64,000 bases of DNA from Candidatus Thermodiscus eudorianus (GTDB lineage: Archaea; Thermoproteota; Thermoprotei_A; Sulfolobales; Acidilobaceae): contig WAOW01000004.1 of assembly GCA_015521085.1 (NCBI GenBank), forward strand, positions 186,001 through 250,000. Direction: 5' to 3'. The translations under genes were made by a program, and so were the position numbers. Below, one piece after another: positions 1 to 64,000 of the stretch; position 1 is the first letter of the stretch, and each line of letters starts with the position of its first letter. A model generated the notes under the pieces. The model saw only the letters and a program-made list of their open reading frames with translations. It was not told the DNA's origin and did no database searches.

Positions 1-1239
1 TGAGAGCTTCACGTCACGTATATCCACGCCGTCGACCAGGATCCTCCCGGAATCTAGCTCGTAGAGCCTGAGGAGTAGCTTGAGCAGGGTGGACTTGCCG
101 GAGCCCGGAGGCCCCACTATCACAATCTTCTCCCCGGGCCTGACGTGCAGCGTCACCCCCCTCAGCACGGGCTTGCCAGGCCTGTAGCTGAACGAGACCC
201 CCTCGTAGAGTATGTCGCCCCTCACATCCTCTAGCTCGATGGCACCTGGCTTGTCCTTGACCCGGGGCTCCTTGTCTATGACCTCGAATATCCTCTTCGA
301 GGCAGCCGCCACCCTCTGTATGTCGCCGACAGCGAATCCGAGGGCTACGAGGGGCCATGAAAGTGTAACCATGTAGGTTAGGAACGCAATCAGGGAGCCG
401 ACGGTTAGGGCACCCGAGATTATGGCGTGGCCCCCGTAGTATAGCATGCCGCTCATGGCTAGCCCGGTGACTAGGAAGGGGCTGTTACCGTACAGGGCTG
501 TGAGCCTCGTGGCCCTCAGGCTGTACTCGTAGAACTTCTTGTTCTCGCTCTGGAATCTCCTGTAGAGTATGGGTTCTATAGCAAGGGACTTGACGGTCTT
601 TATCCCGGCTAGGGCGGCCGTCGCTATACCGGCTAGCACGCCCGTCTGGTGCCTTATATCGTCGTAGAGGGGCCTGACCCTGACGGCGAACCTGGCGTTT
701 AACGCGACGACCACTACTATAGCGGCGAGCGCTATCAGTGTCAGCTCGCGGCTCATACCCGCCATGTAGTAGAGGGAGACGGCGATCAGGAACGTGCTGT
801 AGATCAGCATGCGTAGCCGGAACGATATGAACCTGGTTATCCTCTCCGTGTCGTTGGTGACCCGTGATATGAGCTGGCCCACGAGCACGTTATCGAAGTA
901 CTCCATCGACTGCCTCTGTATGGAGTCGAAGGCCCTAACCCTGAGATCGTAGACGGTCTCCTGGGCCAGCTTCGCTAGCATGTACCTGCTCGTGAAGCTG
1001 AGAAGCCCTGCCAGGACCGTGGCCCCTATTATCAAGAGCCCGTAGTAGACTGCGGCCTCACGGCTCCCGGCCACCAGGCCCTTATCCACGGCCTCCCTGA
1101 TGAGGAAGGGGACTACACCGTTGGCGTACGACATTAGGACTACGAGGGATACGGCTGCTGCGAATAGCGGCGCCCGCCTCGCCACCAGGTGCTTCATTAG
1201 CCTTGCTAGCACGCGCCACGCGCTGTAGTCGCTGGCCAA
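1..1239 (-). CDS. ABC exporter, fused membrane and ATPase domains (3' end outside window)
   Basis: A half-transporter of the multidrug/lipid exporter family, which pumps a substrate out of the cytoplasm as a dimer. The 413 visible residues hold a six-helix membrane domain (about residues 15-320), with the typical coupling-region stretch VTNDTERI. A nucleotide-binding domain follows, with Walker A GPPGSGKST near residue 377. The signature and Walker B motifs lie beyond the window, so the gene is cut at its C-terminal end. I chose TTG at 1239 because GAGGGG sits 5 bases upstream; GTG at 1245 is an in-frame alternative. An AT-rich element near 1280-1300 could be its promoter. The substrate cannot be told from sequence. 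Confidence 0.88.
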   Translation of the reverse strand, partial: MASDYSAWRVLARLMKHLVARRAPLFAAAVSLVVLMSYANGVVPFLIREAVDKGLVAGSREAAVYYGLLIIGATVLAGLLSFTSRYMLAKLAQETVYDLRVRAFDSIQRQSMEYFDNVLVGQLISRVTNDTERITRFISFRLRMLIYSTFLIAVSLYYMAGMSRELTLIALAAIVVVVALNARFAVRVRPLYDDIRHQTGVLAGIATAALAGIKTVKSLAIEPILYRRFQSENKKFYEYSLRATRLTALYGNSPFLVTGLAMSGMLYYGGHAIISGALTVGSLIAFLTYMVTLSWPLVALGFAVGDIQRVAAASKRIFEVIDKEPRVKDKPGAIELEDVRGDILYEGVSFSYRPGKPVLRGVTLHVRPGEKIVIVGPPGSGKSTLLKLLLRLYELDSGRILVDGVDIRDVKLS

Positions 1240-1320
1240 GTCCACCCCTCACGGTAACCTATTCCAGGCCACCGGGGCTTATATCGCTTAAAGATATATC
1301 TACCAGGCTACCTAACCCCC

Positions 1321-1335
1321 GGGAGGGACCCTCCC
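1321..1335. repeat. GAGGGWCCCTC palindrome, intergenic copy
   Basis: GGGAGGGACCCTCCC, an inverted repeat around one A, lies between the ABC exporter and the LolD-like ATPase. It is the longest copy of an 11-base motif found ten times in the window. Confidence 0.7.
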
Positions 1336-2246
1336 TAGGCCTCGACCCCAGCCCCCAGCCTAGCCAACTCAGCCTCCAACGCGGCTATGAGGGCCGATAG
1401 CCTCTGGTACTCGACGAGGGCCTCGCCGAGCCCTATCTCGCCCCTGGCGACCCGGGCCTCCAGCTCGCCCAGCTCCCTCCGGGCCCTGTCGAGCAGGGAC
1501 TTGAGGTAGTCCACGATCATCCTCTCCACGTGGACCTCGGCCTCGCTAGAGTACTCGGTGGCGAGCCTCTGGGGCTCGTAGACGCCCTTAACCCTGCCAT
1601 CCTCAAGAAGGATGACCCTGTCAGCCTGCCTCGCAACCCTGGGATCGTGGGTAGTCATTATAACAGTCTTACCGTGATCCCTGGCCTGTGAGAGTATAAG
1701 CTCCACGACCCTCTGCCCGGTAGCCAGGTCTAGCTCGCCCGTCGGCTCATCAGCTATGAGCAGTGGAGGGTCATTGGCGAGAGCCACCGCTATAGCAAGC
1801 CTCTGCTGCTCCCCACCGCTCAACTCCTCGGGGAGCCTAGACTCCTTGCCCTCCAGGTCAACCCTCTTCAACAACTCCAGCGCCCTAGCTTTATCACTCC
1901 TCCTAGCCAGCTGCATCGGTAGTAGCACGTTCTCCAGGGCGGTTAGGGTTGGGATCAAATTGTACTGCTGGAACACGTACCCCACCTTGGAGAGCCTATA
2001 GGCCCTCAGCTCGCCCTCACCAAGCCTATGAACCTCCACCCCGTCGACGACCACTCTGCCAGCCGTGGGCTTATCGATACCCCCGATCAGGTTCAGCAGA
2101 GTCGTCTTTCCCGAGCCACTAGGCCCCATTATCGCAACGACCTCCCCGCGCTCGACGTCGAAGCTAACCTCCCTGAGGGCAGTCACGCTCTCGCCACGGG
2201 ACTCGTAGACCTTTATCACGCGCTCAACAACAACCGCCTTCATCAC
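1335..2246 (-). CDS. LolD/MacB-type ABC transporter ATPase
   Basis: Cytoplasmic ATPase that drives the FtsX-like permease encoded just upstream. Seen directly: Walker A GPSGSGKTT near residue 41, a Q-loop (VFQQYNLIP), the signature LSGGEQQRLAIA, Walker B LLIADEPTGELD and the switch histidine in TTHDPRV. The family core is about 225 residues. This protein has 303, and the extra 70 C-terminal residues are a charged, probably coiled-coil helix (DRARRELGELEARVARGEI and beyond). It starts with ATG and overlaps the permease stop by 4 bases, so the two are translationally coupled. Members of this family act in lipoprotein extraction, macrolide export or cell-envelope signalling; which of these applies here is unknown. 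Confidence 0.9.
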   Translation of the reverse strand: MMKAVVVERVIKVYESRGESVTALREVSFDVERGEVVAIMGPSGSGKTTLLNLIGGIDKPTAGRVVVDGVEVHRLGEGELRAYRLSKVGYVFQQYNLIPTLTALENVLLPMQLARRSDKARALELLKRVDLEGKESRLPEELSGGEQQRLAIAVALANDPPLLIADEPTGELDLATGQRVVELILSQARDHGKTVIMTTHDPRVARQADRVILLEDGRVKGVYEPQRLATEYSSEAEVHVERMIVDYLKSLLDRARRELGELEARVARGEIGLGEALVEYQRLSALIAALEAELARLGAGVEA

Positions 2247-4879
2247 ATACCAAGCCTCCTAAGCCTAGAAGCCAGGTCACCCGAGGAAACACTCCTATAG
2301 GAGAGGACTAGGGGCAGGCCCAGGACTAGCAAGAGGAGAGCCAAGAGGAAGACTAGAGGAACCATGGGCTGGGAGGGCGTCAGTGGGACGCTGAACCCTC
2401 CCAGCGACGCCAGCCTAGCGCTAGACACTACAGCCAGGTAGACGACGCCGCCCACCAGCAATCCCGCTATCAGGGAGTGGAGTGATATGGGTAGTAGCAT
2501 CGAGTAGGCCAGGCGGAGTGCCTCGCCCCTGCCAGCTCCCCTGGCCCTGGCGACGACCATCTCCGCCACCACGATCCTAAGGGCGGAATGCAGCAACACG
2601 TACAGCGAGAGGCCCCCCACCACCAGGGCGTATAGTGCTACTACTGCAAGTATGGACTCGGCTGCCCGGTACCCGGCTATAAGGCCCGGGGTGTAGAAGA
2701 GTGCCTTGCCCTCCAACAGCGACTCATAGTAGTCTATCAAGCCAACGCTCCCCAAGACCGGTAGGCTGAACGCTAAGCCCAGGGCGAGGCCAAAGGCTAG
2801 GGTAGGCGCGGTGAGCCCGGATACCAGCCGCCTCCTAAGCCTGCCAGCCGAGGAGGAGGCGGCCCATGCTAGGTGTCCGGCCGCCAGGCTAGCCCACCTG
2901 GAGGCCCTTGAGAATATGGCCTCGTAGGAGCCTAGGAGGTTCGAGGCTACGTCGGCTAGGGCTGCCGGGGCGAAGGGCGAGAACATGTATGCTATAACGA
3001 TCGCTATAACGGCCAGCGACCCTATGGCTCCTCCCATGTCGCTGGCTTTCTCGGCTAGGGTCTCGATGTCTCCGTAGAGGCCCACGACTATGCTTGTAAC
3101 CCCGAGGGCCACTATGAAGGCGCTAACCCTATGCCTAACCCTCTCACCCACCGATACCGTTGCAACGGGCCTAACCGCCTCTATGGGAGCTACGTCCCTG
3201 ACAAGCCTAGAGGCCCTCCTATAGGAGAAGAGGCCCACGAGGAGCGTTATCACGAGGCCCAACGCGACACTCCGAGCCAAGCTGGTCCCAGCGATGCCTA
3301 TCCTATCAACCAGGTACACGGTGGCGACGCTACCGGCGAACCCGGCCACCAGCGATACCGCTACGATGAAGGCGAGGAAGCTCCGAGCCATACTCCTGGG
3401 GGGCGCGCCCCTGGCGGCGAGCAACGAGATATACCTTCGGAGGTCCGATGAAACCACGCTCAACACCTCGCTAGAGGCCCTCAGCCCCAGGAGGAAGGTC
3501 GCTATAGTTACCAGCACCAGCGAGAGCACGGCCATCGGGTTATTCCACTGGCTGATGCTCGACTCGTAGATGCCCCACAAGCCCTCCTCCGACTCGGACA
3601 CGACGTAATACCCGGTGAGGGGGAGGACGACCTGGCCCTCGCCCGGTGGAGGTGGAGGCGGACCGCCAGCTGGCACCGTCCATTTTCCACCGTTCACACT
3701 GACGCCCATGGAGGAGAGCCAGTCCCTGAACGCGTCCATGACCCCGGTTATTATGGCGTTTGCCTTGCTCGTGTTCCTGGGTAGGCTTGTGTAGAATTCC
3801 TTGTCGAGGTTCGCTATCGCGGTCAGCAGGTTCCCGTTGAGCGGTAGTTTACCAGCTATACTGTCCCTGAGGACATCCACCGGCACCTCTACTCCATAGG
3901 CGTCCCGTATGGCCCCGCCGAGGACCTCAACACCCTCCTCTAGCGGCTCTAGTGCCAGCGCCGCTGACCCGGGTATGTACTCGACACCGTTATCCCTACA
4001 GGACCCCCTGGCTAGGATGGCGTTTACGACATCGTCGGGGAGCACGCCAGGGCCTACAGCGTTATACAGTGTTAGTAGGCCGGAGGGACCCCCAGTCTTG
4101 ACGGCCTCGGCTAGGCTTTTGAGGGAGGCATTGGCTAGCTCGCCCAGGTCGTCCTCGGCTATTATGAAATGCACCATCCCCTCAAGGTCGTAGTAGGACG
4201 CCCCGTTACTGGTCCCGCTGAACACGCCGGTAACCATCAGCTCCAAGCCAGGGAAAAGCTCTAGCGTGTCACCAGGCCCTACCCCGAGCGCCACTGCTAT
4301 AGCCTTGGAGACAGCGGCTTCCACTCCAGGCCCGTCTCCGCCTGGATAGGACCCCTCTATGACCTGGAACCCTGCCTCCGAGGCGCTGCGCGGGTTCTTG
4401 AACACAGCGGCTAGTAGGTGGCTTCCGAAGACGTTGCAATGGCGTAGGACACCGTTTGGGCCATGGTAGGGTATCGACGCGATCTGGCCCTGGTTCCACC
4501 ACTCCCTACCGATGAGGCCCATGGGCTCGCCCTCGCTGCCCTGGACCACGTATTTGTAGGCTATGGCGAGGTCTAGCACTAGGTAGCTGCCATGGTATTC
4601 CAGGTGCTCTAGCCTGGGCTTGCTGGTTTCCAGCTCGTTGGCGAGCGCCTCTAGCCCGCTCGCGTAGCTGGGGGTCGGCGTGTTTGCTTGTCCCATGCCG
4701 TAGGCGATGTCTACTCTCAGGTGTGGCTTGTAGTATTGGGTTAGGGCGTCTATTGATTCCTGGTAGCCGAGGTTTGAGAACGCCAGTATGCCGCCGCCGG
4801 AGGACGCTACTAGGAGTAGGAGTAGTATTATCCACGATGCCCTGAGCCTGTCCCTGGAGAGTATTCGAGCGACTGGCAT
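2243..4879 (-). CDS. FtsX/MacB-like ABC transporter permease
   Basis: Membrane partner of the LolD-like ATPase, 878 residues. It opens with one membrane helix (WIILLLLLVASSGGGILAF). A large extracytoplasmic domain of about 400 residues follows, then a proline run (PPPPPPGEG) and a series of membrane helices in two groups, the usual layout of a long FtsX-family permease. The open frame extends to 5086, but the extra N-terminus is low-complexity and would cover the TATA-rich element at 4920-4955. I therefore place the start at ATG 4879, directly before the first membrane helix. Mechanotransmission or envelope substrate handling is likely by family; the substrate is unknown. Confidence 0.85.
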   Translation of the reverse strand: MPVARILSRDRLRASWIILLLLLVASSGGGILAFSNLGYQESIDALTQYYKPHLRVDIAYGMGQANTPTPSYASGLEALANELETSKPRLEHLEYHGSYLVLDLAIAYKYVVQGSEGEPMGLIGREWWNQGQIASIPYHGPNGVLRHCNVFGSHLLAAVFKNPRSASEAGFQVIEGSYPGGDGPGVEAAVSKAIAVALGVGPGDTLELFPGLELMVTGVFSGTSNGASYYDLEGMVHFIIAEDDLGELANASLKSLAEAVKTGGPSGLLTLYNAVGPGVLPDDVVNAILARGSCRDNGVEYIPGSAALALEPLEEGVEVLGGAIRDAYGVEVPVDVLRDSIAGKLPLNGNLLTAIANLDKEFYTSLPRNTSKANAIITGVMDAFRDWLSSMGVSVNGGKWTVPAGGPPPPPPGEGQVVLPLTGYYVVSESEEGLWGIYESSISQWNNPMAVLSLVLVTIATFLLGLRASSEVLSVVSSDLRRYISLLAARGAPPRSMARSFLAFIVAVSLVAGFAGSVATVYLVDRIGIAGTSLARSVALGLVITLLVGLFSYRRASRLVRDVAPIEAVRPVATVSVGERVRHRVSAFIVALGVTSIVVGLYGDIETLAEKASDMGGAIGSLAVIAIVIAYMFSPFAPAALADVASNLLGSYEAIFSRASRWASLAAGHLAWAASSSAGRLRRRLVSGLTAPTLAFGLALGLAFSLPVLGSVGLIDYYESLLEGKALFYTPGLIAGYRAAESILAVVALYALVVGGLSLYVLLHSALRIVVAEMVVARARGAGRGEALRLAYSMLLPISLHSLIAGLLVGGVVYLAVVSSARLASLGGFSVPLTPSQPMVPLVFLLALLLLVLGLPLVLSYRSVSSGDLASRLRRLGM

Positions 4880-4919
4880 GTCTTTTACAGTCCCCGCAGT
4901 CCATCCCGGGCCTAGGCGT

Positions 4920-4955
4920 GTATAATATGGTTTATATGGTTTATTATAAATATAA
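4920..4955 (-). promoter_or_regulatory. TATA-rich promoter of the FtsX-like permease operon
   Basis: A 36-base stretch made almost only of A and T, with overlapping TTTATA and TATAAT sequences, lies 40-75 bases upstream of ATG 4879. That spacing fits an archaeal TATA box with a short leader. The call rests on composition and position only. Confidence 0.5.
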
Positions 4956-5054
4956 TATCTGAGTAGTCTATGGTGTTTACTGGTTTCCTGGGGTGGGGTC
5001 GTGGCGCGCCTTTCTCCTCGCGGTGGTTCTAGTGCTGGTTTCCATTGATACAGG

Positions 5055-5068
5055 GTATATAAATATTT
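5055..5068 (+). promoter_or_regulatory. Probable TATA box upstream of the surface propeller gene
   Basis: GTATATAAATATTT lies about 85 bases before ATG 5149. A second, weaker candidate (TGCTTAATAC near 5105) is closer to the start. Either could drive the gene; the region between the divergent genes at 4879 and 5149 holds nothing else I can identify. Confidence 0.4.
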
Positions 5069-5148
5069 GATAATCAAGATATTCATTACGGCCTATTACA
5101 GTATGCTTAATACGTATAGGCAGAGATAAATGCATACGGGTAATACAT

Positions 5149-6600
5149 ATGTATAAGTATATACTTATACCAGCCATACTATTACTTGCCCTCGCCACGC
5201 CAATACAACCGGTTCACGCTCAATCATACCACTGGTACAAGGACATAGAGTCGCTGTCCGGCGGAACCTACGGGATAACCCACGACGACCAATACCTATA
5301 CGCCGCCGGATCCCTGGCATCAGGCTCCTACAGAGACCTATTCGTCGCCAAGATAGACCCGCTCAGCGGGCAATTCCAGTGGATAAGATCCCTCAACCCA
5401 TCCCCAATCTACAACGAATACATCCACGACATAGACTATCTAGACGGCTACCTGTACATAGTGGGCTGCTCGGACAGCTTCAGCGGCGACAGGTCAACCG
5501 AGATCATAATCGCCAGGATAAACACGATAGGAGCAATGGACTGGCTAGTCAGGATAAGCCAGACTACAAACGACTGCGCATACTCAGTGGAGGCCACGGC
5601 CAACGGGATATACGTGGCCGGGAAAATCGGAGTAAACAACGATGACATACTGGTGATGAAGCTGGGGAGTGATGGAAGCATTATATGGGCGAAGGCATAC
5701 GGCGGAGGCTCCTCGGATTTCGGCTACGGTATCGAGTACCTTAACGGCTACCTCTACGTGGTGGGGAAGACTAGCTCGTTCGGCGGGTACTATGAGGGCT
5801 TCATAATGAAGCTCGACCCCCAAGATGGCTCGGTAGTCTGGTCGAAGAAGTTCGGAGGGCTCAGCGGGGACGATGTTGCATATGGTGTAACGGGTAACGA
5901 CACCTACCTCTTCATAACAGGATACACCTACAGCTACGGGCAGGGCTACAGCGACGGCTTCCTATTCAAGGTAGACGAAAACGGTAACTTCATATGGTTC
6001 ATCACCATGGGTGAGGGCGGCTACGACTTCACTAACCAGACGATCGTAGTCGGCAACAAGCTCTTCGTGACCGGCCATACCAAGAGCTTCAACGAGAACG
6101 GGAAATACAACTATACAGTGTATGAGCTGGACAAGGATGGAAACCTCATATCAGCGAGAACCATGGGTTCAAGCGCCGACGAGAAGATGTACTCGGCGAC
6201 GCTATACAACTCCCTGATCTACATCGGAGGCAACTCCAACCTCAGATCCCCATACTTCTATGACCCCACTATCCTAATGTACTCCCCCTCGCTAGGCGAG
6301 CTCTCGTGGACCGGCGGTGAGGGATGGGAGAGCCTGACGGCGAGCGACTGCTCACCAACCATAAGTAGCATAGCGTTGGAAGATAGTGGGTTCAACGGCA
6401 TCACCCTCACAGTGACTAGCCTCACGCCCAGCCAGGATAGCGTAACCGACTATTCATTCAGCCCTATCTCGCCCGTGATACACACGGCCGTGGACAATAC
6501 CGAGCCCCAGCCAGTCCCCGAGAACCCCATGATCCCGGCCATCATGATAGCCTGGATACTCCTGGCGATAGCGCTGGGGAAAAGAGCTGCACGGCCATAG
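5149..6600 (+). CDS. Secreted, membrane-anchored beta-propeller protein
   Basis: A 483-residue cell-surface protein. Residues 1-25 are a signal peptide ending in VHAQ. The body is built of about seven repeats of 45-50 residues with the pattern GGTYGI...LYAAG...DLFVAKIDP...W, as in SBBP-type or kelch-like propellers. A short C-terminal membrane helix (IMIAWILLAIALG) with basic residues after it anchors the protein with the propeller outside. The tyrosine- and glycine-rich composition fits an extracellular protein. It stands alone, with its own promoter region upstream and a NifX-like gene downstream. No enzyme motif is visible, so a binding or structural role is an inference. Confidence 0.75.
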   Translation: MYKYILIPAILLLALATPIQPVHAQSYHWYKDIESLSGGTYGITHDDQYLYAAGSLASGSYRDLFVAKIDPLSGQFQWIRSLNPSPIYNEYIHDIDYLDGYLYIVGCSDSFSGDRSTEIIIARINTIGAMDWLVRISQTTNDCAYSVEATANGIYVAGKIGVNNDDILVMKLGSDGSIIWAKAYGGGSSDFGYGIEYLNGYLYVVGKTSSFGGYYEGFIMKLDPQDGSVVWSKKFGGLSGDDVAYGVTGNDTYLFITGYTYSYGQGYSDGFLFKVDENGNFIWFITMGEGGYDFTNQTIVVGNKLFVTGHTKSFNENGKYNYTVYELDKDGNLISARTMGSSADEKMYSATLYNSLIYIGGNSNLRSPYFYDPTILMYSPSLGELSWTGGEGWESLTASDCSPTISSIALEDSGFNGITLTVTSLTPSQDSVTDYSFSPISPVIHTAVDNTEPQPVPENPMIPAIMIAWILLAIALGKRAARP

Positions 6601-6634
6601 GGACCCTGACTCCATCCTGGCCTTCTAGGGTGGC

Positions 6635-6645
6635 GAGGGTCCCTC
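6635..6645. repeat. GAGGGWCCCTC palindrome, intergenic copy
   Basis: GAGGGTCCCTC lies 35 bases downstream of the propeller gene stop and 80 bases before the next copy. Confidence 0.65.
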
Positions 6646-6714
6646 CTAGCCCTAGCGCTACGTATCAGAGTTTAGACTACACGATTAAATGCCGTGCCGC
6701 CATAGACGCTCCTG

Positions 6715-6725
6715 GAGGGACCCTC
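6715..6725. repeat. GAGGGWCCCTC palindrome overlapping a ribosome-binding site
   Basis: GAGGGACCCTC ends 2 bases before GTG 6728. Its GGAGGG half is well placed to be the Shine-Dalgarno sequence of the NifX-like gene, so this copy has a plausible second role. A likely TATA element (GATTAAATG) lies at about 6681-6690. Confidence 0.65.
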
Positions 6726-6727
6726 TA

Positions 6728-7081
6728 GTGGCGGAGAGGATATGCGTGTCGATCCCGACGGACGACGGGTTGAAGGTGAAGGCTGGCCACTTCGGCGATG
6801 GCAGGTACTACTTCCACTACACCTACAATGGTAGGAGGTGGATCCTCAACCGGGTCGTGGAGAACCCCTTCGCGGGCGAGCACGAGCACGGGGAGGAGCA
6901 CGGGAAGAGGCCTAGGATAAGGGAGCTCAACAAGGAGTGCAACTACATCGTGGCTTCAAGCTTCGGCCCCGGCGGGGAGGAGTTCATGGAAAAAAGCGGA
7001 TTCACAGTTGTCAAGGTTTCTCCAGGGACCCTCCTGTTGGAGGCCCTGAGGTATGTAGAGGGCCTGGCCTCCTGCCGTTAG
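6728..7081 (+). CDS. NifX/NifB C-terminal-like (dinitrogenase cofactor family) protein
   Basis: A 117-residue protein of the dinitrogenase iron-molybdenum cofactor fold, an RNase H-like domain found in NifX, NafY and many orphan archaeal proteins. Diagnostic parts are the N-terminal strand CVSIPTDDGLKVKAGHFGDG and the later segment IVASSFGPGGEEFMEKSGF. It carries a histidine-rich loop (GEHEHGEEHGK) that could bind metal. GTG 6728 is chosen over upstream starts because GGAGGG precedes it by 8 bases and the extra residues do not fit the family. No nitrogenase genes are nearby, so a role in metal or iron-sulfur handling is inferred. It overlaps the convergent protease gene by 4 bases (TTAG). Confidence 0.8.
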   Translation: MAERICVSIPTDDGLKVKAGHFGDGRYYFHYTYNGRRWILNRVVENPFAGEHEHGEEHGKRPRIRELNKECNYIVASSFGPGGEEFMEKSGFTVVKVSPGTLLLEALRYVEGLASCR

Positions 7082-7995
7082 CGGCCTCCCATCCCATGGT
7101 TTCCGTGGCGTGGCGTTACGGGCGCGGGCAGGGGCTGCGGTATGTATTCTACCCCGGGCCTGTTGTGGGGCGCCTGGGGGTATAGCTCCATGAGCTGGTA
7201 CACCTCTATGGGCACCTCGTCCTTCACCGGGAGGCCGAGTTCCTTGGCCTTCTCATAGGTTATCGGATAGTCGTGGGTCCACTTGCCGCTCGTGAGTAGC
7301 TCTGCGAGCTCCCTAGCCTTCTCGCTGCCCATCCTGTCTTCGAGGAGCTCTACAATGACCTCCTGCATCTCGTCTATAGCCTTCCTGGCCACATCGGCCA
7401 TTATCAGCGTGTTATCACTGGCCTCCTTCCCCTTGAGCTCCGCCACCTTGACTATACTCGGCGCCGGGGCCACCGGCCCGGAGGGACCCGCTGCCAGCTG
7501 CGGGTCTAGGGGGCCTAGGACGGCGTTTGGATCCATGAGTATCTCGTCGGCGGCTAGGGCTATGAGGGTCCCTCCGCTCATGGCGTAGTGGGGCACGATA
7601 ACTATCTTCTTGCCCTTGTGCCTCTTCAGGGCCCTGGCTATCTGGCTGGCCGCCAGCACCAGCCCGCCGGGCGTGTGGAGTACTAGAGCGATGGTCCTGT
7701 CGGGCGGCGTCGTCCTTATAGCCCTGAGTACCGCCTCGGAGTCGTCTATGTCTATGAACCTCCTTATCGGGACGCCCAGGAACGAGATCCTCTCCTCCCT
7801 GTGTATCATTGTTATGACTCGCCAGCCGTACTTCCTCTCCATGTTCCTTATGACTGCCAGCCTGGCCGCTTGTAGCCTCCTCATGCTTAGGAGCGGGCTG
7901 ACCAGGGAGAACAGGAAGAGGAGCCAGAAGAGCATCCAGATTGTACTGTTTATGTAGTCTGCTGGCGTAGCTCCACTTGCGGCCATCCTGGACAC
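7078..7995 (-). CDS. Membrane-bound ClpP-fold serine protease (SDH/SppA-like)
   Basis: A 305-residue protein with one N-terminal membrane helix (TIWMLFWLLFLFSLVSPLL) and a crotonase/ClpP-fold domain. It matches the serine dehydrogenase proteinase family, a relative of signal peptide peptidase A. Visible landmarks are LVLHTPGGLVLAASQIARAL (oxyanion region), SGGTLIALAADEI with the probable nucleophile Ser, and LGPLDPQ. It probably degrades membrane or signal peptides at the inner face of the membrane. The C-terminus is proline-rich and has no further domain. An in-frame ATG four codons downstream is an alternative start. Confidence 0.85.
   Translation of the reverse strand: MSRMAASGATPADYINSTIWMLFWLLFLFSLVSPLLSMRRLQAARLAVIRNMERKYGWRVITMIHREERISFLGVPIRRFIDIDDSEAVLRAIRTTPPDRTIALVLHTPGGLVLAASQIARALKRHKGKKIVIVPHYAMSGGTLIALAADEILMDPNAVLGPLDPQLAAGPSGPVAPAPSIVKVAELKGKEASDNTLIMADVARKAIDEMQEVIVELLEDRMGSEKARELAELLTSGKWTHDYPITYEKAKELGLPVKDEVPIEVYQLMELYPQAPHNRPGVEYIPQPLPAPVTPRHGNHGMGGR
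7564..7574. repeat. GAGGGWCCCTC palindrome inside a coding region
   Basis: GAGGGTCCCTC within the ClpP-fold protease gene, in the part encoding the SGGTL active-site segment. Confidence 0.6.
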
Positions 7996-8021
7996 CCTAT
8001 ACTATGTAGGCCTAGTGGGAT

Positions 8022-8663
8022 TTAACTATTCCCCAGCGAGCGCCCGCCCAGCCTGAACCCGGCCCTCTTCACCCTAGCAGGGCTCCTCATGAAGGTCACT
8101 CTTGGAGACGTGAACCTGCCGATCCTAGCCTTGTAGAAGATCTTGACCCCATCCACCTCGATGTAACCACTACACCTCCCAGTATGCCTACAGGCCTGTA
8201 GTATGGAGGCGGCTCTACCCACTATCTCCTCGACCGTCGGCACGTCAACGTAGACAATCATAGACTCGCCCCTACACCTACCCCTATACCACGAGACATA
8301 GAATCCAGCCAGTAACCCAACCACGATAACGACTAGCAGGAGAGTCGCGGATAGAGAGGATCCAAGCGAGCCGAGAAACGCGGATAACAGTGATAGTATG
8401 AGGAAGCCCACGGTGTTGGCCGCGAGCGACGCCCCCTTCCCCATCACCCTAACGCACTGGAGGGCCCTCTGGATATCCTGTTTGAAGTAGGGGCTCGTGT
8501 AGGAGCTGGCTATGTGTATGGCCAGGGTCTTGGCATACGCCATGTAGAGGATCTGAGGCCTCTTGGAGTTAAACACCACCTGTATCGACCTAGCCTCGTC
8601 GATATACCCCTCTACCTCGCTAGCCCTAGAAGCTTGGGGCTTCGACGACGCTCCTAGCCGCAT
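8022..8663 (-). CDS. Membrane protein of unknown function
   Basis: I do not recognise this 213-residue protein. It has a hydrophilic N-terminal part of about 85 residues, two adjacent membrane helices (ANTVGFLILSLLSAFLGSL, then LLLVVIVVGLLAGFYVSWY) and a basic C-terminal domain containing CRHTGRCSGYIEVDG. The start is set at ATG 8663 because GGAGG lies about 7-10 bases upstream; it overlaps the end of trpS by 38 bases, so the two are probably cotranscribed. The two-helix hairpin with cytoplasmic flanks could be a scaffold or sensor, but nothing in the sequence decides. Confidence 0.65.
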   Translation of the reverse strand: MRLGASSKPQASRASEVEGYIDEARSIQVVFNSKRPQILYMAYAKTLAIHIASSYTSPYFKQDIQRALQCVRVMGKGASLAANTVGFLILSLLSAFLGSLGSSLSATLLLVVIVVGLLAGFYVSWYRGRCRGESMIVYVDVPTVEEIVGRAASILQACRHTGRCSGYIEVDGVKIFYKARIGRFTSPRVTFMRSPARVKRAGFRLGGRSLGNS

Positions 8664-9750
8664 CCCTAGCCTCCTCCAGCCTGGCCTGGTGCCTCTCAAG
8701 GAACTCGCGGAGCTTCTCGGCCCCCATCCTCTTGCACTCGCCGCAGAGCATGGACCCGCTCCTACAGTCCCTGTAGACCTTCAGCAGCTCCCCGTCATCC
8801 GGTATTAAATGATACAGGTATAAATCATATACCGTGCAGGCCTCGGGGACCCCGCCCAGCCTCCTCTGCTCCTCGGCCGTAGCCCTACCCCCGGTTAGCG
8901 CGTTCCTCAGCTTCCTAACCGCCTCTCCCGGGTCGTCGGTTAGGAATATGGTGTAGTCGGGCCTGCTACTACTCATCTTACCCCCATCCAGGCCCCTGAT
9001 GAGCTTGTGGTACGTCGAGGCTGGCCTCTCCAGGCTCACCAGGCCCCGGAGCCTGTCGGCTAGGTCCCTTGCGAGCCTGAGGTGGGGGTCCTGGTCTGCC
9101 CCGACTGGCACGACTACGCGCTTGTACCCGCCGTACTCGTCGAGCTGTGGGTGTAGTATGTCGGCGGCCTGTGTCAGGGCCGAGACTATCTTGGCGGGGC
9201 TGAGGTCGCCGTAGATGGCCTCCATCTCGGCCATTGTCACCTTCCCCGAGAAGAGTTGTATGAGCCTGTAGTAGGGGGTTCCCCTGCTGGTCTGGAAGTA
9301 GAAGTCGGTCTTGTCGGGGTCTAGGCCGAGGGCTATCATGTTGGCCACGTACTCCTCTATCCCCAGCCTTATGACCTCCCTGCGCGGCAGCCTCCTGACG
9401 GCGTAGGCCTCGGCGTCCGCCAGGGCCACGAATACCTTGGCCTTCAGCTCCCTCTGGAAGTATATGAGCTGGTCTACCGTGAGCTTGTGGCCGAAGTGGA
9501 ACCTCCCGCTCGGCATGAAGCCAGTGAGTATCGCTATCTTCTCCCCCTTCCTTATACCCTCTAGTATGACCTTGTCGAAGTCCCTGTGGCCGAATACGAT
9601 ATTCCTCCTCATGTGGAGGCTCAGGGGGAGGCCCATCTCCCTCATTACTGGGATTACCTCTGAGAAGGGCCTGATGCCGAAGACCCTGCGCAGCCTATCG
9701 TAGTCCTTTATCTCTATGGTGCCCCAGGGGTCCAGCCTCTCCTCAGCCAT
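8626..9750 (-). CDS. trpS: Tryptophanyl-tRNA synthetase
   Basis: Class I aminoacyl-tRNA synthetase that charges tRNA-Trp. The 374-residue length fits archaeal and eukaryotic TrpRS. The HIGH motif appears as PSGRFHFGH near residues 79-87, and the KMSKS loop is KMSSS near residue 258, the form usual for this family. The motif GADQDPHLRLARDLA near residues 218-232 is typical for TrpRS. It starts with ATG 20 bases after the AspRS gene stop, so aspS-trpS-membrane protein probably form one transcript. Confidence 0.95.
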   Translation of the reverse strand: MAEERLDPWGTIEIKDYDRLRRVFGIRPFSEVIPVMREMGLPLSLHMRRNIVFGHRDFDKVILEGIRKGEKIAILTGFMPSGRFHFGHKLTVDQLIYFQRELKAKVFVALADAEAYAVRRLPRREVIRLGIEEYVANMIALGLDPDKTDFYFQTSRGTPYYRLIQLFSGKVTMAEMEAIYGDLSPAKIVSALTQAADILHPQLDEYGGYKRVVVPVGADQDPHLRLARDLADRLRGLVSLERPASTYHKLIRGLDGGKMSSSRPDYTIFLTDDPGEAVRKLRNALTGGRATAEEQRRLGGVPEACTVYDLYLYHLIPDDGELLKVYRDCRSGSMLCGECKRMGAEKLREFLERHQARLEEARDAARSVVEAPSF

Positions 9751-9769
9751 GCCCGGGGTCCCTCCCCCT

Positions 9770-11098
9770 CTAGGGCGTTATCCTCTCGGGGTCCCTGGGC
9801 AGGAGCCTGGCCTCCCGTATGTTCTCAAGCTCCAGGCTCTGCATCACTATGCGCTCCAGCCCCATGCCAGCGCCGCCGTGGGGTGGGGCTCCGTGCTTGA
9901 AGAAGTCTAGGTAGAACTGGAAGCTTGCCGGGTCCAGGCCCTTGTCTGAGAGGTTCTTTAGGAGCTCGTCGTACCTGTGCTCCCTCTGGCTCCCGGTCAC
10001 TACCTCCAGGCCCTTCATTAGGAGGTCGAAGCCGTAGGTCCATTCGGGCTCGTCGGGCTTCCTCATGGTGTAGAATGGCCTTGAGGCCCAGGGGTATTCT
10101 GTGACGAATACGAAGTCTGAGTCGTGCTTCTCCTTGAAGTATCTGCCTAGGAGCCTCTCTCCCTCCGGGTCTAGGTCCTCCCCGTAGGGCAGCTTTTTCC
10201 CGTACTCCTCCTCTAGTATCCTGTAGGCTTCCCTCATTGTGATCCTCGGTATCTCCCTCGGCATGGCTATGTCGGCGTTGAACTCTTCGAGTATGGCCCT
10301 GGCCTTGGGGTCCCTCTTCACCGTGTCCACCAGGTGCTTGAAGAAGCCCTCGACGAAGTCCATCACGTCCTCGGGCCCCTCTATGAAGCCGAGCTCTATA
10401 TCCATGCTGTGGTACTCTGTGAGGTGCCTCGTGGTATGGTGGGGCTCCGCCCTGAACACGGGCCCGATCTCGAAGACCCTCTCAAGCCCGCCTATCACAG
10501 CCATCTGCTTGTAGAACTGCGGGCTCTGGGCTAGGAAGGCCTCGCGCCCGAAGTACACGACGGGGAATACCTCGGCCCCGCTCTCGGTCCCCGCCGCCAC
10601 TATCTTGGGCGTGAATATCTCGACGAATGACTGGCTAGTGTAGTACTCCCTGAAGGCCCTGGCCACGAGGGCCTCGTACTGGAATATCATGGATACCCTC
10701 GGGTTCCTCGCGTCGAGCCACCTGTAGTTCAGCCTGGTGGCGAGGCCCGCCTCTGTACTTGTATCGGGCTCTAGGGGGAGGGGCTCTACGGGGCTTGACA
10801 GTATCTTCAGCTCCCGCGCCTTCAGCTCTATCCCCAGCTTTGACTTGGACTCGACCAGCACACCACGGGCACATACTACCGCCTCCAGCTTGAGGCCCCT
10901 AGCAGCTTCGACTACCTCCTCGGGGGTCTCGCCCTTCTTCACCACGACCTGGAGCAGACCGGTCCTGTCCCGGACTAGTATGAACTTCAGCTTGCCTAGG
11001 TCGCGTATCCTGTGCACCCACCCGCACACGGTGACCTCCCGGCCGAGCAGCTCGTCCCTCCTCGCGTAGAGGTCTTCGATGAACGCCTCTTTGTACAA
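9770..11098 (-). CDS. aspS: Aspartyl-tRNA synthetase, archaeal type
   Basis: Class II synthetase of 442 residues that charges tRNA-Asp, and possibly tRNA-Asn if non-discriminating. It has an N-terminal OB-fold anticodon domain ([20 protein letters not shown]), motif 2 ([19 protein letters not shown]) and C-terminal motif 3 ([15 protein letters not shown]). It lacks the large bacterial GAD insertion, which marks it as the archaeal/eukaryotic form. ATG 11098 begins directly at the conserved N-terminus. Whether it also makes Asp-tRNA-Asn depends on whether the genome has an AsnRS or GatCAB, which is outside this window. Confidence 0.93.
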
Positions 11099-11129
11099 GG
11101 CCCGGTAACCCTCCGCTCGCGTTCGACTC

Positions 11130-11165
11130 TAGAGGGGGTTAATTATCAAGTTTTAAAGTAGTAGG
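11130..11165. promoter_or_regulatory. Divergent promoter region between aspS and metG
   Basis: The 107-base gap holds GTTAATTATCAAGTTTTAAAG. Read rightward, GTTTTAAAG sits about 50 bases before the MetRS start; read leftward, the AATTAAC part sits about 40 bases before the AspRS start. Both spacings fit archaeal TATA boxes. Confidence 0.45.
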
Positions 11166-11205
11166 TGCTAGTCAATAGGGCATAAGGATCGGGGGTGCTG
11201 GTGGA

Positions 11206-12699
11206 GTGGGCTACTTCTACATAACCACGCCGATATACTATCCCAACGCGGCGCCGCACCTAGGCCACGCATACACCACGGTGTACGCCGACGTACTAGC
11301 CAGGTATCATAGGCTGAAGGGGGATGAGACCTTCTTCCTAACGGGCACCGACGAGCACGGGCTGAAGCTCCAGAGGACTGCTGAGAGGCGGGGTGTACAC
11401 CCGAAGGAGTTCGTGGATGAGATGGCAGAGTTGTACAAGCGTTACTGGAGGATGCTTGATATAAGCTATGACAGGTTCATCAGGACCACTGACCCCGACC
11501 ATGAGAGGCTGGTCCGGTGGGCCCTGGAGAAGCTCTGGAGGGACGGCCTCATCTACAAGGCCAGCTATGCTGGATGGTACTGTGTGGATTGCGAGAAGTT
11601 CTACAGCGAGGGAGAGTATGAGGTAGTCGAGGGGAGGCCCCACTGCCCGATACACAAGAAGCCCCTGGAGTGGCTTGAGGAGGAGACCTACTACTTCAAG
11701 CTGAGCCTCTTCGAGGAGTACCTGGTAGGCGTCCTCTCCAAGAGCGACATAGTTTACCCGAGGCAGTACGCCCAGGAGGTGCTCGGGAAGATCGAGAAGG
11801 AGGGCCTCAGGGACGTGAGCATAGCCAGGCCTAAGGAGAGGGTGTGGTGGGGCATACCACTCCCCTGGGACGAGGACTACACGACGTACGTGTGGTTCGA
11901 CGCGCTCCTAAACTACGTGACGGGGGCCGGCTACCTCGAAGACAGGGACCGGTTCAACAGGCTCTGGCCGAACGTGCACCACGTTATAGGCAAGGACATA
12001 CTATGGTTCCACACCGCCATATGGTTCTCGACCCTGAAAGCCCTAGAAATAGACCCCCCGAAGAAGGTGCTCGTCCACGCCTTCCTAGTCAACCGCGGGC
12101 TCAAGATGGGCAAGAGCGCCGGCAACGTGGTCGCCATAGAAGACCTGCTGGAGAGGTACAATGGCAGCGACGGGGTGCGCTACATAATATCCAGGCTCTT
12201 CAACCTCCACAAGGACATCGACGTCTCTACAAGCCTCTTCGACTCAATATACAACTCCGACCTGGCAGACAACTACGGCAACCTCGTGAGGCGGGCCGGT
12301 ACACTAGCCATTAGAAAGCTAGGCGGGAGGGTGGAGGAGTCCAGGGTTGACGGGAAGATCAGCGAGGCCATAGAATCGACCCTGGAGAAGTACGAGGCGG
12401 CCATGGAGGGCTACGAGGTCTCCCAGGCGGTAGAGGCGGTGATGGAGCTACTCAGGAGGGCCAACGCCTACATGAACGAGTCCAAGCCGTGGGAGAAGGC
12501 CGAGCCAAGGAGGGAGCTCTACACTGTGTTAGAGGCCATACGGGCCTCCACGATACTACTGCACCCGGTGACCCCCAGGGCCACGCTAAAGGTGGCGGAG
12601 GGCTTCGGGTTCAAGATAGACTATGGGAGCGTGGGGGAGGGGATAGAGGTTTACACCGTGTCAGAGGCCCCCATACTGTTCAAGAAGGTTAAACCCTAG
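11206..12699 (+). CDS. metG: Methionyl-tRNA synthetase
   Basis: Class I synthetase of 497 residues. HIGH appears as HLGH (residues 18-21) in the opening YITTPIYYPNAAPHLGHAYT, and KMSKS appears as KMGKS near residue 300. A zinc-binding insert (CVDCEKF...CPIH) follows residue 125, and there is no C-terminal tRNA-binding EMAP-like domain. The opening stretch and the KMGKS-AGN loop look like the bacterial short MetRS rather than the usual archaeal enzyme, which is longer and has two zinc knuckles, so an ancient transfer is possible. GTG 11206 is the only start before the conserved first strand. Its stop shares CTAG with the convergent marC-like gene. Confidence 0.93.
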   Translation: MGYFYITTPIYYPNAAPHLGHAYTTVYADVLARYHRLKGDETFFLTGTDEHGLKLQRTAERRGVHPKEFVDEMAELYKRYWRMLDISYDRFIRTTDPDHERLVRWALEKLWRDGLIYKASYAGWYCVDCEKFYSEGEYEVVEGRPHCPIHKKPLEWLEEETYYFKLSLFEEYLVGVLSKSDIVYPRQYAQEVLGKIEKEGLRDVSIARPKERVWWGIPLPWDEDYTTYVWFDALLNYVTGAGYLEDRDRFNRLWPNVHHVIGKDILWFHTAIWFSTLKALEIDPPKKVLVHAFLVNRGLKMGKSAGNVVAIEDLLERYNGSDGVRYIISRLFNLHKDIDVSTSLFDSIYNSDLADNYGNLVRRAGTLAIRKLGGRVEESRVDGKISEAIESTLEKYEAAMEGYEVSQAVEAVMELLRRANAYMNESKPWEKAEPRRELYTVLEAIRASTILLHPVTPRATLKVAEGFGFKIDYGSVGEGIEVYTVSEAPILFKKVKP

Positions 12700-13316
12700 T
12701 ATACCGACATACCGCTCCCCGTTACCCCGAGATCCTCGCTCCACTCCTTCACCGCAGACCAGAGCATCTGGGCCGCGACACTGGCTATTATGAGGGACAT
12801 GAACCTTGCCATCGCCTTTATCCCGTTCCTGCCCAGGACCCTCCGCAGGTAGTAGGAGCTCTTCATTGTCGCCGCGACCGTCAGGGTTGAGAGGAGGAAG
12901 CTGGCTATGACCTCCGGCAGGTGGCCGGTCGTGCCTAGGTTTATGAGCAGGGTCATGGTGCCCGGGCCTATGGTCATGGGGGTTGCCAGGGGCACCACCG
13001 CCACCTCACCGTTGTCTATGCTCCTCGTCTTGGGCTGCCCCGATAGCATGTCGATCGCGATGTAGAGGAGGAGTAGGCCTCCCCCGAACTTCAGGCTCGC
13101 CAGGCTTAGATGGTAGAATTCCAGGATCAGCTTCCCCGCCAGTATGAATAGGAGGCCGAGGAATACGACGACTATCATGGCCTGCCTTATGACGCGCTCG
13201 GCCTCCCTCCTCCTCATGGCCTGTGTAAGCGTTATGTAGTTGTTGAGGGCTGTGAATGGGTTCATTATGGCTACTATCGAGCCATAGTATGCTATTACCA
13301 GGCCTATATCCACCAT
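12696..13316 (-). CDS. MarC-family integral membrane protein
   Basis: A 206-residue membrane protein with six predicted helices, matching the MarC (UPF0056) family. The conserved stretches are AIMNPFTALNNYITLT near the N-terminus and PLATPMTIGPGTMTLLI in the middle. The physiological role of the family is not settled; the old link to multiple antibiotic resistance has been questioned. ATG 13316 begins right before the first helix; a GTG four codons upstream (13328) is the longer alternative. The gene is convergent with metG. Confidence 0.85.
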   Translation of the reverse strand: MVDIGLVIAYYGSIVAIMNPFTALNNYITLTQAMRRREAERVIRQAMIVVVFLGLLFILAGKLILEFYHLSLASLKFGGGLLLLYIAIDMLSGQPKTRSIDNGEVAVVPLATPMTIGPGTMTLLINLGTTGHLPEVIASFLLSTLTVAATMKSSYYLRRVLGRNGIKAMARFMSLIIASVAAQMLWSAVKEWSEDLGVTGSGMSVY

Positions 13317-13429
13317 GGCCTCTGGCACCGTCTACTCTTCGAGGCCCCAGCTATCCCCGGGGAGCCTTTAAAAAGGATCGCCTGGATACATGGGTGGGAA
13401 GAGGGTGTAGGGATGACCTGGAGGCCCCG

Positions 13430-13777
13430 CTAGCCCTTCAACTCCTCCAGGGCGATCTTCAGGGCTTCCCTCGCGCTAACCCCCGTTACGCTGACGACCT
13501 TGATCCCGAGGTATGAGAGCGCGGCGTAGGCGTTTGGCCCCGGAGTCGGGCCCGCGTAGACGCGCACCCCGAGGTCGCCCAGCTTCTGGGCGGCTTTCAC
13601 GCCGGCCCCGCTCCCCGCCGTGTATCCTGGGTTGTCGTGTACTTCTACGTTGAGCACTTCTCCTGTGGCCTCGTCTACATCGACTACCGTGAACTTCGGC
13701 GCCCTCCCGAACCTCTCGGCTACCCTTGAGTCGAGGCCCTTGTCGTCCTCTGTGGGGATCCCTATCCTAACGGCCAT
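13430..13777 (-). CDS. NifX-like dinitrogenase cofactor family protein
   Basis: A 115-residue single-domain protein of the same family as the one at 6728 but with a different loop. It has RIGIPTEDDKGLDSRVAERF, then NPGYTAGSGAGVKAAQKL and VYAGPTPGPNAYAALSYLGI. Archaea often encode such proteins beside MinD-like ATPases with ferredoxin inserts, exactly as here, where the ATPases at 13828 and 14798 lie directly upstream. A joint role in iron-sulfur or metal-cluster handling is the common inference and is not proven. ATG 13777 is preferred because TTGATC, close to the archaeal Shine-Dalgarno core, lies just upstream; TTG 13786 is an alternative. Confidence 0.85.
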   Translation of the reverse strand: MAVRIGIPTEDDKGLDSRVAERFGRAPKFTVVDVDEATGEVLNVEVHDNPGYTAGSGAGVKAAQKLGDLGVRVYAGPTPGPNAYAALSYLGIKVVSVTGVSAREALKIALEELKG

Positions 13778-13827
13778 CCGGATCAACCCCGTCTATAGGT
13801 TGTTCTGCCCGGGGGACGTCTATTTGC

Positions 13828-14811
13828 CTATTTTATGCCGGGTATGTAGGGTTCTGGCCTTGCTGGTTTATACTTCCTCCACCAGTCCCTCCAGGATCCC
13901 AGTACATCGACTGCTATGGTTTGCGATATCCTGGTCATTGCCTTCGCCGCCGGCGAGTCCGGGTATGCTTCGTGCAGTGGCTTGCCTTCTACTATGGACT
14001 TTGGCACCGCGTCGTCGTAGGGGATCTCGCCTAGTATGGGTATATTGTTCTCCCTGGCGTACTCTCTTATGATGTCAACGTAGTCGGGGTTTATATCGTA
14101 CTTGTTTATGACTAAGCCAGGCGCTATCATGAAGTGCCTCGTCAGCTTGTGTATCCTCTTCAAATCACTGAAGCTCGCAGGGGTAGGCTCAGCCACCAGC
14201 ACAGCTATCTTGGCCCCGGTCAGGCTGGATATAACCTGGCACCCTATGCCAGCGGCGGCATCCACAAGCACGAGCCCGTCGCCGCCGAGGATGGACTTGG
14301 CCCTGTTCTTGGCCTCGGTCACGAGCTTCCCAGAGTTAGGCCTCCCAGGGACGATCTCCCCCGATACCAGGGGGAAGCCGTAGGGCGTCTCCCTGGCGAC
14401 CCTTATGACCCCGGCCTTGACCTTGAAAATGAACCTGATCGCCTTCTCGGGGCAGGCAAGCGCGCAGGTGAGGCACCCCTCGCACAGCCACTTGTTAATT
14501 ACATGCCTCCCCTCGACGACCTCCACCGCGTCGTAGGGGCAGACCTCTGCACACACCCCGCACTGGGTGCATAGCTCCTCCTTTATGTAGGCGATCCTCC
14601 CCTCGGTATAGGGACTCTCCTCGTCCCAGGACTCGACTCCGAGGACTATGTGCAGGTTGGGCGCCTCGGCGTCGGCGTCGACCGCGACCAGATTATAGCC
14701 GTGCCTGTACAGCTCGACCGCGAGCACCGCTGTAAGAGTGGATTTGCCCACACCTCCCTTGCCGCTGGCGACGACGAGCTCTACTTGGCCCCCGAGCCTA
14801 CCCTCCACCAT
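13828..14811 (-). CDS. MinD-like P-loop ATPase with inserted ferredoxin domain (first of a pair)
   Basis: A 327-residue deviant Walker ATPase of the Mrp/NBP35/MinD superfamily. The P-loop is ASGKGGVGKST. Between residues 75 and 125 are two 4Fe-4S motifs (CTQCGVCAEVCPYDAV and CEGCLTCALACPEKAI). The later motif LVLVDAAAGIGCQVISSL holds the switch aspartate. It shares a fold and gene order with the neighbour at 14798 and probably works with it as a heterodimer that carries or assembles iron-sulfur clusters. ATG 14811 is chosen because GGGGTGG is just upstream; the start lies inside the end of the upstream gene, so translation is coupled. Confidence 0.9.
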   Translation of the reverse strand: MVEGRLGGQVELVVASGKGGVGKSTLTAVLAVELYRHGYNLVAVDADAEAPNLHIVLGVESWDEESPYTEGRIAYIKEELCTQCGVCAEVCPYDAVEVVEGRHVINKWLCEGCLTCALACPEKAIRFIFKVKAGVIRVARETPYGFPLVSGEIVPGRPNSGKLVTEAKNRAKSILGGDGLVLVDAAAGIGCQVISSLTGAKIAVLVAEPTPASFSDLKRIHKLTRHFMIAPGLVINKYDINPDYVDIIREYARENNIPILGEIPYDDAVPKSIVEGKPLHEAYPDSPAAKAMTRISQTIAVDVLGSWRDWWRKYKPARPEPYIPGIK

Positions 14812-15718
14812 CCACCACCCCTGCATCCCTCAACCTAGCCAGTACATCTCCCCCTAGCCTGGCCAGCGCCTGGGAGGCCGGGTCGTCCGGGTAGTAGTGT
14901 ATAACCGGCACGCCCCTAGCGTAGGCCTCCGCAGCCCTCCTGGAATAGGGGATCATGTAGAGCCCCTTCACGTTACTGTAGTTTTGGACTACTTCTAGTA
15001 TCGCTTCTGAGGGGCCGATGCCGTGCCTGTTGACTACGACCAACACCTCATACCCCATACCCTCCACCACCTCCAGTATAGACTTGAGGTCGTGAACTCC
15101 CAAGGGCGTAGGCTCGGTCACGGCTATGACGAGGTCGCTCCCATGTATGGCCGTGGAGACCCCGCTCCCGGTCCCGGCCCCAGTGTCCACTAGCAGGACG
15201 TCTGGCTTGAGCCCTAGGGCCCTCTTCTTCGCGGCGATTATCGCTGGAGGCGTGTGCTCCTCTCCCTCCTTCAACACCCCGGTTACCAGGGTGAAGGACG
15301 CGTTGTCTATCGAGACGCGTGTCTCGTAGGAGTGGGCGAGGGTTCTCCTCCCGTCCCTCCTTATGGCGTCGTAGGGGCATGCATAGTAGCAGGCCTTGCA
15401 GCCGCTGCATAGTCGGGGGAAGACGAATGGGGGTTTGCCGGGAGCCATTATCACTGCGCCGGTGTCGCATACCTTCACGCAGGCGCCGCAGGCCGTGCAC
15501 TTCTCATATATTATCTTGGGGAAGAATATGTCTATGTCCTCCATGTTCTCCAGCCTGTTGACTCCCAGGAGTATGTGGTCGTTCGGGGCCTCCACGTCGA
15601 GGTCTGCCAACACGATCCTAAGGCCTCCCAGCCTGCTGGCCAGGTAGTAGGCAAGGTTCGTGGCGACGAAGCTCTTGCCGGTCCCACCCTTCCCGCCAGT
15701 AATCGATACCACGTACAT
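14798..15718 (-). CDS. MinD-like P-loop ATPase with inserted ferredoxin domain (second of a pair)
   Basis: A 306-residue paralogue of the downstream ATPase. It shows P-loop SITGGKGGTGKSFVATNLAY, ferredoxin motifs CTACGACVKVCDTGAV and CSGCKACYYACPYDAI, and LLVDTGAGTGSGVSTAIHGS as switch II. In the archaeal pairs of this kind both subunits have clusters, which points to electron or cluster transfer coupled to ATP hydrolysis. It starts with ATG 6 bases after the upstream gene, so 16141-13430 forms one tight operon of four genes. Confidence 0.9.
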   Translation of the reverse strand: MYVVSITGGKGGTGKSFVATNLAYYLASRLGGLRIVLADLDVEAPNDHILLGVNRLENMEDIDIFFPKIIYEKCTACGACVKVCDTGAVIMAPGKPPFVFPRLCSGCKACYYACPYDAIRRDGRRTLAHSYETRVSIDNASFTLVTGVLKEGEEHTPPAIIAAKKRALGLKPDVLLVDTGAGTGSGVSTAIHGSDLVIAVTEPTPLGVHDLKSILEVVEGMGYEVLVVVNRHGIGPSEAILEVVQNYSNVKGLYMIPYSRRAAEAYARGVPVIHYYPDDPASQALARLGGDVLARLRDAGVVDGGG

Positions 15719-15724
15719 GGAGGG

Positions 15725-16141
15725 TCATCCCTTCATGACGCCCTTCAGCGCCTCATCCTCGATGACCAGCCTGTTCAACTCCATATCATCAAGCGGCCCA
15801 TACTCCTCGATGACCGCGTCTATAACCTGCCTAGCATTCTCGGGGAGCCGAGGCGCCTGGCACTTATACTCTATACATCCTCTGACGCCCCTACTAGGGT
15901 CTCCCTCGTGTTTGACGAAGCACTCGTCGGATTCGAACACCTCCTTCAACCCCTCAATATAGAAGACCCCGGGGCCCATCACGTAGACCGCGTCAGTTAG
16001 CCTCGCCCCGTAGAGCTTAATATAGCGGGACTCGGCCAGCGCGAGGAGTCTAGACAGCCTAAACGGGTGCAGGCATCCCGACCTAGAGAGTATGTATGCA
16101 ACCGTCTCCCTGACTCCAACCGCCCCGTCTGAGCTGGGCAA
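15725..16141 (-). CDS. Small protein with weak SocA/Panacea-like features
   Basis: A 138-residue protein, first gene of the MinD/NifX operon. The pattern of an N-terminal helix, then LSRLLALAESRYIKLYGARLTD, then VYVMGPGVFYI, and a C-terminal helical part resembles the DUF4065/SocA (Panacea) fold. That family is best known from antitoxins but also occurs in housekeeping contexts. The likeness is at pattern level only. Two cysteines (GCIEYKC) could bind metal or a cluster, in keeping with the operon. TTG 16141 is preferred because AGGTGG lies 6 bases upstream; TTG 16165 has no such site. Confidence 0.6.
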   Translation of the reverse strand: MPSSDGAVGVRETVAYILSRSGCLHPFRLSRLLALAESRYIKLYGARLTDAVYVMGPGVFYIEGLKEVFESDECFVKHEGDPSRGVRGCIEYKCQAPRLPENARQVIDAVIEEYGPLDDMELNRLVIEDEALKGVMKG

Positions 16142-16219
16142 CGTACTCCACCTGTGGCAATTCAAGGAGGGAGGCGGCTGGATTAATCTACGCTCTATAA
16201 ATCCGGTGTATGGGGGAGT

Positions 16220-16906
16220 CTAGGAGAGTATGGCTATACTCCTCAGGACGTCCGCCGTGTCCTCGCACTTGTCGGTGCTCGTCTCAAGGCTCTGGAGCGC
16301 CTTATAGAGTGTGACGCAGCTCCCAGGCTTCCCGGCTTTATTGCACCAGGCTATGACGTGCTCCTCGGTGCTGCTCCTTATCTCGTCGGCCTCCTCCTCC
16401 AGCCTCTCGACTTCCCTGGCCAGCTCGACTGCCTTGGCTGGATCCTTCTTGAGCTCCTTCACGGCCGCTATGATCTTCTCGACCTGTGTCTTGGCTATGA
16501 CAGCTATCTTGTACATGGAATCCACGATCTCCGGGGGCGGGGAGCTGCCCTCAACCTTGACGTAGAGTAGTAGCCTTCTGGTGGCGGCGTTCAGGTGGTC
16601 GGCTATGTCGTCGGCGACCAGTACGAGGCGCAGCAGCTCCTCCCTGTCTATGGGGTGGAAGAGGCTCTTGGACAAGTCGGCTATTATATCGTCCTTCACC
16701 TTATCGGCCGCCCTCTCAGCCTCTTTCACACTCCCATAGGCCTCTGCAACCCTCGACACGTCGCCGGACTTGACGGTCTCAATCATCATCAGGGTGTTCT
16801 CGGCGACGCGCAGTATGTTTGTCAGGTGGTTGAGCTCCATGCCGAGGATCTCCTGCTCCCTCCTCCTGCTGATCCAAGTCCATGTACCAGACACTCTGCC
16901 ATACAC
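16220..16906 (-). CDS. DUF47/PhoU-like regulator of the phosphate transporter
   Basis: A 228-residue all-helical protein of the DUF47 family (PhoU-related, also called phosphate transport regulator). Visible helices carry the family pattern KVKDDIIADLSKSLFHPIDR and LVADDIADHLNAATRRLL, where acidic residues bind metals in PhoU structures. It lies 9 bases downstream of the PiT transporter and is almost always paired with it, which supports a role in gating or regulating phosphate uptake at the membrane. GTG 16906 follows GGCGGATGGG, a fair ribosome site; the next in-frame GTG is five codons on. Confidence 0.9.
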   Translation of the reverse strand: MYGRVSGTWTWISRRREQEILGMELNHLTNILRVAENTLMMIETVKSGDVSRVAEAYGSVKEAERAADKVKDDIIADLSKSLFHPIDREELLRLVLVADDIADHLNAATRRLLLYVKVEGSSPPPEIVDSMYKIAVIAKTQVEKIIAAVKELKKDPAKAVELAREVERLEEEADEIRSSTEEHVIAWCNKAGKPGSCVTLYKALQSLETSTDKCEDTADVLRSIAILS

Positions 16907-16915
16907 CCCATCCGC

Positions 16916-17932
16916 CTATAATATAAATGATATCAAGGTATATATCGAGGCCGCTAGCCCGGCGGCCGCGGGGACGGTCGCGAGCCATCCAAGTATTATG
17001 ACTAGGACTGTCCACTTATCGATGCCCGAGAGCCCCTTGCCCTTGGCTATCCCAACCCCTATTATGGAGGAGACGCTCGCATGAGTCGTGGAGACTGGCA
17101 TCCCCATGAGCGTGAAGGCGTAGACCACGAGGGCGTTGGATAGCTCCGCCGCCCCGCCGCTGACATAGTCGAGCTTGGTTATGTTGAAGCCGACCCTCAT
17201 GACAACCCTATACCCCCAGGTCAGGGCACCGGCCATTATGCCTATACCGCCGAGGAGGGCTAGGAACTGGAGCGTCCGCTGGTCCGGGAACCCGAGGGTC
17301 TTGCTAACCACAGTCACATAGACCCCCGTAGCATTACCCACGTCGTTCGCCCCGAAGGCGTAAGCGCTGAAGGCTAGGTTGAAGATTAGGATGGCCTGGA
17401 AGACCCTGTCAACGTTCCAACCCCTTGAGACTAGGGTAACGTAGAGCCTCTGGAAGACGTAGTAGAGCACTATAGCAACCACTATAGCGCCCAGGGGGCT
17501 TGTGATCCAGCTGAGGACAACCTTCACCACGACACCCCAATCGATCTTGGAGGAGCTCCCCAGGAGGCCTCGTGCAAGGCCCACCCCCAATACGGCGCCG
17601 ACCGTGGAGTGAGTCGTGGACACGGGCAGGCCCTTCCTCGTGGCTATAGTCACCCATAGCCCTGCGGCGAGGCTCGCTGAGAGGGCCATTGTAGGGTCTA
17701 GGTCCTTGACGACCCCCTTGCCTATCGTCTTTATGACCCGGTATCCCTGGAGTATGGCGCCGAGTATAGCGAAGAGGCTGAAGAGGAGGAGGGCCTTCCT
17801 AAGCGAGATAGCCCCCGAGCCGACAGCGGTGTCCGTGGGGTTCGCCGCGTCGTTGGCGCCAAGGTTCCAGGCCATGTAGAACGCGGCCATAAGCCCCAGC
17901 ATGACTAGTATCTCTTGCTGTCCTAGATCCAC
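16916..17932 (-). CDS. PiT-family inorganic phosphate transporter
   Basis: A 338-residue membrane protein that imports phosphate, usually by proton or sodium symport. The two inverted halves each carry the family signature: NLGANDAANPTDTAVGSG near the N-terminus and AFGANDVGNATGVYVT in the second half. Each half also has a second signature, GLPVSTTHSTVGAVLG and GMPVSTTHASVSSIIG. About ten membrane helices are present. The GTG start follows shortly after a TTAAACATACC element shared with the divergent radical SAM gene. It forms an operon with the DUF47 gene. Confidence 0.94.
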   Translation of the reverse strand: MDLGQQEILVMLGLMAAFYMAWNLGANDAANPTDTAVGSGAISLRKALLLFSLFAILGAILQGYRVIKTIGKGVVKDLDPTMALSASLAAGLWVTIATRKGLPVSTTHSTVGAVLGVGLARGLLGSSSKIDWGVVVKVVLSWITSPLGAIVVAIVLYYVFQRLYVTLVSRGWNVDRVFQAILIFNLAFSAYAFGANDVGNATGVYVTVVSKTLGFPDQRTLQFLALLGGIGIMAGALTWGYRVVMRVGFNITKLDYVSGGAAELSNALVVYAFTLMGMPVSTTHASVSSIIGVGIAKGKGLSGIDKWTVLVIILGWLATVPAAAGLAASIYTLISFIL

Positions 17933-17961
17933 CCTCTAGCCCAGGTCGAAGGAGGCTCCCC

Positions 17962-17985
17962 TCAACCAGTTCTTAAACATACCAT
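17962..17985. promoter_or_regulatory. Divergent promoter between the PiT and radical SAM genes
   Basis: TTCTTAAACATACC lies 24-40 bases before ATG 18008 on one side and 40-50 bases before GTG 17932 on the other, in a 75-base gap. For the radical SAM gene, the spacing would give an mRNA that starts almost at ATG 18008. Confidence 0.4.
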
Positions 17986-18007
17986 GTTATACCGGTCAAT
18001 ACATCAC

Positions 18008-19180
18008 ATGATAGATCCCAAGGGGAGAAGAGGGACCCTCCACGAGGGCGGGTACAAGGTGAAGCCCAGGATAACAGAGCTACTCAAGAAGAAAGACAGG
18101 ATCAAGGAGAGGCTAGAAGAGGAGCTAGGCAGGCCACGGGCAAGGAGGGCCAGGAGAGACCACCATGCAAGGCGCAGGCCCAGGCACTGTGGGATGACCA
18201 TACACACAGGCATAGGATGCAGCTTCGCCTGCATATACTGCTACATCTGGGATATGGGGTTCCCCGGGAGACCCAAAGCCTACCCCCTCGAACCCATGGA
18301 GCTAGCATACGCCCTGGCAGTAAACCCCTACGTGGTTCCAGAGGCCACAATGGCCGCCTATGGCAGTGTAACTGAGCCTTTCCAGCCCGAAACCCGCGAG
18401 CGGGCTCTAGCGTATATACGCGAGGTACACCGGTGGCTTGGACTGCCGAGCCAGGTGTCCACGAAGGCGGTCATAGACAGGGAGCTGGCCAGGAGCCTGA
18501 AAGCCTCCGACCCGGGCCTGAGCCTGCTAATCACGGTGGTCGCGCTCGGAGACAAGGCTAAGCGGCTAGAGCCCCGGGCCCCGCCGGCCGAGGAGAGGCT
18601 TGAGGGCGCCAGGACCGCCCTACGGGAAGGCCTCCACGTCGCGTTGTTCCTCAGGCCCATCATGCCGGGCGTAAACGAGGAGGACTTGTTCGATATACTG
18701 GAGGCCGCCGCTAGGATTGGTGTCAGGGACATTGTATTGGGTAGTCTAAGGGCGACCACAGGCATACTGGCTAGGCTTGAAGCGGCGGGATTCGACACGG
18801 GCAAGATACGGAGGCTTCTGGTTAGGAAGCCTAGGTCCGCCAAGGACCAGGTACCCATCGACACTTCCAGTATAAAACGCGAGCTAGCCAGCTACGCCCG
18901 TAGCCTCGGGCTGAGGGTCCATCCATCAGCCTGCAGCCATAACATGGTAAGCCACGGCATGCCGTGCCACGCCTGTAGGATGGGGCCCTGCTATTCCAGG
19001 CCCCCGGTGCCGGATAGGGATGACGTTATCGAGGCCATCAACTACCTGGGCGGGTCGGTTGAGGACGTCGAGGCCAGCTACCCCTACATTATACTGCGTG
19101 GGTTGAGGGGGGTTAGGAGGGATGTGGCGGTCGAGGTATTATCAGCTGCCTCAAAGCTTATGGTCAGAATCCTAGGCTAG
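18008..19180 (+). CDS. Radical SAM protein related to spore photoproduct lyase-like enzymes
   Basis: A 390-residue radical SAM enzyme. The cluster motif is CSFACIYCY (CxxxCxxC), around residue 70. TIM-barrel features follow: AAYGSVTEPFQPETR, VSTKAVIDREL and RPIMPGVNEEDLFD. A C-terminal cysteine group (CSHNMVSHGMPCHACRMGPC) may hold a second metal site. The first 60 residues are very basic (RPRARRARRDHHARRRPRH), suggesting nucleic-acid or ribosome contact. I start at ATG 18008 because the likely TATA element is too close for ATG 17984. The substrate is unknown. It ends at a CTAG shared with panB. Confidence 0.82.
   Translation: MIDPKGRRGTLHEGGYKVKPRITELLKKKDRIKERLEEELGRPRARRARRDHHARRRPRHCGMTIHTGIGCSFACIYCYIWDMGFPGRPKAYPLEPMELAYALAVNPYVVPEATMAAYGSVTEPFQPETRERALAYIREVHRWLGLPSQVSTKAVIDRELARSLKASDPGLSLLITVVALGDKAKRLEPRAPPAEERLEGARTALREGLHVALFLRPIMPGVNEEDLFDILEAAARIGVRDIVLGSLRATTGILARLEAAGFDTGKIRRLLVRKPRSAKDQVPIDTSSIKRELASYARSLGLRVHPSACSHNMVSHGMPCHACRMGPCYSRPPVPDRDDVIEAINYLGGSVEDVEASYPYIILRGLRGVRRDVAVEVLSAASKLMVRILG
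18030..18040. repeat. GAGGGWCCCTC palindrome near a gene start
   Basis: GAGGGACCCTC within codons 8-11 of the radical SAM gene, 22 bases after its ATG. Confidence 0.6.
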
Positions 19181-19977
19181 GGCGTGTACTCCTCCCCGGG
19201 GAAGAGCCCCTCCCTGACCTCGCGGGCGTACCTCTTCAGGGCGTCTAGGAGGTATTGGAAGGCGTCAGCGTACTTCTTGGCGAAGGGCGGCGAGTGGGGA
19301 TACAGCCCGACTATATCGTGGAAGACCAGAACCTGCCCGTCGCAGTGCCTCCCGGCACCAATGCATATGGTGGGGATCGACAGTTTCTCGGTTATCTTCT
19401 TAGCCAGCTCCGGCCTCGTATACTCTATGACAACCGAGAAGGCGCCAGCCCCCTCCAAGGCCAGGGCATCATCCAGTATAGCCTTCTCCTCGCCCGGCGT
19501 CTTGCCCCGCAGCTTGTAGCCCCCGAATGACAGGTACCTCTGGGGAGTCATGCCGACGTGGCCCATGACCGGTATCCCAGCCCGTACAATCCCCTTAATC
19601 CTGTCGACATACTCGGAGCCCCCCTCAAGCTTGACGGCCTCGGCTCCAGCCCTCACCATTTCTATGGCCGATTCAACCGCCACGCTGGTACTGGGTTCGT
19701 AGCTTCCGAAGGGCATGTCGCCCACCACCAAGGCCTTGGGCTTTGCCCTAGCCACGGCTCGGATGTGGTGTAGCATCTCGTTTAGGGTCACGCCGTGGGT
19801 CGAGTCCATGCCCAGCACTACCATGGCTAGGCTGTCGCCTACTAGTATCGCGTCTACCCCGGCCCTGTCTGCTATCAGGGCGGTTGGGTAGTCGTAGGCT
19901 GTGACCATTACGATCTTCTCCTTGTTCTTCTTTTTAATTATTTTCCTAATAGTTATCTTCTTTCTCTCCTCAGGCAA
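19177..19977 (-). CDS. panB: 3-methyl-2-oxobutanoate hydroxymethyltransferase (ketopantoate hydroxymethyltransferase)
   Basis: First enzyme of pantothenate and coenzyme A synthesis: it adds a hydroxymethyl group from methylene-tetrahydropterin to 2-oxoisovalerate. The 266-residue TIM barrel shows the metal and substrate segments VTAYDYPTALIADRAGVDAI, VGDSLAMVVLG, GHVGMTPQ and IGAGRHCDGQVLVFHD. The lysine-rich N-terminus (ITIRKIIKKKNKEK) is common in hyperthermophile versions. Its start lies 24 bases inside the end of panE, so the two pathway steps are translationally coupled. Confidence 0.95.
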   Translation of the reverse strand: MPEERKKITIRKIIKKKNKEKIVMVTAYDYPTALIADRAGVDAILVGDSLAMVVLGMDSTHGVTLNEMLHHIRAVARAKPKALVVGDMPFGSYEPSTSVAVESAIEMVRAGAEAVKLEGGSEYVDRIKGIVRAGIPVMGHVGMTPQRYLSFGGYKLRGKTPGEEKAILDDALALEGAGAFSVVIEYTRPELAKKITEKLSIPTICIGAGRHCDGQVLVFHDIVGLYPHSPPFAKKYADAFQYLLDALKRYAREVREGLFPGEEYTP

Positions 19978-20885
19978 ACCCTGCCCCCGAGACCCTCAAG
20001 GGCCTTCAAGAGCATATATAGATGCTCGATAGTATCGGTCCTAACCCCGAGCTCCCTAGCCCTCCTCAACACGTACCCATGGATCTCCTCCACCTCAGTC
20101 TTACGCCCCCTCTCGATATCCTGCAGCATACTATTCCTGTTCAACTGCGTCCTCTCAGCCACCTCCAAGAGATACCTCGAAGCGTCGAAGGGGAGCTCGA
20201 CTCCGAGGGCCCTAGCGACCTCGGCCACCTCCTCGGCAGCCCTCAAGGCCAAGTCCCTAGCATGGGCATCGACCAAGACAACTCCATTCTCAACGCCCAG
20301 CACCGAGGCGACGCCATTCAACCCAACGCTGACAGCCGCCTTAGCCCACCGGTAAGGCTCGATATCATCCACTATCTCGACCCTAGCCCCTCCCCGGGCG
20401 AGCAAACCACCCAGCCCACGGGCAGGGCTTGGGGGAGACTTGTAGGGGCCCACGATAAGCCTCCCCACACCCCGGAGTGAAACCCTGTTATCGGACTCGC
20501 GCACAACCCCATACTCGACTACAACGCCTATACCGCGTCCGCCCCTCCTCTCAACCTCCTCCAGCGCCCCGAAGCCGTTTGAGGCGACGGCCGTGTACTC
20601 GGAGATCCTCATAGCCTCAAGGACAGCCTCCCTAGCATGGTAGGCCTTCGTAGCGACTATGGAATACCTGCAGTAGTCGCCCGGCAAGTCCCCCGGGGTA
20701 TGGGCTTCCACCGGGAAGGACTTGTCCATCATCCCGGTTATAGCGGCGCCCTCCCTATTCAACAAATCCCTGTGATCGCCTCTACGCACTACAACCACAG
20801 GCGGCTTGCCGAGCGCCTCGTGTAGGAACCCGGCGAGGAGACACCCCACGGCGCCGCAACCGACAACACACGCTTCGACCGTCAT
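19953..20885 (-). CDS. panE: 2-dehydropantoate 2-reductase (ketopantoate reductase)
   Basis: NADPH-dependent reductase that turns the PanB product ketopantoate into pantoate. The N-terminal Rossmann motif is VVGCGAVGCLLAGFL. The conserved lysine region (RWAKAAVSVGLNGVASVLG) lies near residue 185, and the C-terminal helical domain has the family pattern NRNSMLQDIERGRKTEVEEI. The 310-residue length is normal. ATG 20885 is chosen because GGAG lies just upstream; GTG 20897 would add four residues. Pairing with panB confirms the assignment. Confidence 0.93.
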   Translation of the reverse strand: MTVEACVVGCGAVGCLLAGFLHEALGKPPVVVVRRGDHRDLLNREGAAITGMMDKSFPVEAHTPGDLPGDYCRYSIVATKAYHAREAVLEAMRISEYTAVASNGFGALEEVERRGGRGIGVVVEYGVVRESDNRVSLRGVGRLIVGPYKSPPSPARGLGGLLARGGARVEIVDDIEPYRWAKAAVSVGLNGVASVLGVENGVVLVDAHARDLALRAAEEVAEVARALGVELPFDASRYLLEVAERTQLNRNSMLQDIERGRKTEVEEIHGYVLRRARELGVRTDTIEHLYMLLKALEGLGGRVCLRRERR

Positions 20886-20948
20886 CACTCCATCCACACT
20901 CTAAACTGTACTAGCCGGGGAGCAGTAATTAGGGCGTCTCGGCGACAG

Positions 20949-20958
20949 TATATATAGC
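20949..20958 (+). promoter_or_regulatory. TATA box of the aKMT-like methyltransferase gene
   Basis: TATATATAGC lies about 20-24 bases before TTG 20973, which would start the mRNA at or next to the start codon (nearly leaderless). A GGGGGA run just before TTG complicates that reading. Confidence 0.5.
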
Positions 20959-20972
20959 GGGGGCTCGGGGGA

Positions 20973-21485
20973 TTGCCCAAGACGACGTGGGTAGACGCGA
21001 TAGCACTGGCGTTCGGCGGAAACCAGCTGGTGCCATACGTCGCGACGAGGAGGGAGCTGATCCCAGCCATACTGGAGCTGCTCGGGCTCCGGGAGGGCGA
21101 CGTATTCTACGACCTGGGGTGCGGCGACGGCAGGGTCGCCATAGAGGCCGCCAAGAGGTATCCTGTGAAGAGGGCTGTGTGCGTGGAGGTGAACCCGAGC
21201 CTCGCCATGGGGGCCCTGGAGAGGGCTAGGCTGGAGGGGGTCGCCGACAGGGTCCTCGTGTTGAACGAGGACATGAGGCATGTGGATCTAAGCGACGCCG
21301 ACGCAGTGTACATGTACCTCCTGACGAGCATCAACGAGCTGATGAGGCCCAAGCTTGAGAGGGAGCTCAAGCCGGGGGCCAGGGTCGTGACCCTAGACTT
21401 CCAGATACCGGGCTGGAAGCCCTACAAGATAGTAGGGGAGCCTGGCTGGCAGAAGACCCTCTACCTATACATAAAGAGGGTATAA
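20973..21485 (+). CDS. Protein-lysine methyltransferase homologue (aKMT-like)
   Basis: A 170-residue SAM-dependent methyltransferase of the small, single-domain type. It has the SAM motif VFYDLGCGDGRVAIEAAKRY, the acidic ligand in CVEVNPS, and the later YMYLLTSINELMRPKLEREL and LDFQIPGWKP segments. These match closely the pattern of the Sulfolobus broad-specificity protein-lysine methyltransferase aKMT as I remember it. That enzyme methylates many chromatin and housekeeping proteins, and this homologue probably does the same. The start is TTG 20973 after a GGGGGA sequence. The GTG-started aldolase gene follows 31 bases downstream and may be cotranscribed. Confidence 0.82.
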   Translation: MPKTTWVDAIALAFGGNQLVPYVATRRELIPAILELLGLREGDVFYDLGCGDGRVAIEAAKRYPVKRAVCVEVNPSLAMGALERARLEGVADRVLVLNEDMRHVDLSDADAVYMYLLTSINELMRPKLERELKPGARVVTLDFQIPGWKPYKIVGEPGWQKTLYLYIKRV

Positions 21486-21516
21486 GCCCCCTACCCCGGG
21501 GAGGGTGCTGTGAGGC

Positions 21517-22092
21517 GTGTCGTGGACCGGGGACCCGAAGCGCGACATAGTCGATGTAATGAGGCTCATGTACGAGAGGGGGCTCGTCCAGGTCCGGGGA
21601 GGCAACGCCAGCATCTACGACAGAGGCTCCGGGATGGTCTACATGTCCCCCTCTGGAGTCCCCCGAACCCTAATGACCACGAGGGACGTCGCGGTGATGA
21701 GTATAGGAGGGTCCCTCCTCCGGGGGAAACCCACGAGTGAGTGGAGGATGCACCTAGCAGTATACGAGGCCAGCAGCGACGCGGTGGCAGTGGTACATGC
21801 GCACCCGCCGTCGCTCCTAGCCCTCAACTACCGGGGCAAGACGCCGGACCCCGACTACCTAACCGAGGTCAAGCTAAACGCGAGGTGCATAGCTCGGGTC
21901 CCCTACGCCACGCCGGGAACCCAGGAACTAGCCGACAAGGTAGGCGAGACAATAAGGAGCACCGGGTGCAACGCGCTTATACTCGACCGCCACGGAGCCC
22001 TAGTCTACTCGGACAAAACCATATACCACGCCCTAGACCTCCTAGAAGCGCTAGAAGACCTCTCAAGGATAATGCTACACCTAGACAAGTAA
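21517..22092 (+). CDS. Class II aldolase (fuculose-phosphate aldolase family)
   Basis: A 191-residue zinc-dependent class II aldolase/adducin-family protein. Metal-binding histidines are visible in VVHAHPPSLLAL and LILDRHGALVYS, and the phosphate-binding stretch is VQVRGGNASIYDRGSG followed by MSPSGVPR. In archaea this family includes L-fuculose-phosphate aldolase-like enzymes used in sugar or nucleoside-pentose turnover and in methylthioribulose handling; the substrate here is unknown. GTG 21517 is preceded by GAGG. It is the last gene before the accessory region and does not overlap the next convergent gene. Confidence 0.87.
   Translation: MSWTGDPKRDIVDVMRLMYERGLVQVRGGNASIYDRGSGMVYMSPSGVPRTLMTTRDVAVMSIGGSLLRGKPTSEWRMHLAVYEASSDAVAVVHAHPPSLLALNYRGKTPDPDYLTEVKLNARCIARVPYATPGTQELADKVGETIRSTGCNALILDRHGALVYSDKTIYHALDLLEALEDLSRIMLHLDK
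21707..21717. repeat. GAGGGWCCCTC palindrome inside the aldolase gene
   Basis: GAGGGTCCCTC; the symmetry extends by two bases on each side (AGGAGGGTCCCTCCT, 21705-21719). Confidence 0.6.
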
Positions 22093-22285
22093 AACACGCC
22101 ACAACTCCCAATCGACGCACTATCCTATCCCTTGCCACGGGAAGGGGGAGGGACCCTCACAGCCAGGGGACTCTTCACCCCCGTCCGACGATGCGGGCGA
22201 CGCCCAACGGCACTTCATCGGGCCCACAAAACAAACAACACAACCCAAGATAATATAAACTAACCAGCCAGAGCAACCCGATACC
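22093..22285. other. Intergenic region at the left edge of the accessory island
   Basis: No convincing gene. It contains one GAGGGACCCTC copy (22148-22158), a GC-rich part up to about 22230 with short self-complementary runs (GGGCGACGCCC), and then an A-rich tail. No tRNA-like fold or integrase remnant is visible. Confidence 0.5.
22148..22158. repeat. GAGGGWCCCTC palindrome, intergenic copy
   Basis: GAGGGACCCTC, 56 bases downstream of the aldolase stop. Confidence 0.65.
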
Positions 22286-22480
22286 CTAACAAGAGAACTC
22301 CTCCTCTAAGCCGGCCTTGGCGAGCTCTCCTGGTCTGGCTCTTCTCCCAGGCCTCCTCCACCTATCCAGGATCCAGGCCCTTATAGCCTCTGGATCTGGC
22401 TCAACCTTGACTCTGAAGCCCATCTTCTCTAGCCTTTCTACAACAATCTCCTGGAGGCGCCTCTCGTCCTCTACCTCCAT
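22286..22480 (-). CDS. Small hypothetical protein
   Basis: A 64-residue open frame. The N-terminal half (EVEDERRLQEIVVERLEKMG) reads like a real amphipathic helix followed by a strand FRVKVEPDP; the second half is basic (RWRRPGRRARPGELAKAG). Codon use looks like that of the neighbours, with charged residues in helix phase, so I think it is or was a gene. ATG 22480 is chosen; the frame is open to a TTG at 22513. It may be an antitoxin-like or DNA-associated protein, but no family is recognised. Confidence 0.45.
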   Translation of the reverse strand: MEVEDERRLQEIVVERLEKMGFRVKVEPDPEAIRAWILDRWRRPGRRARPGELAKAGLEEEFSC

Positions 22481-22551
22481 CACTATTTTCCGCCAAGACC
22501 ACTCCCAAACCAATAATCCATCCTCCCGATCTTTTTATCTCTAAAGCGTAT

Positions 22552-22644
22552 TCATATTCCATCCCTCCCCGGCTCTCCCCGGTATGCTCTCCTCGCTAGC
22601 ATTTCCACGTTCTCCCTTTCGATCAGTCTTTCAAGGAACCCCAT
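22552..22644 (-). CDS. Very short ORF or gene remnant
   Basis: ATG to TGA gives 30 residues (MGFLERLIERENVEMLARRA then a basic end). The first half has helix-like periodicity. It lies 71 bases upstream of the 64-residue ORF on the same strand. It could be the front of a gene that was cut short, or a micro-protein; there is no other support. Confidence 0.25.
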   Translation of the reverse strand: MGFLERLIERENVEMLARRAYRGEPGRDGI

Positions 22645-22765
22645 TCAAACCCTCCAAAACCTCAACCCAGGATCCCTCCCGACTGCCACGATAACTTCTA
22701 TATCATTATTACTCGCTCCTGAACGTCTCTATCATAGCCTTCCTGGGACTCGGCTTCTCTAACTG

Positions 22766-22776
22766 TGCTTATATAT
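22766..22776 (+). promoter_or_regulatory. TATA box of the receptor-kinase gene
   Basis: GCTTATATATT lies about 40 bases before TTG 22813 and would start the mRNA near 22797, giving a leader of about 15 bases that still contains CGGGGGT as ribosome site. The rest of 22645-22765 shows nothing I can name. Confidence 0.5.
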
Positions 22777-22812
22777 TGATTTAGGTATTGTGTTTTTACC
22801 CGGGGGTATAGT

Positions 22813-25638
22813 TTGGCTAGGCCAGGCAAGCCAGCCACGATCTTGCTACTAACGCTACTCACGGCTAGTATGCTGTTACCCGGCTCTGTGCATGTACTTG
22901 CATATCTGTCGATAACGCCGCCGACGTTAACGGAACTGTGGGAGAGGAGTCTAGGGGGCCTAGTTTCCAGTGTTTCCTGGGGTCCTGGTGTCGGCTTGGC
23001 TGTTGGAGCTAGTCATGCTGTGATTGTACTTAACGGTAATGGTAGTGTCTTGTGGGAGGGGAAGTTAGCCGAGGACGTATTAAGTGTCTCTTGGAGTCAT
23101 AATGGAGACAGACTGGTTGTTGGAGTAGGCTGGTTTAGCTGGTTAGGCAATAGCTCTATCACTAATAGCACTCATGGCCGCATTATCGTGTTCAGCAACA
23201 CTAGCAAAAAGGTATGGCAGTCCATGGATTTATACGGCTATGTCTATAGCGTTTCCTGGAGCCCTAAAGACGACAGGCTAGCTGTTGGAGCCGGTTCTAG
23301 AATAATAGTCTTCAACAGCAGTGGTGGCGTCTTATGGGAGAAGAGCCTGGGCAGCAACGTCTCAAGCGTTTCCTGGAGCCCTAGCGGGGATAAACTCGTC
23401 GTTGGCGGCGACTTCAGAAAAATTGCTGTCTTCGATGTCAAAGGTAATCTTCTGTGGGAGAAGGGCACAGGAGGCAGGGTCTCAAGCGTTTCCTGGAGCC
23501 CTAGTAATAGCGAGATAGCGGCTAGTATTGGTAACAGGATTATCGTTTTCAACGCCGAAGGTGGAGTCTTGTGGGAGCAGAGTCTGGGTAGCAGCATTCG
23601 TAGTGTTTCTTGGAGTCCTGGCGGAGATATGCTAGCCGTCACCGCTGGAAACTACGCCATAGTCTTCGACAGTAGCGGTAACCTGCTGTGGAAGAGTAGA
23701 AATCTAGGCGGGTTGGCGGAAAGTATCTCCTGGAGCCCGGAGGGCAGTAAGTTAGTCGTCGGAGTTGATAACAGGGTTGTTGTTCTCTATGCCTCTTTCG
23801 GCGTCATCCAGGTCTCCGGGGTCCCCGGTAGTGTTGTGAGCGTATCGGGACCGGGTGGAAGCGGGGAATACAAGATACCAGGAAACCAGACACTAACACT
23901 ATACGCAACACCAGGAAACTACACGATAAACTACAAACTACCACAACCAAACAACTACATAGGTACAAGATCGCCATTTAGCGGATCGTTAAAGACTGAT
24001 GTCAAGCCCGGTAAGAGGCATGTAATCAATCTGCCTAGCTATGGTGACCTGCTTGCACGGCTTGAGTTGGCCGTTCCACCGTACAGTAGTGTGACGTTGG
24101 AGTCTGGGGCGGTTAAGAAGACGTTCTCCGCTGGAGGAGATGGGAAGCTGTTGCTGTGGCTGGATCCCGGGGCCTATAAGCTGACGGTAACCTACAAGGG
24201 GGCAACTGTGTCGAGGGATTTGAAGGTTTCGAAGGGCCAGTCGATAACCCTTAAGTTCGGGGAGCAGGACTTTGCCGCCCCCATAACCACTACGACAAGC
24301 AAGCCCACAACCAGCACGCAATCCCAGGCATCTGGAGCCACAATCCCACCAATAGCCACGACCACGTCACACACACTCTCGACGGCGACACCCGTAGAGA
24401 CGGCCGTCACGGTCGGGCCTACAACCACGATGGTGGCTAGAGGCGGCCTAGGAGGCTACACGCTCCTCCTAGGACTACTGGGGCTGGGAGGAGTCATGGC
24501 CGCTGTAATCCTGTTGAGGAGGAAGAGCGGTGGAGAGACGCTGCCTGGAGAGGCGCCTCCGCAAGCCCCACCACCGCCGCCTCCGCCAACGCCAGAGTCC
24601 GCTAGCAGCAGCCAGTCTGTCGAGACGGGTAGAGTGTCTCATACAGTTGATACCGTTGAGGGACCCTCCACGCCAGTAAAGACGCCAGCGTCCACCCCTG
24701 TGGGGGGCTTGAAGTCCGTGGCCAGCTTGCTTGGCCGAGAACTCCAGGGCTTTAAGAGCGTGGAATCCTGTAGGGGGAGTTATAGTGTGGTGCTACCCGA
24801 GTCGCTGGCGCCCCAGGGATTCGGCGGCAGCTGGGATTGTTGCAAGCTTGGTTGTGGTGGTTGGGGTTGTGCCTATCGCTGTAGGAGGAGCGGTGACTCT
24901 AGCGGGGAGTATGTTGTGTTCAAGGTGCCCCGCGGCTTGGAGGCTTTGATCGAGGAGGGCAGCTTCCTAACTATAGATGAGAGGTTGTTGAGGCGCGTTG
25001 TCAACGAGGCGAGCGTCGTCTCAAGGCTCAAGCATCCCCATGTACTGCGCCTCCTGGCTTATGGCGAGAAGCTCCCGCTCCTGGTCTACGAGTACGCCGA
25101 CATGGGTAGTTTGGACCAGCAGTTCGCCCTCGGCTGGAGCCCCAGCCTCAGGGACTCGGTGCTCGCCGCGTTGCAGCTTGGCGATGCTCTCCGCTATATC
25201 CACTCTCGGGGGCTGGTGCATGGGGACATCAAGCCCGGGAACATATTCGTTAGGGATGGTGTCGTCAAGCTTGGGGACTTCAGTAGCCTGGTGAGGCTCG
25301 TCACTATGACCAGCCGACACGCCCTCAGCTACACCCCCGGCTTCCGGGCTCCCGAGCAGGTGTTCAGCGACTTGAAGCTCCGCGCTGTCAGGGCTGGGCT
25401 TGAGAACAGGATAGACGTCTACCAGCTCGGGAATCTCCTGCTCTACATGATTTCGGGGGAGACTATTGACGGGGAGGAGGCGGCTGACGCTAGCAGGGTG
25501 GAGGAGGTGTTGCGTGGCGTGGAGCATCCCGTGCTCAGGGAGTTGCTTAGGAGGATGCTCTCGCTGGAGCCAGAGGAGAGGCCTAACATGGAGTATGTAG
25601 TGGTCAAGCTCTATGAGGTGTATGAGGGCCTCGGATAG
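22813..25638 (+). CDS. Transmembrane receptor Ser/Thr protein kinase with extracellular seven-bladed propeller
   Basis: A 941-residue membrane receptor kinase. Residues 1-30 are a signal sequence. Residues 40-335 hold seven repeats of about 40 residues with SVSWSPxGxxLVVG...IIVF...GxxLW, a WD40-like propeller. A beta-sandwich-like part (335-480) and a Thr/Ser-rich stalk (480-545) follow. The membrane helix is near 546-568, then comes a Pro-rich cytoplasmic linker. The kinase domain (about 670-941) is complete: glycine loop LGCGGWGCAY, VAIK-like YVVFKVP, helix C Glu in VVNEAS, catalytic loop LVHGDIKPGNIFV (HGD in place of HRD), KLGDFSS, and APE in FRAPEQ. It should therefore be active. It is the first gene of the 22.8-31.7 kb island and probably phosphorylates products of that island. 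Confidence 0.93.
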   Translation: MARPGKPATILLLTLLTASMLLPGSVHVLAYLSITPPTLTELWERSLGGLVSSVSWGPGVGLAVGASHAVIVLNGNGSVLWEGKLAEDVLSVSWSHNGDRLVVGVGWFSWLGNSSITNSTHGRIIVFSNTSKKVWQSMDLYGYVYSVSWSPKDDRLAVGAGSRIIVFNSSGGVLWEKSLGSNVSSVSWSPSGDKLVVGGDFRKIAVFDVKGNLLWEKGTGGRVSSVSWSPSNSEIAASIGNRIIVFNAEGGVLWEQSLGSSIRSVSWSPGGDMLAVTAGNYAIVFDSSGNLLWKSRNLGGLAESISWSPEGSKLVVGVDNRVVVLYASFGVIQVSGVPGSVVSVSGPGGSGEYKIPGNQTLTLYATPGNYTINYKLPQPNNYIGTRSPFSGSLKTDVKPGKRHVINLPSYGDLLARLELAVPPYSSVTLESGAVKKTFSAGGDGKLLLWLDPGAYKLTVTYKGATVSRDLKVSKGQSITLKFGEQDFAAPITTTTSKPTTSTQSQASGATIPPIATTTSHTLSTATPVETAVTVGPTTTMVARGGLGGYTLLLGLLGLGGVMAAVILLRRKSGGETLPGEAPPQAPPPPPPPTPESASSSQSVETGRVSHTVDTVEGPSTPVKTPASTPVGGLKSVASLLGRELQGFKSVESCRGSYSVVLPESLAPQGFGGSWDCCKLGCGGWGCAYRCRRSGDSSGEYVVFKVPRGLEALIEEGSFLTIDERLLRRVVNEASVVSRLKHPHVLRLLAYGEKLPLLVYEYADMGSLDQQFALGWSPSLRDSVLAALQLGDALRYIHSRGLVHGDIKPGNIFVRDGVVKLGDFSSLVRLVTMTSRHALSYTPGFRAPEQVFSDLKLRAVRAGLENRIDVYQLGNLLLYMISGETIDGEEAADASRVEEVLRGVEHPVLRELLRRMLSLEPEERPNMEYVVVKLYEVYEGLG
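23248..23503 (+). repeat. Intragenic nucleotide repeat in propeller blades 3-5
   Basis: The 19-base sequence AGCGTTTCCTGGAGCCCTA occurs identically at 23248, 23365 and 23485, about one blade (117-120 bases) apart. Neighbouring blades have the same protein pattern but more diverged DNA. This suggests recent duplication or conversion among blades. Confidence 0.75.
24658..24668. repeat. GAGGGWCCCTC palindrome inside the kinase gene
   Basis: GAGGGACCCTC in the stretch encoding the Pro/Ser-rich linker between membrane helix and kinase domain. Confidence 0.6.
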
Positions 25639-25764
25639 GCGCGTTCATCGCCCTGTTTTTGGCTCTTGTTCTCCTGCGAGCCCCGGAGGCCTGCGTGGCT
25701 CCTCGCACGGCGTATCATTGTTCGTCTGGCGGTCTAGGATCTAAGTGTTGTTTCTCCGTTTCCG

Positions 25765-25780
25765 GAAGATTTATTAATCT
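25765..25780 (+). promoter_or_regulatory. Possible TATA box upstream of the second island gene
   Basis: AGATTTATTAATCTCC lies 30-45 bases before GTG 25811 in the 172-base gap after the kinase gene, so the genes after the kinase may have their own transcript. Confidence 0.4.
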
Positions 25781-25810
25781 CCTCCGTTATCCTATCTAGT
25801 TGGGGTTTGG

Positions 25811-26344
25811 GTGGGTTTGTACTTGTTGATCGTCCGGTACGGCGGGGAGGCTGAGAGGAAGCGCCTGGAGTACGTGCTCGAACGCTTCAAGGATAGGGTT
25901 AAGACAGTCAAGCCCGGCGGGTCCGTGGTCCTAATCGACGGTGATCGTGAGGATGTTAAATTTTTATTAGAGGAATTGTTTTCCAGGCTACCCAGGGAGA
26001 ACGTGGCCTTGTACAAGCTGAGCGAGCCCGACGTAGAGGTCGAGGAGAGGCGCCGGGTCCTAGAGGTCGAGACCCGGAGCCCGGTGGAGGAGGTCTGGGG
26101 GGCTATCAGCTTGATCATGGCCAGGCTCAAGGGGAGCCTGGTCAGCGAGGTCCGCGGTAGCCGCGAGTACGTTGTCAGGCCCCGCGGCGGCTATGCGCGC
26201 GTCAAGATACACGTTTCTCCTGTTAGCGGGGGCGGTAGCCTCGTCCGTGTAGTCGTTGAGGGTTATGGGAGTGGGTTTGACCGGGTGGTTTCTGGCCTTG
26301 TAGATGAGTTGGGCTTGCTGGGGGTTGTGAGGCGTGTCGAGTAG
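25811..26344 (+). CDS. Island protein of unknown function, two small domains
   Basis: A 177-residue soluble protein. The first 75 residues form an alternating helix/strand unit (LYLLIVRYGGEAERKRLEYV, VVLIDGDREDVKFLLEEL). The last 95 residues run as helix, then strands (SREYVVRPRGGYARVKIHVS, GGGSLVRVVVEGYG), then a final helix. The order resembles a START/SRPBCC-like helix-grip fold, but only at pattern level. GTG 25811 and TTG 25817 are both possible starts. Its end overlaps the start of the 599-residue gene by 11 bases, so the two are coupled. An adaptor or ligand-binding role next to the kinase is an inference. Confidence 0.7.
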   Translation: MGLYLLIVRYGGEAERKRLEYVLERFKDRVKTVKPGGSVVLIDGDREDVKFLLEELFSRLPRENVALYKLSEPDVEVEERRRVLEVETRSPVEEVWGAISLIMARLKGSLVSEVRGSREYVVRPRGGYARVKIHVSPVSGGGSLVRVVVEGYGSGFDRVVSGLVDELGLLGVVRRVE

Positions 26345-28133
26345 TGGTGGCTGTGATCGGGAGTCTATCCTTGGCTTGGTGGATGTGATCCTACGGGAGG
26401 ATCTGGAGGGCCTGGCCCGCGGGTATAGTTTTGATGAGAGGCTGGAGTTTTGGAACGACTTGAAGGCCCAGTACAACCAGTACATTAGGGGGTGCGCGGC
26501 GCGGTTTAGCAGGGAGATTGACAGGCTTATACGTGGCAAGTTTAGGCTCGCGCAGTTGATGATCGCGGCCAGCTTCAAGGTTAATGGCGAGGAGCTCCCG
26601 GAGGTTACTGGTAGGTTCTCCGACGAGGAGTACCAGGTTTTGTTCGATCTTGAGGAATTGAAGGAGCTCGACTTCCTCAGCGTTGACGACCTGGTCGAGT
26701 TCATCGAGAGGAGGGAGGGGAAGGTGTATGAGATGGTCAAGAAGTACTATGAGAGGGGCTATCACATGCTCGACACGAAGTGGACCAACATCATGGGGGC
26801 CCTGGCCCTTGCTATGGCTGAGCGCTACAAGGAGAGGAGGCTCAAGATAGAGGAGGCGGTGGTTAAGTACATCAGGAAGAAGCCCCTCACCATATTCATA
26901 AGCGAGATAGAGGAGGCCGTGAAGAAGGCCCTCGAAGCGGGGGAGGCGAGGAGAGAGGCCTCCCAGACCATCGAGAAGATAGCGGGCGAGATAGACAAGA
27001 TAGAGCCGGTAATCGCGGGTAGCGGGGGCATAGAGGAGGCCATAGAATCCAGGGAGAAAGCCCTCACAATGATCGAGAAGCTCCTCAAGGAGCTAGACGA
27101 GACCAGGGGCAAGCTGAGGGAGAAGGAGGCCGAGCTGGAGAGGCTAGCAAGCCAATACACCGAGTCATCCAGCGCCAGGGAGATAGTCGAGGCAGAACTC
27201 GAAGCCCTGAAAGGCCGGGTACGCGAGCTCGAAGCCCTACTAGAAGAGTACAAGGCCGCCGTCGCCACGCTCAAGGCCGAGAAGGAGGCCCTAGCCGAGA
27301 GGCTGGAGGAGTTGAAGGCGGGCCTCGAAGGCAGGGGCGGGGGCAACCTGGTCAGCAGGGAGGAGGCATGGGCGCTGGAGAACGCGCTGGTGGAGCGGAT
27401 AGTAAGGAAGCTGGCCGAGGGAGCAGTGGTCTATGACCCCGTGAGGGGCGAGTCCCGCGAGGTGAAATGGAACAGGAGGGTCTACTACAGCCTCCACGGC
27501 GACGGCAAGCCCCAGGGCAGGGGAGTACAACTCCAGTCCCTCAGGGGCGTCTTCAAGAAGAGGAAGGAGCTGGTGGTAGACGCGGTGACGCTAGTCCATA
27601 GGGACTCCTTCGACGAGAAGGGGTGGGACCAGGAGCCCGTCGGGCTAGGAGAGGTCATGGAGGTGGTCGAGTCCAGGCTGGAGGAGGCCGGCCGGGGCGG
27701 CTACTACCATATACTGGTGTTGAGTAGCCCCACCGGCTTCACTGAGAAGGCCAGGATGTTCGTTGAGAGCAACGACTACCTGGTAAACCTAGCCTCCAGG
27801 CACGTGACAGTCTACCTAGTAGACCCCGTCAAGGGCCAGCTCTACTACAATTCCAGGGACGAGGCGGCCGAGGCCAACAAGCACCTAGCAGACCCCAGGC
27901 TGCCCGAGGAGAGGGTGAAGAGGGTGCTGGAATACCTGAGGTCGGAGGAGGCCAAGGAGAAGGCCGTGCTGATCGGGGGCGGCTCGCCATTCCTACTGGC
28001 AGAGGATATAGCCAAGGCCACCGGCGAGGACCTGGAGATAGTGGCCAGGGCCATGGCCAGGGCCGAGGAGGAGGGGCTGGGCCGGGTGATGGTGACTAGC
28101 GACGGGCTGAAGGCCCTCTTCTACAAGCACTAG
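26334..28133 (+). CDS. Large coiled-coil island protein with an unrecognised C-terminal domain
   Basis: A 599-residue cytoplasmic protein I cannot place in a family. Residues 1-210 are helical with an acidic middle (FSDEEYQVLFDLEELKELDF). Residues 215-340 form a long charged coiled coil with heptads (LLKELDETRGKLREKEAELE). Residues 350-530 are an alpha/beta domain containing YYHILVLSSPTGFTEKARMF and HVTVYLVDPVKGQLYYN, which could be Rossmann-like or nuclease-like but shows no sure catalytic motif. The last 60 residues resemble a winged helix (FLLAEDIAKATGEDLEIVAR). GTG 26334 follows GTGAGGC. Its place between the kinase and the ESCRT-like genes suggests a scaffold. Confidence 0.75.
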   Translation: MSSSGGCDRESILGLVDVILREDLEGLARGYSFDERLEFWNDLKAQYNQYIRGCAARFSREIDRLIRGKFRLAQLMIAASFKVNGEELPEVTGRFSDEEYQVLFDLEELKELDFLSVDDLVEFIERREGKVYEMVKKYYERGYHMLDTKWTNIMGALALAMAERYKERRLKIEEAVVKYIRKKPLTIFISEIEEAVKKALEAGEARREASQTIEKIAGEIDKIEPVIAGSGGIEEAIESREKALTMIEKLLKELDETRGKLREKEAELERLASQYTESSSAREIVEAELEALKGRVRELEALLEEYKAAVATLKAEKEALAERLEELKAGLEGRGGGNLVSREEAWALENALVERIVRKLAEGAVVYDPVRGESREVKWNRRVYYSLHGDGKPQGRGVQLQSLRGVFKKRKELVVDAVTLVHRDSFDEKGWDQEPVGLGEVMEVVESRLEEAGRGGYYHILVLSSPTGFTEKARMFVESNDYLVNLASRHVTVYLVDPVKGQLYYNSRDEAAEANKHLADPRLPEERVKRVLEYLRSEEAKEKAVLIGGGSPFLLAEDIAKATGEDLEIVARAMARAEEEGLGRVMVTSDGLKALFYKH

Positions 28134-28144
28134 CGGGGGTGGGT

Positions 28145-28711
28145 ATGGTGTCGAGGCTCGGGGACCTGGACACGAGGGACCTCCTGGAGAAGGCCTATGA
28201 GAGGCTACTACCAGCGCTAGGCTACCTCCACAGCAGTCCAGCCGGCTTCGCAGCCAGCGTGATAGTATTCGCCACATGGGTCTACAGGAGGAGCGCCTCC
28301 GACAAGAAGAGGGCAGCCGTAGAGCTCGACAGGGACTATGAGAGGCTCGTGAAGCTACAGGCCAGGATAAGGGAGCTGGAGGAGAGGAGGAGGCTCCTCC
28401 AGAGGCTCCTGGAGAAGGTCGAGGGCGAGAGGGACAGGCAGAGGATTGAGAGACAGCTAAAGCTGGTTGAGGCCGAGCTGGATGGGCTATACGAGGAGTA
28501 CGACCTCCTGGAGCTGAGGATAGCGGCTGTGGAGAAGCTGGTGAGGCTCAAGGAGGAGGGAGTCATCAAGAAGATCAAGGACGTGCTCGACGAGATAGAA
28601 GAGGGCAAGGCCGACAAGGCCCTCTACGACGTGCTACGCGCCCTAGAAGAGAGGTGGAGGAAGAGGGAGCTAACCCGGAACGTGCTGGAGAGGATAATAG
28701 AGGAGGGCTAG
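28145..28711 (+). CDS. Membrane-associated ESCRT-III-like helical protein
   Basis: A 188-residue protein. A short hydrophobic segment (GFAASVIVFATWVYRR, about residues 32-47) could sit in or on the membrane. The rest is a charged helical body (ELEERRRLLQRLLEKVEGER, then a second long helix) ending in LVRLKEEGVIKKIKDVLDEI and further helices. The body parallels the protein encoded at 28827 segment by segment, including an LxRLK...G[VI]xxKIK[DN]V core. This long hairpin plus short helices is the ESCRT-III/CdvB plan. No direct sequence match is claimed. ATG 28145 is used; GTG 28151 also has a good ribosome site. Confidence 0.7.
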   Translation: MVSRLGDLDTRDLLEKAYERLLPALGYLHSSPAGFAASVIVFATWVYRRSASDKKRAAVELDRDYERLVKLQARIRELEERRRLLQRLLEKVEGERDRQRIERQLKLVEAELDGLYEEYDLLELRIAAVEKLVRLKEEGVIKKIKDVLDEIEEGKADKALYDVLRALEERWRKRELTRNVLERIIEEG

Positions 28712-28826
28712 CCGGGAGGACCCCCCACACCCGGCGGGGAGGGATGCCCTGCTGGGGTGGAAGGGGGTCCCTCCAATGCCTGGAGGGTCCCTCGACGTGT
28801 AGGAGTATGGGAGGTGTATGTGAGCT
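28712..28826. other. Intergenic spacer inside the island with two palindrome copies
   Basis: This 115-base spacer separates the two ESCRT-like genes. It has one near copy (GGGGGTCCCTC, 28764-28774) and one exact copy (28783-28793) of the recurring motif, then a strong Shine-Dalgarno GGGAGGTG 10 bases before the next ATG. Confidence 0.55.
28783..28793. repeat. GAGGGWCCCTC palindrome between ESCRT-like genes
   Basis: GAGGGTCCCTC, 34 bases before the start codon of the 206-residue ESCRT-like protein. Confidence 0.65.
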
Positions 28827-29447
28827 ATGGATATCGGGGGTAAGATTAGGGGCTTCATCCGCCGTGGGGACTGGATTGACAAGGTGAAGGTCGAGGAGCT
28901 TGAGAGGGAGCTGATCAAGCTGGACAACCAGATTAGCTTGGCGAGCAAGGAGATCCAGAAGCTTGAGAAGGCGAAGAAGGAGCTCTTCCAGGAGGGCGTC
29001 GGTAAGAGTGACGTGGAGAAGCTGCTCCTGGCCGAGAAGATAAAGGATCTAGACGCCGAGATCAAGATGAAGCTCCGCGAGTACAATAGGTTAATGAAGC
29101 AGAGGAGGGCCCTGTCAAACCTGATCAGGCTGAAGAAGTGGGAGGCTAGGCTCAAGGAGACCGGTATATGGGAGAAGATCAAGAACGTGGAGCCCGAGAA
29201 ACTAATGGAAGCCCTCTCCAACGTGCAGTTCGAGGACCAGATGTTCGAGACCAACATAGACAAGATAAACGAGATACTAGGTAGGGAGGCGACCCAGATA
29301 GAGGTAGACGAGGGCACCAAGGAGATACTGGAGCTGTGGGAGAAGGTGGAGAAGAGCGAGCTGTCACCAGAGGTCGTCGAGGAAGAGCTGTCGGTGAAGC
29401 TGGAGCCGGAGGAAGAGAAGAAGGAGAAGGAGAAAGAAACCCTCTAG
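28827..29447 (+). CDS. ESCRT-III/CdvB-like helical protein
   Basis: A 206-residue soluble protein with a basic N-terminus (GGKIRGFIRRGDWIDKVK), a long helical hairpin (about residues 22-105), short helices containing LIRLKKWEARLKETGIWEKI, and a later acidic part. The order matches Snf7/CdvB proteins: basic helix 1, long helix 2, short helices 3-4, acidic tail. The tail ends in the highly charged EPEEEKKEKEKETL, where CdvB proteins usually carry an MIT-interacting motif. The AAA gene with an MIT-like domain follows directly. These facts together support an ESCRT-III-like polymer subunit acting at the membrane; none alone is proof. A strong ribosome site (GGGAGGTG) precedes ATG 28827. Confidence 0.7.
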   Translation: MDIGGKIRGFIRRGDWIDKVKVEELERELIKLDNQISLASKEIQKLEKAKKELFQEGVGKSDVEKLLLAEKIKDLDAEIKMKLREYNRLMKQRRALSNLIRLKKWEARLKETGIWEKIKNVEPEKLMEALSNVQFEDQMFETNIDKINEILGREATQIEVDEGTKEILELWEKVEKSELSPEVVEEELSVKLEPEEEKKEKEKETL

Positions 29448-29475
29448 CACGGAGCCAGCCGCCGAGAGACTATAG

Positions 29476-29487
29476 ACGCTAAATAAC
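29476..29487 (+). promoter_or_regulatory. Possible TATA box for the AAA ATPase gene
   Basis: ACGCTAAATAAC lies about 20-30 bases before ATG 29506, which fits a leaderless transcript. The sequence just before the ATG is also AT-rich (TTTTATTTAATAT) and could be read as a competing, closer TATA element. Confidence 0.4.
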
Positions 29488-29505
29488 ATGAATTTTATTT
29501 AATAT

Positions 29506-30771
29506 ATGACTAGCGTGGATAAGGGGTGGGGGACCTTATCACACATAGACACGACGGGATTCCTAAACCAGGAGATAAAAAAGGCCAAGAAGCGGATGGA
29601 GGCAGCGCTAGCCAAGGGAGACTACTACACCGCGTCAATACAGGCCAAACGAGTATCAGAACTACTACGAGAGCTAGCCAAGGCCAGGAAATGGGGTCAA
29701 AAAGACCTACTGAGACTAGCAGAAGAATACAGCCAGCTAGCCAAGAGGCTATCCCAGGGAGAACCCCCAGCCAAGCCCATACCAAGGATACCAGCAAGCC
29801 AGCAGCCCACGAAGCCAACCCAAACACCGAGCCCCAAGCCCCAGGCCACGGGGGAGATCGAGGCCCTGGACTCAGAGTTCGACAAGCAGGCCGAGGCCCT
29901 AATAGCTAGAGCCGACATCACATGGGACGACATAGCCGGGCTTGAGGAGGTCAAGAGGAGCCTCGTAGAAGCGATATTCTACAGCATAGCCAGGCCCGAG
30001 GACCCCGGTGTTAGGGTGGAGCCCCCCAGGAGGTTCCTACTCTACGGGCCCCCCGGCACAGGGAAGACCATGCTGGCCATGGCTGCGAGCAACATGCTAG
30101 GCGCCACCTTCATAAACGTCAGCGTTGACAAGGTGCTTTCAAGGTATGTAGGCGACGCCCCCAGGATGATTAGCGCCGTCTTCAGGCTCGCCGTGAGGAG
30201 GGCTCCCAGCATAGTGTTCTTCGACGAGGTCGAGACCCTCATGATGAAGAGGGACACGGGCAAGGAGGCTGCCACAGGCCTAGTCCAAACCCTACTAACA
30301 GAGCTGGACGGCTTCAAAACCAAGAAGCTAGACAAGCCGGTCATAGTCATCGCTGCGACCAACAAGCCCTGGCTACTAGACGAGGCGATACTATCAAGGT
30401 TTGAGAAGAGGATATACGTGCCCCCACCCGACAAGAAGGCGAGAGAAGCAATATTCAGGCTAAACCTGGAGAAGAAGGGGTTCAAGCTGGAAGGGATAAC
30501 CTACGAGGAACTAGCCGACAGGACCGAAGGCTACAGCGGGAGGGACATAGCAAACGCCTGTAGGGAGGCGATAATGATGATGCTGAGGAGGGCCAACCCC
30601 GACATATACAAGCAACTCACAATGATAAAAGACCCGTCCAAGCTCAAAGACGTACGATACAAGATACTACCGATAAAGAGGGAGGAAATACTACAAGCAC
30701 TAGAAAAAGTGAAACCACCGATAACCCCGGAGGAGCTAGAGAAATACAGGGAATGGGCCCGGCAACACTAG
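29506..30771 (+). CDS. Vps4/CdvC-like AAA ATPase with N-terminal MIT-like domain
   Basis: A 421-residue AAA ATPase of the meiotic clade that in cells disassembles ESCRT-III polymers. Residues 17-85 form a three-helix MIT-like unit (AALAKGDYYTASIQAKRVSE and LLRLAEEYSQLAKRLSQG). A Pro/Thr-rich linker (87-112) joins it to the AAA domain, which opens with ITWDDIAGLEEVKRSLVEAI. Walker A is GPPGTGKT near residue 180, Walker B IVFFDEVETL near 237, and the second region of homology follows (AATNKPWLLDEAILSRFEKR). The C-terminal small domain and final helix are present. It is not beside cdvA/cdvB genes but next to two ESCRT-III-like genes, so it is probably a paralogue devoted to this island. Confidence 0.9.
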   Translation: MTSVDKGWGTLSHIDTTGFLNQEIKKAKKRMEAALAKGDYYTASIQAKRVSELLRELAKARKWGQKDLLRLAEEYSQLAKRLSQGEPPAKPIPRIPASQQPTKPTQTPSPKPQATGEIEALDSEFDKQAEALIARADITWDDIAGLEEVKRSLVEAIFYSIARPEDPGVRVEPPRRFLLYGPPGTGKTMLAMAASNMLGATFINVSVDKVLSRYVGDAPRMISAVFRLAVRRAPSIVFFDEVETLMMKRDTGKEAATGLVQTLLTELDGFKTKKLDKPVIVIAATNKPWLLDEAILSRFEKRIYVPPPDKKAREAIFRLNLEKKGFKLEGITYEELADRTEGYSGRDIANACREAIMMMLRRANPDIYKQLTMIKDPSKLKDVRYKILPIKREEILQALEKVKPPITPEELEKYREWARQH

Positions 30772-30792
30772 CCAATAACGGGGGCGGCCCCG

Positions 30793-31746
30793 ATGGGGAT
30801 GAAGGAGATAATACTCCTATGGCAAGCCAAAGACAAGCTACACCAATACAAGCTAAAGCCAGGCAAAACCTACTACATAGGAAGACCCACAATGGAAACA
30901 CTACAACGACACCCAGACCTATCCCCATTCGGAGTCTACATAATACCAGAAGACCCAGACGAGAAACCACACTACACGGGATACGACACAACACTAGTCT
31001 CCCGCCTAGACACGCGGATAGCAATAACCAGGGAAGGTGACAAGATTAAGATAAAAAACCACGGCCCCAAGGGCACGGGAGCCAAAAACCCTACAATCAT
31101 AAACAACCAAATACTAGCCCCAGGAGAAGAAAAAGAGATAACACTAGACGACACGGGCAACATAAGCCTAGAACTAACAAGCCAGGGCCCAACATTCACA
31201 ATAGCAGTACGGGAACAAGAAAGAACCAAGATGAGGCTCGAAACGGGGACACCGATAACCCTGCCAAAGACGCTGGCGGAACAGTTGGTGAAGAGGGGAC
31301 TGGTGAAGGAGGCGGTAGACCTGGGAGACACCATGGAGATAGTGATAAAACCCGAAGCCGGGGACAGCCTCCTAATAGAGCTACTATCAGAACTACTAGG
31401 CACCCTAAGGATAGTAAAGACATCAATGGAGAAAATAGCCCAACAACCATCCAAGGAGAAACAAAGGGAAAAACAGAAACAGGGGCTCCAGAGGATAGAC
31501 ATGATACTATCAGACATATACATGACCCTAGACAGGGACCCGGGACAAGCACAAATCCAATTCCAAAGGCTAGAGAAGATAAAAGAATACGGAGAACTCA
31601 TAGAAAACCTAGGAGAACAAGCCAAAACCACCTACGAAAGCCTCAGAATGCTAATGCACTGGTCAGTGCAATCCCATAAGGAGGAGATAAAACAACAAAT
31701 AATACTACTAAGAGAGATCATAAAGGAAAAGATACAACTACAATAG
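30793..31746 (+). CDS. FHA-domain protein with C-terminal coiled coil
   Basis: A 317-residue soluble protein. Residues 1-130 have the FHA pattern: a first strand, then YYIGRP (the GR motif), a loop of 35 residues, LVSRLDTRIAI (the SR motif that binds phosphothreonine; the usual following His is Asp here), KIKIKNHGPKGTG and IINNQILAPGEEKEI. FHA domains bind phosphothreonine, so this is the natural reader for the kinase encoded at 22813. Residues 130-180 form an insert with TPITLPKTLAEQLVKRGLV. Residues 185-317 are helical and probably coiled coil. The codons are rich in A (CTA, ATA, AAA), unlike the first island genes. It lies 21 bases after the AAA gene, so they are cotranscribed. Confidence 0.8.
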   Translation: MGMKEIILLWQAKDKLHQYKLKPGKTYYIGRPTMETLQRHPDLSPFGVYIIPEDPDEKPHYTGYDTTLVSRLDTRIAITREGDKIKIKNHGPKGTGAKNPTIINNQILAPGEEKEITLDDTGNISLELTSQGPTFTIAVREQERTKMRLETGTPITLPKTLAEQLVKRGLVKEAVDLGDTMEIVIKPEAGDSLLIELLSELLGTLRIVKTSMEKIAQQPSKEKQREKQKQGLQRIDMILSDIYMTLDRDPGQAQIQFQRLEKIKEYGELIENLGEQAKTTYESLRMLMHWSVQSHKEEIKQQIILLREIIKEKIQLQ

Positions 31747-31854
31747 CTGGGGAGGACAAACATACGAGCATAGATAGCCTGAATGGTCCGGCCTTTAATT
31801 GATATAGGTCTAGGTATAACTGTCGTGAGCTTTTCTAGGCATGAGAGGTTTGGC

Positions 31855-32022
31855 GTGAGGAGGGCTACGATTGAGGTGGACGAGGAAACAATCCAGAAGG
31901 TCTACAAGACCTTCCTATTCATTCTAGCCTCAAAGAAACTAGCCAAACTACTAGACGAGGAAGACGCAAAAGAACTAGCAAATACAATAGAGGAAACCCT
32001 ATGGAAAAGGTTGCGGTCATAG
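31855..32022 (+). CDS. VapB-type antitoxin
   Basis: A 55-residue protein starting with the strand-helix pattern RRATIEVDEETIQKVYKTF, then a helical toxin-binding tail, as in the antitoxins that pair with PIN-domain VapC toxins. GTG 31855 is preferred because AGAGGT lies 6 bases upstream; the frame is open to 31783. Its end overlaps the start of a PIN-domain frame by 22 bases, the usual vapBC arrangement. Because the toxin is broken, this antitoxin may be an orphan or on its way to loss. Confidence 0.65.
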   Translation: MRRATIEVDEETIQKVYKTFLFILASKKLAKLLDEEDAKELANTIEETLWKRLRS

Positions 32023-32211
32023 TTGATGCAAATATACTCCTTTCCTCAGCCATAAGACCCGAGGGCTCGACTTACAGGAGACTCCGAGGTCGCCATACTC
32101 GCAGAACTCGAAGACTATATAGGGCATTGGCTCGACTCCATGGCCCGGCACCCTGATAATGTTGGGGTGGCTGAGCCTTGGCAATATCGAATGTTTTACG
32201 CGTTTATCTAG
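32001..32211 (+). pseudogene. Degraded PIN-domain toxin (VapC) remnant
   Basis: ATG 32001 opens a frame reading EKVAVIVDANILLSSAIRPE, the typical first strand of a PIN ribonuclease with its catalytic Asp, and then runs to a stop at 32154. From 32086 the next frame reads EVAILAELEDYIG, the expected continuation of the fold, to a stop at 32209. A one-base shift between about 32070 and 32086 would join the two. Even joined, the protein would have about 70 residues against about 130 in the family, so the last acidic residues are missing. The toxin is therefore dead. Confidence 0.65.
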
Positions 32212-32266
32212 GGCGCGTCTCTCGTCAGGTTAGGTTTCTTGTATAGTGGGGCTTGTGTGGGCGGGG

Positions 32267-33163
32267 TTATGGTATGTTGCATTCTCGGGTTGTGTCTGCC
32301 TTGTGTATTTTTGTTTTGGCTAGGTATTCTATTAGTTCTTCTATTATTTTCTTGGTGTTGGATGCTACGATTACTAGGTCGTATGGGCGTTTTCCTCTCC
32401 TCTCCTCCTCTATCCTTTCCTTGATCTCGTCTCCGCGTTCTGCTTCGTGTCGTGGAGTGTAGTATACTACCACAAATTTTGTGTCTGGGCGGCATTCTAT
32501 TATTTCGTCGAGTTCAGAGCTGAATTCCTTGGCCCTCTTTATCAAATCCATGCGGACACCAGTCCTGATCTGGATAGCAACTTTTAGATTGTCAGGGTCT
32601 GGTGGGATTGCGCAGTCGATCTCCCGGGTTTTGTTGTTGCATGTGATCTTGATTTTCCCGGCTGGTATGCCGCATTTGTTTAGGATGTTTATTATTTCTT
32701 TTTCGATTTTCTTTCCCCTGTAGTGTCTTTTCTGGTGTTCCTCCCAGTTTTTATAGAACTTGTAGAGGACTGTCTCCATGTGTAACGGGTGTTTTAGGTT
32801 TTCCATGACGGCTTCTATGAACTTGTCTAGTTTGTCTTGGTCGATTTCTCTTCTCAGGCTGTAGACGTTCTTCAGCCCGTAGAGCCTGTCGAGTTCTCTG
32901 ACGCTGAATCCGCATATCATCATGAAGAAGGGAATCATTACGTGGGGGTTCCTCTTTATCATTGTTTCTATGTCTGTCTTCGTTGCTTTATCGAATCTTA
33001 CTAGTAGAGTGTCTTTGTCGAATAAGTTGGAGGTTGCTAGTATTTTTCCTATTCTGAGTGTCATCTCGTCGAGCTCGTTGTAGAGTATTGGTAGCTCGGC
33101 GTAGTTTGGGCGTGGGATCTTGGCTAGTATCGATTTAACCAGGTCTTCGTGCTCGTTCTTCAA
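32267..33163 (-). CDS. Putative restriction endonuclease of a type II system
   Basis: A 298-residue protein encoded directly behind an adenine methyltransferase; its TTG start overlaps the methyltransferase stop by 4 bases. N-terminal 150 residues are helical. The middle has the order of a PD-(D/E)xK nuclease: a helix (GKKIEKEIINILNKCGIPAG), strand KIKITCNN, TREIDCAIPP, then VAIQIRTG. The third motif would be QxR rather than ExK, a known kind of variation that makes activity less sure. A later strand KFVVVYYTP and helix-strand-helix follow. Identity as the cognate endonuclease is inferred from position. The codons are richer in T and A than in the core genes, in keeping with transfer. Confidence 0.65.
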   Translation of the reverse strand: MKNEHEDLVKSILAKIPRPNYAELPILYNELDEMTLRIGKILATSNLFDKDTLLVRFDKATKTDIETMIKRNPHVMIPFFMMICGFSVRELDRLYGLKNVYSLRREIDQDKLDKFIEAVMENLKHPLHMETVLYKFYKNWEEHQKRHYRGKKIEKEIINILNKCGIPAGKIKITCNNKTREIDCAIPPDPDNLKVAIQIRTGVRMDLIKRAKEFSSELDEIIECRPDTKFVVVYYTPRHEAERGDEIKERIEEERRGKRPYDLVIVASNTKKIIEELIEYLAKTKIHKADTTRECNIP

Positions 33164-34608
33164 GGGCTTCTTCCCTCCACGTACCTGTAGAGTTTTCTGC
33201 TGGCTGTTGATTCTTCGTAGAGATTATCTGGTATGGGTAGTTTCCTTATGGTGTGGGATTGCATTCTTATGTAGCCGTTAGCGGCTTTCTGAGAGTGGCT
33301 TTGTATCCATTCCTTTACGTCGTTGCGTTTTAGGTATTCGAGTAGCTTGGGGATTGCCCCTGGGTTCTTGGGGACTAGGTAGTAGGTGTTGTGTCGTGGG
33401 ATTATGGTTCCGGTGAGGTCTGCGTAGAATACGGGTTCCTTGGCTAGGTCGGGCCATAGGATTTTTGGCTTGAGCAGGGTGTTCATGGGCGGGTCTTCGT
33501 GGAACGCGTACCACTTCTTACCCTTCTCCTGGACGGCCCTCCTCTCCATTAGTGTTTTCCTTTGGTTGGCTAGGTAGTCTAGTAGGGGTTTTGCCTGGGC
33601 CTCGTCGAGGAGCCTTCCGTCATCGTCATACGGCACTAGGATAATATTGGGTAGCTTTTCCGGGTCTATCGGGTTGAAGGGCTTGAACATGGCGAGCTCT
33701 CTGCCGCTGACTGAGGGGTACGCGTATCTCTCCAGGTTGCTGGGTAGCTTCTCCCGGGGGATTATGAAGACTTTGTCTCTGCCAGTCGCGATCCCCGGGC
33801 TTATCCTTACCGCGACCTCTTCTAGCCTGTGCCTATACTTCATTATCTCCCTGTTTTCTAGCTTGTGGAGTGCTATCGTTTCGAGCCAGGAGCTCCCGTC
33901 AACGGGTAGGTTTAGCGCGAGCCTGCTCCCGTCCCTGAGGATTATCCTCGTCTTCCCCTGGGTTTTTGATTTTTCTATGACCGTGATGACTGGGTAGGCT
34001 AGGATGCCGCCGAAGGCGTCCTCGTCGATGAACTCTATCTTGCATACGCATTGCCTTGCCAGTAGCCTGCGGAGCTCCCTGGCTGAGAGGGTGTAGAGGT
34101 ATTTCTCGGGGGTTACGAAGACCAGCCTGCCCCCGGGCTTGAGTAGCTCAAGTGCTTTCTCGAAGAAGAGCATGTAGAGGTCGAAGCGCCCCCGGGCGCT
34201 CCTAAACATGCGCCTATAGATCCTCCTCTTACCGGCATCCATTTTCTCGTAGGAGATGTATGGAGGGTTACCGATAACGTAGTCAAAGCGCCCCAGTGTC
34301 TCCGTGTCGAGTAGCAGGAAGTCCGCGTTGACGATCCTCACACTACCGTATCCGCTGAATGCTCTTGATGTAAGCCCGGCGAGCCCGGGATCAACCTCGA
34401 CACCAACAACCTCGGGCAACCCATACCCTCTAGACCTGCAATACTCTATAACCGCCCTGATGAAGACCCCACGGCCCGAGCCAGCATCCAACACCCTAGA
34501 CCCACGGCCAGGCGGCTTACCATGGAACAGCTCGGCGACCATCCTCCGGGCCAGCCAATAGGGCGTTTCAACCCTCCCCTCATACCCCCTTACAACGGCA
34601 CTCCCCAT
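33160..34608 (-). CDS. N6-adenine DNA methyltransferase
   Basis: A 482-residue gamma-type DNA methyltransferase, like M.TaqI. The SAM motif is VLDAGSGRGVFIRAVIEY, motif IV is YVIGNPPYISYEK (NPPY, methylates adenine N6), and LKPGGRLVFVTPEKYLY follows. The C-terminal 220 residues form a target-recognition domain (SGRELAMFKPF, RHNTYYLVPKNPGAIPKLLE). ATG 34608 is chosen because GGAGGT lies 11 bases upstream; GTG 34632 would lengthen it. A TATA-like GATATAAAC lies on this strand near 34730. It most likely protects against the endonuclease encoded next to it. Confidence 0.9.
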   Translation of the reverse strand: MGSAVVRGYEGRVETPYWLARRMVAELFHGKPPGRGSRVLDAGSGRGVFIRAVIEYCRSRGYGLPEVVGVEVDPGLAGLTSRAFSGYGSVRIVNADFLLLDTETLGRFDYVIGNPPYISYEKMDAGKRRIYRRMFRSARGRFDLYMLFFEKALELLKPGGRLVFVTPEKYLYTLSARELRRLLARQCVCKIEFIDEDAFGGILAYPVITVIEKSKTQGKTRIILRDGSRLALNLPVDGSSWLETIALHKLENREIMKYRHRLEEVAVRISPGIATGRDKVFIIPREKLPSNLERYAYPSVSGRELAMFKPFNPIDPEKLPNIILVPYDDDGRLLDEAQAKPLLDYLANQRKTLMERRAVQEKGKKWYAFHEDPPMNTLLKPKILWPDLAKEPVFYADLTGTIIPRHNTYYLVPKNPGAIPKLLEYLKRNDVKEWIQSHSQKAANGYIRMQSHTIRKLPIPDNLYEESTASRKLYRYVEGRSP

Positions 34609-34632
34609 AGCCCTCCAAACCTCCACTCTCAC

Positions 34633-34967
34633 TCACGAGCCCGCCGGGTCCTCTGGGGTCCTTCAGTCCTCCCTCGCTCCATTCAATCATGCGACCCTCC
34701 AGATACACCCCCGAGGGGCGTGTCTCCCAGTTTATATCGTGGCTGGGCGGAAATTAGCCCTTCCCCTCGCCCCGGGTCTCGCGACCTCCACCAAAGGGAT
34801 TACCTTACCTGGTGTTTCCCCGAGTCGGGTTTTTGAGGGGAGTCATGGCTGTAGATGTATTAGTTTTCCAATAGAGTTTCCTCTATACCTGGAAGCCCAC
34901 AACAACTTAATATACTATAGTCATTATATTACTTTTTAAGCCTATCTATATAGGTGATGAAGCGATA
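34633..34967. other. Divergent intergenic region between the methyltransferase and a small gene
   Basis: About 335 bases. The left half is GC-rich with a TATA-like element for the methyltransferase near 34730. The right half turns AT-rich and holds a likely promoter (ATATTACTTTTTAAGCC, 34925-34941) and a strong ribosome site (AGGTGATG, 34952-34959) for the rightward gene. No RNA gene or mobile element is visible. Confidence 0.5.
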
Positions 34968-35243
34968 GTGATTGTAGCTGGTGATTATATTGTGTCTCAG
35001 GCGGTTGGTCTAGGTGAGATTATTTCGAGGATCAAGGAGTCCTTGAAGCAGGGAGGATATCTCATGGATATAGCGTCGGAATTGATGATTATCTCCCAGT
35101 TATGGATCGAGGACGGCAGGGCGAACGTTATAGTATGGATGCCCGATATAGATCCGCAGAAGGGCCTCAAATATGTTCAGAAAAAGATAGTTTATGACCT
35201 AGAGAATGATCAGATAATCGAAATAAGGGATGTACAGCATTGA
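34968..35243 (+). CDS. Small hypothetical protein upstream of a PIN gene
   Basis: A 91-residue protein of no recognised family. It reads as helices (VGLGEIISRIKESLKQGGYL) followed by strands (ANVIVWMPDIDPQKGLKYVQ, IVYDLENDQIIEIRD), with a clean GGTGATG ribosome site 8 bases before GTG 34968. Its stop overlaps a TTG that would start the PIN-domain gene (TTGA), a coupling typical of antitoxin-toxin pairs. It may be the antitoxin or partner of that PIN protein; the fold does not match common VapB types. Confidence 0.6.
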   Translation: MIVAGDYIVSQAVGLGEIISRIKESLKQGGYLMDIASELMIISQLWIEDGRANVIVWMPDIDPQKGLKYVQKKIVYDLENDQIIEIRDVQH

Positions 35244-35729
35244 GCACAGGGAAAAGGAATCTAATTAAATTCAAGAGTACTAATCGATACAAAACCCTTA
35301 TACAGAATCATAGTCGCCAAAACACGAGTAGGCGTGAAGGGAAACCTCGAATATGGAGGAGAACTTTCAAAATACTTAGAGAAGATGAGGATGCCGCTCG
35401 CATCCACGTGGCCAGTGTTCACTGAGACGCTCTACTTCATTTATCGCGACCTTAAAAAGAGAAGAGATTTCAATTTAAAATTAGAAGATATTAAAAGAAT
35501 ATTTAAATCCGTCGAGGAACTCAATGTAGAATTTCACAAAGTCCTAGACAAACTCACAAAGGATTTCGACCTAGCAGATACCACGCTCCTCGAACTGGCT
35601 AAGAAAACACCTGTCACACTAATAACCGAGGACTACAAGCTGGTTAGGAAAGCCCGTAGCATTGGTATAACAGCATTCACTCCATACGAATTACTAAGTA
35701 TAGCCATCGAAGACGAAGACCCCGCATAG
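35240..35729 (+). pseudogene. PIN-domain gene with probable frameshift near its start
   Basis: Frame 35265-35729 encodes a full PIN-like order: SRVLIDTKPLYRIIVAK with the first Asp, TETLYFIYRDL with a Glu, FDLADTTLLELAKK, and VTLITEDYKLVRKARSIGIT with the last acidic residues. However, an upstream TAA (35262) closes this frame and there is no ATG, GTG or TTG before the first strand. The coupled TTG at 35240 lies in another frame and would need a one-base shift near 35265-35272 to join. The next start in frame (GTG 35334) would lose the first catalytic strand. Either the gene is broken or an unusual start is used. Confidence 0.6.
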
Positions 35730-35754
35730 GTGAGACACTAACCTAGGCGCTGGG

Positions 35755-36408
35755 CTATAGTTGTTTGTAGTGGGTTGCGAGTTTTGTTAGGGTTTCGAGT
35801 GGGTTGCCTGTGGAGGTTATTGTCCTGCCTATGATTTCGTAGTCTGCTCCTGCCTTTATGGCGGTTCCTGGCTTTGCGCCTTGAGCTCCTATTCCAGGGG
35901 CTAGTATGGCTCCATGGTATAGTTGTCGGGCTCTTGTTATTAGGTGGGGTCTTGTGGCTGGGGCTACGATGCCCCATGCCTCGATCCTTGAGGCTATCTC
36001 GATTAGCTTGTCTAGCAGGGGGTCCATCGTCTCCTGGGCCCCGGGGTTACTCATTGCAACGACTAGTACGAGCTTCTTGCCTAGCCCGTCTAGGTATTCC
36101 TTGAGTTCGTCGAGCGCGCCCTTGATCCCAGGGAAGGCGTGGGCTATTACCGCGTCAGCCCACTCTACTACGTGGCTGGAGACGAGCTTCATAGTGTACC
36201 CTATATCGGCTAGTTTTAGGTCCGCCACTAGGAGCGCGGGCTTGCACGCCTCCCGGAGCTTCCTCCAGCCGTTTGGGTTTGCCAGCAGGTTGGGGAGCCC
36301 TATCTTGAAGCCGCTCACTAGGCTGCAGGCTTCTTCCGCTAGCCTGGCGGCTTTCCCCGTGTCTCCCATGTAGGCGTCTAGGCCTATTATGACTGGGAGG
36401 GGCTTCAA
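35755..36408 (-). CDS. pyrF: Orotidine 5'-phosphate decarboxylase
   Basis: Last step of UMP synthesis. The 217-residue TIM barrel has the catalytic DxKxxD motif in LVADLKLADIGYT near residues 60-72. The phosphate-binding segments are APGIGAQGAKPGTA and DYEIIGRTITSTGNP at the C-terminus. TTG 36408 begins as the herA stop is read, so translation is probably coupled to herA. Length and motifs are typical for archaeal PyrF. Confidence 0.93.
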   Translation of the reverse strand: MKPLPVIIGLDAYMGDTGKAARLAEEACSLVSGFKIGLPNLLANPNGWRKLREACKPALLVADLKLADIGYTMKLVSSHVVEWADAVIAHAFPGIKGALDELKEYLDGLGKKLVLVVAMSNPGAQETMDPLLDKLIEIASRIEAWGIVAPATRPHLITRARQLYHGAILAPGIGAQGAKPGTAIKAGADYEIIGRTITSTGNPLETLTKLATHYKQL

Positions 36409-36409
36409 G

Positions 36410-38125
36410 CTAGAACGCCTCTAGCAGGTCGCTGGCCTCGTCGGCCTTCTCCATGTGCTCCCTCCACTTGTCTACTAGCGGGTAGTCGCTTCCACGCGGC
36501 TTCTCGTCGGGCGGGCAGAGGTCTACCTTGACTATCGCCGGTAGCTTGGCCATCTTCCCTAGGACTACCGCCTCTCCGGGGTTGAGTGTTGGCAGTAGGC
36601 TTGCTATGTCGTCGCTCATCTCCTCGCTGGCCCTCTGCACGTACCTTATGTCCTCGGGCTCGACCATCCTCAGGACTATCTTGTTATTGGTCTGGCTCAG
36701 CACGTTGGGGTCAACGTTCTTGGGCCTCTGACTGACGAGCACCAGGCCGACCCCGAACTTCCTGCCCTCCCTGGCTATCCTAGCCGCCCAGTACTTTGAG
36801 AGGGTCGAGTCGTCCCTGGGCACGAGTATGTGGGCCTCCTCGATCACCGTTATGACAGGGTAGGGGAGCCCCTCCCCGGAGCCCCCGAGCTTCCTCTCCG
36901 AGAGTATCCTCCTGAGGTAGTGGCTCACGACCGCGTCAGCAGCCTCCTCGTCGAGGCTAGACAAGTCGAACACGGTCAACGCGCAGGGAGGCATCACGCG
37001 GGCCAGGCTAGTGTACATCGTGGCGTCAAGCACCTCAGAATACCTGTCCTCCAGGTCCTCCAGCCTCGCTATAGCCCCCTCCAGCCCGTCCTCCTTGACG
37101 TGGCGCGGCGGGTGGAGCTGCTTCTCCACAACCACCTCCGCGGCAATCGAGGCCAGGGTCTGGGGCATGTACCTGGAGAACCAGCCGGTATATTGGGTCT
37201 TCAAGTTGTGCTCAGAGGATACCAGCCCCTGCTGGCCCATAGACTTCAGGGCCCTCTCCCTCATGCCCTTGTCGCGTAGGGCCTCCAAGAGCATCCTGGC
37301 GAGCTCCGTTATCCTGTCATAGGGCTGGGTGGTCTTAGCCATCACCTTATAGTAAGTGGCTATGGCGAGCTTCCAAGCCCACTTCAGGTACCTCCTCTGG
37401 TTCGTGGCCGACTCGGCCACGTCGGCGAGCTTGTAGAGCTCCTCTATGCTTATCATGGTCGGGTTGAGCCTGGGCTTGTGGACCACGACCCGCGCATCCC
37501 TCAGGTTCAAGTCGGTATACTCCCCGTGCATGTCGAAGACCACCATGGAGCCGCAGAGCCCGCCGACAATCCTCTTAGCCAGTATACACACAGTGTTGCT
37601 CTTACCGCCCCCCGTCACGGCCAGTATAGCCAGGTGCCTGCTCAGGGCGTTGGCGTCGATATGGTACGCGACCCCGCTATTATTGACCAGGTGCCCCAGC
37701 CTAATCCAGCCCTCCCCACTGGGAGAGAATATCTCCGACAGGTCCCCCGGGTCGGCCCTAGCCACCAGGGAGCCCGGAGCTATAGGGGTCTTTGGCGATA
37801 CAACCCTCTTCCTCGCCACCAGGGGCTCCAGGAGGGCGAGCCACCTGATACTACCCCTACTATAGACGTCCTCCCAGTTGGCGTTCACAGTCCACTCCGA
37901 TATGTGGTGTACAGCCACGGGGTCCGTGACGGTTGGAGGAAGCATCCTGTGTCCGCTCCAGACGTTCTCGACTATGCCGAGCACACAGCCCTCGGGCCCG
38001 CGCCCCACGACATACTCTCCAGCCCTAACGAGGCCTCCCGCCCTATCGAATATGACCAGGCTCTTGACAGGCGACGACTCGCCCACGATCCAACCAATAC
38101 TCTCGCCGAGGCACTCTCCAGCCAT
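36410..38125 (-). CDS. herA: HerA-like DNA translocase ATPase
   Basis: A 571-residue FtsK-HerA superfamily ATPase, a hexameric DNA pump that works with NurA in resecting DNA ends. An N-terminal beta-barrel (HAS-barrel, about residues 1-130) precedes the ATPase domain with Walker A ILAVTGGGKSNTVCILAKRI near residue 180, Walker B PVITVIEEAHILVP near 415, and an arginine-finger-like RIAREGRKFGVGLVLVSQRP. ATG 38125 follows GGAGGG by about 10 bases; the frame stays open to 38173 within the nurA gene. It lies 13 bases after nurA. Rad50 and Mre11, often in the same operon, are not here. Confidence 0.9.
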   Translation of the reverse strand: MAGECLGESIGWIVGESSPVKSLVIFDRAGGLVRAGEYVVGRGPEGCVLGIVENVWSGHRMLPPTVTDPVAVHHISEWTVNANWEDVYSRGSIRWLALLEPLVARKRVVSPKTPIAPGSLVARADPGDLSEIFSPSGEGWIRLGHLVNNSGVAYHIDANALSRHLAILAVTGGGKSNTVCILAKRIVGGLCGSMVVFDMHGEYTDLNLRDARVVVHKPRLNPTMISIEELYKLADVAESATNQRRYLKWAWKLAIATYYKVMAKTTQPYDRITELARMLLEALRDKGMRERALKSMGQQGLVSSEHNLKTQYTGWFSRYMPQTLASIAAEVVVEKQLHPPRHVKEDGLEGAIARLEDLEDRYSEVLDATMYTSLARVMPPCALTVFDLSSLDEEAADAVVSHYLRRILSERKLGGSGEGLPYPVITVIEEAHILVPRDDSTLSKYWAARIAREGRKFGVGLVLVSQRPKNVDPNVLSQTNNKIVLRMVEPEDIRYVQRASEEMSDDIASLLPTLNPGEAVVLGKMAKLPAIVKVDLCPPDEKPRGSDYPLVDKWREHMEKADEASDLLEAF

Positions 38126-38138
38126 AACCCATACCCTC

Positions 38139-39470
38139 CTAGTATCTAAGCTTGCTCCGAGCCATCGGTTCAAGCTCCAAGCCGACCCCCCGGGCCACGG
38201 CCAGGGCCTCCTCCGGGAGTATGCGCGCGTGGTAATGGGCCATTATGAGGGATAGGGGGTAGCCGTCTACTAGGGGCGTCGAGACGGCCCTAGCCAGGGC
38301 CTCCTCCACGAGCCTGTAAACGTCGTCCATCGTCTCTGGGGGGTCCCTCATGTCGAAGAGCAGGTTGGCCAGCATGAAGGGCCTCCCCCGGGCCAGCCTG
38401 ACATAGAACTCCACGGCCCCAAGCCTCTTGACGTAGAAGTCGTAGAGGCCCAGCTCCCTGGGATAGAACCTGGGCTCACCGTCGCCGGCCTCCACGGGGC
38501 ATATGGGCCTCGCCCCCTCAAGCCGGCCCCCCCTCTTGAGCCTGGTTATCTCATAGGCCCCGCATAACACGCCGCCCTCCCAGGCTATGTATCCTGGATC
38601 CGGGTTGCCCCGGTGCAGGATCCTCAGGTAGTATAGGTCGCTGTGCTTCTCGCCGCAGAGCCTGGTGCTGGTGCTGGTCTTCGAGAGGAATAGCGGCATC
38701 CCGCCCCCGGCCCAGGCCGATTCTATGGCCCTCATGTAGAGGTATAGCTTCTCGACGACCTCAAGCGTGGTTATCCACTTACTCCTCCTCAAGTCACCCT
38801 CGGCGAGCCTCTTGGCGGCGAGCTCCATCACCAGCCCCGGGACCATGGGCCTAGCGGGAGCCCTGGCTATGAACTCGCGCACGCAGTCGTCTCTCCCATT
38901 ACACTGCAGGTGGGATAGGGAGTCGAGCCCGTAGCCACTGTTATAGTAGTTCCAGAGGATGTCCCTGGCCAGGGGCAGGTCCCTCCCTATATCGGGCTTC
39001 TCCTCGTCCCCGAAGGAGACGGCGCCCGGGCTCCACCACCTGATCGCGTTCCTAATACTGCCGTCGAAGTATACTATGCCCGCCTCCCGGGCGAGGTCCC
39101 GTCCCCCCGGTATGCCGTCTCCCACGAGGCTGGCCGCCTCCAGCACCTCTCGGTATATGGTGACCCTGTAGTCGGGGTGGTGGGGTGGTATGAGGATCCC
39201 CATCCACGCGTCCCCCTGCCCGTAGCCGGCCTCGTGTATGTAGGCCCAGGCTTTGACAACGTAGAAGGTGTAGTCGTTGTGGACCCCCACATAGTTCCCC
39301 CCATCGACGGCCGCGTGCCCCTCGACGGGCTTTGGAGGGGGTAGGGGGCGTAGCTCCTGGCCCTTCGGGCAGAGGTCCTTTAGGCTAGCGTACTCCCGCT
39401 TCTCGTCGAGTATACCGGCTATGAGGTTCCTGGCCATGCGTATCCTGCCGGCGGTGTAGCGGTCTATCAA
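38139..39470 (-). CDS. nurA: NurA-family nuclease
   Basis: A 443-residue nuclease of the NurA family (RNase H-like fold). The metal-binding aspartates are visible in HAAVDGGNYVGV near the N-terminus and GIVYFDGSIRNAI, and late conserved parts include FYVRLARGRPFMLANLLFDM. Canonical NurA has about 330-350 residues; about 100 extra lie in the middle and include four cysteines (LQCNGRDDC, GVLCG, RPICPV). Its position directly before herA supports a working pair. The extra part may be a zinc or iron-sulfur insert, which is unusual for the family. Confidence 0.82.
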   Translation of the reverse strand: MIDRYTAGRIRMARNLIAGILDEKREYASLKDLCPKGQELRPLPPPKPVEGHAAVDGGNYVGVHNDYTFYVVKAWAYIHEAGYGQGDAWMGILIPPHHPDYRVTIYREVLEAASLVGDGIPGGRDLAREAGIVYFDGSIRNAIRWWSPGAVSFGDEEKPDIGRDLPLARDILWNYYNSGYGLDSLSHLQCNGRDDCVREFIARAPARPMVPGLVMELAAKRLAEGDLRRSKWITTLEVVEKLYLYMRAIESAWAGGGMPLFLSKTSTSTRLCGEKHSDLYYLRILHRGNPDPGYIAWEGGVLCGAYEITRLKRGGRLEGARPICPVEAGDGEPRFYPRELGLYDFYVKRLGAVEFYVRLARGRPFMLANLLFDMRDPPETMDDVYRLVEEALARAVSTPLVDGYPLSLIMAHYHARILPEEALAVARGVGLELEPMARSKLRY

Positions 39471-39529
39471 GTTATGTGGCCCTCCTGAGGGGTCTGGCTA
39501 GTATATGCTATGTGCAGGGTAGTACCTAA

Positions 39530-39949
39530 TTAACCTCTGGAACCGCCCTTCTCCTTCTCCCCCTTGGCTCTGCCCTGCTCTGTTTGCGCTTGCATGAGCC
39601 TCCTCCTATCCCTTATCTCCCTGATCCTCTCCCCGGCCTCGATTATCCTCATCCACTCCAGTATCTCGCCTGGGCTCCCATCCTCCATGAGCGTCTGCAC
39701 CTTCCGGGCGGCGTAGTGCTCGACCTCTCTAACTATACTGTCTACCTCGACCTCCCTGGCCTCCTCGTCGCTCCGAACCATGATAATGCGCCCGTGGACA
39801 GGGCATACTACCTCCCCGCTACGCAGCCTGAACAATGGGAGGCCGCATATGGGGCAGGTCTCCGATAGCATGACGGCGCCCTGCATCATCAGCTGGGCCA
39901 TCTTCTTTACCACGTCCCTGTCACGGTAGAGGTCCTTCTTGCCCGCCAT
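39530..39949 (-). CDS. Zinc-ribbon protein of the SSSCA1/UPF0148 family
   Basis: A 139-residue protein with a zinc ribbon (ETCPICGLPLFRLRSGEVVC then CPVH) near residues 30-55, preceded by a helix DVVKKMAQLMMQGAVML and followed by a long charged helical tail. This matches the archaeal relatives of the human autoantigen SSSCA1, whose role is unknown. It has its own start (ATG 39949) and lies 60 bases upstream of nurA on the same strand, so it could belong to that transcript. Confidence 0.8.
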   Translation of the reverse strand: MAGKKDLYRDRDVVKKMAQLMMQGAVMLSETCPICGLPLFRLRSGEVVCPVHGRIIMVRSDEEAREVEVDSIVREVEHYAARKVQTLMEDGSPGEILEWMRIIEAGERIREIRDRRRLMQAQTEQGRAKGEKEKGGSRG

Positions 39950-40042
39950 TGACGTCGACCTCCTCCCTCCAGGGGTAGCCTGTGGGCTTGTAGTTGTTAA
40001 AGAATAAGGGGGCCGGCGTGGGAGCCTGTCTAGGGGGATTGA

Positions 40043-40831
40043 ATGAGGGGCCCGCTACTGCCCCAGGAGTATGTGGCTAGGAGGATACTGCCCCTGTTAA
40101 GGGGAGCCGTTGCATCATGCCTCTACGCTAGGGGCGTGAGCCAGCATAGGATATCGAGGCTCCTGGGCGTGAGCCAGCCCATGATCCACAAGTACCTGAA
40201 GCACGGGCTCGACCGTTACCTCGACATGCTCGCTGGCGAGGGGATCGCGAGGGGGACCCTCAAGCTACACCTAGACATACTATGCAACAGGGTTACAAGG
40301 GGCGATAGCGGGGAGATCGCGTTAACCGCCAACATGCTGGCCCTGCAGTCGAACTACTGCAGGGGGAATAGGCTGTGCGAGGCGACCCTCAAGACGGGCG
40401 AGCCACCGGAGATACGCCTCTACTACGAGGTCCTTGAGAGGCTCCTAGACCTCCCCATTAGGGACTCGATCCCCGAGGTCGGGTCTAACCTGGCCTACGC
40501 ACCCAGAGGCTCCGAGTCGGTAGAAGATGTGGTTGGGCTGGATGGGAGGATAGTAAAGGCAGCCACGGGAGTCATAGTAGCCGGCTCGCCGATCAAGGGA
40601 GGCTCCAAGCATACGGGTAGGGTCGCGTTGAAGTACTCCAGGTATTGGGGGAGCGACGCGTGGGCCACTGTGCTTAGGTACACGCCTAGGGCGGCCAGGA
40701 TCGCTGAGGCCCGGGGGGACGTGGCCTTCGAGGTCGAGCTGGGCGAAGGGGTCGAGCCCGTCATATATATCGTGTCGAGGGACCCCCTAACCCTGATAGA
40801 AGTGGTCCGGGACCTGGTGGGATCCGGGTAG
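40043..40831 (+). CDS. thiR: ThiR-type transcription regulator (HTH plus ThiN domain)
   Basis: A 262-residue regulator. An N-terminal helix-turn-helix (ARGVSQHRISRLLGVSQPMI) is followed by a helical linker and a C-terminal ThiN domain (SIPEVGSNLAYAPRG, VAGSPIKGGSKHTGRVAL, FEVELGEGVEPVIYIVSRDP). ThiN alone is thiamine-phosphate synthase; in the HTH fusion it senses thiamine phosphates and represses thiamine genes in archaea. No thiamine biosynthesis gene is in the window, so its targets lie elsewhere, though the ECF transporter at 56-58.7 kb could be one. ATG 40043 begins directly after a GGGGG ribosome site. Confidence 0.88.
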   Translation: MRGPLLPQEYVARRILPLLRGAVASCLYARGVSQHRISRLLGVSQPMIHKYLKHGLDRYLDMLAGEGIARGTLKLHLDILCNRVTRGDSGEIALTANMLALQSNYCRGNRLCEATLKTGEPPEIRLYYEVLERLLDLPIRDSIPEVGSNLAYAPRGSESVEDVVGLDGRIVKAATGVIVAGSPIKGGSKHTGRVALKYSRYWGSDAWATVLRYTPRAARIAEARGDVAFEVELGEGVEPVIYIVSRDPLTLIEVVRDLVGSG

Positions 40832-41126
40832 CGATATAACCTGCTGCGGCTCGTCCTGGCTGGGTGGCGATGAGCGGACCAGCCCCCTCGACCCCGGGAG
40901 GGCCTTCCCCCCGAGGGGATGGAGTGACACGAGCGTGGCGAGCCTTTCTATCGCCTTCGGGTTATTTGTTTTAATCGGCTGCCTGTTATATTTATAATAT
41001 TAATTATTAGACTATATTTAAGGGATATATATTCAGCATATACGGTTAACGCCTCTATAAACTTATATATGTCGATAGCACTCTGTGATATAACCGAATA
41101 CAAATCATAAGTTATGGGTGTAAATC
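40832..41126. promoter_or_regulatory. AT-rich promoter region of the subtilase gene
   Basis: About 295 bases. From 40960 the sequence is nearly pure A/T, with several possible TATA boxes. The best placed is CTTATATATG (41061-41070), which would start an mRNA near 41090, 35 bases before TTG 41127. GGGTG lies 6 bases before that TTG. The GC-rich first 100 bases show nothing. Confidence 0.5.
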
Positions 41127-44100
41127 TTGAATAAAAAACCCCTCAAGGCAATCCTCGCACTCCTACTAATAGGCATGTTCATAATACCAGCAGGATCCGC
41201 ATTAGCCAACACAAGCACAGGAGGACAAGTCAAAGCCACAGCAAGCCTGCCAGAAGACCTAAAAGGCATTCTATCAAAATACGGAATCAACCTACCCGAC
41301 GAGGCTGTAAAGGTCCTATCGGGAGGCGACAGCGTGAAAATCAACAATAGAGGAGTATACCTTAACAGGCACTACATAGGACAGGACAAAGAGCTACAGC
41401 CAATCCGCACGCCTGATCTAACCGCTAGGGCTCCAGAGACCTATAGGGCGAAAATACTCCTGCCGACAGGAGACACTGCAATTGTAAACTACAACGAGAA
41501 GGACGGGTTTACCGTCAACATCAAGGGAGACCACAGGATAGCCAGGGAATACTACCTAGCCTCGCTGCCAAACCACGTATACCTGATCCCAGCCGGGATC
41601 GACATGAAGAAACTCGACATTAACTTATTCGACATAAAGTACCTAGCCGAGAACGACTACGGCCAAGAGATCCCAGTGATACTAAAGTACAAGGCCCCAG
41701 GCAACGACCCAGACACTATAAAGGCGATGGGCGACGCGATAGCCAACACCCTAAGATCGATGGGAATAGAGGTGAGACACGTCTACAAGCTCATCCCAGC
41801 AATAAGCCTAACCCTAAACAAGGACAACGCAGCAGACTTCCTAAAATGGGCCGAGAGTAATCCCAGCGTAGAGAAAATCTACCTAGACGCCAAGGTAAAG
41901 GTAAACCTCAACGATAGCGTGCCACTAATCGGAGCCCCAGAGGCGTGGAACCTAGGCTTCAATGGCTCCGGGGTAAACATAGCGATACTAGACACCGGGG
42001 TCGACTGGACCCACCCTATGCTAGACGACTTCGACAACGACCCCACGACGAATGACACGAAGGTCATAGTCAAGAAGAGCTTCGTCGAGTACCCAAGCTC
42101 CGAGGCCAACGACCCAATGGACTACATCGGCCACGGAACCCACGTGGCGTCGACAGCGGCTGGCACTATATGGAACGCGACGGTACCCGACTCTGGCGGG
42201 ATAAGGACTCTGATCAACGCAACCTACGACACCCCTGTATACTCAAATCTAACACTATACTTAGAGGATCTAGAGGAGAACGACGAGATATACTATGTTT
42301 ATGAGTTCGTAGTCGTTGGAAGCAGCGACGGGCGACTATACAACTACACTGGAGAGTCAAACCACGTGATCGGATCCGCCCTAAACAGCACCTTCGCATA
42401 CGATGCCGACGGAGACAACCAGACAGACCTCTTCAAGCACATCTACATATGGGCGTTCTCAAGCGATGACGACACGCTAGCGGCACTGCTAACAGGGTTT
42501 AACACGAACACAGGCAAGAACGACGTCCTAGTGGGCTATGATCACCTCGGCCCAGGCGTGGCCCCAGGGGCATACATATGGGCCGTAAAGGTCCTCAACA
42601 AATACGGCTGGGGCTATACCTCATGGATCATAAACGGCATAGAATTCGCCGCCCTAGGACCAGACGGCACTCCAAACACCGGCGACGAGGCCGATATAAT
42701 CAGCATGAGCCTCGGCGCCGATATACCAAGCGACGGCACAGACCCGCTAAGCTTAGCAGTAGACTACGCATCAAGCCTAGGAGTAACCGTTGTAGTAGCC
42801 GCTGGCAACGCCGGGCCAGGATACGGGACAGTCGGAATACCAGCATCTGCCAGATCAGCCATAACTGTGGGAGCGGTAGACAAAAGCCTAACGCTAGCCT
42901 GGTTCAGTAGCCAGGGCCCGACCCTCGATATGAGGATTAAGCCCACCGTGGTAGCCCCTGGCGTCAATATACTCGCTGCACTACCCGGTAACAGCTGCGC
43001 TGCACTATCCGGTACTAGTATGGCTACTCCGCACGTCTCAGGGAGCGCGGCACTACTAATACAAGCCTACAAACAGAAATACAACATGACGCCAACGCCA
43101 CAACAAGTCAAAGACCTACTAGCATTGACTGCCATGGATCTAGGATATGATGTATTCCACCAGGGCCTGGGGCTCGTGCAGGTCCCAGACGCTATAAACG
43201 CGTCACTCATAGTAGACCCCGTGACGAGCAACTACATTGGAACGCCCGGAGACCTTGTCAACATGACCTTCACGATAACAAACCTGGCATCGGCCAGCAA
43301 GAACCTCACCGTAACAGTGCTCGTAGAGGACTTCTTGGCCTCTACAGTAGTGGCTTCAACCAGCAGCCAGTTAATGCTCGGTCCGCTGAACTCGACCCCG
43401 TACAACGTGTTATTGAACACTACTGGATTCAGCAAGGGCCTCTACATCCTATACCTAACTGTACACGATGATACAGAAAACAAGACGTACCGGGCTCTAG
43501 CCTCCATAGCGCTATTGAACAAGGTGGTAGTCAACCTGTACTACGATGACGGGTCTCCTGGCAGCTACGAGGAGGTAATCCTCTTCAAAGACAGCTATAC
43601 CAGCCCGGTTGAAGCGTCGCTATTCCTCGGGCTAAGGCTCTCAAACGAGAACGGCACCCTAGTGCTATACCTGCCAGACGGCTTGTTCCACCTCATATGG
43701 ATACCCTGGGATACATACGAGCCAACATACGTCGTGGCTGATGTTAGCGTGAGCAACGATACTGTAGTGGACATGTATGAGAACTCCACGATGCCGTTAA
43801 CCTTCGACGCCGGCTTCACGGCCAAGTACCTGGAGGACTTCTACCTCATAGGGAAGAGCGACATAACTATCGGAAACTATACGGGCTCCATCAGCATAGG
43901 CCACCTAGGCTATCTAGACGAGACGACCAGCCCGCCCGTAGTCTACGTGACGCCAACCCAGCTTGAGAGCGTGTGGAGGGTCAAGTACGTACCCGGCAAC
44001 GAAGATGCTGCGTCTGCGAGCACGTTCTACGATATAATAACGCCGCTAGACCAGACCCTCACCCCAATAACAATACAGCCAGACTATAACACGACCGCCT

Positions 44101-46850
44101 CAAGAATAACCGCCTATGGAACAGACGGTGGAGCATACAATGAAACCTACACCAGCCAACACGGATTCAAGCGTGGAACACTGATGTGGGGCTTCTCAAT
44201 GGCATTCCTACTACCCATCACCTCTCCGTTAGAGAGGCTTGAGGTGTTGACAGGAAACGCATATTATATAGGGATGTATGACATCGACGATATAGGTCTA
44301 TGGTTCGTCGACGACGACATGAAGTTCTACGCGGCTGGTGAAAACGCGTTCTGGGGCTATGGCCTGCTACCACTACAGGCTCCACACGTCAAGTTGATTC
44401 CAGGCTATGCCGGCTTCGACTACATCTATACCGAGCTTGGCATGGACTCTCTAGGAAACCAGATCTGGTTCGACTATGGATACGTAGAGATCTACTTCAA
44501 CATGACGCCACTCTACATGGGAGCAGCTGGCGACTTCATCTACATGGCCATCCCAGCGACGCCCGGGACATTAACAATCTACGTCGAAGACGCCTTCATA
44601 TACCCATACCTGTCATACTATACCTACGGCCTGGCGCGATACACGGCAACCGGCTCCTCGCTCGAAGGATTCAACGGGTTCCACATACTATTTGACCGAT
44701 ACATGCTAAATGGCACCATAGAGGCTGACGAGTACAACCAGGTAACTGGCAGGCTATACGTGCCTGGCACATACAGTAACATAACAGGATTATCCATGAG
44801 CATAGCTGACTCCGACCTCAACACAGCAAACGCGAACCTAACCGAAGTAGAGCCTGGAGTATACAGGTTCACCGTAGCTATACCGTCCGGCTTCATCCTC
44901 GGCCCGGTAAGCATCTATCTAAACGTGACCACGGCCAACTTCACAGAGACCAGATGGTTCGGCACACTAGACGCCTTCGCCGTAAAAGGAATCCCCATAT
45001 ATACTGTCGGGCCGGAGGGTAGCGGGGCAGACTTCACCAGTATAGCAGACGCAGTCGAGGCGGTGCCTCCAGGATCCATAATAATGGTCTACCCTGGAAC
45101 ATATTATGAGCCAGTGATAGGCATAACCAAGCCCTTGACCATCAAGGCCATGGACCCGAGCAACCCACCGGTAGTGAACGGCGTGGTGCCATTCCTAGTA
45201 TCTAAGACCGGCAAGGTAGGCCTCTACAACATGATAATCAACGCCAACTCTATAGGAGTACTATCCTACGAGGGCATGGTAGACCTAGAGAACGTCACCA
45301 TAAACTCGGGATCAGTCGGCCTATTAGCCTCCAAGTCAAGCATAGAAGCCAACAACCTCGGCATAACAGGGACCGCGAGCGACGCGATAGGCCTATACCA
45401 GTCTAATGCAACCATCAAGAACGCCCTAGTCACGGGTGCAGGTGGAGCAGGGCTATACGCATACAAGAGCACCGTAGACGTCATGGACTCAAGCTTCACC
45501 AGCGGAATGTGGGGTGTAATGCTCCAGGCATCGAATGCGATGCTCAAAGGCGTACTACTGGCTGGCAACACCAATGAGGGACTAGTGGCCCTGGAGGACT
45601 CCCAGGTAGAGGTCTACGACTCCACGGCCACGGGCAACAACATAGGCGTGTTCGCGAGAGACCAGTCCAACATGCTGGTAGAGGATACCAGCATCACCGG
45701 AAACGCCTTCGCCGGGATAGCTACAAGCGAGGAAGCAACGCTAAACGGAGTAGAAGTATTCGTGTCCGACACTCTGAATGGAGCCATACTCTACAACGGG
45801 CCAAGCTCCACATCGTTCTCACTACTCCTACACAACTCGACAATATCCAACTGCATCTTCGGCGTAGTCACAACCAGGCAGTCGCAGGCAATGCTCGACA
45901 ACGTCACCATACAGAACTCCACGACGCTAGCGATACTAGCAATAGAATCCTCAAGCGTGCTAGCAGCCAACAGCGTGATAAACGGTAGCGACTGGGCCGG
46001 CGCGGCAGCCTACGGGAACGCCTCCATAATAGTGGAGGACTCGTATATAACAGGGACCGCGTGGGAGGCGCTACTAGCCTTCGACAACTCGGCTGTAGAA
46101 GTCAGCAGCTCGGAGATCCACAACACCGGGAGAGGAGGCGGAGTCCTCGGCAACGCGCTGCTCTCGGTAGAGGCTACTAAGATAATGAACACACTCTACG
46201 AGGGCATAATAACATCTGGTAACGGCAGGCTGGTGATCTACGACTCCCTGATAGACGGGTCTGGCACGCTAGGCATACTCTCATTCGACACGAGCACCGT
46301 GACGGCCAGGAACGTGACTATAGCCAACCCAGGATGGGCTGGCATAGGACTATTCCACAACTCACAGGGCACCATACAGAACGTTGCAGTACTCAGTAGC
46401 CTGGCGAACGGTATAATCCTGCTAGACAATGCCAGTGCCACGATAACCAACTCCACCCTGGCAGGCAACTCCTGGGGCATAATGGTCTGGGGCACGAGCA
46501 CCGCCACGATACACTACACGCTCATAGAGAACAACACGTGGGACGGGCTAGCCGTCTTCGAGCGAGCCAGTGTAACCATAACCAACAGCACCATAGTATG
46601 GAACGCCTACGGCATATCAGCTTATGGCAACGCTACGGTAGTTGCCCACTACGACTCCATCTACGGTAACGTCTACATAGGTGCACACGCCGAGGAGTCC
46701 TCTTACATAAACGCTACCGAGAGCTGGTGGGGAGACCCGTCAGGCCCGAACGCGCCTGGAGTCAACCCGGGAAGCGGTGACCTGGTGACCGGGAACGTGG
46801 ACTTCACCCCGTGGCTGGCCTCGCCTCCACAAGCGCCAAACCCAATATAA
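41127..46850 (+). CDS. Giant secreted subtilase with C-terminal parallel beta-helix
   Basis: A 1907-residue extracellular protease of the S8 (subtilisin/pyrolysin) family. Residues 1-28 are a signal peptide; a propeptide-like part runs to about 265. The catalytic triad is clear: Asp in NIAILDTGVDWTHP (about 288), His in GHGTHVASTAAG (about 337), Ser in LSGTSMATPHVSG (about 629), with the oxyanion Asn in VVVAAGNAGPG (about 558). A long insert (345-470) separates His and Asn. After beta-rich domains, residues 1300-1890 form repeated beta-helix coils (PGTYYEPVIGITKPLTIKA onward). No membrane anchor is seen, so it is either free or held to the S-layer, as STABLE protease is. Confidence 0.93.
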   Translation: MNKKPLKAILALLLIGMFIIPAGSALANTSTGGQVKATASLPEDLKGILSKYGINLPDEAVKVLSGGDSVKINNRGVYLNRHYIGQDKELQPIRTPDLTARAPETYRAKILLPTGDTAIVNYNEKDGFTVNIKGDHRIAREYYLASLPNHVYLIPAGIDMKKLDINLFDIKYLAENDYGQEIPVILKYKAPGNDPDTIKAMGDAIANTLRSMGIEVRHVYKLIPAISLTLNKDNAADFLKWAESNPSVEKIYLDAKVKVNLNDSVPLIGAPEAWNLGFNGSGVNIAILDTGVDWTHPMLDDFDNDPTTNDTKVIVKKSFVEYPSSEANDPMDYIGHGTHVASTAAGTIWNATVPDSGGIRTLINATYDTPVYSNLTLYLEDLEENDEIYYVYEFVVVGSSDGRLYNYTGESNHVIGSALNSTFAYDADGDNQTDLFKHIYIWAFSSDDDTLAALLTGFNTNTGKNDVLVGYDHLGPGVAPGAYIWAVKVLNKYGWGYTSWIINGIEFAALGPDGTPNTGDEADIISMSLGADIPSDGTDPLSLAVDYASSLGVTVVVAAGNAGPGYGTVGIPASARSAITVGAVDKSLTLAWFSSQGPTLDMRIKPTVVAPGVNILAALPGNSCAALSGTSMATPHVSGSAALLIQAYKQKYNMTPTPQQVKDLLALTAMDLGYDVFHQGLGLVQVPDAINASLIVDPVTSNYIGTPGDLVNMTFTITNLASASKNLTVTVLVEDFLASTVVASTSSQLMLGPLNSTPYNVLLNTTGFSKGLYILYLTVHDDTENKTYRALASIALLNKVVVNLYYDDGSPGSYEEVILFKDSYTSPVEASLFLGLRLSNENGTLVLYLPDGLFHLIWIPWDTYEPTYVVADVSVSNDTVVDMYENSTMPLTFDAGFTAKYLEDFYLIGKSDITIGNYTGSISIGHLGYLDETTSPPVVYVTPTQLESVWRVKYVPGNEDAASASTFYDIITPLDQTLTPITIQPDYNTTASRITAYGTDGGAYNETYTSQHGFKRGTLMWGFSMAFLLPITSPLERLEVLTGNAYYIGMYDIDDIGLWFVDDDMKFYAAGENAFWGYGLLPLQAPHVKLIPGYAGFDYIYTELGMDSLGNQIWFDYGYVEIYFNMTPLYMGAAGDFIYMAIPATPGTLTIYVEDAFIYPYLSYYTYGLARYTATGSSLEGFNGFHILFDRYMLNGTIEADEYNQVTGRLYVPGTYSNITGLSMSIADSDLNTANANLTEVEPGVYRFTVAIPSGFILGPVSIYLNVTTANFTETRWFGTLDAFAVKGIPIYTVGPEGSGADFTSIADAVEAVPPGSIIMVYPGTYYEPVIGITKPLTIKAMDPSNPPVVNGVVPFLVSKTGKVGLYNMIINANSIGVLSYEGMVDLENVTINSGSVGLLASKSSIEANNLGITGTASDAIGLYQSNATIKNALVTGAGGAGLYAYKSTVDVMDSSFTSGMWGVMLQASNAMLKGVLLAGNTNEGLVALEDSQVEVYDSTATGNNIGVFARDQSNMLVEDTSITGNAFAGIATSEEATLNGVEVFVSDTLNGAILYNGPSSTSFSLLLHNSTISNCIFGVVTTRQSQAMLDNVTIQNSTTLAILAIESSSVLAANSVINGSDWAGAAAYGNASIIVEDSYITGTAWEALLAFDNSAVEVSSSEIHNTGRGGGVLGNALLSVEATKIMNTLYEGIITSGNGRLVIYDSLIDGSGTLGILSFDTSTVTARNVTIANPGWAGIGLFHNSQGTIQNVAVLSSLANGIILLDNASATITNSTLAGNSWGIMVWGTSTATIHYTLIENNTWDGLAVFERASVTITNSTIVWNAYGISAYGNATVVAHYDSIYGNVYIGAHAEESSYINATESWWGDPSGPNAPGVNPGSGDLVTGNVDFTPWLASPPQAPNPI

Positions 46851-46959
46851 CTTTATTTAACACAACACCTATTCTTTTTTACATACTTAGGGAACAGTTA
46901 AACCTATAATTCAGGTTTTAATAATGATACATGGGCATCACACTACCCGGGTGCACGAG

Positions 46960-47697
46960 ATGAACACGAAAACACTAAAGACGACGGTGATAATCCTACT
47001 CGCAATCCTCTCGATCCAACACGCCCTAACAGCCACATCACAATACGCCCCGCCAATACCGCCGGAGTCAATAGTAGAACACCACACAACCGTATCATAC
47101 TCCAGCGCTGAAGCCGAGGAGAAGGTGGAGATAAACGTCTCGAAGTTCGACCCAGAGCAGCCGGTCAAGAAGATAGAGATGGGGTTCAAGAAGCCGGTCA
47201 AGACCGTGCAACTCGACCTCTACGTGCTCAAAAGCCTACCACCAGCACTACCAACCATAGAAGGAGTCAAGCCCGTATCCATAGTAGCTATAGTGGCCAA
47301 GGAGGAGGTAATCAACCTAGCCACACAGTCAAAGCTAGTCATAGAGGTCAAACAGAAGCTATCGCCCCAGTCGCTAGTCGTATACGTGTGGAACGGCCAC
47401 GAGTGGGTTGAAGTCAGGCCAGACGTCGTCAGGGCCGAGGCCGGCAAGACTATAGTGGAGGTCGGGGTGCCGGGCATAGCCAACTACCTAGTAGTCGGCG
47501 TGAAGACAGCTCCAGTAACCACCACGACAACTACAACCACCGGAACTGCAACCACTACCACCGCAGCAGCGACCACTACCACCACGACAACCGGGAAGCC
47601 CGCGAAGCCCAGCAACGCGCTCAAGATAACGGCGGCCGTCGCCGTAGCGATAATAGTTATCCTAGTGGTAGCAGTCTACTTGAAGGGAAGAAAATAA
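46960..47697 (+). CDS. Surface protein with Thr-rich stalk and C-terminal membrane anchor
   Basis: A 245-residue protein. It has a signal peptide (LKTTVIILLAILSIQHALTA), a beta-rich ectodomain of about 130 residues with VVYVWNGHEWVEVRPDVV, a stalk of Thr tracts (about residues 185-220) and a membrane helix (ITAAVAVAIIVILVVAVYL) followed by KGRK. The ectodomain weakly resembles the PGF-pre-PGF type found on archaeal surface proteins. The Thr stalk is a likely O-glycosylation site, which fits the GT-C gene next to it. ATG 46960 is chosen because it leads straight into the signal peptide. Confidence 0.75.
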   Translation: MNTKTLKTTVIILLAILSIQHALTATSQYAPPIPPESIVEHHTTVSYSSAEAEEKVEINVSKFDPEQPVKKIEMGFKKPVKTVQLDLYVLKSLPPALPTIEGVKPVSIVAIVAKEEVINLATQSKLVIEVKQKLSPQSLVVYVWNGHEWVEVRPDVVRAEAGKTIVEVGVPGIANYLVVGVKTAPVTTTTTTTTGTATTTTAAATTTTTTTGKPAKPSNALKITAAVAVAIIVILVVAVYLKGRK

Positions 47698-47743
47698 ACC
47701 CCTCATCTTTCTCCAGCCTACAACCAGCTAGGTGGACCCACCT

Positions 47744-50575
47744 ATGGGTATAAACGATGAGCCAACGACGCGGAGGATAGAGCTGGCAACTCTGGGACTC
47801 TTCATCTACATAACCTCCTGGCTATGGTACGTTAACAATAATCGCGCATGGCTACCCACGCTCACAGCAACCATAGAATGGCTCGAATCCCCCCACATAA
47901 CCTACGGCGGAAGCCTACACCCTCCCCCGGTCCCAGTCGATGCAGCGATACCAGTAGCCATAGCCCTACTCGTCGCATGTATGTTGGTAGGCGCTAGGCC
48001 GTTAACCGAGTTCCTGGCATCCGCCACGCTAGTATTCATGGGGATAACCGGCTGGACCACAATGGTCCTCGGGATACTGGGACACGCCGACAGGATGGTG
48101 ATTGACGCGGCCATGGCCCTGGAACTGGCGGCCGCCCTAGTCCTATTCACAAAGTTCAAGTGCAGGGGTAGTAGTGGGGATGGCTCCAGTATGGGGAGGA
48201 GGTTTTCGCTGGCGGAGCGGTTAATCCTCCCCGTAATACTGCTTGCGGTGGCGATGTACTTCTGGCACTCCCTGTTATACCCGGTTGACGGGTGGGACGA
48301 GCTAATCTACCACGCCACGATGGCCAAGGTACTCTACCTATACCACGGGTTTCCAACCCTGGTGGGTCCCTCTGTAGGTATAGAGATGAGCTCCAACTAC
48401 CCAGCACTCTACCCGTCTATAGCGGGCTACTTCTACATAACCACGGGCATGGTCGACGACTTCTACCTGAGACTCGTATCCCCCCTGGCGGCGGCCATAA
48501 CACTATACTACACCTATAGGATCGCGTCGCATATGGAATGGATGAAGTACCCCCTGCTAGCCCCATTCATACTAGCGATAACTCCAGAGTTCGTCAACCA
48601 CGCGTTCCAATCCAACAACTACATGCTGCTAACAGCGTTCTTCACGATGACGCTATACCACACGCTACGGTACAGGGGCTCCAGGGACTATAGGATCCTG
48701 ATGCTCCTCGGGCTCACAATGGGGTTCATGGCGTCGACCAACTACGAGGGAATACTCCTAGCCGCGATAGCCCTAGCCCTAACACTGTACTGGATGAAGC
48801 CTGGCAGGGGCGAGTGGAGGCGCCTCCTCTACCCCTCACTCCTGCTAGCCGCGGTAGCCGTGCCATGGTATGTCCGGAATATAGTCAGGGTGGGGGACCC
48901 CCTCTATCCATTCCTAACGAACATGATAGGACTACACACGACAACCCTCTACCTGCTCCGCAGGACAATGGAGGGTATAAAGAGCGTCAGCATGTGGGTG
49001 GCCTTCGGCAAGCCCAACCCAGGCCCGCTGGACTACCTCTACCTACTGACGAGCCACAGGGGCCTATACCCCTCGATAGCCCTAGCACTCTGGGCCAGCA
49101 TAACGCTCCTCCTAGCCTCAAAGAGGAGGAGCCGGGACACGGGTCTAATCCTAGCAGTCCTAGCGGTCATAACGGTGTTCGCGGTCAACGGATTCTTCCT
49201 AAGATACCTGCTCCCGGTAATGCCGGTCGCAGCCGCATACACCCTATACCTCGTGAAAGACGCGTTTCCACGTGGAGGCGGGGATGGTCTACGAGCTAAG
49301 ATTGCTGTTGCCACGGTACTGCTCGTGATCGTGTTGCCTGGCCTCCTCTTCCCGGGCCTCCCAGTCCTCATAGGAGGGCGTAGCTTCATATATCACAGTC
49401 CCCAGATAAAGCCGGGAGGCGACTTCACATACTACATAGCACACCCGGGCATGGACTGGACGGAGCTTATGAAGCACGAGTACGGTGAAGACGCCTATGC
49501 GTGGATATGGCTTAACGAGCACCTCAAGCCGGGTCAGAAGATACTGACAATGGACCACAGGATATACTATGTGGCCGGCGGGGACCCCCTAGCATTCATA
49601 TTCCTGGACTCGGACGAGGCAATCCCCCTCATAACAATGAACGACCCCAAGGCGGTCCTAGACTGGCTCCGGGAGAGGAACGTGGAATACATATTCCTCT
49701 CAGGCTACCCCCTGCCAGCCCACCTACAGGAGATACCATTAGTCAAGATGCTCGGCTCACCCCTCTTCCCCGTGGTGCACTGGGCCTCGAATCCGGGGTC
49801 GAGGGTGTATCATGTGGGCCCGGTGAGGACCCCTATAACCAGCCAGGAGGAGGTATACATAAACACCGACCAGTGGCTCGGCCCAGTCGATATAGCCGGT
49901 AGAAGGGCCATGTACGTTGGCCCCATAGAGACCCTGGCCCCCAGGATATACGTCTCGGCCGACTGTGCATACGTCGTGAACGTCACCTACCTCGACAGGG
50001 GAGAGGGGGCTTTGGACATCAACCTCTACTCCCCTAGCAAGGATAGATGGTACCTGGGCCTAGCCAACATATTCACCCGCAACACGAGCGAGTGGAAGAC
50101 CATATCCTTCATAACGCCGCCAGACCCGGCTGGATACGTGGTGCTCGGACTCCACGCCTACAGCTACATATACATATCCAATATAACGGCCGAGCCAGTC
50201 ACCGAGTGGGACCGCTACTGTCTATACAACGTGTCGAACAGGTTCAACTACGGCATGAGCCCGCCGGCGATAGTAGTGTACCTCCCACCCCTCACCATGG
50301 GCGACAAGATAATAGTGGAGGCGGAGTCAAACATGAACATAAGCGTAGAGGTATTCCAGGGCCTGATAGGCATAGACGAGATGACCAAGTGGTGGGAGAA
50401 ACACCAGATCATAGCCAGGAACCCACAGCTACCAGTAATGGGAACCCACAACCCAACACTAGAATGGTCTCCAAACCAGCCAGGCCTCTACACGCTACTA
50501 ATAGTCCAATGGAGCCAGCCCGAAGACAGGGAGGAACCACTCCTAAAAATATCGATATCGGCGGCGATAAAATAG
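47744..50575 (+). CDS. GT-C family membrane glycosyltransferase (PMT/ArnT-like)
   Basis: A 943-residue membrane enzyme that moves a sugar from a dolichol-phosphate donor. About a dozen helices fill residues 15-540. The first outer loop carries the acidic catalytic motif in DGWDELIYHATMAKVLYLYH near residue 185, as in the PMT/ArnT superfamily. The C-terminal 400 residues are a soluble outer domain with strands (RIYVSADCAYVVNVTYLDRG). ATG 47744 follows GGTGG by 9 bases. Its place behind a protease and a Thr-rich surface protein suggests it glycosylates surface proteins; acceptor and sugar are unknown. Confidence 0.82.
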   Translation: MGINDEPTTRRIELATLGLFIYITSWLWYVNNNRAWLPTLTATIEWLESPHITYGGSLHPPPVPVDAAIPVAIALLVACMLVGARPLTEFLASATLVFMGITGWTTMVLGILGHADRMVIDAAMALELAAALVLFTKFKCRGSSGDGSSMGRRFSLAERLILPVILLAVAMYFWHSLLYPVDGWDELIYHATMAKVLYLYHGFPTLVGPSVGIEMSSNYPALYPSIAGYFYITTGMVDDFYLRLVSPLAAAITLYYTYRIASHMEWMKYPLLAPFILAITPEFVNHAFQSNNYMLLTAFFTMTLYHTLRYRGSRDYRILMLLGLTMGFMASTNYEGILLAAIALALTLYWMKPGRGEWRRLLYPSLLLAAVAVPWYVRNIVRVGDPLYPFLTNMIGLHTTTLYLLRRTMEGIKSVSMWVAFGKPNPGPLDYLYLLTSHRGLYPSIALALWASITLLLASKRRSRDTGLILAVLAVITVFAVNGFFLRYLLPVMPVAAAYTLYLVKDAFPRGGGDGLRAKIAVATVLLVIVLPGLLFPGLPVLIGGRSFIYHSPQIKPGGDFTYYIAHPGMDWTELMKHEYGEDAYAWIWLNEHLKPGQKILTMDHRIYYVAGGDPLAFIFLDSDEAIPLITMNDPKAVLDWLRERNVEYIFLSGYPLPAHLQEIPLVKMLGSPLFPVVHWASNPGSRVYHVGPVRTPITSQEEVYINTDQWLGPVDIAGRRAMYVGPIETLAPRIYVSADCAYVVNVTYLDRGEGALDINLYSPSKDRWYLGLANIFTRNTSEWKTISFITPPDPAGYVVLGLHAYSYIYISNITAEPVTEWDRYCLYNVSNRFNYGMSPPAIVVYLPPLTMGDKIIVEAESNMNISVEVFQGLIGIDEMTKWWEKHQIIARNPQLPVMGTHNPTLEWSPNQPGLYTLLIVQWSQPEDREEPLLKISISAAIK

Positions 50576-50658
50576 TCCTATTTTAAGGCGTGATATGAGA
50601 AGACAACCCATAAACCGTTAATACTAAACCAATCATAAAATTTAATAGTGGGGCACCA

Positions 50659-51858
50659 GTGGAGCGGCCTACAGCTCCACTCCTAATCCTCCTGTTAATA
50701 CTAGCAGGCACGATACTCCCTGTGGCGACAGCGGCCCCGCCAGAACCACCCCCAACCTGGATCCATGACCTCGGAGACTATGTGACCAGCGTTGATATGA
50801 GCGACGACGGCAAATTCGTTATAGTCGGGACCAGGCACGGCTTCCTCTTCCTATTCGATAGCGAGGGAAAAGAGATATGGAGAAAAGAGCTAGACATCCC
50901 AGTCGTGGATGTAGCCATTAGCCCCGACGGGAGGATCATAGCAGCATTAATGAATGAAACCGAGAACAGAGGCCGTCTATCCCTATATAGCTCTGACGGG
51001 GGAGAGATTGCGACGTGGATCCTCGACTCTCCGGGCACGGCTGTCGATGTAACACTAGTGGAGGGAGAAGCGTATTTCATTGGAGTTGGTCTACTTGATG
51101 GATCGGTGGTTATAACAGACACTACAGACATCTTATGGTATGAACGTATCCATAACGACGCGGTGCTTGACGTAGAATTCGAGCCGCGTGTAGCAATGCT
51201 GGCTACATGCTCAAGAGACGGTACAGTTGCCCTGGTAGATGTGACACGTAGAGATGTAGTCTGGAAGACTGACCTAGGCAGACCAGTCTTCAGCATAGAC
51301 TTCAACTCTGACGGCAAGTTCTTAGCAGCTGGCGTACCGGAAGGAGTGTATTTGTTGGATCCAGTGCATGGAGCCGTGATCTGGGATAACGGGGTCCACG
51401 GCCTTGTCGAGTCTGTCGCGCTGGGCACTGAGATAACGTATGCCGGCGGCAACGATTACTATAGTGGTCAAAGCGAGCTTAGAGCAACCGACTCGACGGG
51501 AAACACTATGTGGGCCATCCCATTTAAAGACGCCTTTATTAGGGCTCTCGACGTGTCCGATGACGACAGGTATATTGTAGTGGGCCTATCGAATGGCAGG
51601 ATATTCCTCTTCGACAATAATGGCAAGGATTTATGGGAGTATGACACTGTCGATGGCGCTGGCATCACGTCCCTGGCCCTAAACCCCACGGGTGACTACC
51701 TTGTTGTTGGTAGCGAGTCCGAGAAGAGTGACCTGATGTATTTCACGCCTGATCCGCCTCCGCCGGTGCCGGAGCCCTATTACGTGGGCGTGTTCATGCT
51801 GATTGTGCTACTCCTGGTGTATGTGTTCTATAAGAGGCGCGTGGCGGAGGCCTCCTAG
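50659..51858 (+). CDS. Membrane-anchored WD40/PQQ-like propeller protein
   Basis: A 399-residue surface protein. It has a signal peptide (LLILLLILAGTILPVATA), then about seven blades with the pattern VTSVDMSDDGKFVIVGTRHG...LFDSEGKEIW, and a C-terminal membrane helix (YVGVFMLIVLLLVYVFYKRR) with a very short cytoplasmic end. This is the same ectodomain-plus-anchor plan as the kinase at 22813, but with no kinase domain. It may bind a ligand or partner at the surface. GTG 50659 leads straight into the signal peptide; an AT-rich element lies 15-45 bases upstream. Its stop shares CTAG with the DUF445 gene. Confidence 0.8.
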   Translation: MERPTAPLLILLLILAGTILPVATAAPPEPPPTWIHDLGDYVTSVDMSDDGKFVIVGTRHGFLFLFDSEGKEIWRKELDIPVVDVAISPDGRIIAALMNETENRGRLSLYSSDGGEIATWILDSPGTAVDVTLVEGEAYFIGVGLLDGSVVITDTTDILWYERIHNDAVLDVEFEPRVAMLATCSRDGTVALVDVTRRDVVWKTDLGRPVFSIDFNSDGKFLAAGVPEGVYLLDPVHGAVIWDNGVHGLVESVALGTEITYAGGNDYYSGQSELRATDSTGNTMWAIPFKDAFIRALDVSDDDRYIVVGLSNGRIFLFDNNGKDLWEYDTVDGAGITSLALNPTGDYLVVGSESEKSDLMYFTPDPPPPVPEPYYVGVFMLIVLLLVYVFYKRRVAEAS

Positions 51859-52448
51859 GCCAGCGCTAGTACCAGTACCCCCTCTACCAGGCCTATTATT
51901 GAGCCCAGTGCTAGCCCGGCCAGTTCTATGAACTTGAGCTCTCTCCCGGCCAGCTTGTAGAACACCTCCTCTATATCCTCCGTTGACAGCCTACGCAACT
52001 CCCCCTCAACCACCTCCCGGAGATCAATCCGTGACATAGCCTCCTCGTAGAGCCTGAAGATCCTCGGGGTCACGGCATCCACGATTGCCTCGGCTATTAT
52101 GGATGCGAGCTTCCCGGTGAAGGGATTCCTCGGGGCGTGGCGTAGTAGGTTGTCTAGCACAATACCGGTTATGGCCTCCCTCAGCCTCTCCCTGAAGAGC
52201 CCCGAGAATCGCTTCTTCGCGTCTTCAGATAGGAGGTGGTTTGAGGCTATATCGGCTAGCCTGGAGGCGATCTCGTCTTTCCTAGCCGGTATGACTCCCT
52301 GTATGCATACCTTACCGTGTAGTAGGCATATGGGCTTCCTGGGCCTGAAGAGCATCTTGACGGCGACAACGTTAGTCACGTACCCTATCAGCCCGCCCAC
52401 CACGGCCATAGCAGCGACTACCGCGGGTCCATGAAGTGTACCAGTCAT
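51855..52448 (-). CDS. DUF445-family membrane protein
   Basis: A 197-residue protein with the DUF445 (YheB/YjiN-like) pattern. An N-terminal membrane helix with GGLIGYVTNVVAVKMLFRPR is followed by VCIQGVIPARKDEIASRLAD, a helical middle, and a final membrane helix (LALGSIIGLVEGVLVLALA). The function of the family is unknown. It is shorter than bacterial members (about 370-400), as is usual for archaeal ones. It stands alone and is convergent with the propeller gene. Confidence 0.82.
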   Translation of the reverse strand: MTGTLHGPAVVAAMAVVGGLIGYVTNVVAVKMLFRPRKPICLLHGKVCIQGVIPARKDEIASRLADIASNHLLSEDAKKRFSGLFRERLREAITGIVLDNLLRHAPRNPFTGKLASIIAEAIVDAVTPRIFRLYEEAMSRIDLREVVEGELRRLSTEDIEEVFYKLAGRELKFIELAGLALGSIIGLVEGVLVLALA

Positions 52449-52486
52449 TCGTCCCCTGGCCCCTCCCGGTGCTATAGCCCTTGTTT

Positions 52487-52852
52487 TTAACCGGATATGC
52501 CTCTACAGCCGCCAAGCCTCTCCACGAGAAGCATCCTGTCCCTCGTCAACGGCCAGTTAACATCGAGGACCACCGAGTATTCTAGGGCCCTGGCCCAGTG
52601 CTTGACTCCACTAGGCACTATAGTATAGTCGCCTGCCCTCAACACCTTCTCCCCCTGTCCCTCCACGCCGAATACGAGGCTCCCCTTCAACACGATACTC
52701 GCCTGGCTCGACTCGTGGGAGTGCTCTGGCACCTGGGCTCCGGGTTCAAGGAGCGTCTCGACAACCAGTATCTCGCTACTGCACTGGACTAGCTTCATGT
52801 AGACGCCTTCGAGGACCCTCCTATACATCTCCACCCAGCCTCCATAGGCCAT
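52487..52852 (-). CDS. Small cupin protein
   Basis: A 121-residue single cupin barrel. Motif 1 is PEHSHESSQASIVLKGSLVF (two His and a Gln in metal-ligand positions), motif 2 is LRAGDYTIVPSGVKHWA (with the last His). Metal binding is likely. Many small cupins act as isomerases, dioxygenases or sugar-binding sensors; nothing here decides. It has ATG 52852 as start and a 38-base gap to DUF445. Confidence 0.85.
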   Translation of the reverse strand: MAYGGWVEMYRRVLEGVYMKLVQCSSEILVVETLLEPGAQVPEHSHESSQASIVLKGSLVFGVEGQGEKVLRAGDYTIVPSGVKHWARALEYSVVLDVNWPLTRDRMLLVERLGGCRGISG

Positions 52853-52913
52853 GCTAGGTCGAAGGACCCTTCCCCTGGTTTTTGAGTGTTTTATGCTTTG
52901 AGGCCTGGGAGCC

Positions 52914-53486
52914 CTAGAACCTGACGTAGTCCTTGCCCAGGACCCCGCAGACAGGGCACTTAGGCGGCGGCTCCTTGCCCACGTATGTGTGGCCGCATAC
53001 CGGGCAGACCCATATGTAGCCGTCTAGGGGCCAGTCCTTGCCCTGGTCCACGTACTTCTTGGCCTCCCTGAATAGCTGGGCGTGTATCTTCTCGGCCTCA
53101 AGGGCGTACCTGAAGCTTATCTCGGCGGCCTTGTTGCCCTGGGCCCTGGCTATCTCTATGTAGACGGGGTACATCTCCTCTACCTCGAACTCCTCCCCCA
53201 TTATGGCTAGCTCCAGGTTCTTCGAAGTGTTGCCGGGGCCGAATGGGGCGCCCGCCACGACCTTCGCGTCCTCCTTCAGGGCGCCCAGCCTCTTGTAGTG
53301 GTTCCTAGCGTGGACTTGTTCGGCGAAGGCGACTGCCTTGAAGAGCCTGGCTACGTTGGGGAAGCCCTCCCTCTCAGCTATCTCGGCGAATATGAGGTAT
53401 CTCATGTGGGCCATGGATTCCCCGCCGAAGGAGGACATTAACGCGTCCTTGGTCATGGGTCTAGGCTCGGACAACCAGGAATACAC
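52914..53486 (-). CDS. Rubrerythrin
   Basis: A 190-residue peroxide-reducing protein of anaerobes. The N-terminal four-helix di-iron domain has the Glu/His ligand motifs SFGGESMAHMRYLIFAEIAE, AEQVHARNHYK, EEFEVEEMYPVY and EAEKIHAQLF. The C-terminal rubredoxin domain has two CPxCG knuckles (CPVCGHTYVG and CPVCGVLG). It suggests an anaerobic or microaerophilic host. A likely TATA box (TATTAATA, about 53521-53530) places the mRNA start close to GTG 53486; ATG 53456 is the alternative start. Confidence 0.93.
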   Translation of the reverse strand: MYSWLSEPRPMTKDALMSSFGGESMAHMRYLIFAEIAEREGFPNVARLFKAVAFAEQVHARNHYKRLGALKEDAKVVAGAPFGPGNTSKNLELAIMGEEFEVEEMYPVYIEIARAQGNKAAEISFRYALEAEKIHAQLFREAKKYVDQGKDWPLDGYIWVCPVCGHTYVGKEPPPKCPVCGVLGKDYVRF

Positions 53487-53572
53487 CCCGCACTGGTCCA
53501 GCCTATAGGTCGCGGTCTTGGATATTAATAGGTAAGTATATTCCCCGTACAGGCCCCGGGACGTGGTCTGGC

Positions 53573-55123
53573 GTGGACGAGCTAAACCACAGGGTCAGGC
53601 AGGCTTACGGCAGGAAGCTTGGAGTGGCAACAGAGGAGCCCCTCGCGTCGGCGGCCGCCGCCAGGGTGCTCTTCCTAGGCGGGAACGCGGTCGACGCCTC
53701 GGTAGCGGCTAGCCTAGTCCTAGGCGTCGTGGCGCCCCACCTGGGAGGGCTTGGAGGCGACTACTTCGCCCTGATCAGGGCCCCCGACGGCAGGGTAGAC
53801 TATGTGAACGGGTCTGGACACGCGCCCCGCAGGCTGAAGAGGGAGCTGTTCCTCGATAGGGGGTTGAGGAGCGTGCCGCCGCGAGGCCCGCTCTCGCCCA
53901 CGGTGCCAGGCATGATAGACGCGTTGTACAGGATGTGGAGGAGGCATGGGAGCATGGAGTGGAGGGACCTGGTGGAGCCCGCTATAAGGCTAGCCAGGGA
54001 AGGCTTCCCGGCCCCTCCATCACTAGCCAAAGCCCTCAAAGCCCACGCGGTCGAGCTAGCCAAGGACCCGGGCTCCCGTAGAACCTACCTAGAAGACACG
54101 CCCATAGAGCCCGGCACCATGGTCAAGTTCGAGGGGCTCGCACGCCTGCTAGAGGAGATAGCAGGGGATCCGAGGAGCTTCTATGAGGGAAGCCCAGCGG
54201 AGAGGATAGAGGAGTACCTGGCCGAGAGGGGCGGGGTGCTGGCACTAGACGATATGAGGGTCTACGAGGCCGTCTTCGAAGACCCGGTGAGCGCCTCGTA
54301 CCGCGGCTGGACCGTGTGGGAGATGCCCCCCAACACGCAGGGCATAACGACGCTCCACATGTTGAAGGTGCTGGAGCAGTGGCGCCTGCCGAGGGACCCC
54401 CGGTCTAGGCTCTACTACATACTCTCGGCTGCCGGGGTGGTTTACGAGGCCAGGGATAGGGAGCTGGGTGATCCACGCTACATGAAGATGAGCGTCGAAG
54501 AGCTATTGTCGGAGGACTACATAGGCATGATGAGGAGCATAGCCGCCAGAGGCCCCCTGGAGTGTGCGAGGCTGGCCGGAGCCTCTGGCGGGGACGGGGA
54601 CACGACCCACTACACAGTCATGGATGAGGACGGGATGATAGTCTCCGGCATACAGAGCCTCTTCCAGCCCTTCGGATCCATGGTAACCGAGCCCATATAC
54701 CAGGTGACGCTCCACGGGAGGGCCAGCGGGTTCACGCTCCAGCCGGGCCTGCCCAACACGCTGGAGCCCGGCAAGAAGCCCCTCCACACCCTCTCGGCAG
54801 TGATAGCCGTGGCTGGAGACAAAGTGTTGTCCCTAGGAGTCTCGGGAGGCCACTTCCGGCCCCAGCAACACGCGTTCCTAGTTACTAGCGTGGTCGACCA
54901 CGGGTATAGTATAGGAGAGGCTATAGCACTCCCCAGGCTACTCTGGACCCCCTGGACCTGTAGGCTCACCGTGGACCCCGGGGTCGGGGCCTGGGGGGTC
55001 CCTCCTGGCTATGAGGTCGTGGCTGGGAGGACTGGCGTGGCCAACGGGCTCTACTCTTGGCCTGGGGGTCTTGCTGTGGCCACCGACTATAGGGGCGACG
55101 GGTATCCCGTGGCCTCGGGGTAG
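53573..55123 (+). CDS. ggt: Gamma-glutamyltransferase
   Basis: A 516-residue Ntn hydrolase made as one precursor that cuts itself before the nucleophile Thr. That Thr is in GDTTHYTVMDEDGMIVS, near residue 344. Other family stretches are GGNAVDASVAASLVLGVVAP, GLGGDYFALI and GVSGGHFRPQQHAFLV. There is no signal peptide, so the enzyme is cytoplasmic, as in many archaea, and may act on gamma-glutamyl amides other than glutathione. An Ntn acylase relative is the alternative. GTG 53573 is the start. Confidence 0.9.
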   Translation: MDELNHRVRQAYGRKLGVATEEPLASAAAARVLFLGGNAVDASVAASLVLGVVAPHLGGLGGDYFALIRAPDGRVDYVNGSGHAPRRLKRELFLDRGLRSVPPRGPLSPTVPGMIDALYRMWRRHGSMEWRDLVEPAIRLAREGFPAPPSLAKALKAHAVELAKDPGSRRTYLEDTPIEPGTMVKFEGLARLLEEIAGDPRSFYEGSPAERIEEYLAERGGVLALDDMRVYEAVFEDPVSASYRGWTVWEMPPNTQGITTLHMLKVLEQWRLPRDPRSRLYYILSAAGVVYEARDRELGDPRYMKMSVEELLSEDYIGMMRSIAARGPLECARLAGASGGDGDTTHYTVMDEDGMIVSGIQSLFQPFGSMVTEPIYQVTLHGRASGFTLQPGLPNTLEPGKKPLHTLSAVIAVAGDKVLSLGVSGGHFRPQQHAFLVTSVVDHGYSIGEAIALPRLLWTPWTCRLTVDPGVGAWGVPPGYEVVAGRTGVANGLYSWPGGLAVATDYRGDGYPVASG

Positions 55124-55179
55124 ACGGTATATATTAGTGTATAACTATTACTTTAGATATATATCTAGCCTGGTGTGAC

Positions 55180-55476
55180 GTGTTGAGTGTCGCGATCGTG
55201 AACAGGATAAGAGCCCGGGACAAGGCAACCTTCGACTCCATAATAGAGAGGTTCATGAACAGGAGCAGGCTTGTAGACGGGATGAAGGGGTTCCAGGGCA
55301 TAGAACTACTCGTGGACAGGGAGGGCCTAGAGGTCCTAGTCGTGACTAAGTGGGACTCCATGGAGAGCCTCAAGGCCTGGCTTGACAGCCAAGAGTTCAA
55401 AGCGGCCCACAAGAGGGAGGGGCCGAGGCTAGACGCCGAGAGCGAGGGGAGGATATACGAGGTAATCCCCCTCTAG
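55180..55476 (+). CDS. ABM-fold monooxygenase-like protein
   Basis: A 98-residue dimeric ferredoxin-like (antibiotic biosynthesis monooxygenase) protein. It shows the family order: strand VAIVNRIRARD, helix with FMNRSRLVDGMKGFQGIEL, strand LEVLVVTKWDSMESLKAWLD, and EFKAAHKREGP. Members include heme-degrading IsdG-like and quinol monooxygenases. No heme ligand can be named with certainty. An AT-rich stretch upstream (TTAGATATATATCT, 55152-55165) could be its TATA box. Start is GTG 55180 or TTG 55183. Its stop shares CTAG with the convergent hypothetical gene. Confidence 0.78.
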   Translation: MLSVAIVNRIRARDKATFDSIIERFMNRSRLVDGMKGFQGIELLVDREGLEVLVVTKWDSMESLKAWLDSQEFKAAHKREGPRLDAESEGRIYEVIPL

Positions 55477-55940
55477 CCCTCAGCCTCCTCGGGCCTAAAC
55501 TCCGGTATCTCCCCTCCCTTCCCCAAGGCCTCCAACGCATCCATTATCCAGCCAGCTATAGAGGCTCCGAGGGCATAGGTCGAGCCTACGTAGGTGTAGA
55601 CGGTAGCCGGGTCCCCCGGCGGGAAGTATATGAGTAGCAGGTCCTTGTCCAGGCCAACGCTAACCCTATACCTAGAGGGCAGCTCCAGGAGCTTGAGCCA
55701 GAACCTCTCCCTAGCGCTACAATCCAATCCTTTAAGCCTCTCGACAAGCCCCCGCACGCCGGCGTAGGCCTCGGGCCTCCCATCCTCCGAGCACTCCACC
55801 GTGTAGGCGAAGGCGGCGCCCTCCTTGTCAATAGCGAAGAAACTGGTCAGCGTCTCATCCTCAACCATGACCGGGAAGCCGGCCGCCTCAAGAGTCCTCT
55901 TCGCCTCCTCCAAACCCCTCCTACACTCGTCGCTAGACAA
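55473..55940 (-). CDS. Hypothetical protein downstream of an ECF transporter operon
   Basis: A 155-residue soluble protein I do not recognise. It has an N-terminal helix (ECRRGLEEAKRTLEAAG), then strands and helices (VMVEDETLTSFFAIDKEG, RYRVSVGLDKDLLLIYFPPG, YTYVGSTYALGASIAGWIMD) that could form a small alpha/beta sandwich. It lies 47 bases after the EcfT gene on the same strand, so it may be the last gene of that operon. No catalytic motif can be seen. Confidence 0.6.
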   Translation of the reverse strand: MSSDECRRGLEEAKRTLEAAGFPVMVEDETLTSFFAIDKEGAAFAYTVECSEDGRPEAYAGVRGLVERLKGLDCSARERFWLKLLELPSRYRVSVGLDKDLLLIYFPPGDPATVYTYVGSTYALGASIAGWIMDALEALGKGGEIPEFRPEEAEG

Positions 55941-55987
55941 TACACACGCACCACACGGGAATGAGGGGCTGGCCAGCGTAAAATACT

Positions 55988-56707
55988 CTAGGCAAGCAGC
56001 CTCCAGGCGATGACTACTGCTAGGGCCAGGAGGCCAGCCCCAGCCAGTAGCATGCCGAGCACGGGATCGCCCGGGTCATCCAACGGCGACCTAGGCTTCC
56101 CGGGCTCGACGCCCCGAGTGTATAGTGAGACCTCGATCATCCTAGCCCTATACAGCTCCTCAAGGACCGCGCCGACTAGAGGGTCCCTCACGCCCTTGCC
56201 CAGGAGTCTCTGGGACACGTAGGCCCTAGCAAGGTCTATAGTGGCGAGGGGGGCCAGCCTATAGGCCAGTATAAGGGTATCATGGAGGAGCGGGAACCTC
56301 CTGGAGACGAGGCCCGCCAGCCTGGTGGGCGGTGTCGTGGAGAAGGTCAATAGGCCGGCCGAGGCGAGCGCGTAGACCCTCAGGGTGAGCACGATACTCC
56401 TCTCAAGCCACTCCAAGGTCAAGGGCCTATAAGGGCTCAAGACTAGGGCCGCCGCGCCGATCAACAACGCTGGCACAGCGCTGGATATGAAGGCGTACCT
56501 AGCCTTAACCCTGCCAGCCAGGGCGTGGAGCAGTAATGGATACGAGAGGCTGGCCAGGTGCATGGGCAGCCCCTGGGCTACTAGGACCGAGGCCCAGGAG
56601 AAGGCGAGCCCCACAAGCTTGAGCCCAGCGTGCGCCCTATACACGAGGCCCCTCCCAGCCTCGTAGTTCAAGGCGGCCTCAATCCTCTGGAGGAGCCATG
56701 GTATCAA
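55988..56707 (-). CDS. ECF transporter T component
   Basis: A 239-residue membrane protein of the CbiQ/EcfT family, which links the ATPases to the vitamin-binding S component. Helices cover most of the chain, and the cytoplasmic coupling helices include RAYVSQRLLGKGVRDPLVGA and ARMIEVSLYTRGVEPGKPR, where the ARG-type motif sits (TRG here). It overlaps the ATPase gene by 4 bases. The protein is typical in length. Confidence 0.85.
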   Translation of the reverse strand: MIPWLLQRIEAALNYEAGRGLVYRAHAGLKLVGLAFSWASVLVAQGLPMHLASLSYPLLLHALAGRVKARYAFISSAVPALLIGAAALVLSPYRPLTLEWLERSIVLTLRVYALASAGLLTFSTTPPTRLAGLVSRRFPLLHDTLILAYRLAPLATIDLARAYVSQRLLGKGVRDPLVGAVLEELYRARMIEVSLYTRGVEPGKPRSPLDDPGDPVLGMLLAGAGLLALAVVIAWRLLA

Positions 56708-57987
56708 GCATAGACCACCCCGCCCGACACCCTGAATACCCTATCGGCGAGCCCCGCTAGCCCTCGGTCATGGGTCGCGTAGACCACTGTGTAGCCCTTC
56801 TCGGCCAAGTCCATTAGAGCCTCGGCCAGCCTAGCCCTATTCCATGGATCCAACCCCTCAGTCGGCTCATCAAGCAATAACAGCCTCCTGCCCGACGCCG
56901 CTACCAGGGCTAGACTGGCCAGCTTCAACTCGCCCCCACTCATACGTAGCAGGGGCTTATCGACCAGGCCTGAAGCCCAGTCCGGGACCCACTCGGTGTT
57001 TAGGGCTTTCAGCTCGTCCCGCAGGGTCCCCCGGGAGAATACTAGGAGGGGGTCTGGGGGTAGGAGGGCCGGCTTCTCCGCCACCCTAACCGTTCCCCGG
57101 CTGGGCTTCAGGATCCCGGCTATGGTGTAGAGGAGCGTCGTCTTACCAGAGCCGTTGGGGCCTACCAGGCTTACCATCTCGCCCCTGTGGATCCTCAGGC
57201 TCGCATCCCTTAGAGCTGGCTCCTCGGCTCCGGGGTATGAGGCCGAGACACTCTCCAGCGTGATTACCGGTTCTCCCCGTGTAACGCCTTGGGGGACCCT
57301 CTTCCTCTCCGGGAGCGGGGGTCCCTCGATGCACCCCTCCCTCAGCTCCACCTTGATAGTGTAGCACTTGTCGGCTATCCTGTGGATCCGGGGGTTGTGG
57401 CTCGCTATCACTATGCCCATGCCCTCTTCCCTTAGCCTGGTTATGGATTCCAGGAAGGAGTCCACGCCCTTCTCGTCTAGGTGGCTGGTCGGCTCGTCTA
57501 GGAGCAGGTACCTGGGCTTCACGCTCGTTACTCCGGCTAGCGCCGTCCTCATGAGCTCCCCGCTCGATAGCCTGTGGACGGGCCTCTCCCGGAGGTGTAG
57601 TATCCCGTGCGTCTCCAGGGCCTCTAACGCCCTTTCCCTGACCTCTCCCGGGGGGAGCCCCCATAGGCTGGGGGTTAGGGCGGCCTCGGAGTAGACTGTG
57701 GGGCCGACGACCTGGGCTGTGGGGTCTTGTTGTGTTGCTTGGAGGATCCTCTTCAGACCGTGGGGGTCCCTCAGGGGGTCTACAGAGTCTACCCTTACCC
57801 GGCCCTCTACCCTGGCCTTTATGTAGTGGGGTATCACGCCCGAGATGACCCTGAGGAGTGTGGATTTACCCCCGCCGTTGGGGCCCGATAGCACTGTTAT
57901 CTCTCCGGGCCCCGCCTCCAGGGAGACGTTTCGGAGGGCTACTACGCCGCCCTCGTACTCTACGGTGAGGTCATCCACCTTTATCAT
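56704..57987 (-). CDS. ECF transporter ATPase, two fused ABC domains
   Basis: A 427-residue fusion of two energy-coupling ATPases, so that EcfA and EcfA' are one chain. Domain 1: Walker A GPNGGGKST, signature LSSGELMRTAL, Walker B YLLLDEPTSHLD. Domain 2 (from about residue 240): Walker A GPNGSGKTT, signature MSGGELKLASL, Walker B LLLLDEPTEGLD. The two halves have full motif sets, so both sites may work. It overlaps the S-component gene by 17 bases and the T gene by 4, so S-AA'-T are translated together. Confidence 0.92.
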   Translation of the reverse strand: MIKVDDLTVEYEGGVVALRNVSLEAGPGEITVLSGPNGGGKSTLLRVISGVIPHYIKARVEGRVRVDSVDPLRDPHGLKRILQATQQDPTAQVVGPTVYSEAALTPSLWGLPPGEVRERALEALETHGILHLRERPVHRLSSGELMRTALAGVTSVKPRYLLLDEPTSHLDEKGVDSFLESITRLREEGMGIVIASHNPRIHRIADKCYTIKVELREGCIEGPPLPERKRVPQGVTRGEPVITLESVSASYPGAEEPALRDASLRIHRGEMVSLVGPNGSGKTTLLYTIAGILKPSRGTVRVAEKPALLPPDPLLVFSRGTLRDELKALNTEWVPDWASGLVDKPLLRMSGGELKLASLALVAASGRRLLLLDEPTEGLDPWNRARLAEALMDLAEKGYTVVYATHDRGLAGLADRVFRVSGGVVYA

Positions 57988-58738
57988 AGCCTGCCCTCGC
58001 CACCGCCGAGACTATCGCTATCGCTATGCTAGACCCTACGAGCGCCTGCCCGAAGTTGACCGGTAGCTCTGCCGCCGCCGTTATGCCGAAGCCCAATACT
58101 ATGGCCTCGTATAGGAAGTACCCGGTGACCATCCAGGTCCCTCCTAGTAGCATTGCTATTATCGCCGAGGAGTAGGCGGGGTCCCTGGCCAGTACGATGT
58201 AGAGTATCAGTAGCCCTACCGCTAGCCCCGCGAGTGCCCAGGCCCAGAGGGGTATGGAGAACTCTATACTCCTCCCCCAGAACTCAAGCACCGTGTCCCC
58301 GCCGTAGATTGCCCCGTAGAGTACTGCCCCCGCCACTATTATCGCGCCGCCCACCAGCAGGGCCAGGGGCAGGGCCAGCCTCCTGAGCACCCTCTTGTCG
58401 AGCCTCGAAAGCCTATAGTATATCCAGCCGACCAGGAAGCCCTCGACGCCCTTGATCACCAGGGTCCCCGGGGCGTAATGGCTGTAGCCCAGGTAGAGGT
58501 CGGCCATGGCGCTCCCGACTCCGCCCGCGATACCGCCTATGACCGGCCCGCCCAGTATTGCTGCTGTATAGACCATGCTCTCGCCCAGGTTGAAGTAGCC
58601 CTCTGTCACCGGCGTTGAAACAGCTATCAATGTGGCGGCGAATACTAGGGCCGCGAACACCGCGGAGTACACGGCTATCCTTATCCATGACTCCTCGCTC
58701 CTCGCCTCTCTAGCCACGGCGCCGACACCCTTATCCAC
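57971..58738 (-). CDS. ECF transporter S component (substrate unknown)
   Basis: A 255-residue membrane protein that would bind a vitamin or similar small molecule and dock on the T component. It has the S-component order: a basic N-terminus, helix VYSAVFAALVFAATLIAVST, then FNLGESMVYTAAILGGPVIG and DLYLGYSHYAPGTLVIKGVE. It is longer than typical S components (about 180-200) because of an extra pair of helices with a charged loop (LRRLALPLALLVGGAIIVAG). Start GTG 58738. A likely TATA element for this leftward operon lies at 58786-58796 (CTTAAAACC on this strand). The vitamin cannot be told from the sequence. Confidence 0.82.
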   Translation of the reverse strand: MDKGVGAVAREARSEESWIRIAVYSAVFAALVFAATLIAVSTPVTEGYFNLGESMVYTAAILGGPVIGGIAGGVGSAMADLYLGYSHYAPGTLVIKGVEGFLVGWIYYRLSRLDKRVLRRLALPLALLVGGAIIVAGAVLYGAIYGGDTVLEFWGRSIEFSIPLWAWALAGLAVGLLILYIVLARDPAYSSAIIAMLLGGTWMVTGYFLYEAIVLGFGITAAAELPVNFGQALVGSSIAIAIVSAVARAGYDKGG

Positions 58739-59030
58739 GGCCCCCAGGAGGGTTGACTACCGTCAATGTTAAGGATCCCCGCTGTATAGGTTTTAAGAAT
58801 TGCTAAACGATTCGCAAAGACACGCAAGGCTTATACACACGCAGGTAATTACCTCCACATAGCCGGCTACCGGTTAGGAGCAGGGCTCCACGTGCAGGAG
58901 ACGGTATTACTATGAGGAGGCCTCCCTGGAGAGGGACCCTCTCGGGAGGTCTGCCTGGGTCCTACGGCGGTAGAGGGAACCGTGTAAGGGCTAACCGTTA
59001 TTTAGTGCCTCCAGCCCATCATGGTGGGAC
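58739..59030. other. Divergent intergenic region between the ECF operon and hyuA
   Basis: About 292 bases. The leftward promoter lies near 58786-58796. The middle is GC-rich and holds a strong hairpin (58919-58951). The end has TTATTTAG (58999-59006), a possible TATA box 25-32 bases before the hyuA start. No open frame or riboswitch that I can recognise. Confidence 0.5.
58919..58951. repeat. Long hairpin containing a GAGGGWCCCTC palindrome
   Basis: GGCCTCCC (58919-58926) can pair with GGGAGGTC (58944-58951) with one G-U pair. Between them, GAGGGACCCTC (58931-58941) is itself self-complementary. The site sits about 80 bases before hyuA and 180 bases before the ECF genes, so it is not a terminator for either; a regulatory or small RNA role is open. 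Confidence 0.55.
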
Positions 59031-61106
59031 GTGGAGCTAGATGCACACCTGGTGTTCCCCGGGTTGGTTAGGGTAGGGGTCGACGTGGGAGGCACCTTCA
59101 CGGACTTCGTCTTCTTCGACGAGGAGAGCGGTAGGCTGTGGACTCACAAGGAGTCCACCACCCCCCGGAGACCGGTCGTGGGGATCATATCGGGGCTCTC
59201 ATCCAACATAGACGAGTTCAACACCATAGACACCCTTATCCACGCGACTACCATAGGCACGAACATGTTCCTGGGCCAGATGGGCATAGAGCCGCCCAAG
59301 GCCGTGTTATTCACCAACAAGGGCTTCCGAGACATCATAGAGATCGGGAGGCAGAACAGGCCCAGCCTATACGACCTGAACTACGAGAAGCCCAAGCCCC
59401 TCATACCACGGGAATACAGGGTGGGGGTCGCGGGTAGGATAGACGCTGAGGGGAACATCATAGAGGAGCTAGACGTCAAAGACCTAGCCGAGAGGGCCAG
59501 GCGCTTCTGCAGGGAGGAAGGAGTCAAGGTCTTCATAGTATCCTTCCTACACAGCTACGCCAACAACACCCACGAATCCACCGCCAAGGAGGTGATAGCC
59601 AGGGAATGCCCCGGCTCAATAGTAGTAACCGGGTCCGAGATAGACCCAGAACCCATGGAGTTCGAGAGGACAAGCACAGCAGTAGTAAACGGGCTGCTAA
59701 AGCCAGTGCTCTCCAAGTACCTGGAGGAGCTCGACGAGGAGCTAAGGAGGAGGGGCTTCAAAGGCCTACTACTGATAATGCAGAGCAGCGGCGGCGTCTC
59801 AAGCATAAGAGAGGCCCTGGAGAGGCCAGCGGCATTCATAGAGAGCGGCCCAAGCGCCGGGGCCGTCGCCGTGGCACACCTCTCAAGGATCCTGGGAATC
59901 GACAAGGCCCTGGGCTTCGACATGGGCGGGACCACCGCCAAGGCGTCAAGCATCATAGGCGGCGAGCCAGAGGTCGTCGAGGAATACGAGGTCGGCGGTA
60001 AGGTGCACATGGGCCGGCTAGTCAGGGGGAGCGGCTACCCGGTGCGATTCCCCCACATAGACCTGGCCGAGGTGAGCGCCGGCGGGGGGACGATAGCGTG
60101 GATAGACCCTGGCGGGGGCCTGAGGGTAGGACCCATAAGCGCGGGAGCCGATCCCGGCCCGGCCTGCTACGGTAAGGGGAGCATGGAGCCGACTATAACG
60201 GATGCAAACCTAGTCCTAGGCAGGCTGCCCACACAGCTGGCCGGGGGCCTGAGGCTTAGGGTCGACCTCGCGGAGAGGGCTATCCGGGAGAAGATAGCTA
60301 GGCCTCTCGGAATCGACCTGGTAGAGGCGGCCTGGTCGATCATAGGCTTGGCCAACACGGTCATGGCGAGGGCCCTTAGACTGGTTAGCGTTGAGAGGGG
60401 CCACGATCCGAGGGAGTTCGCTCTATTCGCCTTCGGCGGCGCCGGCCCGCTCCACGCGGTCGAGATAGGGAGGGACATCGGCGTCTCTAAGATAATCATT
60501 CCACCCTACGCCGGCGTCTTCAGCGCCCTAGGCCTCCTCGTGGCCGATTACAAGCACAGCCTCCACAGGGCCATCGTCAAGAAGGCAGGCGAGGTCACAG
60601 AGGACGTGTTGGAGGAGGTGTTCAGGGGGCTTGAGGCCGAGGCCAACAGGATACTGGAGGCGGAGGGCGTCCCGGTGGAGAGGCGTAAGATGCTCAGGTA
60701 TGTAGACGTGAAGTACTGGGGACAAGCCTATACGCTGAGGGTCCCCTACAGGGACAGCATCCGCCGGCTAGTGGAGGATTTCGAGAGGCTCCACGAGGCT
60801 AGGTACGGTTTCAGCAGCCCCGGGGAGGAGGTTGAGCTGGTCGTAGCCAGGGTAGATGCCATCGGTGTAACCGAGAAGCCCGTTATCAAGGCCGTCTCCG
60901 AGGGCCGCGGCGGGGCTGTTGGTGAGAGGGACGTGTTCTTTGAGGGGGGATGGTATAGGGCCCCGGTTTATCGTAGGGAGGGGCTAGGCGTTGGATCTGT
61001 GGTGGAGGGACCTTCTATCGTCGAGGCTAGTGATACCACTATCGTGGTCCCGCCCGGGTATCGCGGGGTCGTGGATGAGCTGGGGGATCTAGTCATAGTG
61101 GGGTGA
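59031..61106 (+). CDS. hyuA: Hydantoinase/oxoprolinase subunit A
   Basis: A 691-residue ATP-dependent subunit of the hydantoinase A/oxoprolinase family. The N-terminal phosphate-binding motif is VRVGVDVGGTFTDFVFFDEE, and conserved parts include IHATTIGTNMFLGQMG, GFDMGGTTAKASSI and FAFGGAGPLHAVEIGRDIGV. With subunit B it opens cyclic amides such as N-methylhydantoin or 5-oxoproline, or carboxylates ketones in related enzymes. The substrate is not decided by the sequence; a gamma-glutamyltransferase 4 kb away would make 5-oxoproline chemistry plausible. GTG 59031 is chosen after GGTGGGAC. Confidence 0.9.
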   Translation: MELDAHLVFPGLVRVGVDVGGTFTDFVFFDEESGRLWTHKESTTPRRPVVGIISGLSSNIDEFNTIDTLIHATTIGTNMFLGQMGIEPPKAVLFTNKGFRDIIEIGRQNRPSLYDLNYEKPKPLIPREYRVGVAGRIDAEGNIIEELDVKDLAERARRFCREEGVKVFIVSFLHSYANNTHESTAKEVIARECPGSIVVTGSEIDPEPMEFERTSTAVVNGLLKPVLSKYLEELDEELRRRGFKGLLLIMQSSGGVSSIREALERPAAFIESGPSAGAVAVAHLSRILGIDKALGFDMGGTTAKASSIIGGEPEVVEEYEVGGKVHMGRLVRGSGYPVRFPHIDLAEVSAGGGTIAWIDPGGGLRVGPISAGADPGPACYGKGSMEPTITDANLVLGRLPTQLAGGLRLRVDLAERAIREKIARPLGIDLVEAAWSIIGLANTVMARALRLVSVERGHDPREFALFAFGGAGPLHAVEIGRDIGVSKIIIPPYAGVFSALGLLVADYKHSLHRAIVKKAGEVTEDVLEEVFRGLEAEANRILEAEGVPVERRKMLRYVDVKYWGQAYTLRVPYRDSIRRLVEDFERLHEARYGFSSPGEEVELVVARVDAIGVTEKPVIKAVSEGRGGAVGERDVFFEGGWYRAPVYRREGLGVGSVVEGPSIVEASDTTIVVPPGYRGVVDELGDLVIVG

Positions 61107-61109
61107 TTC

Positions 61110-62771
61110 GTGGTGGATCGGTTGACGGTTGAGGTCATAAAGAACGCCGCGATCTATGCCAGCGAGGAGATGGGTGTTGTCCTCCGGAACACCGCTTACA
61201 GTCCGAATATAAAGGATAGGCTGGACCACACGTGCGCTATACTCTCGCCTAGGGGGGAGCTGGTGGCCCAGGCCGAGCACATACCAGTGCATATCGGTAG
61301 CATGGCTGTGGGGGTCGAGAACATTATGAGGTGGCTATCGGAGAAGGGCGTCGAGCTGGGCGAGGGCGACATTGTGATGGCTAACGACCCCTTTCTAGCC
61401 GGCACCCACTTGAACGACGTGACCCTCATGAAGCCAGTATACATCAAAGGAACCATGGTGGCGATCGTCGCCGATAAGGCCCACCACGTGGATGTAGGCG
61501 GTATGATACCGGGGAGCATTGGGGGTGGTGCCAGGGAGCTCCTGCAGGAGGGCATCGTGATACCCCCGGTTAAGATCGTCGAGGGGGGTAGGCTACGGGA
61601 TGATATAATAGAGCTCGTGAAGGCCAACGTCAGGACCCCGGCATACTTCGAGGGCGACTTGAAGGCGCAGATCGCCGCGTTGAACGTCGGCGAGAGGCGT
61701 ATAGTCGAGCTGGCCGAGAGGTACGGGGTCGACGCCCTGCTGGAGGCTTGGGAGGAGATACTATCCTACACCGAGAGGTATACCAGGAGCAAGGTGGAGG
61801 GCCTGGGCGTGGAGGGCGAGTGGAGCGCCGAGGACTACATGGAGCTGCGAGACGGGGACGCGGTGATCAAGGCAACCCTATCCATCAAGGGCGACAGGAT
61901 AGGAGTGGACTTCACGGGCACGAGCCCCCAGGTGGAGGAACCCATAAACGCTGTATACGGCGTCACCGTGGCCGCGACGATATTCGCCCTCAAATCCACC
62001 ATCGACCCGGAGATGCCTGTTAACCACGGCTTCTTCAGGGTCGCGTCGATCAACGCCCCTAAGGGCAGCCTGGTGAACCCCTACCCCGGCGCTCCCGTGA
62101 GTGGTGGGAACACGGAGACGAGCCAGAGGATCGCCGACGTGGTCTTCAGGGCGTTGTCCATGGCCCTCCCAGGCAGGGTTCCCGCCGCTAGCTGCGGCAC
62201 TATGACTAACGTGATGATTGGGGGCCGCGTCGGTGGCAGGGCGTGGGCCTTCTACGAGACCATAGCTTGCGGCCAGGGCGCCAGGCCGGTGAAGGACGGG
62301 GTTGACGGCGTGCAGACCAACATGACTAACACGCTGAACACGCCGATCGAGAGGCTCGAAAAAGAGTACCCGGTACTCTTCGTTAGATACGAGCTGAGGG
62401 GCGACAGCGAGGGTCCAGGCCGCTATAGGGGAGGCCTCGGGGTGACCAGGGCATTCAAGCTGACCCGTGGAAGGGCGACGCTAACCGTGATGGCGGAGAG
62501 GTGCAGGCACAGGCCCTGGGGCCTAGCGGGCGGGAGTAGTGGTGAGCCAGCCAACCACTATGTCGTGAGGAGCGACGGCGGGATAGTGGAGCTGGGGTGC
62601 AAGGCCTCCGTGACACTCGGGGAGGGCGACACGGTCTACATAAACACCCCGGGCGGCGGCGGCTACGGAGACCCCTGCTCCAGGGATAGGAGCCTGGTCG
62701 AGAGGGATGTGAGGGGAGAAAAAGTCAGCCTGGATAGGGCCCTCCAAAAATACTGTTACAGGGCCCCCTAG
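61110..62771 (+). CDS. hyuB: Hydantoinase/oxoprolinase subunit B
   Basis: A 553-residue partner of HyuA, starting 3 bases after it. Family stretches: ASEEMGVVLRNTAYSPNIKD near the N-terminus, MANDPFLAGTHLNDVTLMKP, PGSIGGGARELLQEG, and NPYPGAPVSGGNTETSQRIA. The C-terminus has YINTPGGGGYGDP, the usual end of this family. Its stop shares CTAG with the convergent symporter gene, which may import the substrate. Confidence 0.92.
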   Translation: MVDRLTVEVIKNAAIYASEEMGVVLRNTAYSPNIKDRLDHTCAILSPRGELVAQAEHIPVHIGSMAVGVENIMRWLSEKGVELGEGDIVMANDPFLAGTHLNDVTLMKPVYIKGTMVAIVADKAHHVDVGGMIPGSIGGGARELLQEGIVIPPVKIVEGGRLRDDIIELVKANVRTPAYFEGDLKAQIAALNVGERRIVELAERYGVDALLEAWEEILSYTERYTRSKVEGLGVEGEWSAEDYMELRDGDAVIKATLSIKGDRIGVDFTGTSPQVEEPINAVYGVTVAATIFALKSTIDPEMPVNHGFFRVASINAPKGSLVNPYPGAPVSGGNTETSQRIADVVFRALSMALPGRVPAASCGTMTNVMIGGRVGGRAWAFYETIACGQGARPVKDGVDGVQTNMTNTLNTPIERLEKEYPVLFVRYELRGDSEGPGRYRGGLGVTRAFKLTRGRATLTVMAERCRHRPWGLAGGSSGEPANHYVVRSDGGIVELGCKASVTLGEGDTVYINTPGGGGYGDPCSRDRSLVERDVRGEKVSLDRALQKYCYRAP

Positions 62772-64000
62772 CTCGATAGTATCCTGTAGTACTCCAGCCT
62801 CTTCTCCCTACTCACCGGCTTCGTAACAGCGGATACTAGTAGGGCTACTATGAAGTTCACTATGAGCCCGTAGGTTCCTGCCACCGCCGGGTGGTACCCG
62901 GTTATGCCCAGCGCGCCCGCGATGGGGAACCTGTTGCAGAGGGCTATGTTGACGGCCAGCCCTACAAGGGTGCCCGCTATGACTCCAGCCTTCGTGAACC
63001 ACGCCCTCTTGGAGGGGAACACCGCTCCTATGACTGCCGGCAGGAACTGGAGGGCGCCGCTGGCGCTCAGGGCTACGATATCGAATATGAGTCCCGGCTT
63101 CTTTATTGTGAAGTACCAGGCTATCAGGCCCCAGATTATTATCCAGAGCCTGCCCACCAGCACCAGCTCTTGCTCGCTTGCCTTCGGCCTAAAGTACCTC
63201 TGGTATAGGTCCCTCGTCAACACCATGCTCGTCGCGCCCAGGAGGCTGTCTAGCGTGCTCATAGCGGCGCTGGCGGCCCCGGCCAGTAGGAAGCCCGCGA
63301 AGACTGGTGGTGTTAGGGTGTATACCATGTAGGCCATCACGGCGTCCCTACTGCCGTAGGTCTTGACGAGTGCCTGTATGAATCCCGGCTCAAGCACCGT
63401 CTTGCCGGCTATCACTAGGCCGGTCGCGTTGAACACGGCGGCGGCTAGGCCTACTAGGGCGGCTGGTATGTAGTAGCTTGAGACGTATAGCGCCATACCA
63501 GCGCTGCTCAGCCTAAGTGTAGTCTTGTCCCTCGCCGAGTAGTACCTGAGCCACATGTGGGGTAGGAGTATGACTCCCACGCTGAATACTATGATGAAGC
63601 TTGTAGCCAGGTCCACCGGCCAGTTCATGGTTAGGAGCTTGGGGTTGACCTGCCTGACCTGGTCCATTAGCCCGCCTAGCCCTGGGAAGAACTTGTAGAG
63701 TATGTATAGGCCTGCGCCCCAGACTCCGATGTACATCCAAACGCCCTGTAGGGCGTCGGTCCAGAAGGCGGCCCTGTTGCCGCCGACGACCAGGTAGAAG
63801 ATGGTCACGCCCATGAAGAAGAGGCTGGCCCACTCGAATGGTATCTTACCGGCGCTACCCACGCTCAGTATGATGCCGAGCCCGATAGCCTGCACCACCA
63901 TGTAGGCGATCACGAAGGTGGCCTGGGTTATCGCCGTTATCAGCCTGACGGCCTCGCTCTCATAGTAGTCGGAGAGCAGGTCGGCCGGGGTTATGTGGCC
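62768..64000 (-). CDS. Sodium/solute symporter (SSS family), 5' end outside window
   Basis: At least 411 residues of a membrane symporter of the sodium:proline/pantothenate type, with about ten helices in view. Landmarks: GGNRAAFWTDALQGVWMYIG, LLPHMWLRYYSARD (a family hallmark region), GFLLAGAASAAMSTLDSLLG where SSS proteins hold Na+ ligands, then SASGALQFLPAVIGAVFPSK. The frame is open to the window edge without reaching the N-terminus. The substrate could be the cyclic amide or amino acid handled by HyuAB, by position only. Confidence 0.9.
   Translation of the reverse strand, partial: GHITPADLLSDYYESEAVRLITAITQATFVIAYMVVQAIGLGIILSVGSAGKIPFEWASLFFMGVTIFYLVVGGNRAAFWTDALQGVWMYIGVWGAGLYILYKFFPGLGGLMDQVRQVNPKLLTMNWPVDLATSFIIVFSVGVILLPHMWLRYYSARDKTTLRLSSAGMALYVSSYYIPAALVGLAAAVFNATGLVIAGKTVLEPGFIQALVKTYGSRDAVMAYMVYTLTPPVFAGFLLAGAASAAMSTLDSLLGATSMVLTRDLYQRYFRPKASEQELVLVGRLWIIIWGLIAWYFTIKKPGLIFDIVALSASGALQFLPAVIGAVFPSKRAWFTKAGVIAGTLVGLAVNIALCNRFPIAGALGITGYHPAVAGTYGLIVNFIVALLVSAVTKPVSREKRLEYYRILSS

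Follow-up and report, generated by a model that had tools for sequence, protein, structure and literature searches.

A kinase- and FHA-associated ESCRT-type operon beside Cdv in an Acidilobaceae archaeon

Does a member of the Thermoproteota that carries the Cdv machinery also maintain a second ESCRT system under the control of a protein kinase? This question is raised by seven genes in the window, i.e., the whole 64,000-nt stretch of DNA analyzed here, to which all gene coordinates below refer. In Makarova et al. (2024; PMC10936438), a "Main" ESCRT system consisting of Vps4, ESCRT-III, arCOG09748, arCOG08177, and STK/STP is described together with "Halo_FHA" ESCRT systems, phosphorylation-dependent sorting is already proposed for such systems, and TACK archaea are inferred to have lost most of the sorting components. 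The first-pass annotation regarded the present operon as a candidate undescribed system, a claim that was abandoned because of these named types. The operon instead is likely to encode a second ESCRT system of its Acidilobaceae host, related to the Main type, joined by an FHA protein of the Halo_FHA type, separate from Cdv, and perhaps engaged in kinase-controlled budding or sorting. With regard to sequence homology, its membership among the archaeal ESCRT systems is held with high confidence.

Gene content of the operon

The seven genes are as follows.

22813..25638, + strand: K, membrane receptor Ser/Thr kinase (Pfam Pkinase and WD40, transmembrane segment)
25811..26344, + strand: P2, two-domain protein of 177 aa (homology to a Thermococcus 172-aa ESCRT-locus protein)
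26334..28133, + strand: CC599, coiled-coil/winged-helix protein of 599 aa (homology to a Thermococcus 607-aa protein)
28139..28711, + strand: H1, ESCRT-III-like helical hairpin with an N-terminal hydrophobic segment (AF2; hhalign to H2)
28827..29447, + strand: H2, ESCRT-III-like protein with a conserved C-terminal tail (homology to a Thermococcus pair; AF2)
29506..30771, + strand: AAA, euryarchaeal-type Vps4-family ATPase with an N-terminal MIT-like domain (Pfam, tree, profiles)
30793..31746, + strand: FHA, N-terminal FHA domain (diverged copy) and helical C-terminus (Pfam matches in the family; PDB FHA profile)

All seven ORFs were found intact on the same strand where the first-pass annotation had placed them, although the start of H1 is possibly at 28139 (GTG) rather than at 28145. 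The overlaps and short gaps that it had described were also recovered: the gap between K and P2 is 172 bp, P2 and CC599 overlap by 11 bp, and the subsequent gaps are 5–11 bp (CC599 to H1), 115 bp (H1 to H2), 58 bp (H2 to AAA), and 21 bp (AAA to FHA). Neither Rfam families nor tRNA genes were detected in the window. Immediately 3′ of the operon, on the – strand (32267–34632), a type II DNA methylase (Eco57I/TaqI-like) is adjoined by a 298-aa gene that is possibly its restriction partner, and the GC content there is reduced (about 0.49).

The kinase K is a membrane receptor with intact kinase motifs, as had been proposed. Briefly, it comprises a signal peptide, an external WD40-type β-propeller that is also detected by Pfam, a transmembrane segment at about residues 550–568, and a Pkinase domain at residues 678–930 (Pfam 7e-26), in which the catalytic motifs HGDIKPGN and DFS are conserved. 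K is the sole PF00069 kinase found in the host genome (95% complete; E 1e-5), and no PP2C phosphatase was found in the same genome. According to PMC10936438, a membrane-associated STK accompanies Main-type systems in many genomes, as does the STP phosphatase, which is not described as universal. At related loci, a pattern search identified neighboring kinases with an intact HxDxKPxN motif (L012, L050, L053, L054, L055, L057, and L059). Elsewhere in the window, a 1907-aa subtilase with right-handed β-helix repeats (41127–46850, + strand) is followed on its 3′ side by a 257-aa ORF without a Pfam match and a PMT_2 membrane glycosyltransferase, and further 3′, at 50659, by a WD40 propeller protein that resembles the K ectodomain in kind.

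Relation to the Main and Halo_FHA systems

The closest comparison is provided by the Thermococcus peptonophilus plasmid NZ_CP014751.1, in which a Main-type locus is arranged as 172 aa–607 aa–198 aa–201 aa–STK–Vps4–PP2C. P2 matches the 172-aa protein (profile E 1.7e-37 in a small protein set; hhalign 99.7%), and CC599 matches the 607-aa protein over its full length (profile E 1e-70, likewise in a small protein set; hhalign 100%). Because of these profile matches, the proteins that the first-pass annotation had called simply a two-domain and a 599-residue coiled-coil protein are homologs of two Main-type components. We infer that P2 is arCOG08177-like and CC599 arCOG09748-like, the arCOG numbers being assigned from descriptions in PMC10936438. 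In that source, the arCOG08177-type protein is described as an inactive Cas2-like domain with a helix-grip domain (Cas2-like/TBP folds). CC599 consists of an N-terminal helical region, a coiled coil, a globular domain, and a C-terminal winged helix, and the last of these matches the winged helix of CdvB (hhalign 89.6%, E 2e-6), a relationship likewise reported for arCOG09748 (PMC10936438).

Both loci contain Vps4, two ESCRT-III-like genes, proteins of the arCOG09748 and arCOG08177 types, and a membrane STK, and the order P2–CC599–H1–H2, followed by the ATPase, is common to the two. By contrast, the Thermococcus kinase has Ig-like repeats and PCI in place of the WD40 ectodomain of K, and K is located at the opposite end of the operon. 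Furthermore, PP2C is part of the Thermococcus locus and missing from the genome of the window's host, the window has an additional FHA protein and an H1 with a probable membrane anchor, and its gene set occurs in Thermoproteota, alongside Cdv.

The FHA protein links the operon to the second named type. The first-pass annotation considered its FHA motif intact. The window copy retains the signature elements GR, SR, N, and T but is diverged, with D in place of H and NP in place of NG, and no FHA domain is called in it by Pfam. The assignment is carried by the family, in which 12 of 14 members match Pfam FHA (best 3e-16) and whose profile matches PDB FHA domains at 1e-8. As in the window, the FHA protein of Halo_FHA systems (arCOG13166) is located beside Vps4/ESCRT-III and kinases; however, the likeness of the window protein to haloarchaeal Vps4-linked FHA-like proteins is modest and confined to the FHA domain (hhalign 72%), and the Halo_FHA protein carries a CdvA-like C-terminus (PMC10936438).

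Literature searches turned up no paper on such a system in Thermoproteota, although a crenarchaeal member may be among the "several other archaea" of PMC10936438. What is probably new relative to that study is a complete kinase/FHA-type ESCRT set beside Cdv in Thermoproteota, where it infers loss. Probably also new are the position of K as the only PF00069 kinase detected in its genome, the likely membrane anchor of H1, and a sister variant that lacks both the ATPase and the probable ATPase-binding tail of ESCRT-III.

Separation from Cdv and distribution among relatives

The ATPase has a Pfam AAA match of 3e-36 with AAA_lid_3 (the Vps4-type lid) and matches Thermococcus Vps4 at a profile E of 8e-107 in a small protein set. 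Its MIT region scores 98.6% against euryarchaeal Vps4 and 66% against CdvC (hhalign). The first-pass reading of a Vps4-type ATPase with intact AAA motifs and an MIT-like N-terminus is therefore well founded. In a tree of 38 rows, among which the euryarchaeal rows are few and the Chloroflexota row is long, the window-type, Thermococcus, haloarchaeal, and one Chloroflexota Vps4 form one group (100/99), whereas CdvC, including that from the same genomes, forms a separate group (100/100). An extra copy of Cdv is rejected by this tree. Within it, the crenarchaeal window-type ATPases constitute a clade (100/97) distinct from that of the euryarchaeal and bacterial rows sampled (98/90), and a recent transfer from the Thermococcus plasmid is therefore unsupported.

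At a separate locus, the host genome also has CdvB beside CdvC, plus a further CdvB paralog. The window set has in common with the CdvA/B/C system of TACK archaea a Vps4-family ATPase and a CdvB-related winged helix; it differs from that system in the clade of its ATPase, in H1 and H2, which are not recognizable as CdvB, and in its patchy occurrence in addition to CdvB/CdvC. One relative, G033, carries two distinct CdvB–CdvC pairs (L132:8521-10582 and L133:9136-11152), whose CdvCs match different references at 72% and 84%; the assembly is either a mixture of genomes or contains a genuine duplication.

CC599 orthologs are distributed patchily, being found in 19 of the 214 genomes of the host's order, the two named relatives belonging to the Acidilobaceae like the host, and in 12 of 398 genomes sampled across the phylum. 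The cassette P2–CC599–H1–H2–AAA (type A) occurs in 11 genomes of five families of the order, a count in which several loci are cut by contig ends and one (L057) is rearranged; an FHA gene is usually nearby and a Ser/Thr kinase often. Because the same set recurs in these genomes, the clustering is not due to chance, and the genes stay together among relatives. A second cassette, CC599–H1–H2–FHA–K (type B), lacks P2 and the ATPase (L053–L056 and L060, the last cut off after FHA) and corresponds to one CC599 clade (93/99). Both types are present in G017 and G084, and G033, which has type B only, contains just CdvC-type Vps4 enzymes among the ATPases examined there. L061, L062, and L064 make up a third CC599 clade (100/100) of greater divergence, in which CC599 is located beside an H1-like gene and no dedicated ATPase is present in the stretch read.

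These data bear on two other explanations. The module might be an accessory of Cdv, in which the kinase and FHA protein determine when the cell divides and the additional ESCRT-III proteins are incorporated into the Cdv ring; the host indeed encodes CdvB/CdvC, K is its lone detected PF00069 kinase, and type B loci might use CdvC in the place of an ATPase of their own. However, a search of 40 relatives recovered CdvC in 36, whereas the module is present in a minority only, so the module is not needed for division in general, and its ATPase is not CdvC-like in the tree, rendering this explanation unlikely. Less probable still is control of virus egress or defense, the latter also suggested in the first-pass annotation, in which kinase signaling and membrane remodeling would act against infection beside a restriction–modification pair. 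The patchy distribution, the lower-GC methylase and putative restriction genes directly 3′, and the homologous locus on a Thermococcus plasmid are compatible with such a role, whereas PADLOC yields generic kinase/AAA matches only, leaving the suggestion without backing, and no defense genes were noticed at homologous loci in an unsystematic look.

H1, H2, and a proposed mechanism

Pfam Snf7/CdvB matched neither H1 nor H2, direct comparison with CdvB detected nothing (hhalign under 1%), and their identification as Snf7/CdvB by Pfam or profile thus fails. By contrast, H2 matches the T. peptonophilus ESCRT-III pair (profile E 2e-25 and 7e-16 in a small protein set; hhalign 99.8%, E 4e-28), and H1 matches H2 (hhalign 92%, E 5e-7), through which alone it connects to the Thermococcus proteins. 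An α1–α2 hairpin is predicted by AF2 in both H2 (residues 22–56/62–104, pLDDT 76.6) and H1 (residues 54–91/95–137, pLDDT 65). In Foldseek, CdvB2, CdvB, CHMP2A–CHMP3, and Vipp1 are near the top for H2, and Asgard ESCRT-IIIB and Vipp1 for H1, with E-values that are not significant (best ESCRT-III E, 0.18–0.19). The predicted hairpins agree with the two ESCRT-III-like helical proteins of the first-pass annotation, and the expected similarity to CdvB/Snf7 was not recovered; the assignment therefore rests on the homology to the Thermococcus pair, accompanied by weak fold matches. The least probable explanation, that H1 and H2 are plain coiled-coil scaffolds of a non-membrane complex disassembled by the ATPase, accords with the missing Snf7 and CdvB matches and the weak fold E-values but not with the strong homology of H2 to a pair located where PMC10936438 reports ESCRT-III, nor with the ESCRT-III and Vipp1 structures among the best PDB folds.

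The N-terminal hydrophobic segment of H1 is a probable membrane anchor that the Thermococcus pair lacks; of 15 members, 13 exceed the hydropathy threshold in this segment, and the window copy falls just short of it. H2 ends in a conserved tail, ELSPExVEExLxVKxE (about residues 176–195), which is present in all eight members with an ATPase at the locus and in none of five at loci without one. Since the tail occurs only alongside the ATPase, it suggests a putative Vps4-binding (MIM-like) segment; the correlation counts as one evolutionary event because type B forms a single clade.

A chain from kinase through FHA protein and ESCRT-III/Vps4 to a membrane output can be proposed with roughly even confidence. 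The extracellular propeller of K would sense a ligand or the state of the envelope, and K would phosphorylate Thr residues of either the cargo or one of the system's own components, whereupon the FHA protein may bind phospho-Thr and nucleate assembly. By homology, P2 and CC599 might form an ESCRT-I/II-like bridge, with the winged helix of CC599 touching the ESCRT-III layer, whereas membrane-anchored H1 and soluble H2 would polymerize on the membrane. In agreement with the co-occurrence of ATPase and tail, the MIT domain of AAA may bind the H2 tail and so bring the ATPase to the polymer, which it would remodel or recycle. Rather than division, the chain would probably serve to bud vesicles or to sort membrane cargo that has been phosphorylated.

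More tentatively, an ancestral kinase/FHA sorting ESCRT may have been kept, or gained very early, by Thermoproteota beside Cdv, contrary to the published loss in TACK, with one branch (CC599–H1–H2–FHA–kinase) working without a dedicated Vps4 and having also lost the Vps4-binding tail. If so, a division ESCRT and a second, kinase-controlled one would operate in the same small crenarchaeal cell, which would bear on the evolution of sorting ESCRT and contradict the inference that TACK archaea retained a reduced Cdv alone. With a single PF00069 kinase in the genome, phosphoproteomics could directly test whether ESCRT is under phospho-control, and the ATPase-less variant provides a natural test of what needs Vps4.

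PMC10936438 reports no ESCRT cassettes in bacteria. An ESCRT-like cassette was nonetheless observed on plasmid NZ_CP128401.1 (L071:1-4655) of Candidatus Chlorohelix allophototropha (Chloroflexota). It encodes two helical proteins, which the H2 profile matches at E 3e-14 and 1e-3, together with a Ser/Thr kinase and a Vps4-type ATPase (35% over 95%) whose N-terminus is MIT-like.

Follow-up and report, generated by a model that had tools for sequence, protein, structure and literature searches.

A predicted receptor kinase with an extracellular propeller adjoins a Main-type ESCRT-like gene cassette in Candidatus Thermodiscus eudorianus

A gene in the thermophilic archaeon Candidatus Thermodiscus eudorianus, here called K, codes for a protein whose layout recalls the receptor kinases of eukaryotes, with a WD40-like propeller that was originally predicted to lie outside the cell. 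On which side of the membrane would this propeller lie, is the kinase behind it likely to be active, and on which proteins might it act? We analysed a 64,000-nucleotide stretch of the genome containing K (the window), together with related loci from other genomes.

Architecture and topology of the predicted receptor

The open reading frame of K comprises 941 codons plus a stop and begins with a TTG start codon; using a later ATG as the start would remove most of the signal peptide. Several Pfam models of WD40 propellers match residues 41-330, and an SxSWS repeat occurs seven times, beginning at residues 53, 91, 146, 185, 225, 264 and 304. An AlphaFold2 model built with 19 window and locus sequences reached a mean pLDDT of 80.6, with values mostly between 85 and 97 in the propeller and kinase blocks, 90-97 within the propeller, and low values in the signal peptide and at residues 491-631, the latter being disordered in the model. 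A single-sequence model of full-length K was discarded (pLDDT 51). By our reading of its strand list, the retained model contains seven four-stranded blades, with the ring closed by strand 40-46, followed by a β-sandwich at residues 330-482 and a kinase fold at residues 633-940. Comparison of the propeller alone with solved structures (VIA-align) matched residues 37-329 to seven-bladed propellers, the top match being a designed seven-blade protein (Z 43.2, rmsd 1.3, 275 residues); the WD40 domain of Thermomonospora curvata (5yzv) scored Z 41.9. Structure prediction of the ectodomain, which had been proposed as a check of the original prediction, thus produced the seven WD40-like blades and the β-sandwich that it had claimed, although the sandwich is a two-part fold rather than a single one. 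This module has a weak CarboxypepD_reg match (E 0.0014) and recurs in membrane proteins nearby. Hydropathy and composition agree with the predicted signal peptide, Thr-rich stalk, one membrane helix and Pro-rich linker, and the hydropathy profile contains a single strong membrane segment besides the N-terminal peak (Table 1). Elsewhere in the window, positions 50659-51858 code for a 399-aa protein related to the K ectodomain, with a signal peptide, a WD40/PQQ-type propeller and a C-terminal transmembrane (TM) segment and without a kinase.

A survey of homologues, also proposed at the outset, found 14 propeller-kinase fusions in the taxonomic order to which K belongs; seven have both a hydrophobic N-terminus and a TM segment in the linker and are thus membrane forms, while the seven soluble ones have neither. 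Since signal peptide and TM segment either co-occur or are both absent across the 14 fusions, K is very likely a receptor with an extracellular propeller. Its sequence is thereby consistent with the eukaryote-like receptor-kinase architecture that had been claimed, namely a signal peptide, an ectodomain, a single TM helix followed by RRK, and a kinase after the helix. Cysteines preceding the kinase number 0-1 in the membrane fusions and 4-10 in most soluble ones. N-glycosylation sequons in K number eight before the TM helix, against 4.5 expected, and zero after it, an excess that is not beyond chance (p 0.06). The kinase family of K appears to include cytoplasmic propeller-kinases as well, and the even split of the fusions therefore makes the extracellular propeller a variant within the family. 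While its predicted location is supported by the pairing of signal peptide and TM segment, it is less exceptional than first proposed, given these cytoplasmic kin and the bacterial precedent of PknD (PMC2877116). Two further loci, L112 (8464-10884) and L117 (1214-3699), hold apparent split receptors, in which a signal-peptide/propeller/TM protein stands beside a separate cysteine-loop kinase.

Table 1. Features of the kinase gene K, of the cassette downstream of it and of related loci (positions in the window unless a locus is named)
Feature	Positions	Strand	Basis
Putative TATA-box-like CTTATATATT, about 40 bases 5' of K	22768..22777	+	Read from the sequence
Receptor kinase gene K, 941 aa	22813..25638	+	ORF, Pfam, AlphaFold2
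K signal peptide, residues about 1-30, end SVHVLA	22813..22902	+	Hydropathy (KD) 1.85 at residue 8
K seven-bladed WD40 propeller, residues 38-329	22924..23799	+	Pfam, repeats, AlphaFold2, structure comparison
K two-part β-sandwich, residues 330-482	23800..24258	+	AlphaFold2 strands, pLDDT about 82-95
K Thr-rich stalk, residues 491-545	24283..24447	+	33% Thr over 491-550; pLDDT under 40
K transmembrane helix, residues 549-569, then RRK	24457..24519	+	KD 2.45 at residue 550
K Pro-rich disordered linker, residues 570-632	24520..24708	+	Proline 25% of 573-632; AlphaFold2
K Ser/Thr kinase domain, residues 633-935	24709..25617	+	PF00069 E 7e-26; AlphaFold2
CCKLGCGGWGCAYRC, Gly-rich loop with cysteines 676, 677, 681, 686, 690 (subfamily signature)	24838..24882	+	19-sequence alignment
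HGD catalytic loop (non-RD)	25219..25227	+	19/19 sequences
DFS in place of DFG	25276..25284	+	D and S in 19/19
Gene A, 177 aa; fits description of arCOG08177 (Cas2-like plus helix-grip)	25811..26344	+	Profile match, T. peptonophilus, E 4e-36
Gene B, 599 aa; fits description of arCOG09748	26334..28133	+	Profile match, T. peptonophilus, E 5e-70
Gene C, 190 aa, hydrophobic segment and coiled coil; distant relative of D	28139..28711	+	hhalign probability 84-86%
Gene D, 206 aa, helical; a divergent ESCRT-III candidate	28827..29447	+	Profile matches E 5e-39, 3e-26; weak CdvB similarity
Gene E, 421 aa, Vps4-type AAA ATPase with MIT-like N-terminus	29506..30771	+	Pfam, alignment to Vps4B, tree
Gene F, 317 aa, FHA-type plus helical tail; SxxH and NGT degenerate (SRLD, NPT)	30793..31746	+	Family profile
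Second locus type	L067 7413-13389; L075 6593-13067; L126 8816-14540		

The kinase domain matches PF00069 over residues 678-930 (91.5 bits, cut-off 31.7). This match and the modelled fold bear out the full Ser/Thr kinase of the original prediction, but not its start at residue 670, as the domain begins near residue 653. Every catalytic residue is present, as had been claimed: GxGxxG at 680-685, K704, E732, H803-G-D805, N810, D822-F-S824, E848, D868 and R923. In an alignment of 19 sequences all are invariant except E732 (13/19) and F823 (18/19). The replacements of HRD by HGD and of DFG by DFS had been noted from K alone; as they are invariant across the alignment, they are fixed signatures of an archaeal (crenarchaeal) kinase subfamily and not oddities of K. 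With HGD, K is a non-RD kinase, and known kinases with such forms can be active. K contains six cysteines, which the original prediction did not remark on, all of them in the N-lobe of the kinase: C681 and C686, inside the ATP-binding Gly-rich loop (LGCGGWGC), are invariant in the 19 sequences, and C653, C676, C677 and C690 are each found in 16. These six residues could possibly form a disulphide, metal or redox switch. The cysteine-loop subfamily occurs in 13 of 398 sampled Thermoproteota, and no description of it was found in the literature searched.

The gene cassette downstream of K and its relatives

Six genes, A to F, follow K on the same strand, at 172 bases from K and with gaps of -11, 5, 115, 58 and 21 bases among themselves. 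The 'island proteins' near K invoked in the original prediction thus exist as a gene set, which had not been recognised as a Main-type ESCRT cassette; nor had it been seen that K is the single gene matching PF00069 in a Pfam search of the genome. Because one Pkinase gene occurs among an estimated 1,600 or so genes, we estimate the chance of K adjoining the cassette at about one in a thousand. Genes A and B are candidate members of arCOG08177 and arCOG09748, going by the published descriptions and by homologues in the same order in a Thermococcus locus. B reads as a helical region, a coiled coil, a globular part and a C-terminal wH-like domain, and the MIT-like N-terminus of E was aligned to that of Vps4B. 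The family profile of F matches FHA chains, and a relative of F scores 1.9e-12 against PF00498; in F itself GR and S are kept, while H and G are absent from their usual places.

A cassette on a Thermococcus peptonophilus plasmid contains, in order, A, B, two proteins of about 200 aa, a Ser/Thr kinase (STK), Vps4, a PP2C phosphatase and a Snf7-like protein. It is found by the crenarchaeal profiles of A and B, and the D profile finds both of the ~200-aa proteins. A to F are homologous, with genes in order, to the Main-type ESCRT loci of euryarchaea, whose published descriptions list arCOG08177, arCOG09748 and a membrane STK/STP alongside Vps4 and ESCRT-III (PMC10936438, PMC11188069). In the island around K, nothing was recognised as equivalent to the Snf7-like Thermococcus gene. 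A tree of Vps4 proteins united E with Vps4 of other cassettes, Thermococcus, haloarchaea and Chlorohelix in one clade (100/98) and placed CdvC of the same genomes in a separate clade (100/99); few euryarchaeal sequences were taken in, so the tree leaves the Main and Halo subclades unseparated. Vps4 of the cassette thus has an ancestry separate from CdvC, which the K genome also encodes elsewhere together with CdvB. According to the survey of Makarova et al. 2024, TACK archaea kept only a reduced division ESCRT and lost the sorting type (PMC10936438). Among the genomes seen here the crenarchaeal cassette loci are an exception to this loss, although the 'several other archaea' of that survey may include some of them.

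Are C and D ESCRT-III proteins? D gave no significant match to Snf7, nor did a search of the island turn up a Snf7 gene. Aligned to CdvB by hhalign, D scored 30.7, against a shuffled maximum of 18.1 and a coiled-coil control of 21.8, with a probability of only 21%. Comparing D and C with CdvB, and the Snf7-like Thermococcus protein with CdvB and D, lent no firm support to an ESCRT-III link; searched by sequence against the PDB, D returned only coiled-coil noise, and A and B nothing useful. By their sequences, C and D are at most putative ESCRT-III proteins. The PP2C_2 model found no phosphatase in the K genome and six related genomes. We also considered conserved FHA-docking threonines in the cytoplasmic linker of K, an idea dropped because the linker differs between orthologues.

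An Acidilobaceae MAG of another genus (L057) has its genes in the same order, K-A-B-C-D-Vps4-FHA, with identities of 31% for the ectodomain, 52% for the kinase, and 66% (A), 70% (B), 58% (C), 87% (D), 80% (Vps4) and 49% (F) for the cassette, the ectodomain being the fastest-evolving module. Additional cassettes, full or broken, come from other members of the Acidilobaceae, from an Aeropyrum MAG, from other Desulfurococcales and from a genome of another family of the order (G084). Searching genome contigs with a profile from a 7-row B alignment recovered six loci, and strong D matches were found in 5 of 398 sampled Thermoproteota. Some cassettes stand without a kinase beside them, as in the Aeropyrum MAG, where the contig is short (L063), and relatives of the K kinase also occur in genomes in which no cassette was found. 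A second locus type carries B-C-D-FHA followed by a kinase with a signal peptide and TM segment that lacks the cysteine P-loop signature; without A or an adjacent Vps4, it possibly represents a second ESCRT-like signalling system in the same genomes. The system of K and its cassette goes unmentioned in a paper on archaeal dark-matter islands. In G084, the cassette genes (L073) and five of the ten Pkinase genes of the genome lie within about 28 kb. A plasmid of the Chloroflexota member Ca. Chlorohelix allophototropha (NZ_CP128401.1; L139, 1-4655) encodes a WD40-propeller kinase together with a D-like protein (E 1e-13) and a Vps4-like ATPase, the last of which groups with Main-type Vps4 on a long branch; the survey states that bacteria have no ESCRT homologues (PMC10936438).

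Compared with a same-genus genome (G177), gene order is kept up to an aldolase gene (21517-22092) and from a pyrF-like gene (35755) onward; other genes lie beyond both edges in G177, on separate contigs, and no cassette or kinase matches were found there. Given this arrangement, G177 does not serve as a decisive empty site. Together with the plasmid-borne relative, these edges indicate an accessory island spanning about 22.1-35.7 kb of the window, in which a type II-like DNA methylase gene is also found. The right side of this island (32267-34632) codes for the methylase, an Eco57I/type II-like N6 enzyme of 490 aa, and an adjacent 298-aa product without family matches. Further along the window (41127-50575), three genes in a row encode a subtilase of 1907 aa with right-handed beta-helix repeats, a Thr-rich stalk/TM protein of 257 aa and a membrane glycosyltransferase of the PMT_2 type with 947 aa.

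Proposed role, alternatives and known counterparts

We consider it probable that K acts as an outside-in sensor kinase and controls a second ESCRT-like system in the genome, one not used for division. The extracellular propeller and β-sandwich would bind a ligand or a surface partner, and the signal would cross the single TM helix to the kinase, which as a non-RD form should be active without activation-loop phosphorylation. On ligand binding, K would phosphorylate cassette or cargo proteins, the FHA protein F would read phosphothreonine, and Vps4 (E) would drive assembly or disassembly of C/D-type helical proteins, leading to cargo sorting or membrane budding. The position of K directly in front of ESCRT-like genes points to possible control of membrane remodelling by a signal from outside. 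To the architecture, topology signature, catalytic-residue conservation, gene order, homology with euryarchaeal Main-type loci and distinct ancestry of Vps4 and CdvC, the model adds ligand binding, substrates, phospho-reading and membrane output, which we infer.

The model is supported by the position of the single genomic Pkinase gene directly upstream on the same strand, the tight packing of A to F, the order repeated in L057, the T. peptonophilus plasmid, the Vps4 tree, the CdvB and CdvC encoded elsewhere, the TM kinase of the second locus type, the STKs published for Main and Halo_FHA loci and the fast evolution of the ectodomain. Against the model stand the lack of a significant Snf7 match, the low D-CdvB probability, the Snf7-like Thermococcus protein without a counterpart, kinases in genomes with no cassette found, cassettes without a kinase, the degraded FHA motif of F, and the failure to find PP2C_2. 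In a rival reading, K would still be a receptor kinase, but its link to the cassette would be purely positional, with its real targets elsewhere and the cassette working independently; the kinase relatives without a cassette, the cassettes without an adjacent kinase, the TATA-like box before K and the 172-base gap between K and A speak for it. We regard this as unlikely, as the genome yielded no Pkinase gene besides K, its gene order recurs in another genus, TM kinases flank the cassettes of the second locus type, and membrane STKs are reported from euryarchaeal ESCRT loci.

The island might instead serve in defence, the propeller sensing a virus at the surface while the kinase and the ESCRT-like proteins keep it from entering or leaving or target the infected cell itself. 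The patchy distribution of D, the related cassette on the Thermococcus plasmid, the methylase gene adjoining the island and the missing island between conserved blocks in same-genus relatives would fit such a role, but PADLOC matched K and Vps4 to generic kinase and AAA models and A, C, D and F to none, and the cassette has no recognisable effector nuclease or toxin; we think this explanation improbable. Finally, with the HRD arginine and DFG glycine replaced, cysteines in the loop and an αC glutamate that varies among the 19 sequences, K could be a pseudokinase or scaffold that binds without phosphate transfer. The invariance of K704, D805, N810, D822 and E848 in 19 diverse members and the compatibility of HGD, as a non-RD form, with activity in known kinases make this highly improbable.

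Returning to K as a regulator of the cassette, a fuller reading, which we put forward tentatively, is that of an outside-in pathway of TACK archaea, in which an extracellular WD40 receptor kinase, possibly redox- or metal-tuned through its cysteine ATP loop, acts as the switch of a dedicated ESCRT system apart from division. If true, prokaryotes would have a counterpart to membrane trafficking under receptor control, in a lineage thought to have lost this ESCRT type. With a Main-type cassette and its own Vps4 beside CdvB and CdvC, some Acidilobaceae and relatives carry both systems. Could this be a small, testable system for signal-controlled ESCRT remodelling outside eukaryotes and Asgard archaea? 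As a single Pkinase gene was found in the genome, mapping of kinase to substrate should be unusually clean.

Among known systems, the Cdv (CdvABC) division ESCRT of TACK archaea resembles the cassette in having a Vps4-type ATPase with an MIT-like N-terminus, as in E, but its CdvC falls in a separate clade and is encoded with CdvB elsewhere in the genome. The PkwA-type WD40 kinase of T. curvata has, like K, a seven-blade WD40 propeller joined to a Ser/Thr kinase (5yzv for the WD40 domain, Z 41.9), C-terminal rather than N-terminal as in K, and belongs to another organism and context; to our knowledge, it has not been reported as a secreted ectodomain. The propeller of PknD of Mycobacterium tuberculosis is six-bladed and C-terminal to the kinase, and no ESCRT cassette accompanies it. 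Like K, PknD is a kinase with an extracellular beta-propeller sensor (PMC2877116). As described in the survey, Halo_FHA loci combine an FHA protein with Vps4, helical proteins and an STK, as in the K island, but are haloarchaeal, and their FHA protein carries a CdvA-like domain; membrane STKs and cargo that is phosphorylated have been connected with both these and the Main loci (PMC10936438, PMC11188069). Also described there is the Main-clade STK of euryarchaea, like K a membrane-associated Ser/Thr kinase encoded with A-like, B-like and helical proteins and a Main-type Vps4 in the same order (PMC10936438). These kinases combine an N-terminal TM segment with Ig-like repeats and a C-terminus resembling PCI, and PP2C often accompanies them, whereas K has its kinase C-terminal behind an extracellular propeller, its gene upstream of A and a TACK host, in a locus without the Snf7-like gene and a genome in which PP2C_2 was not found.
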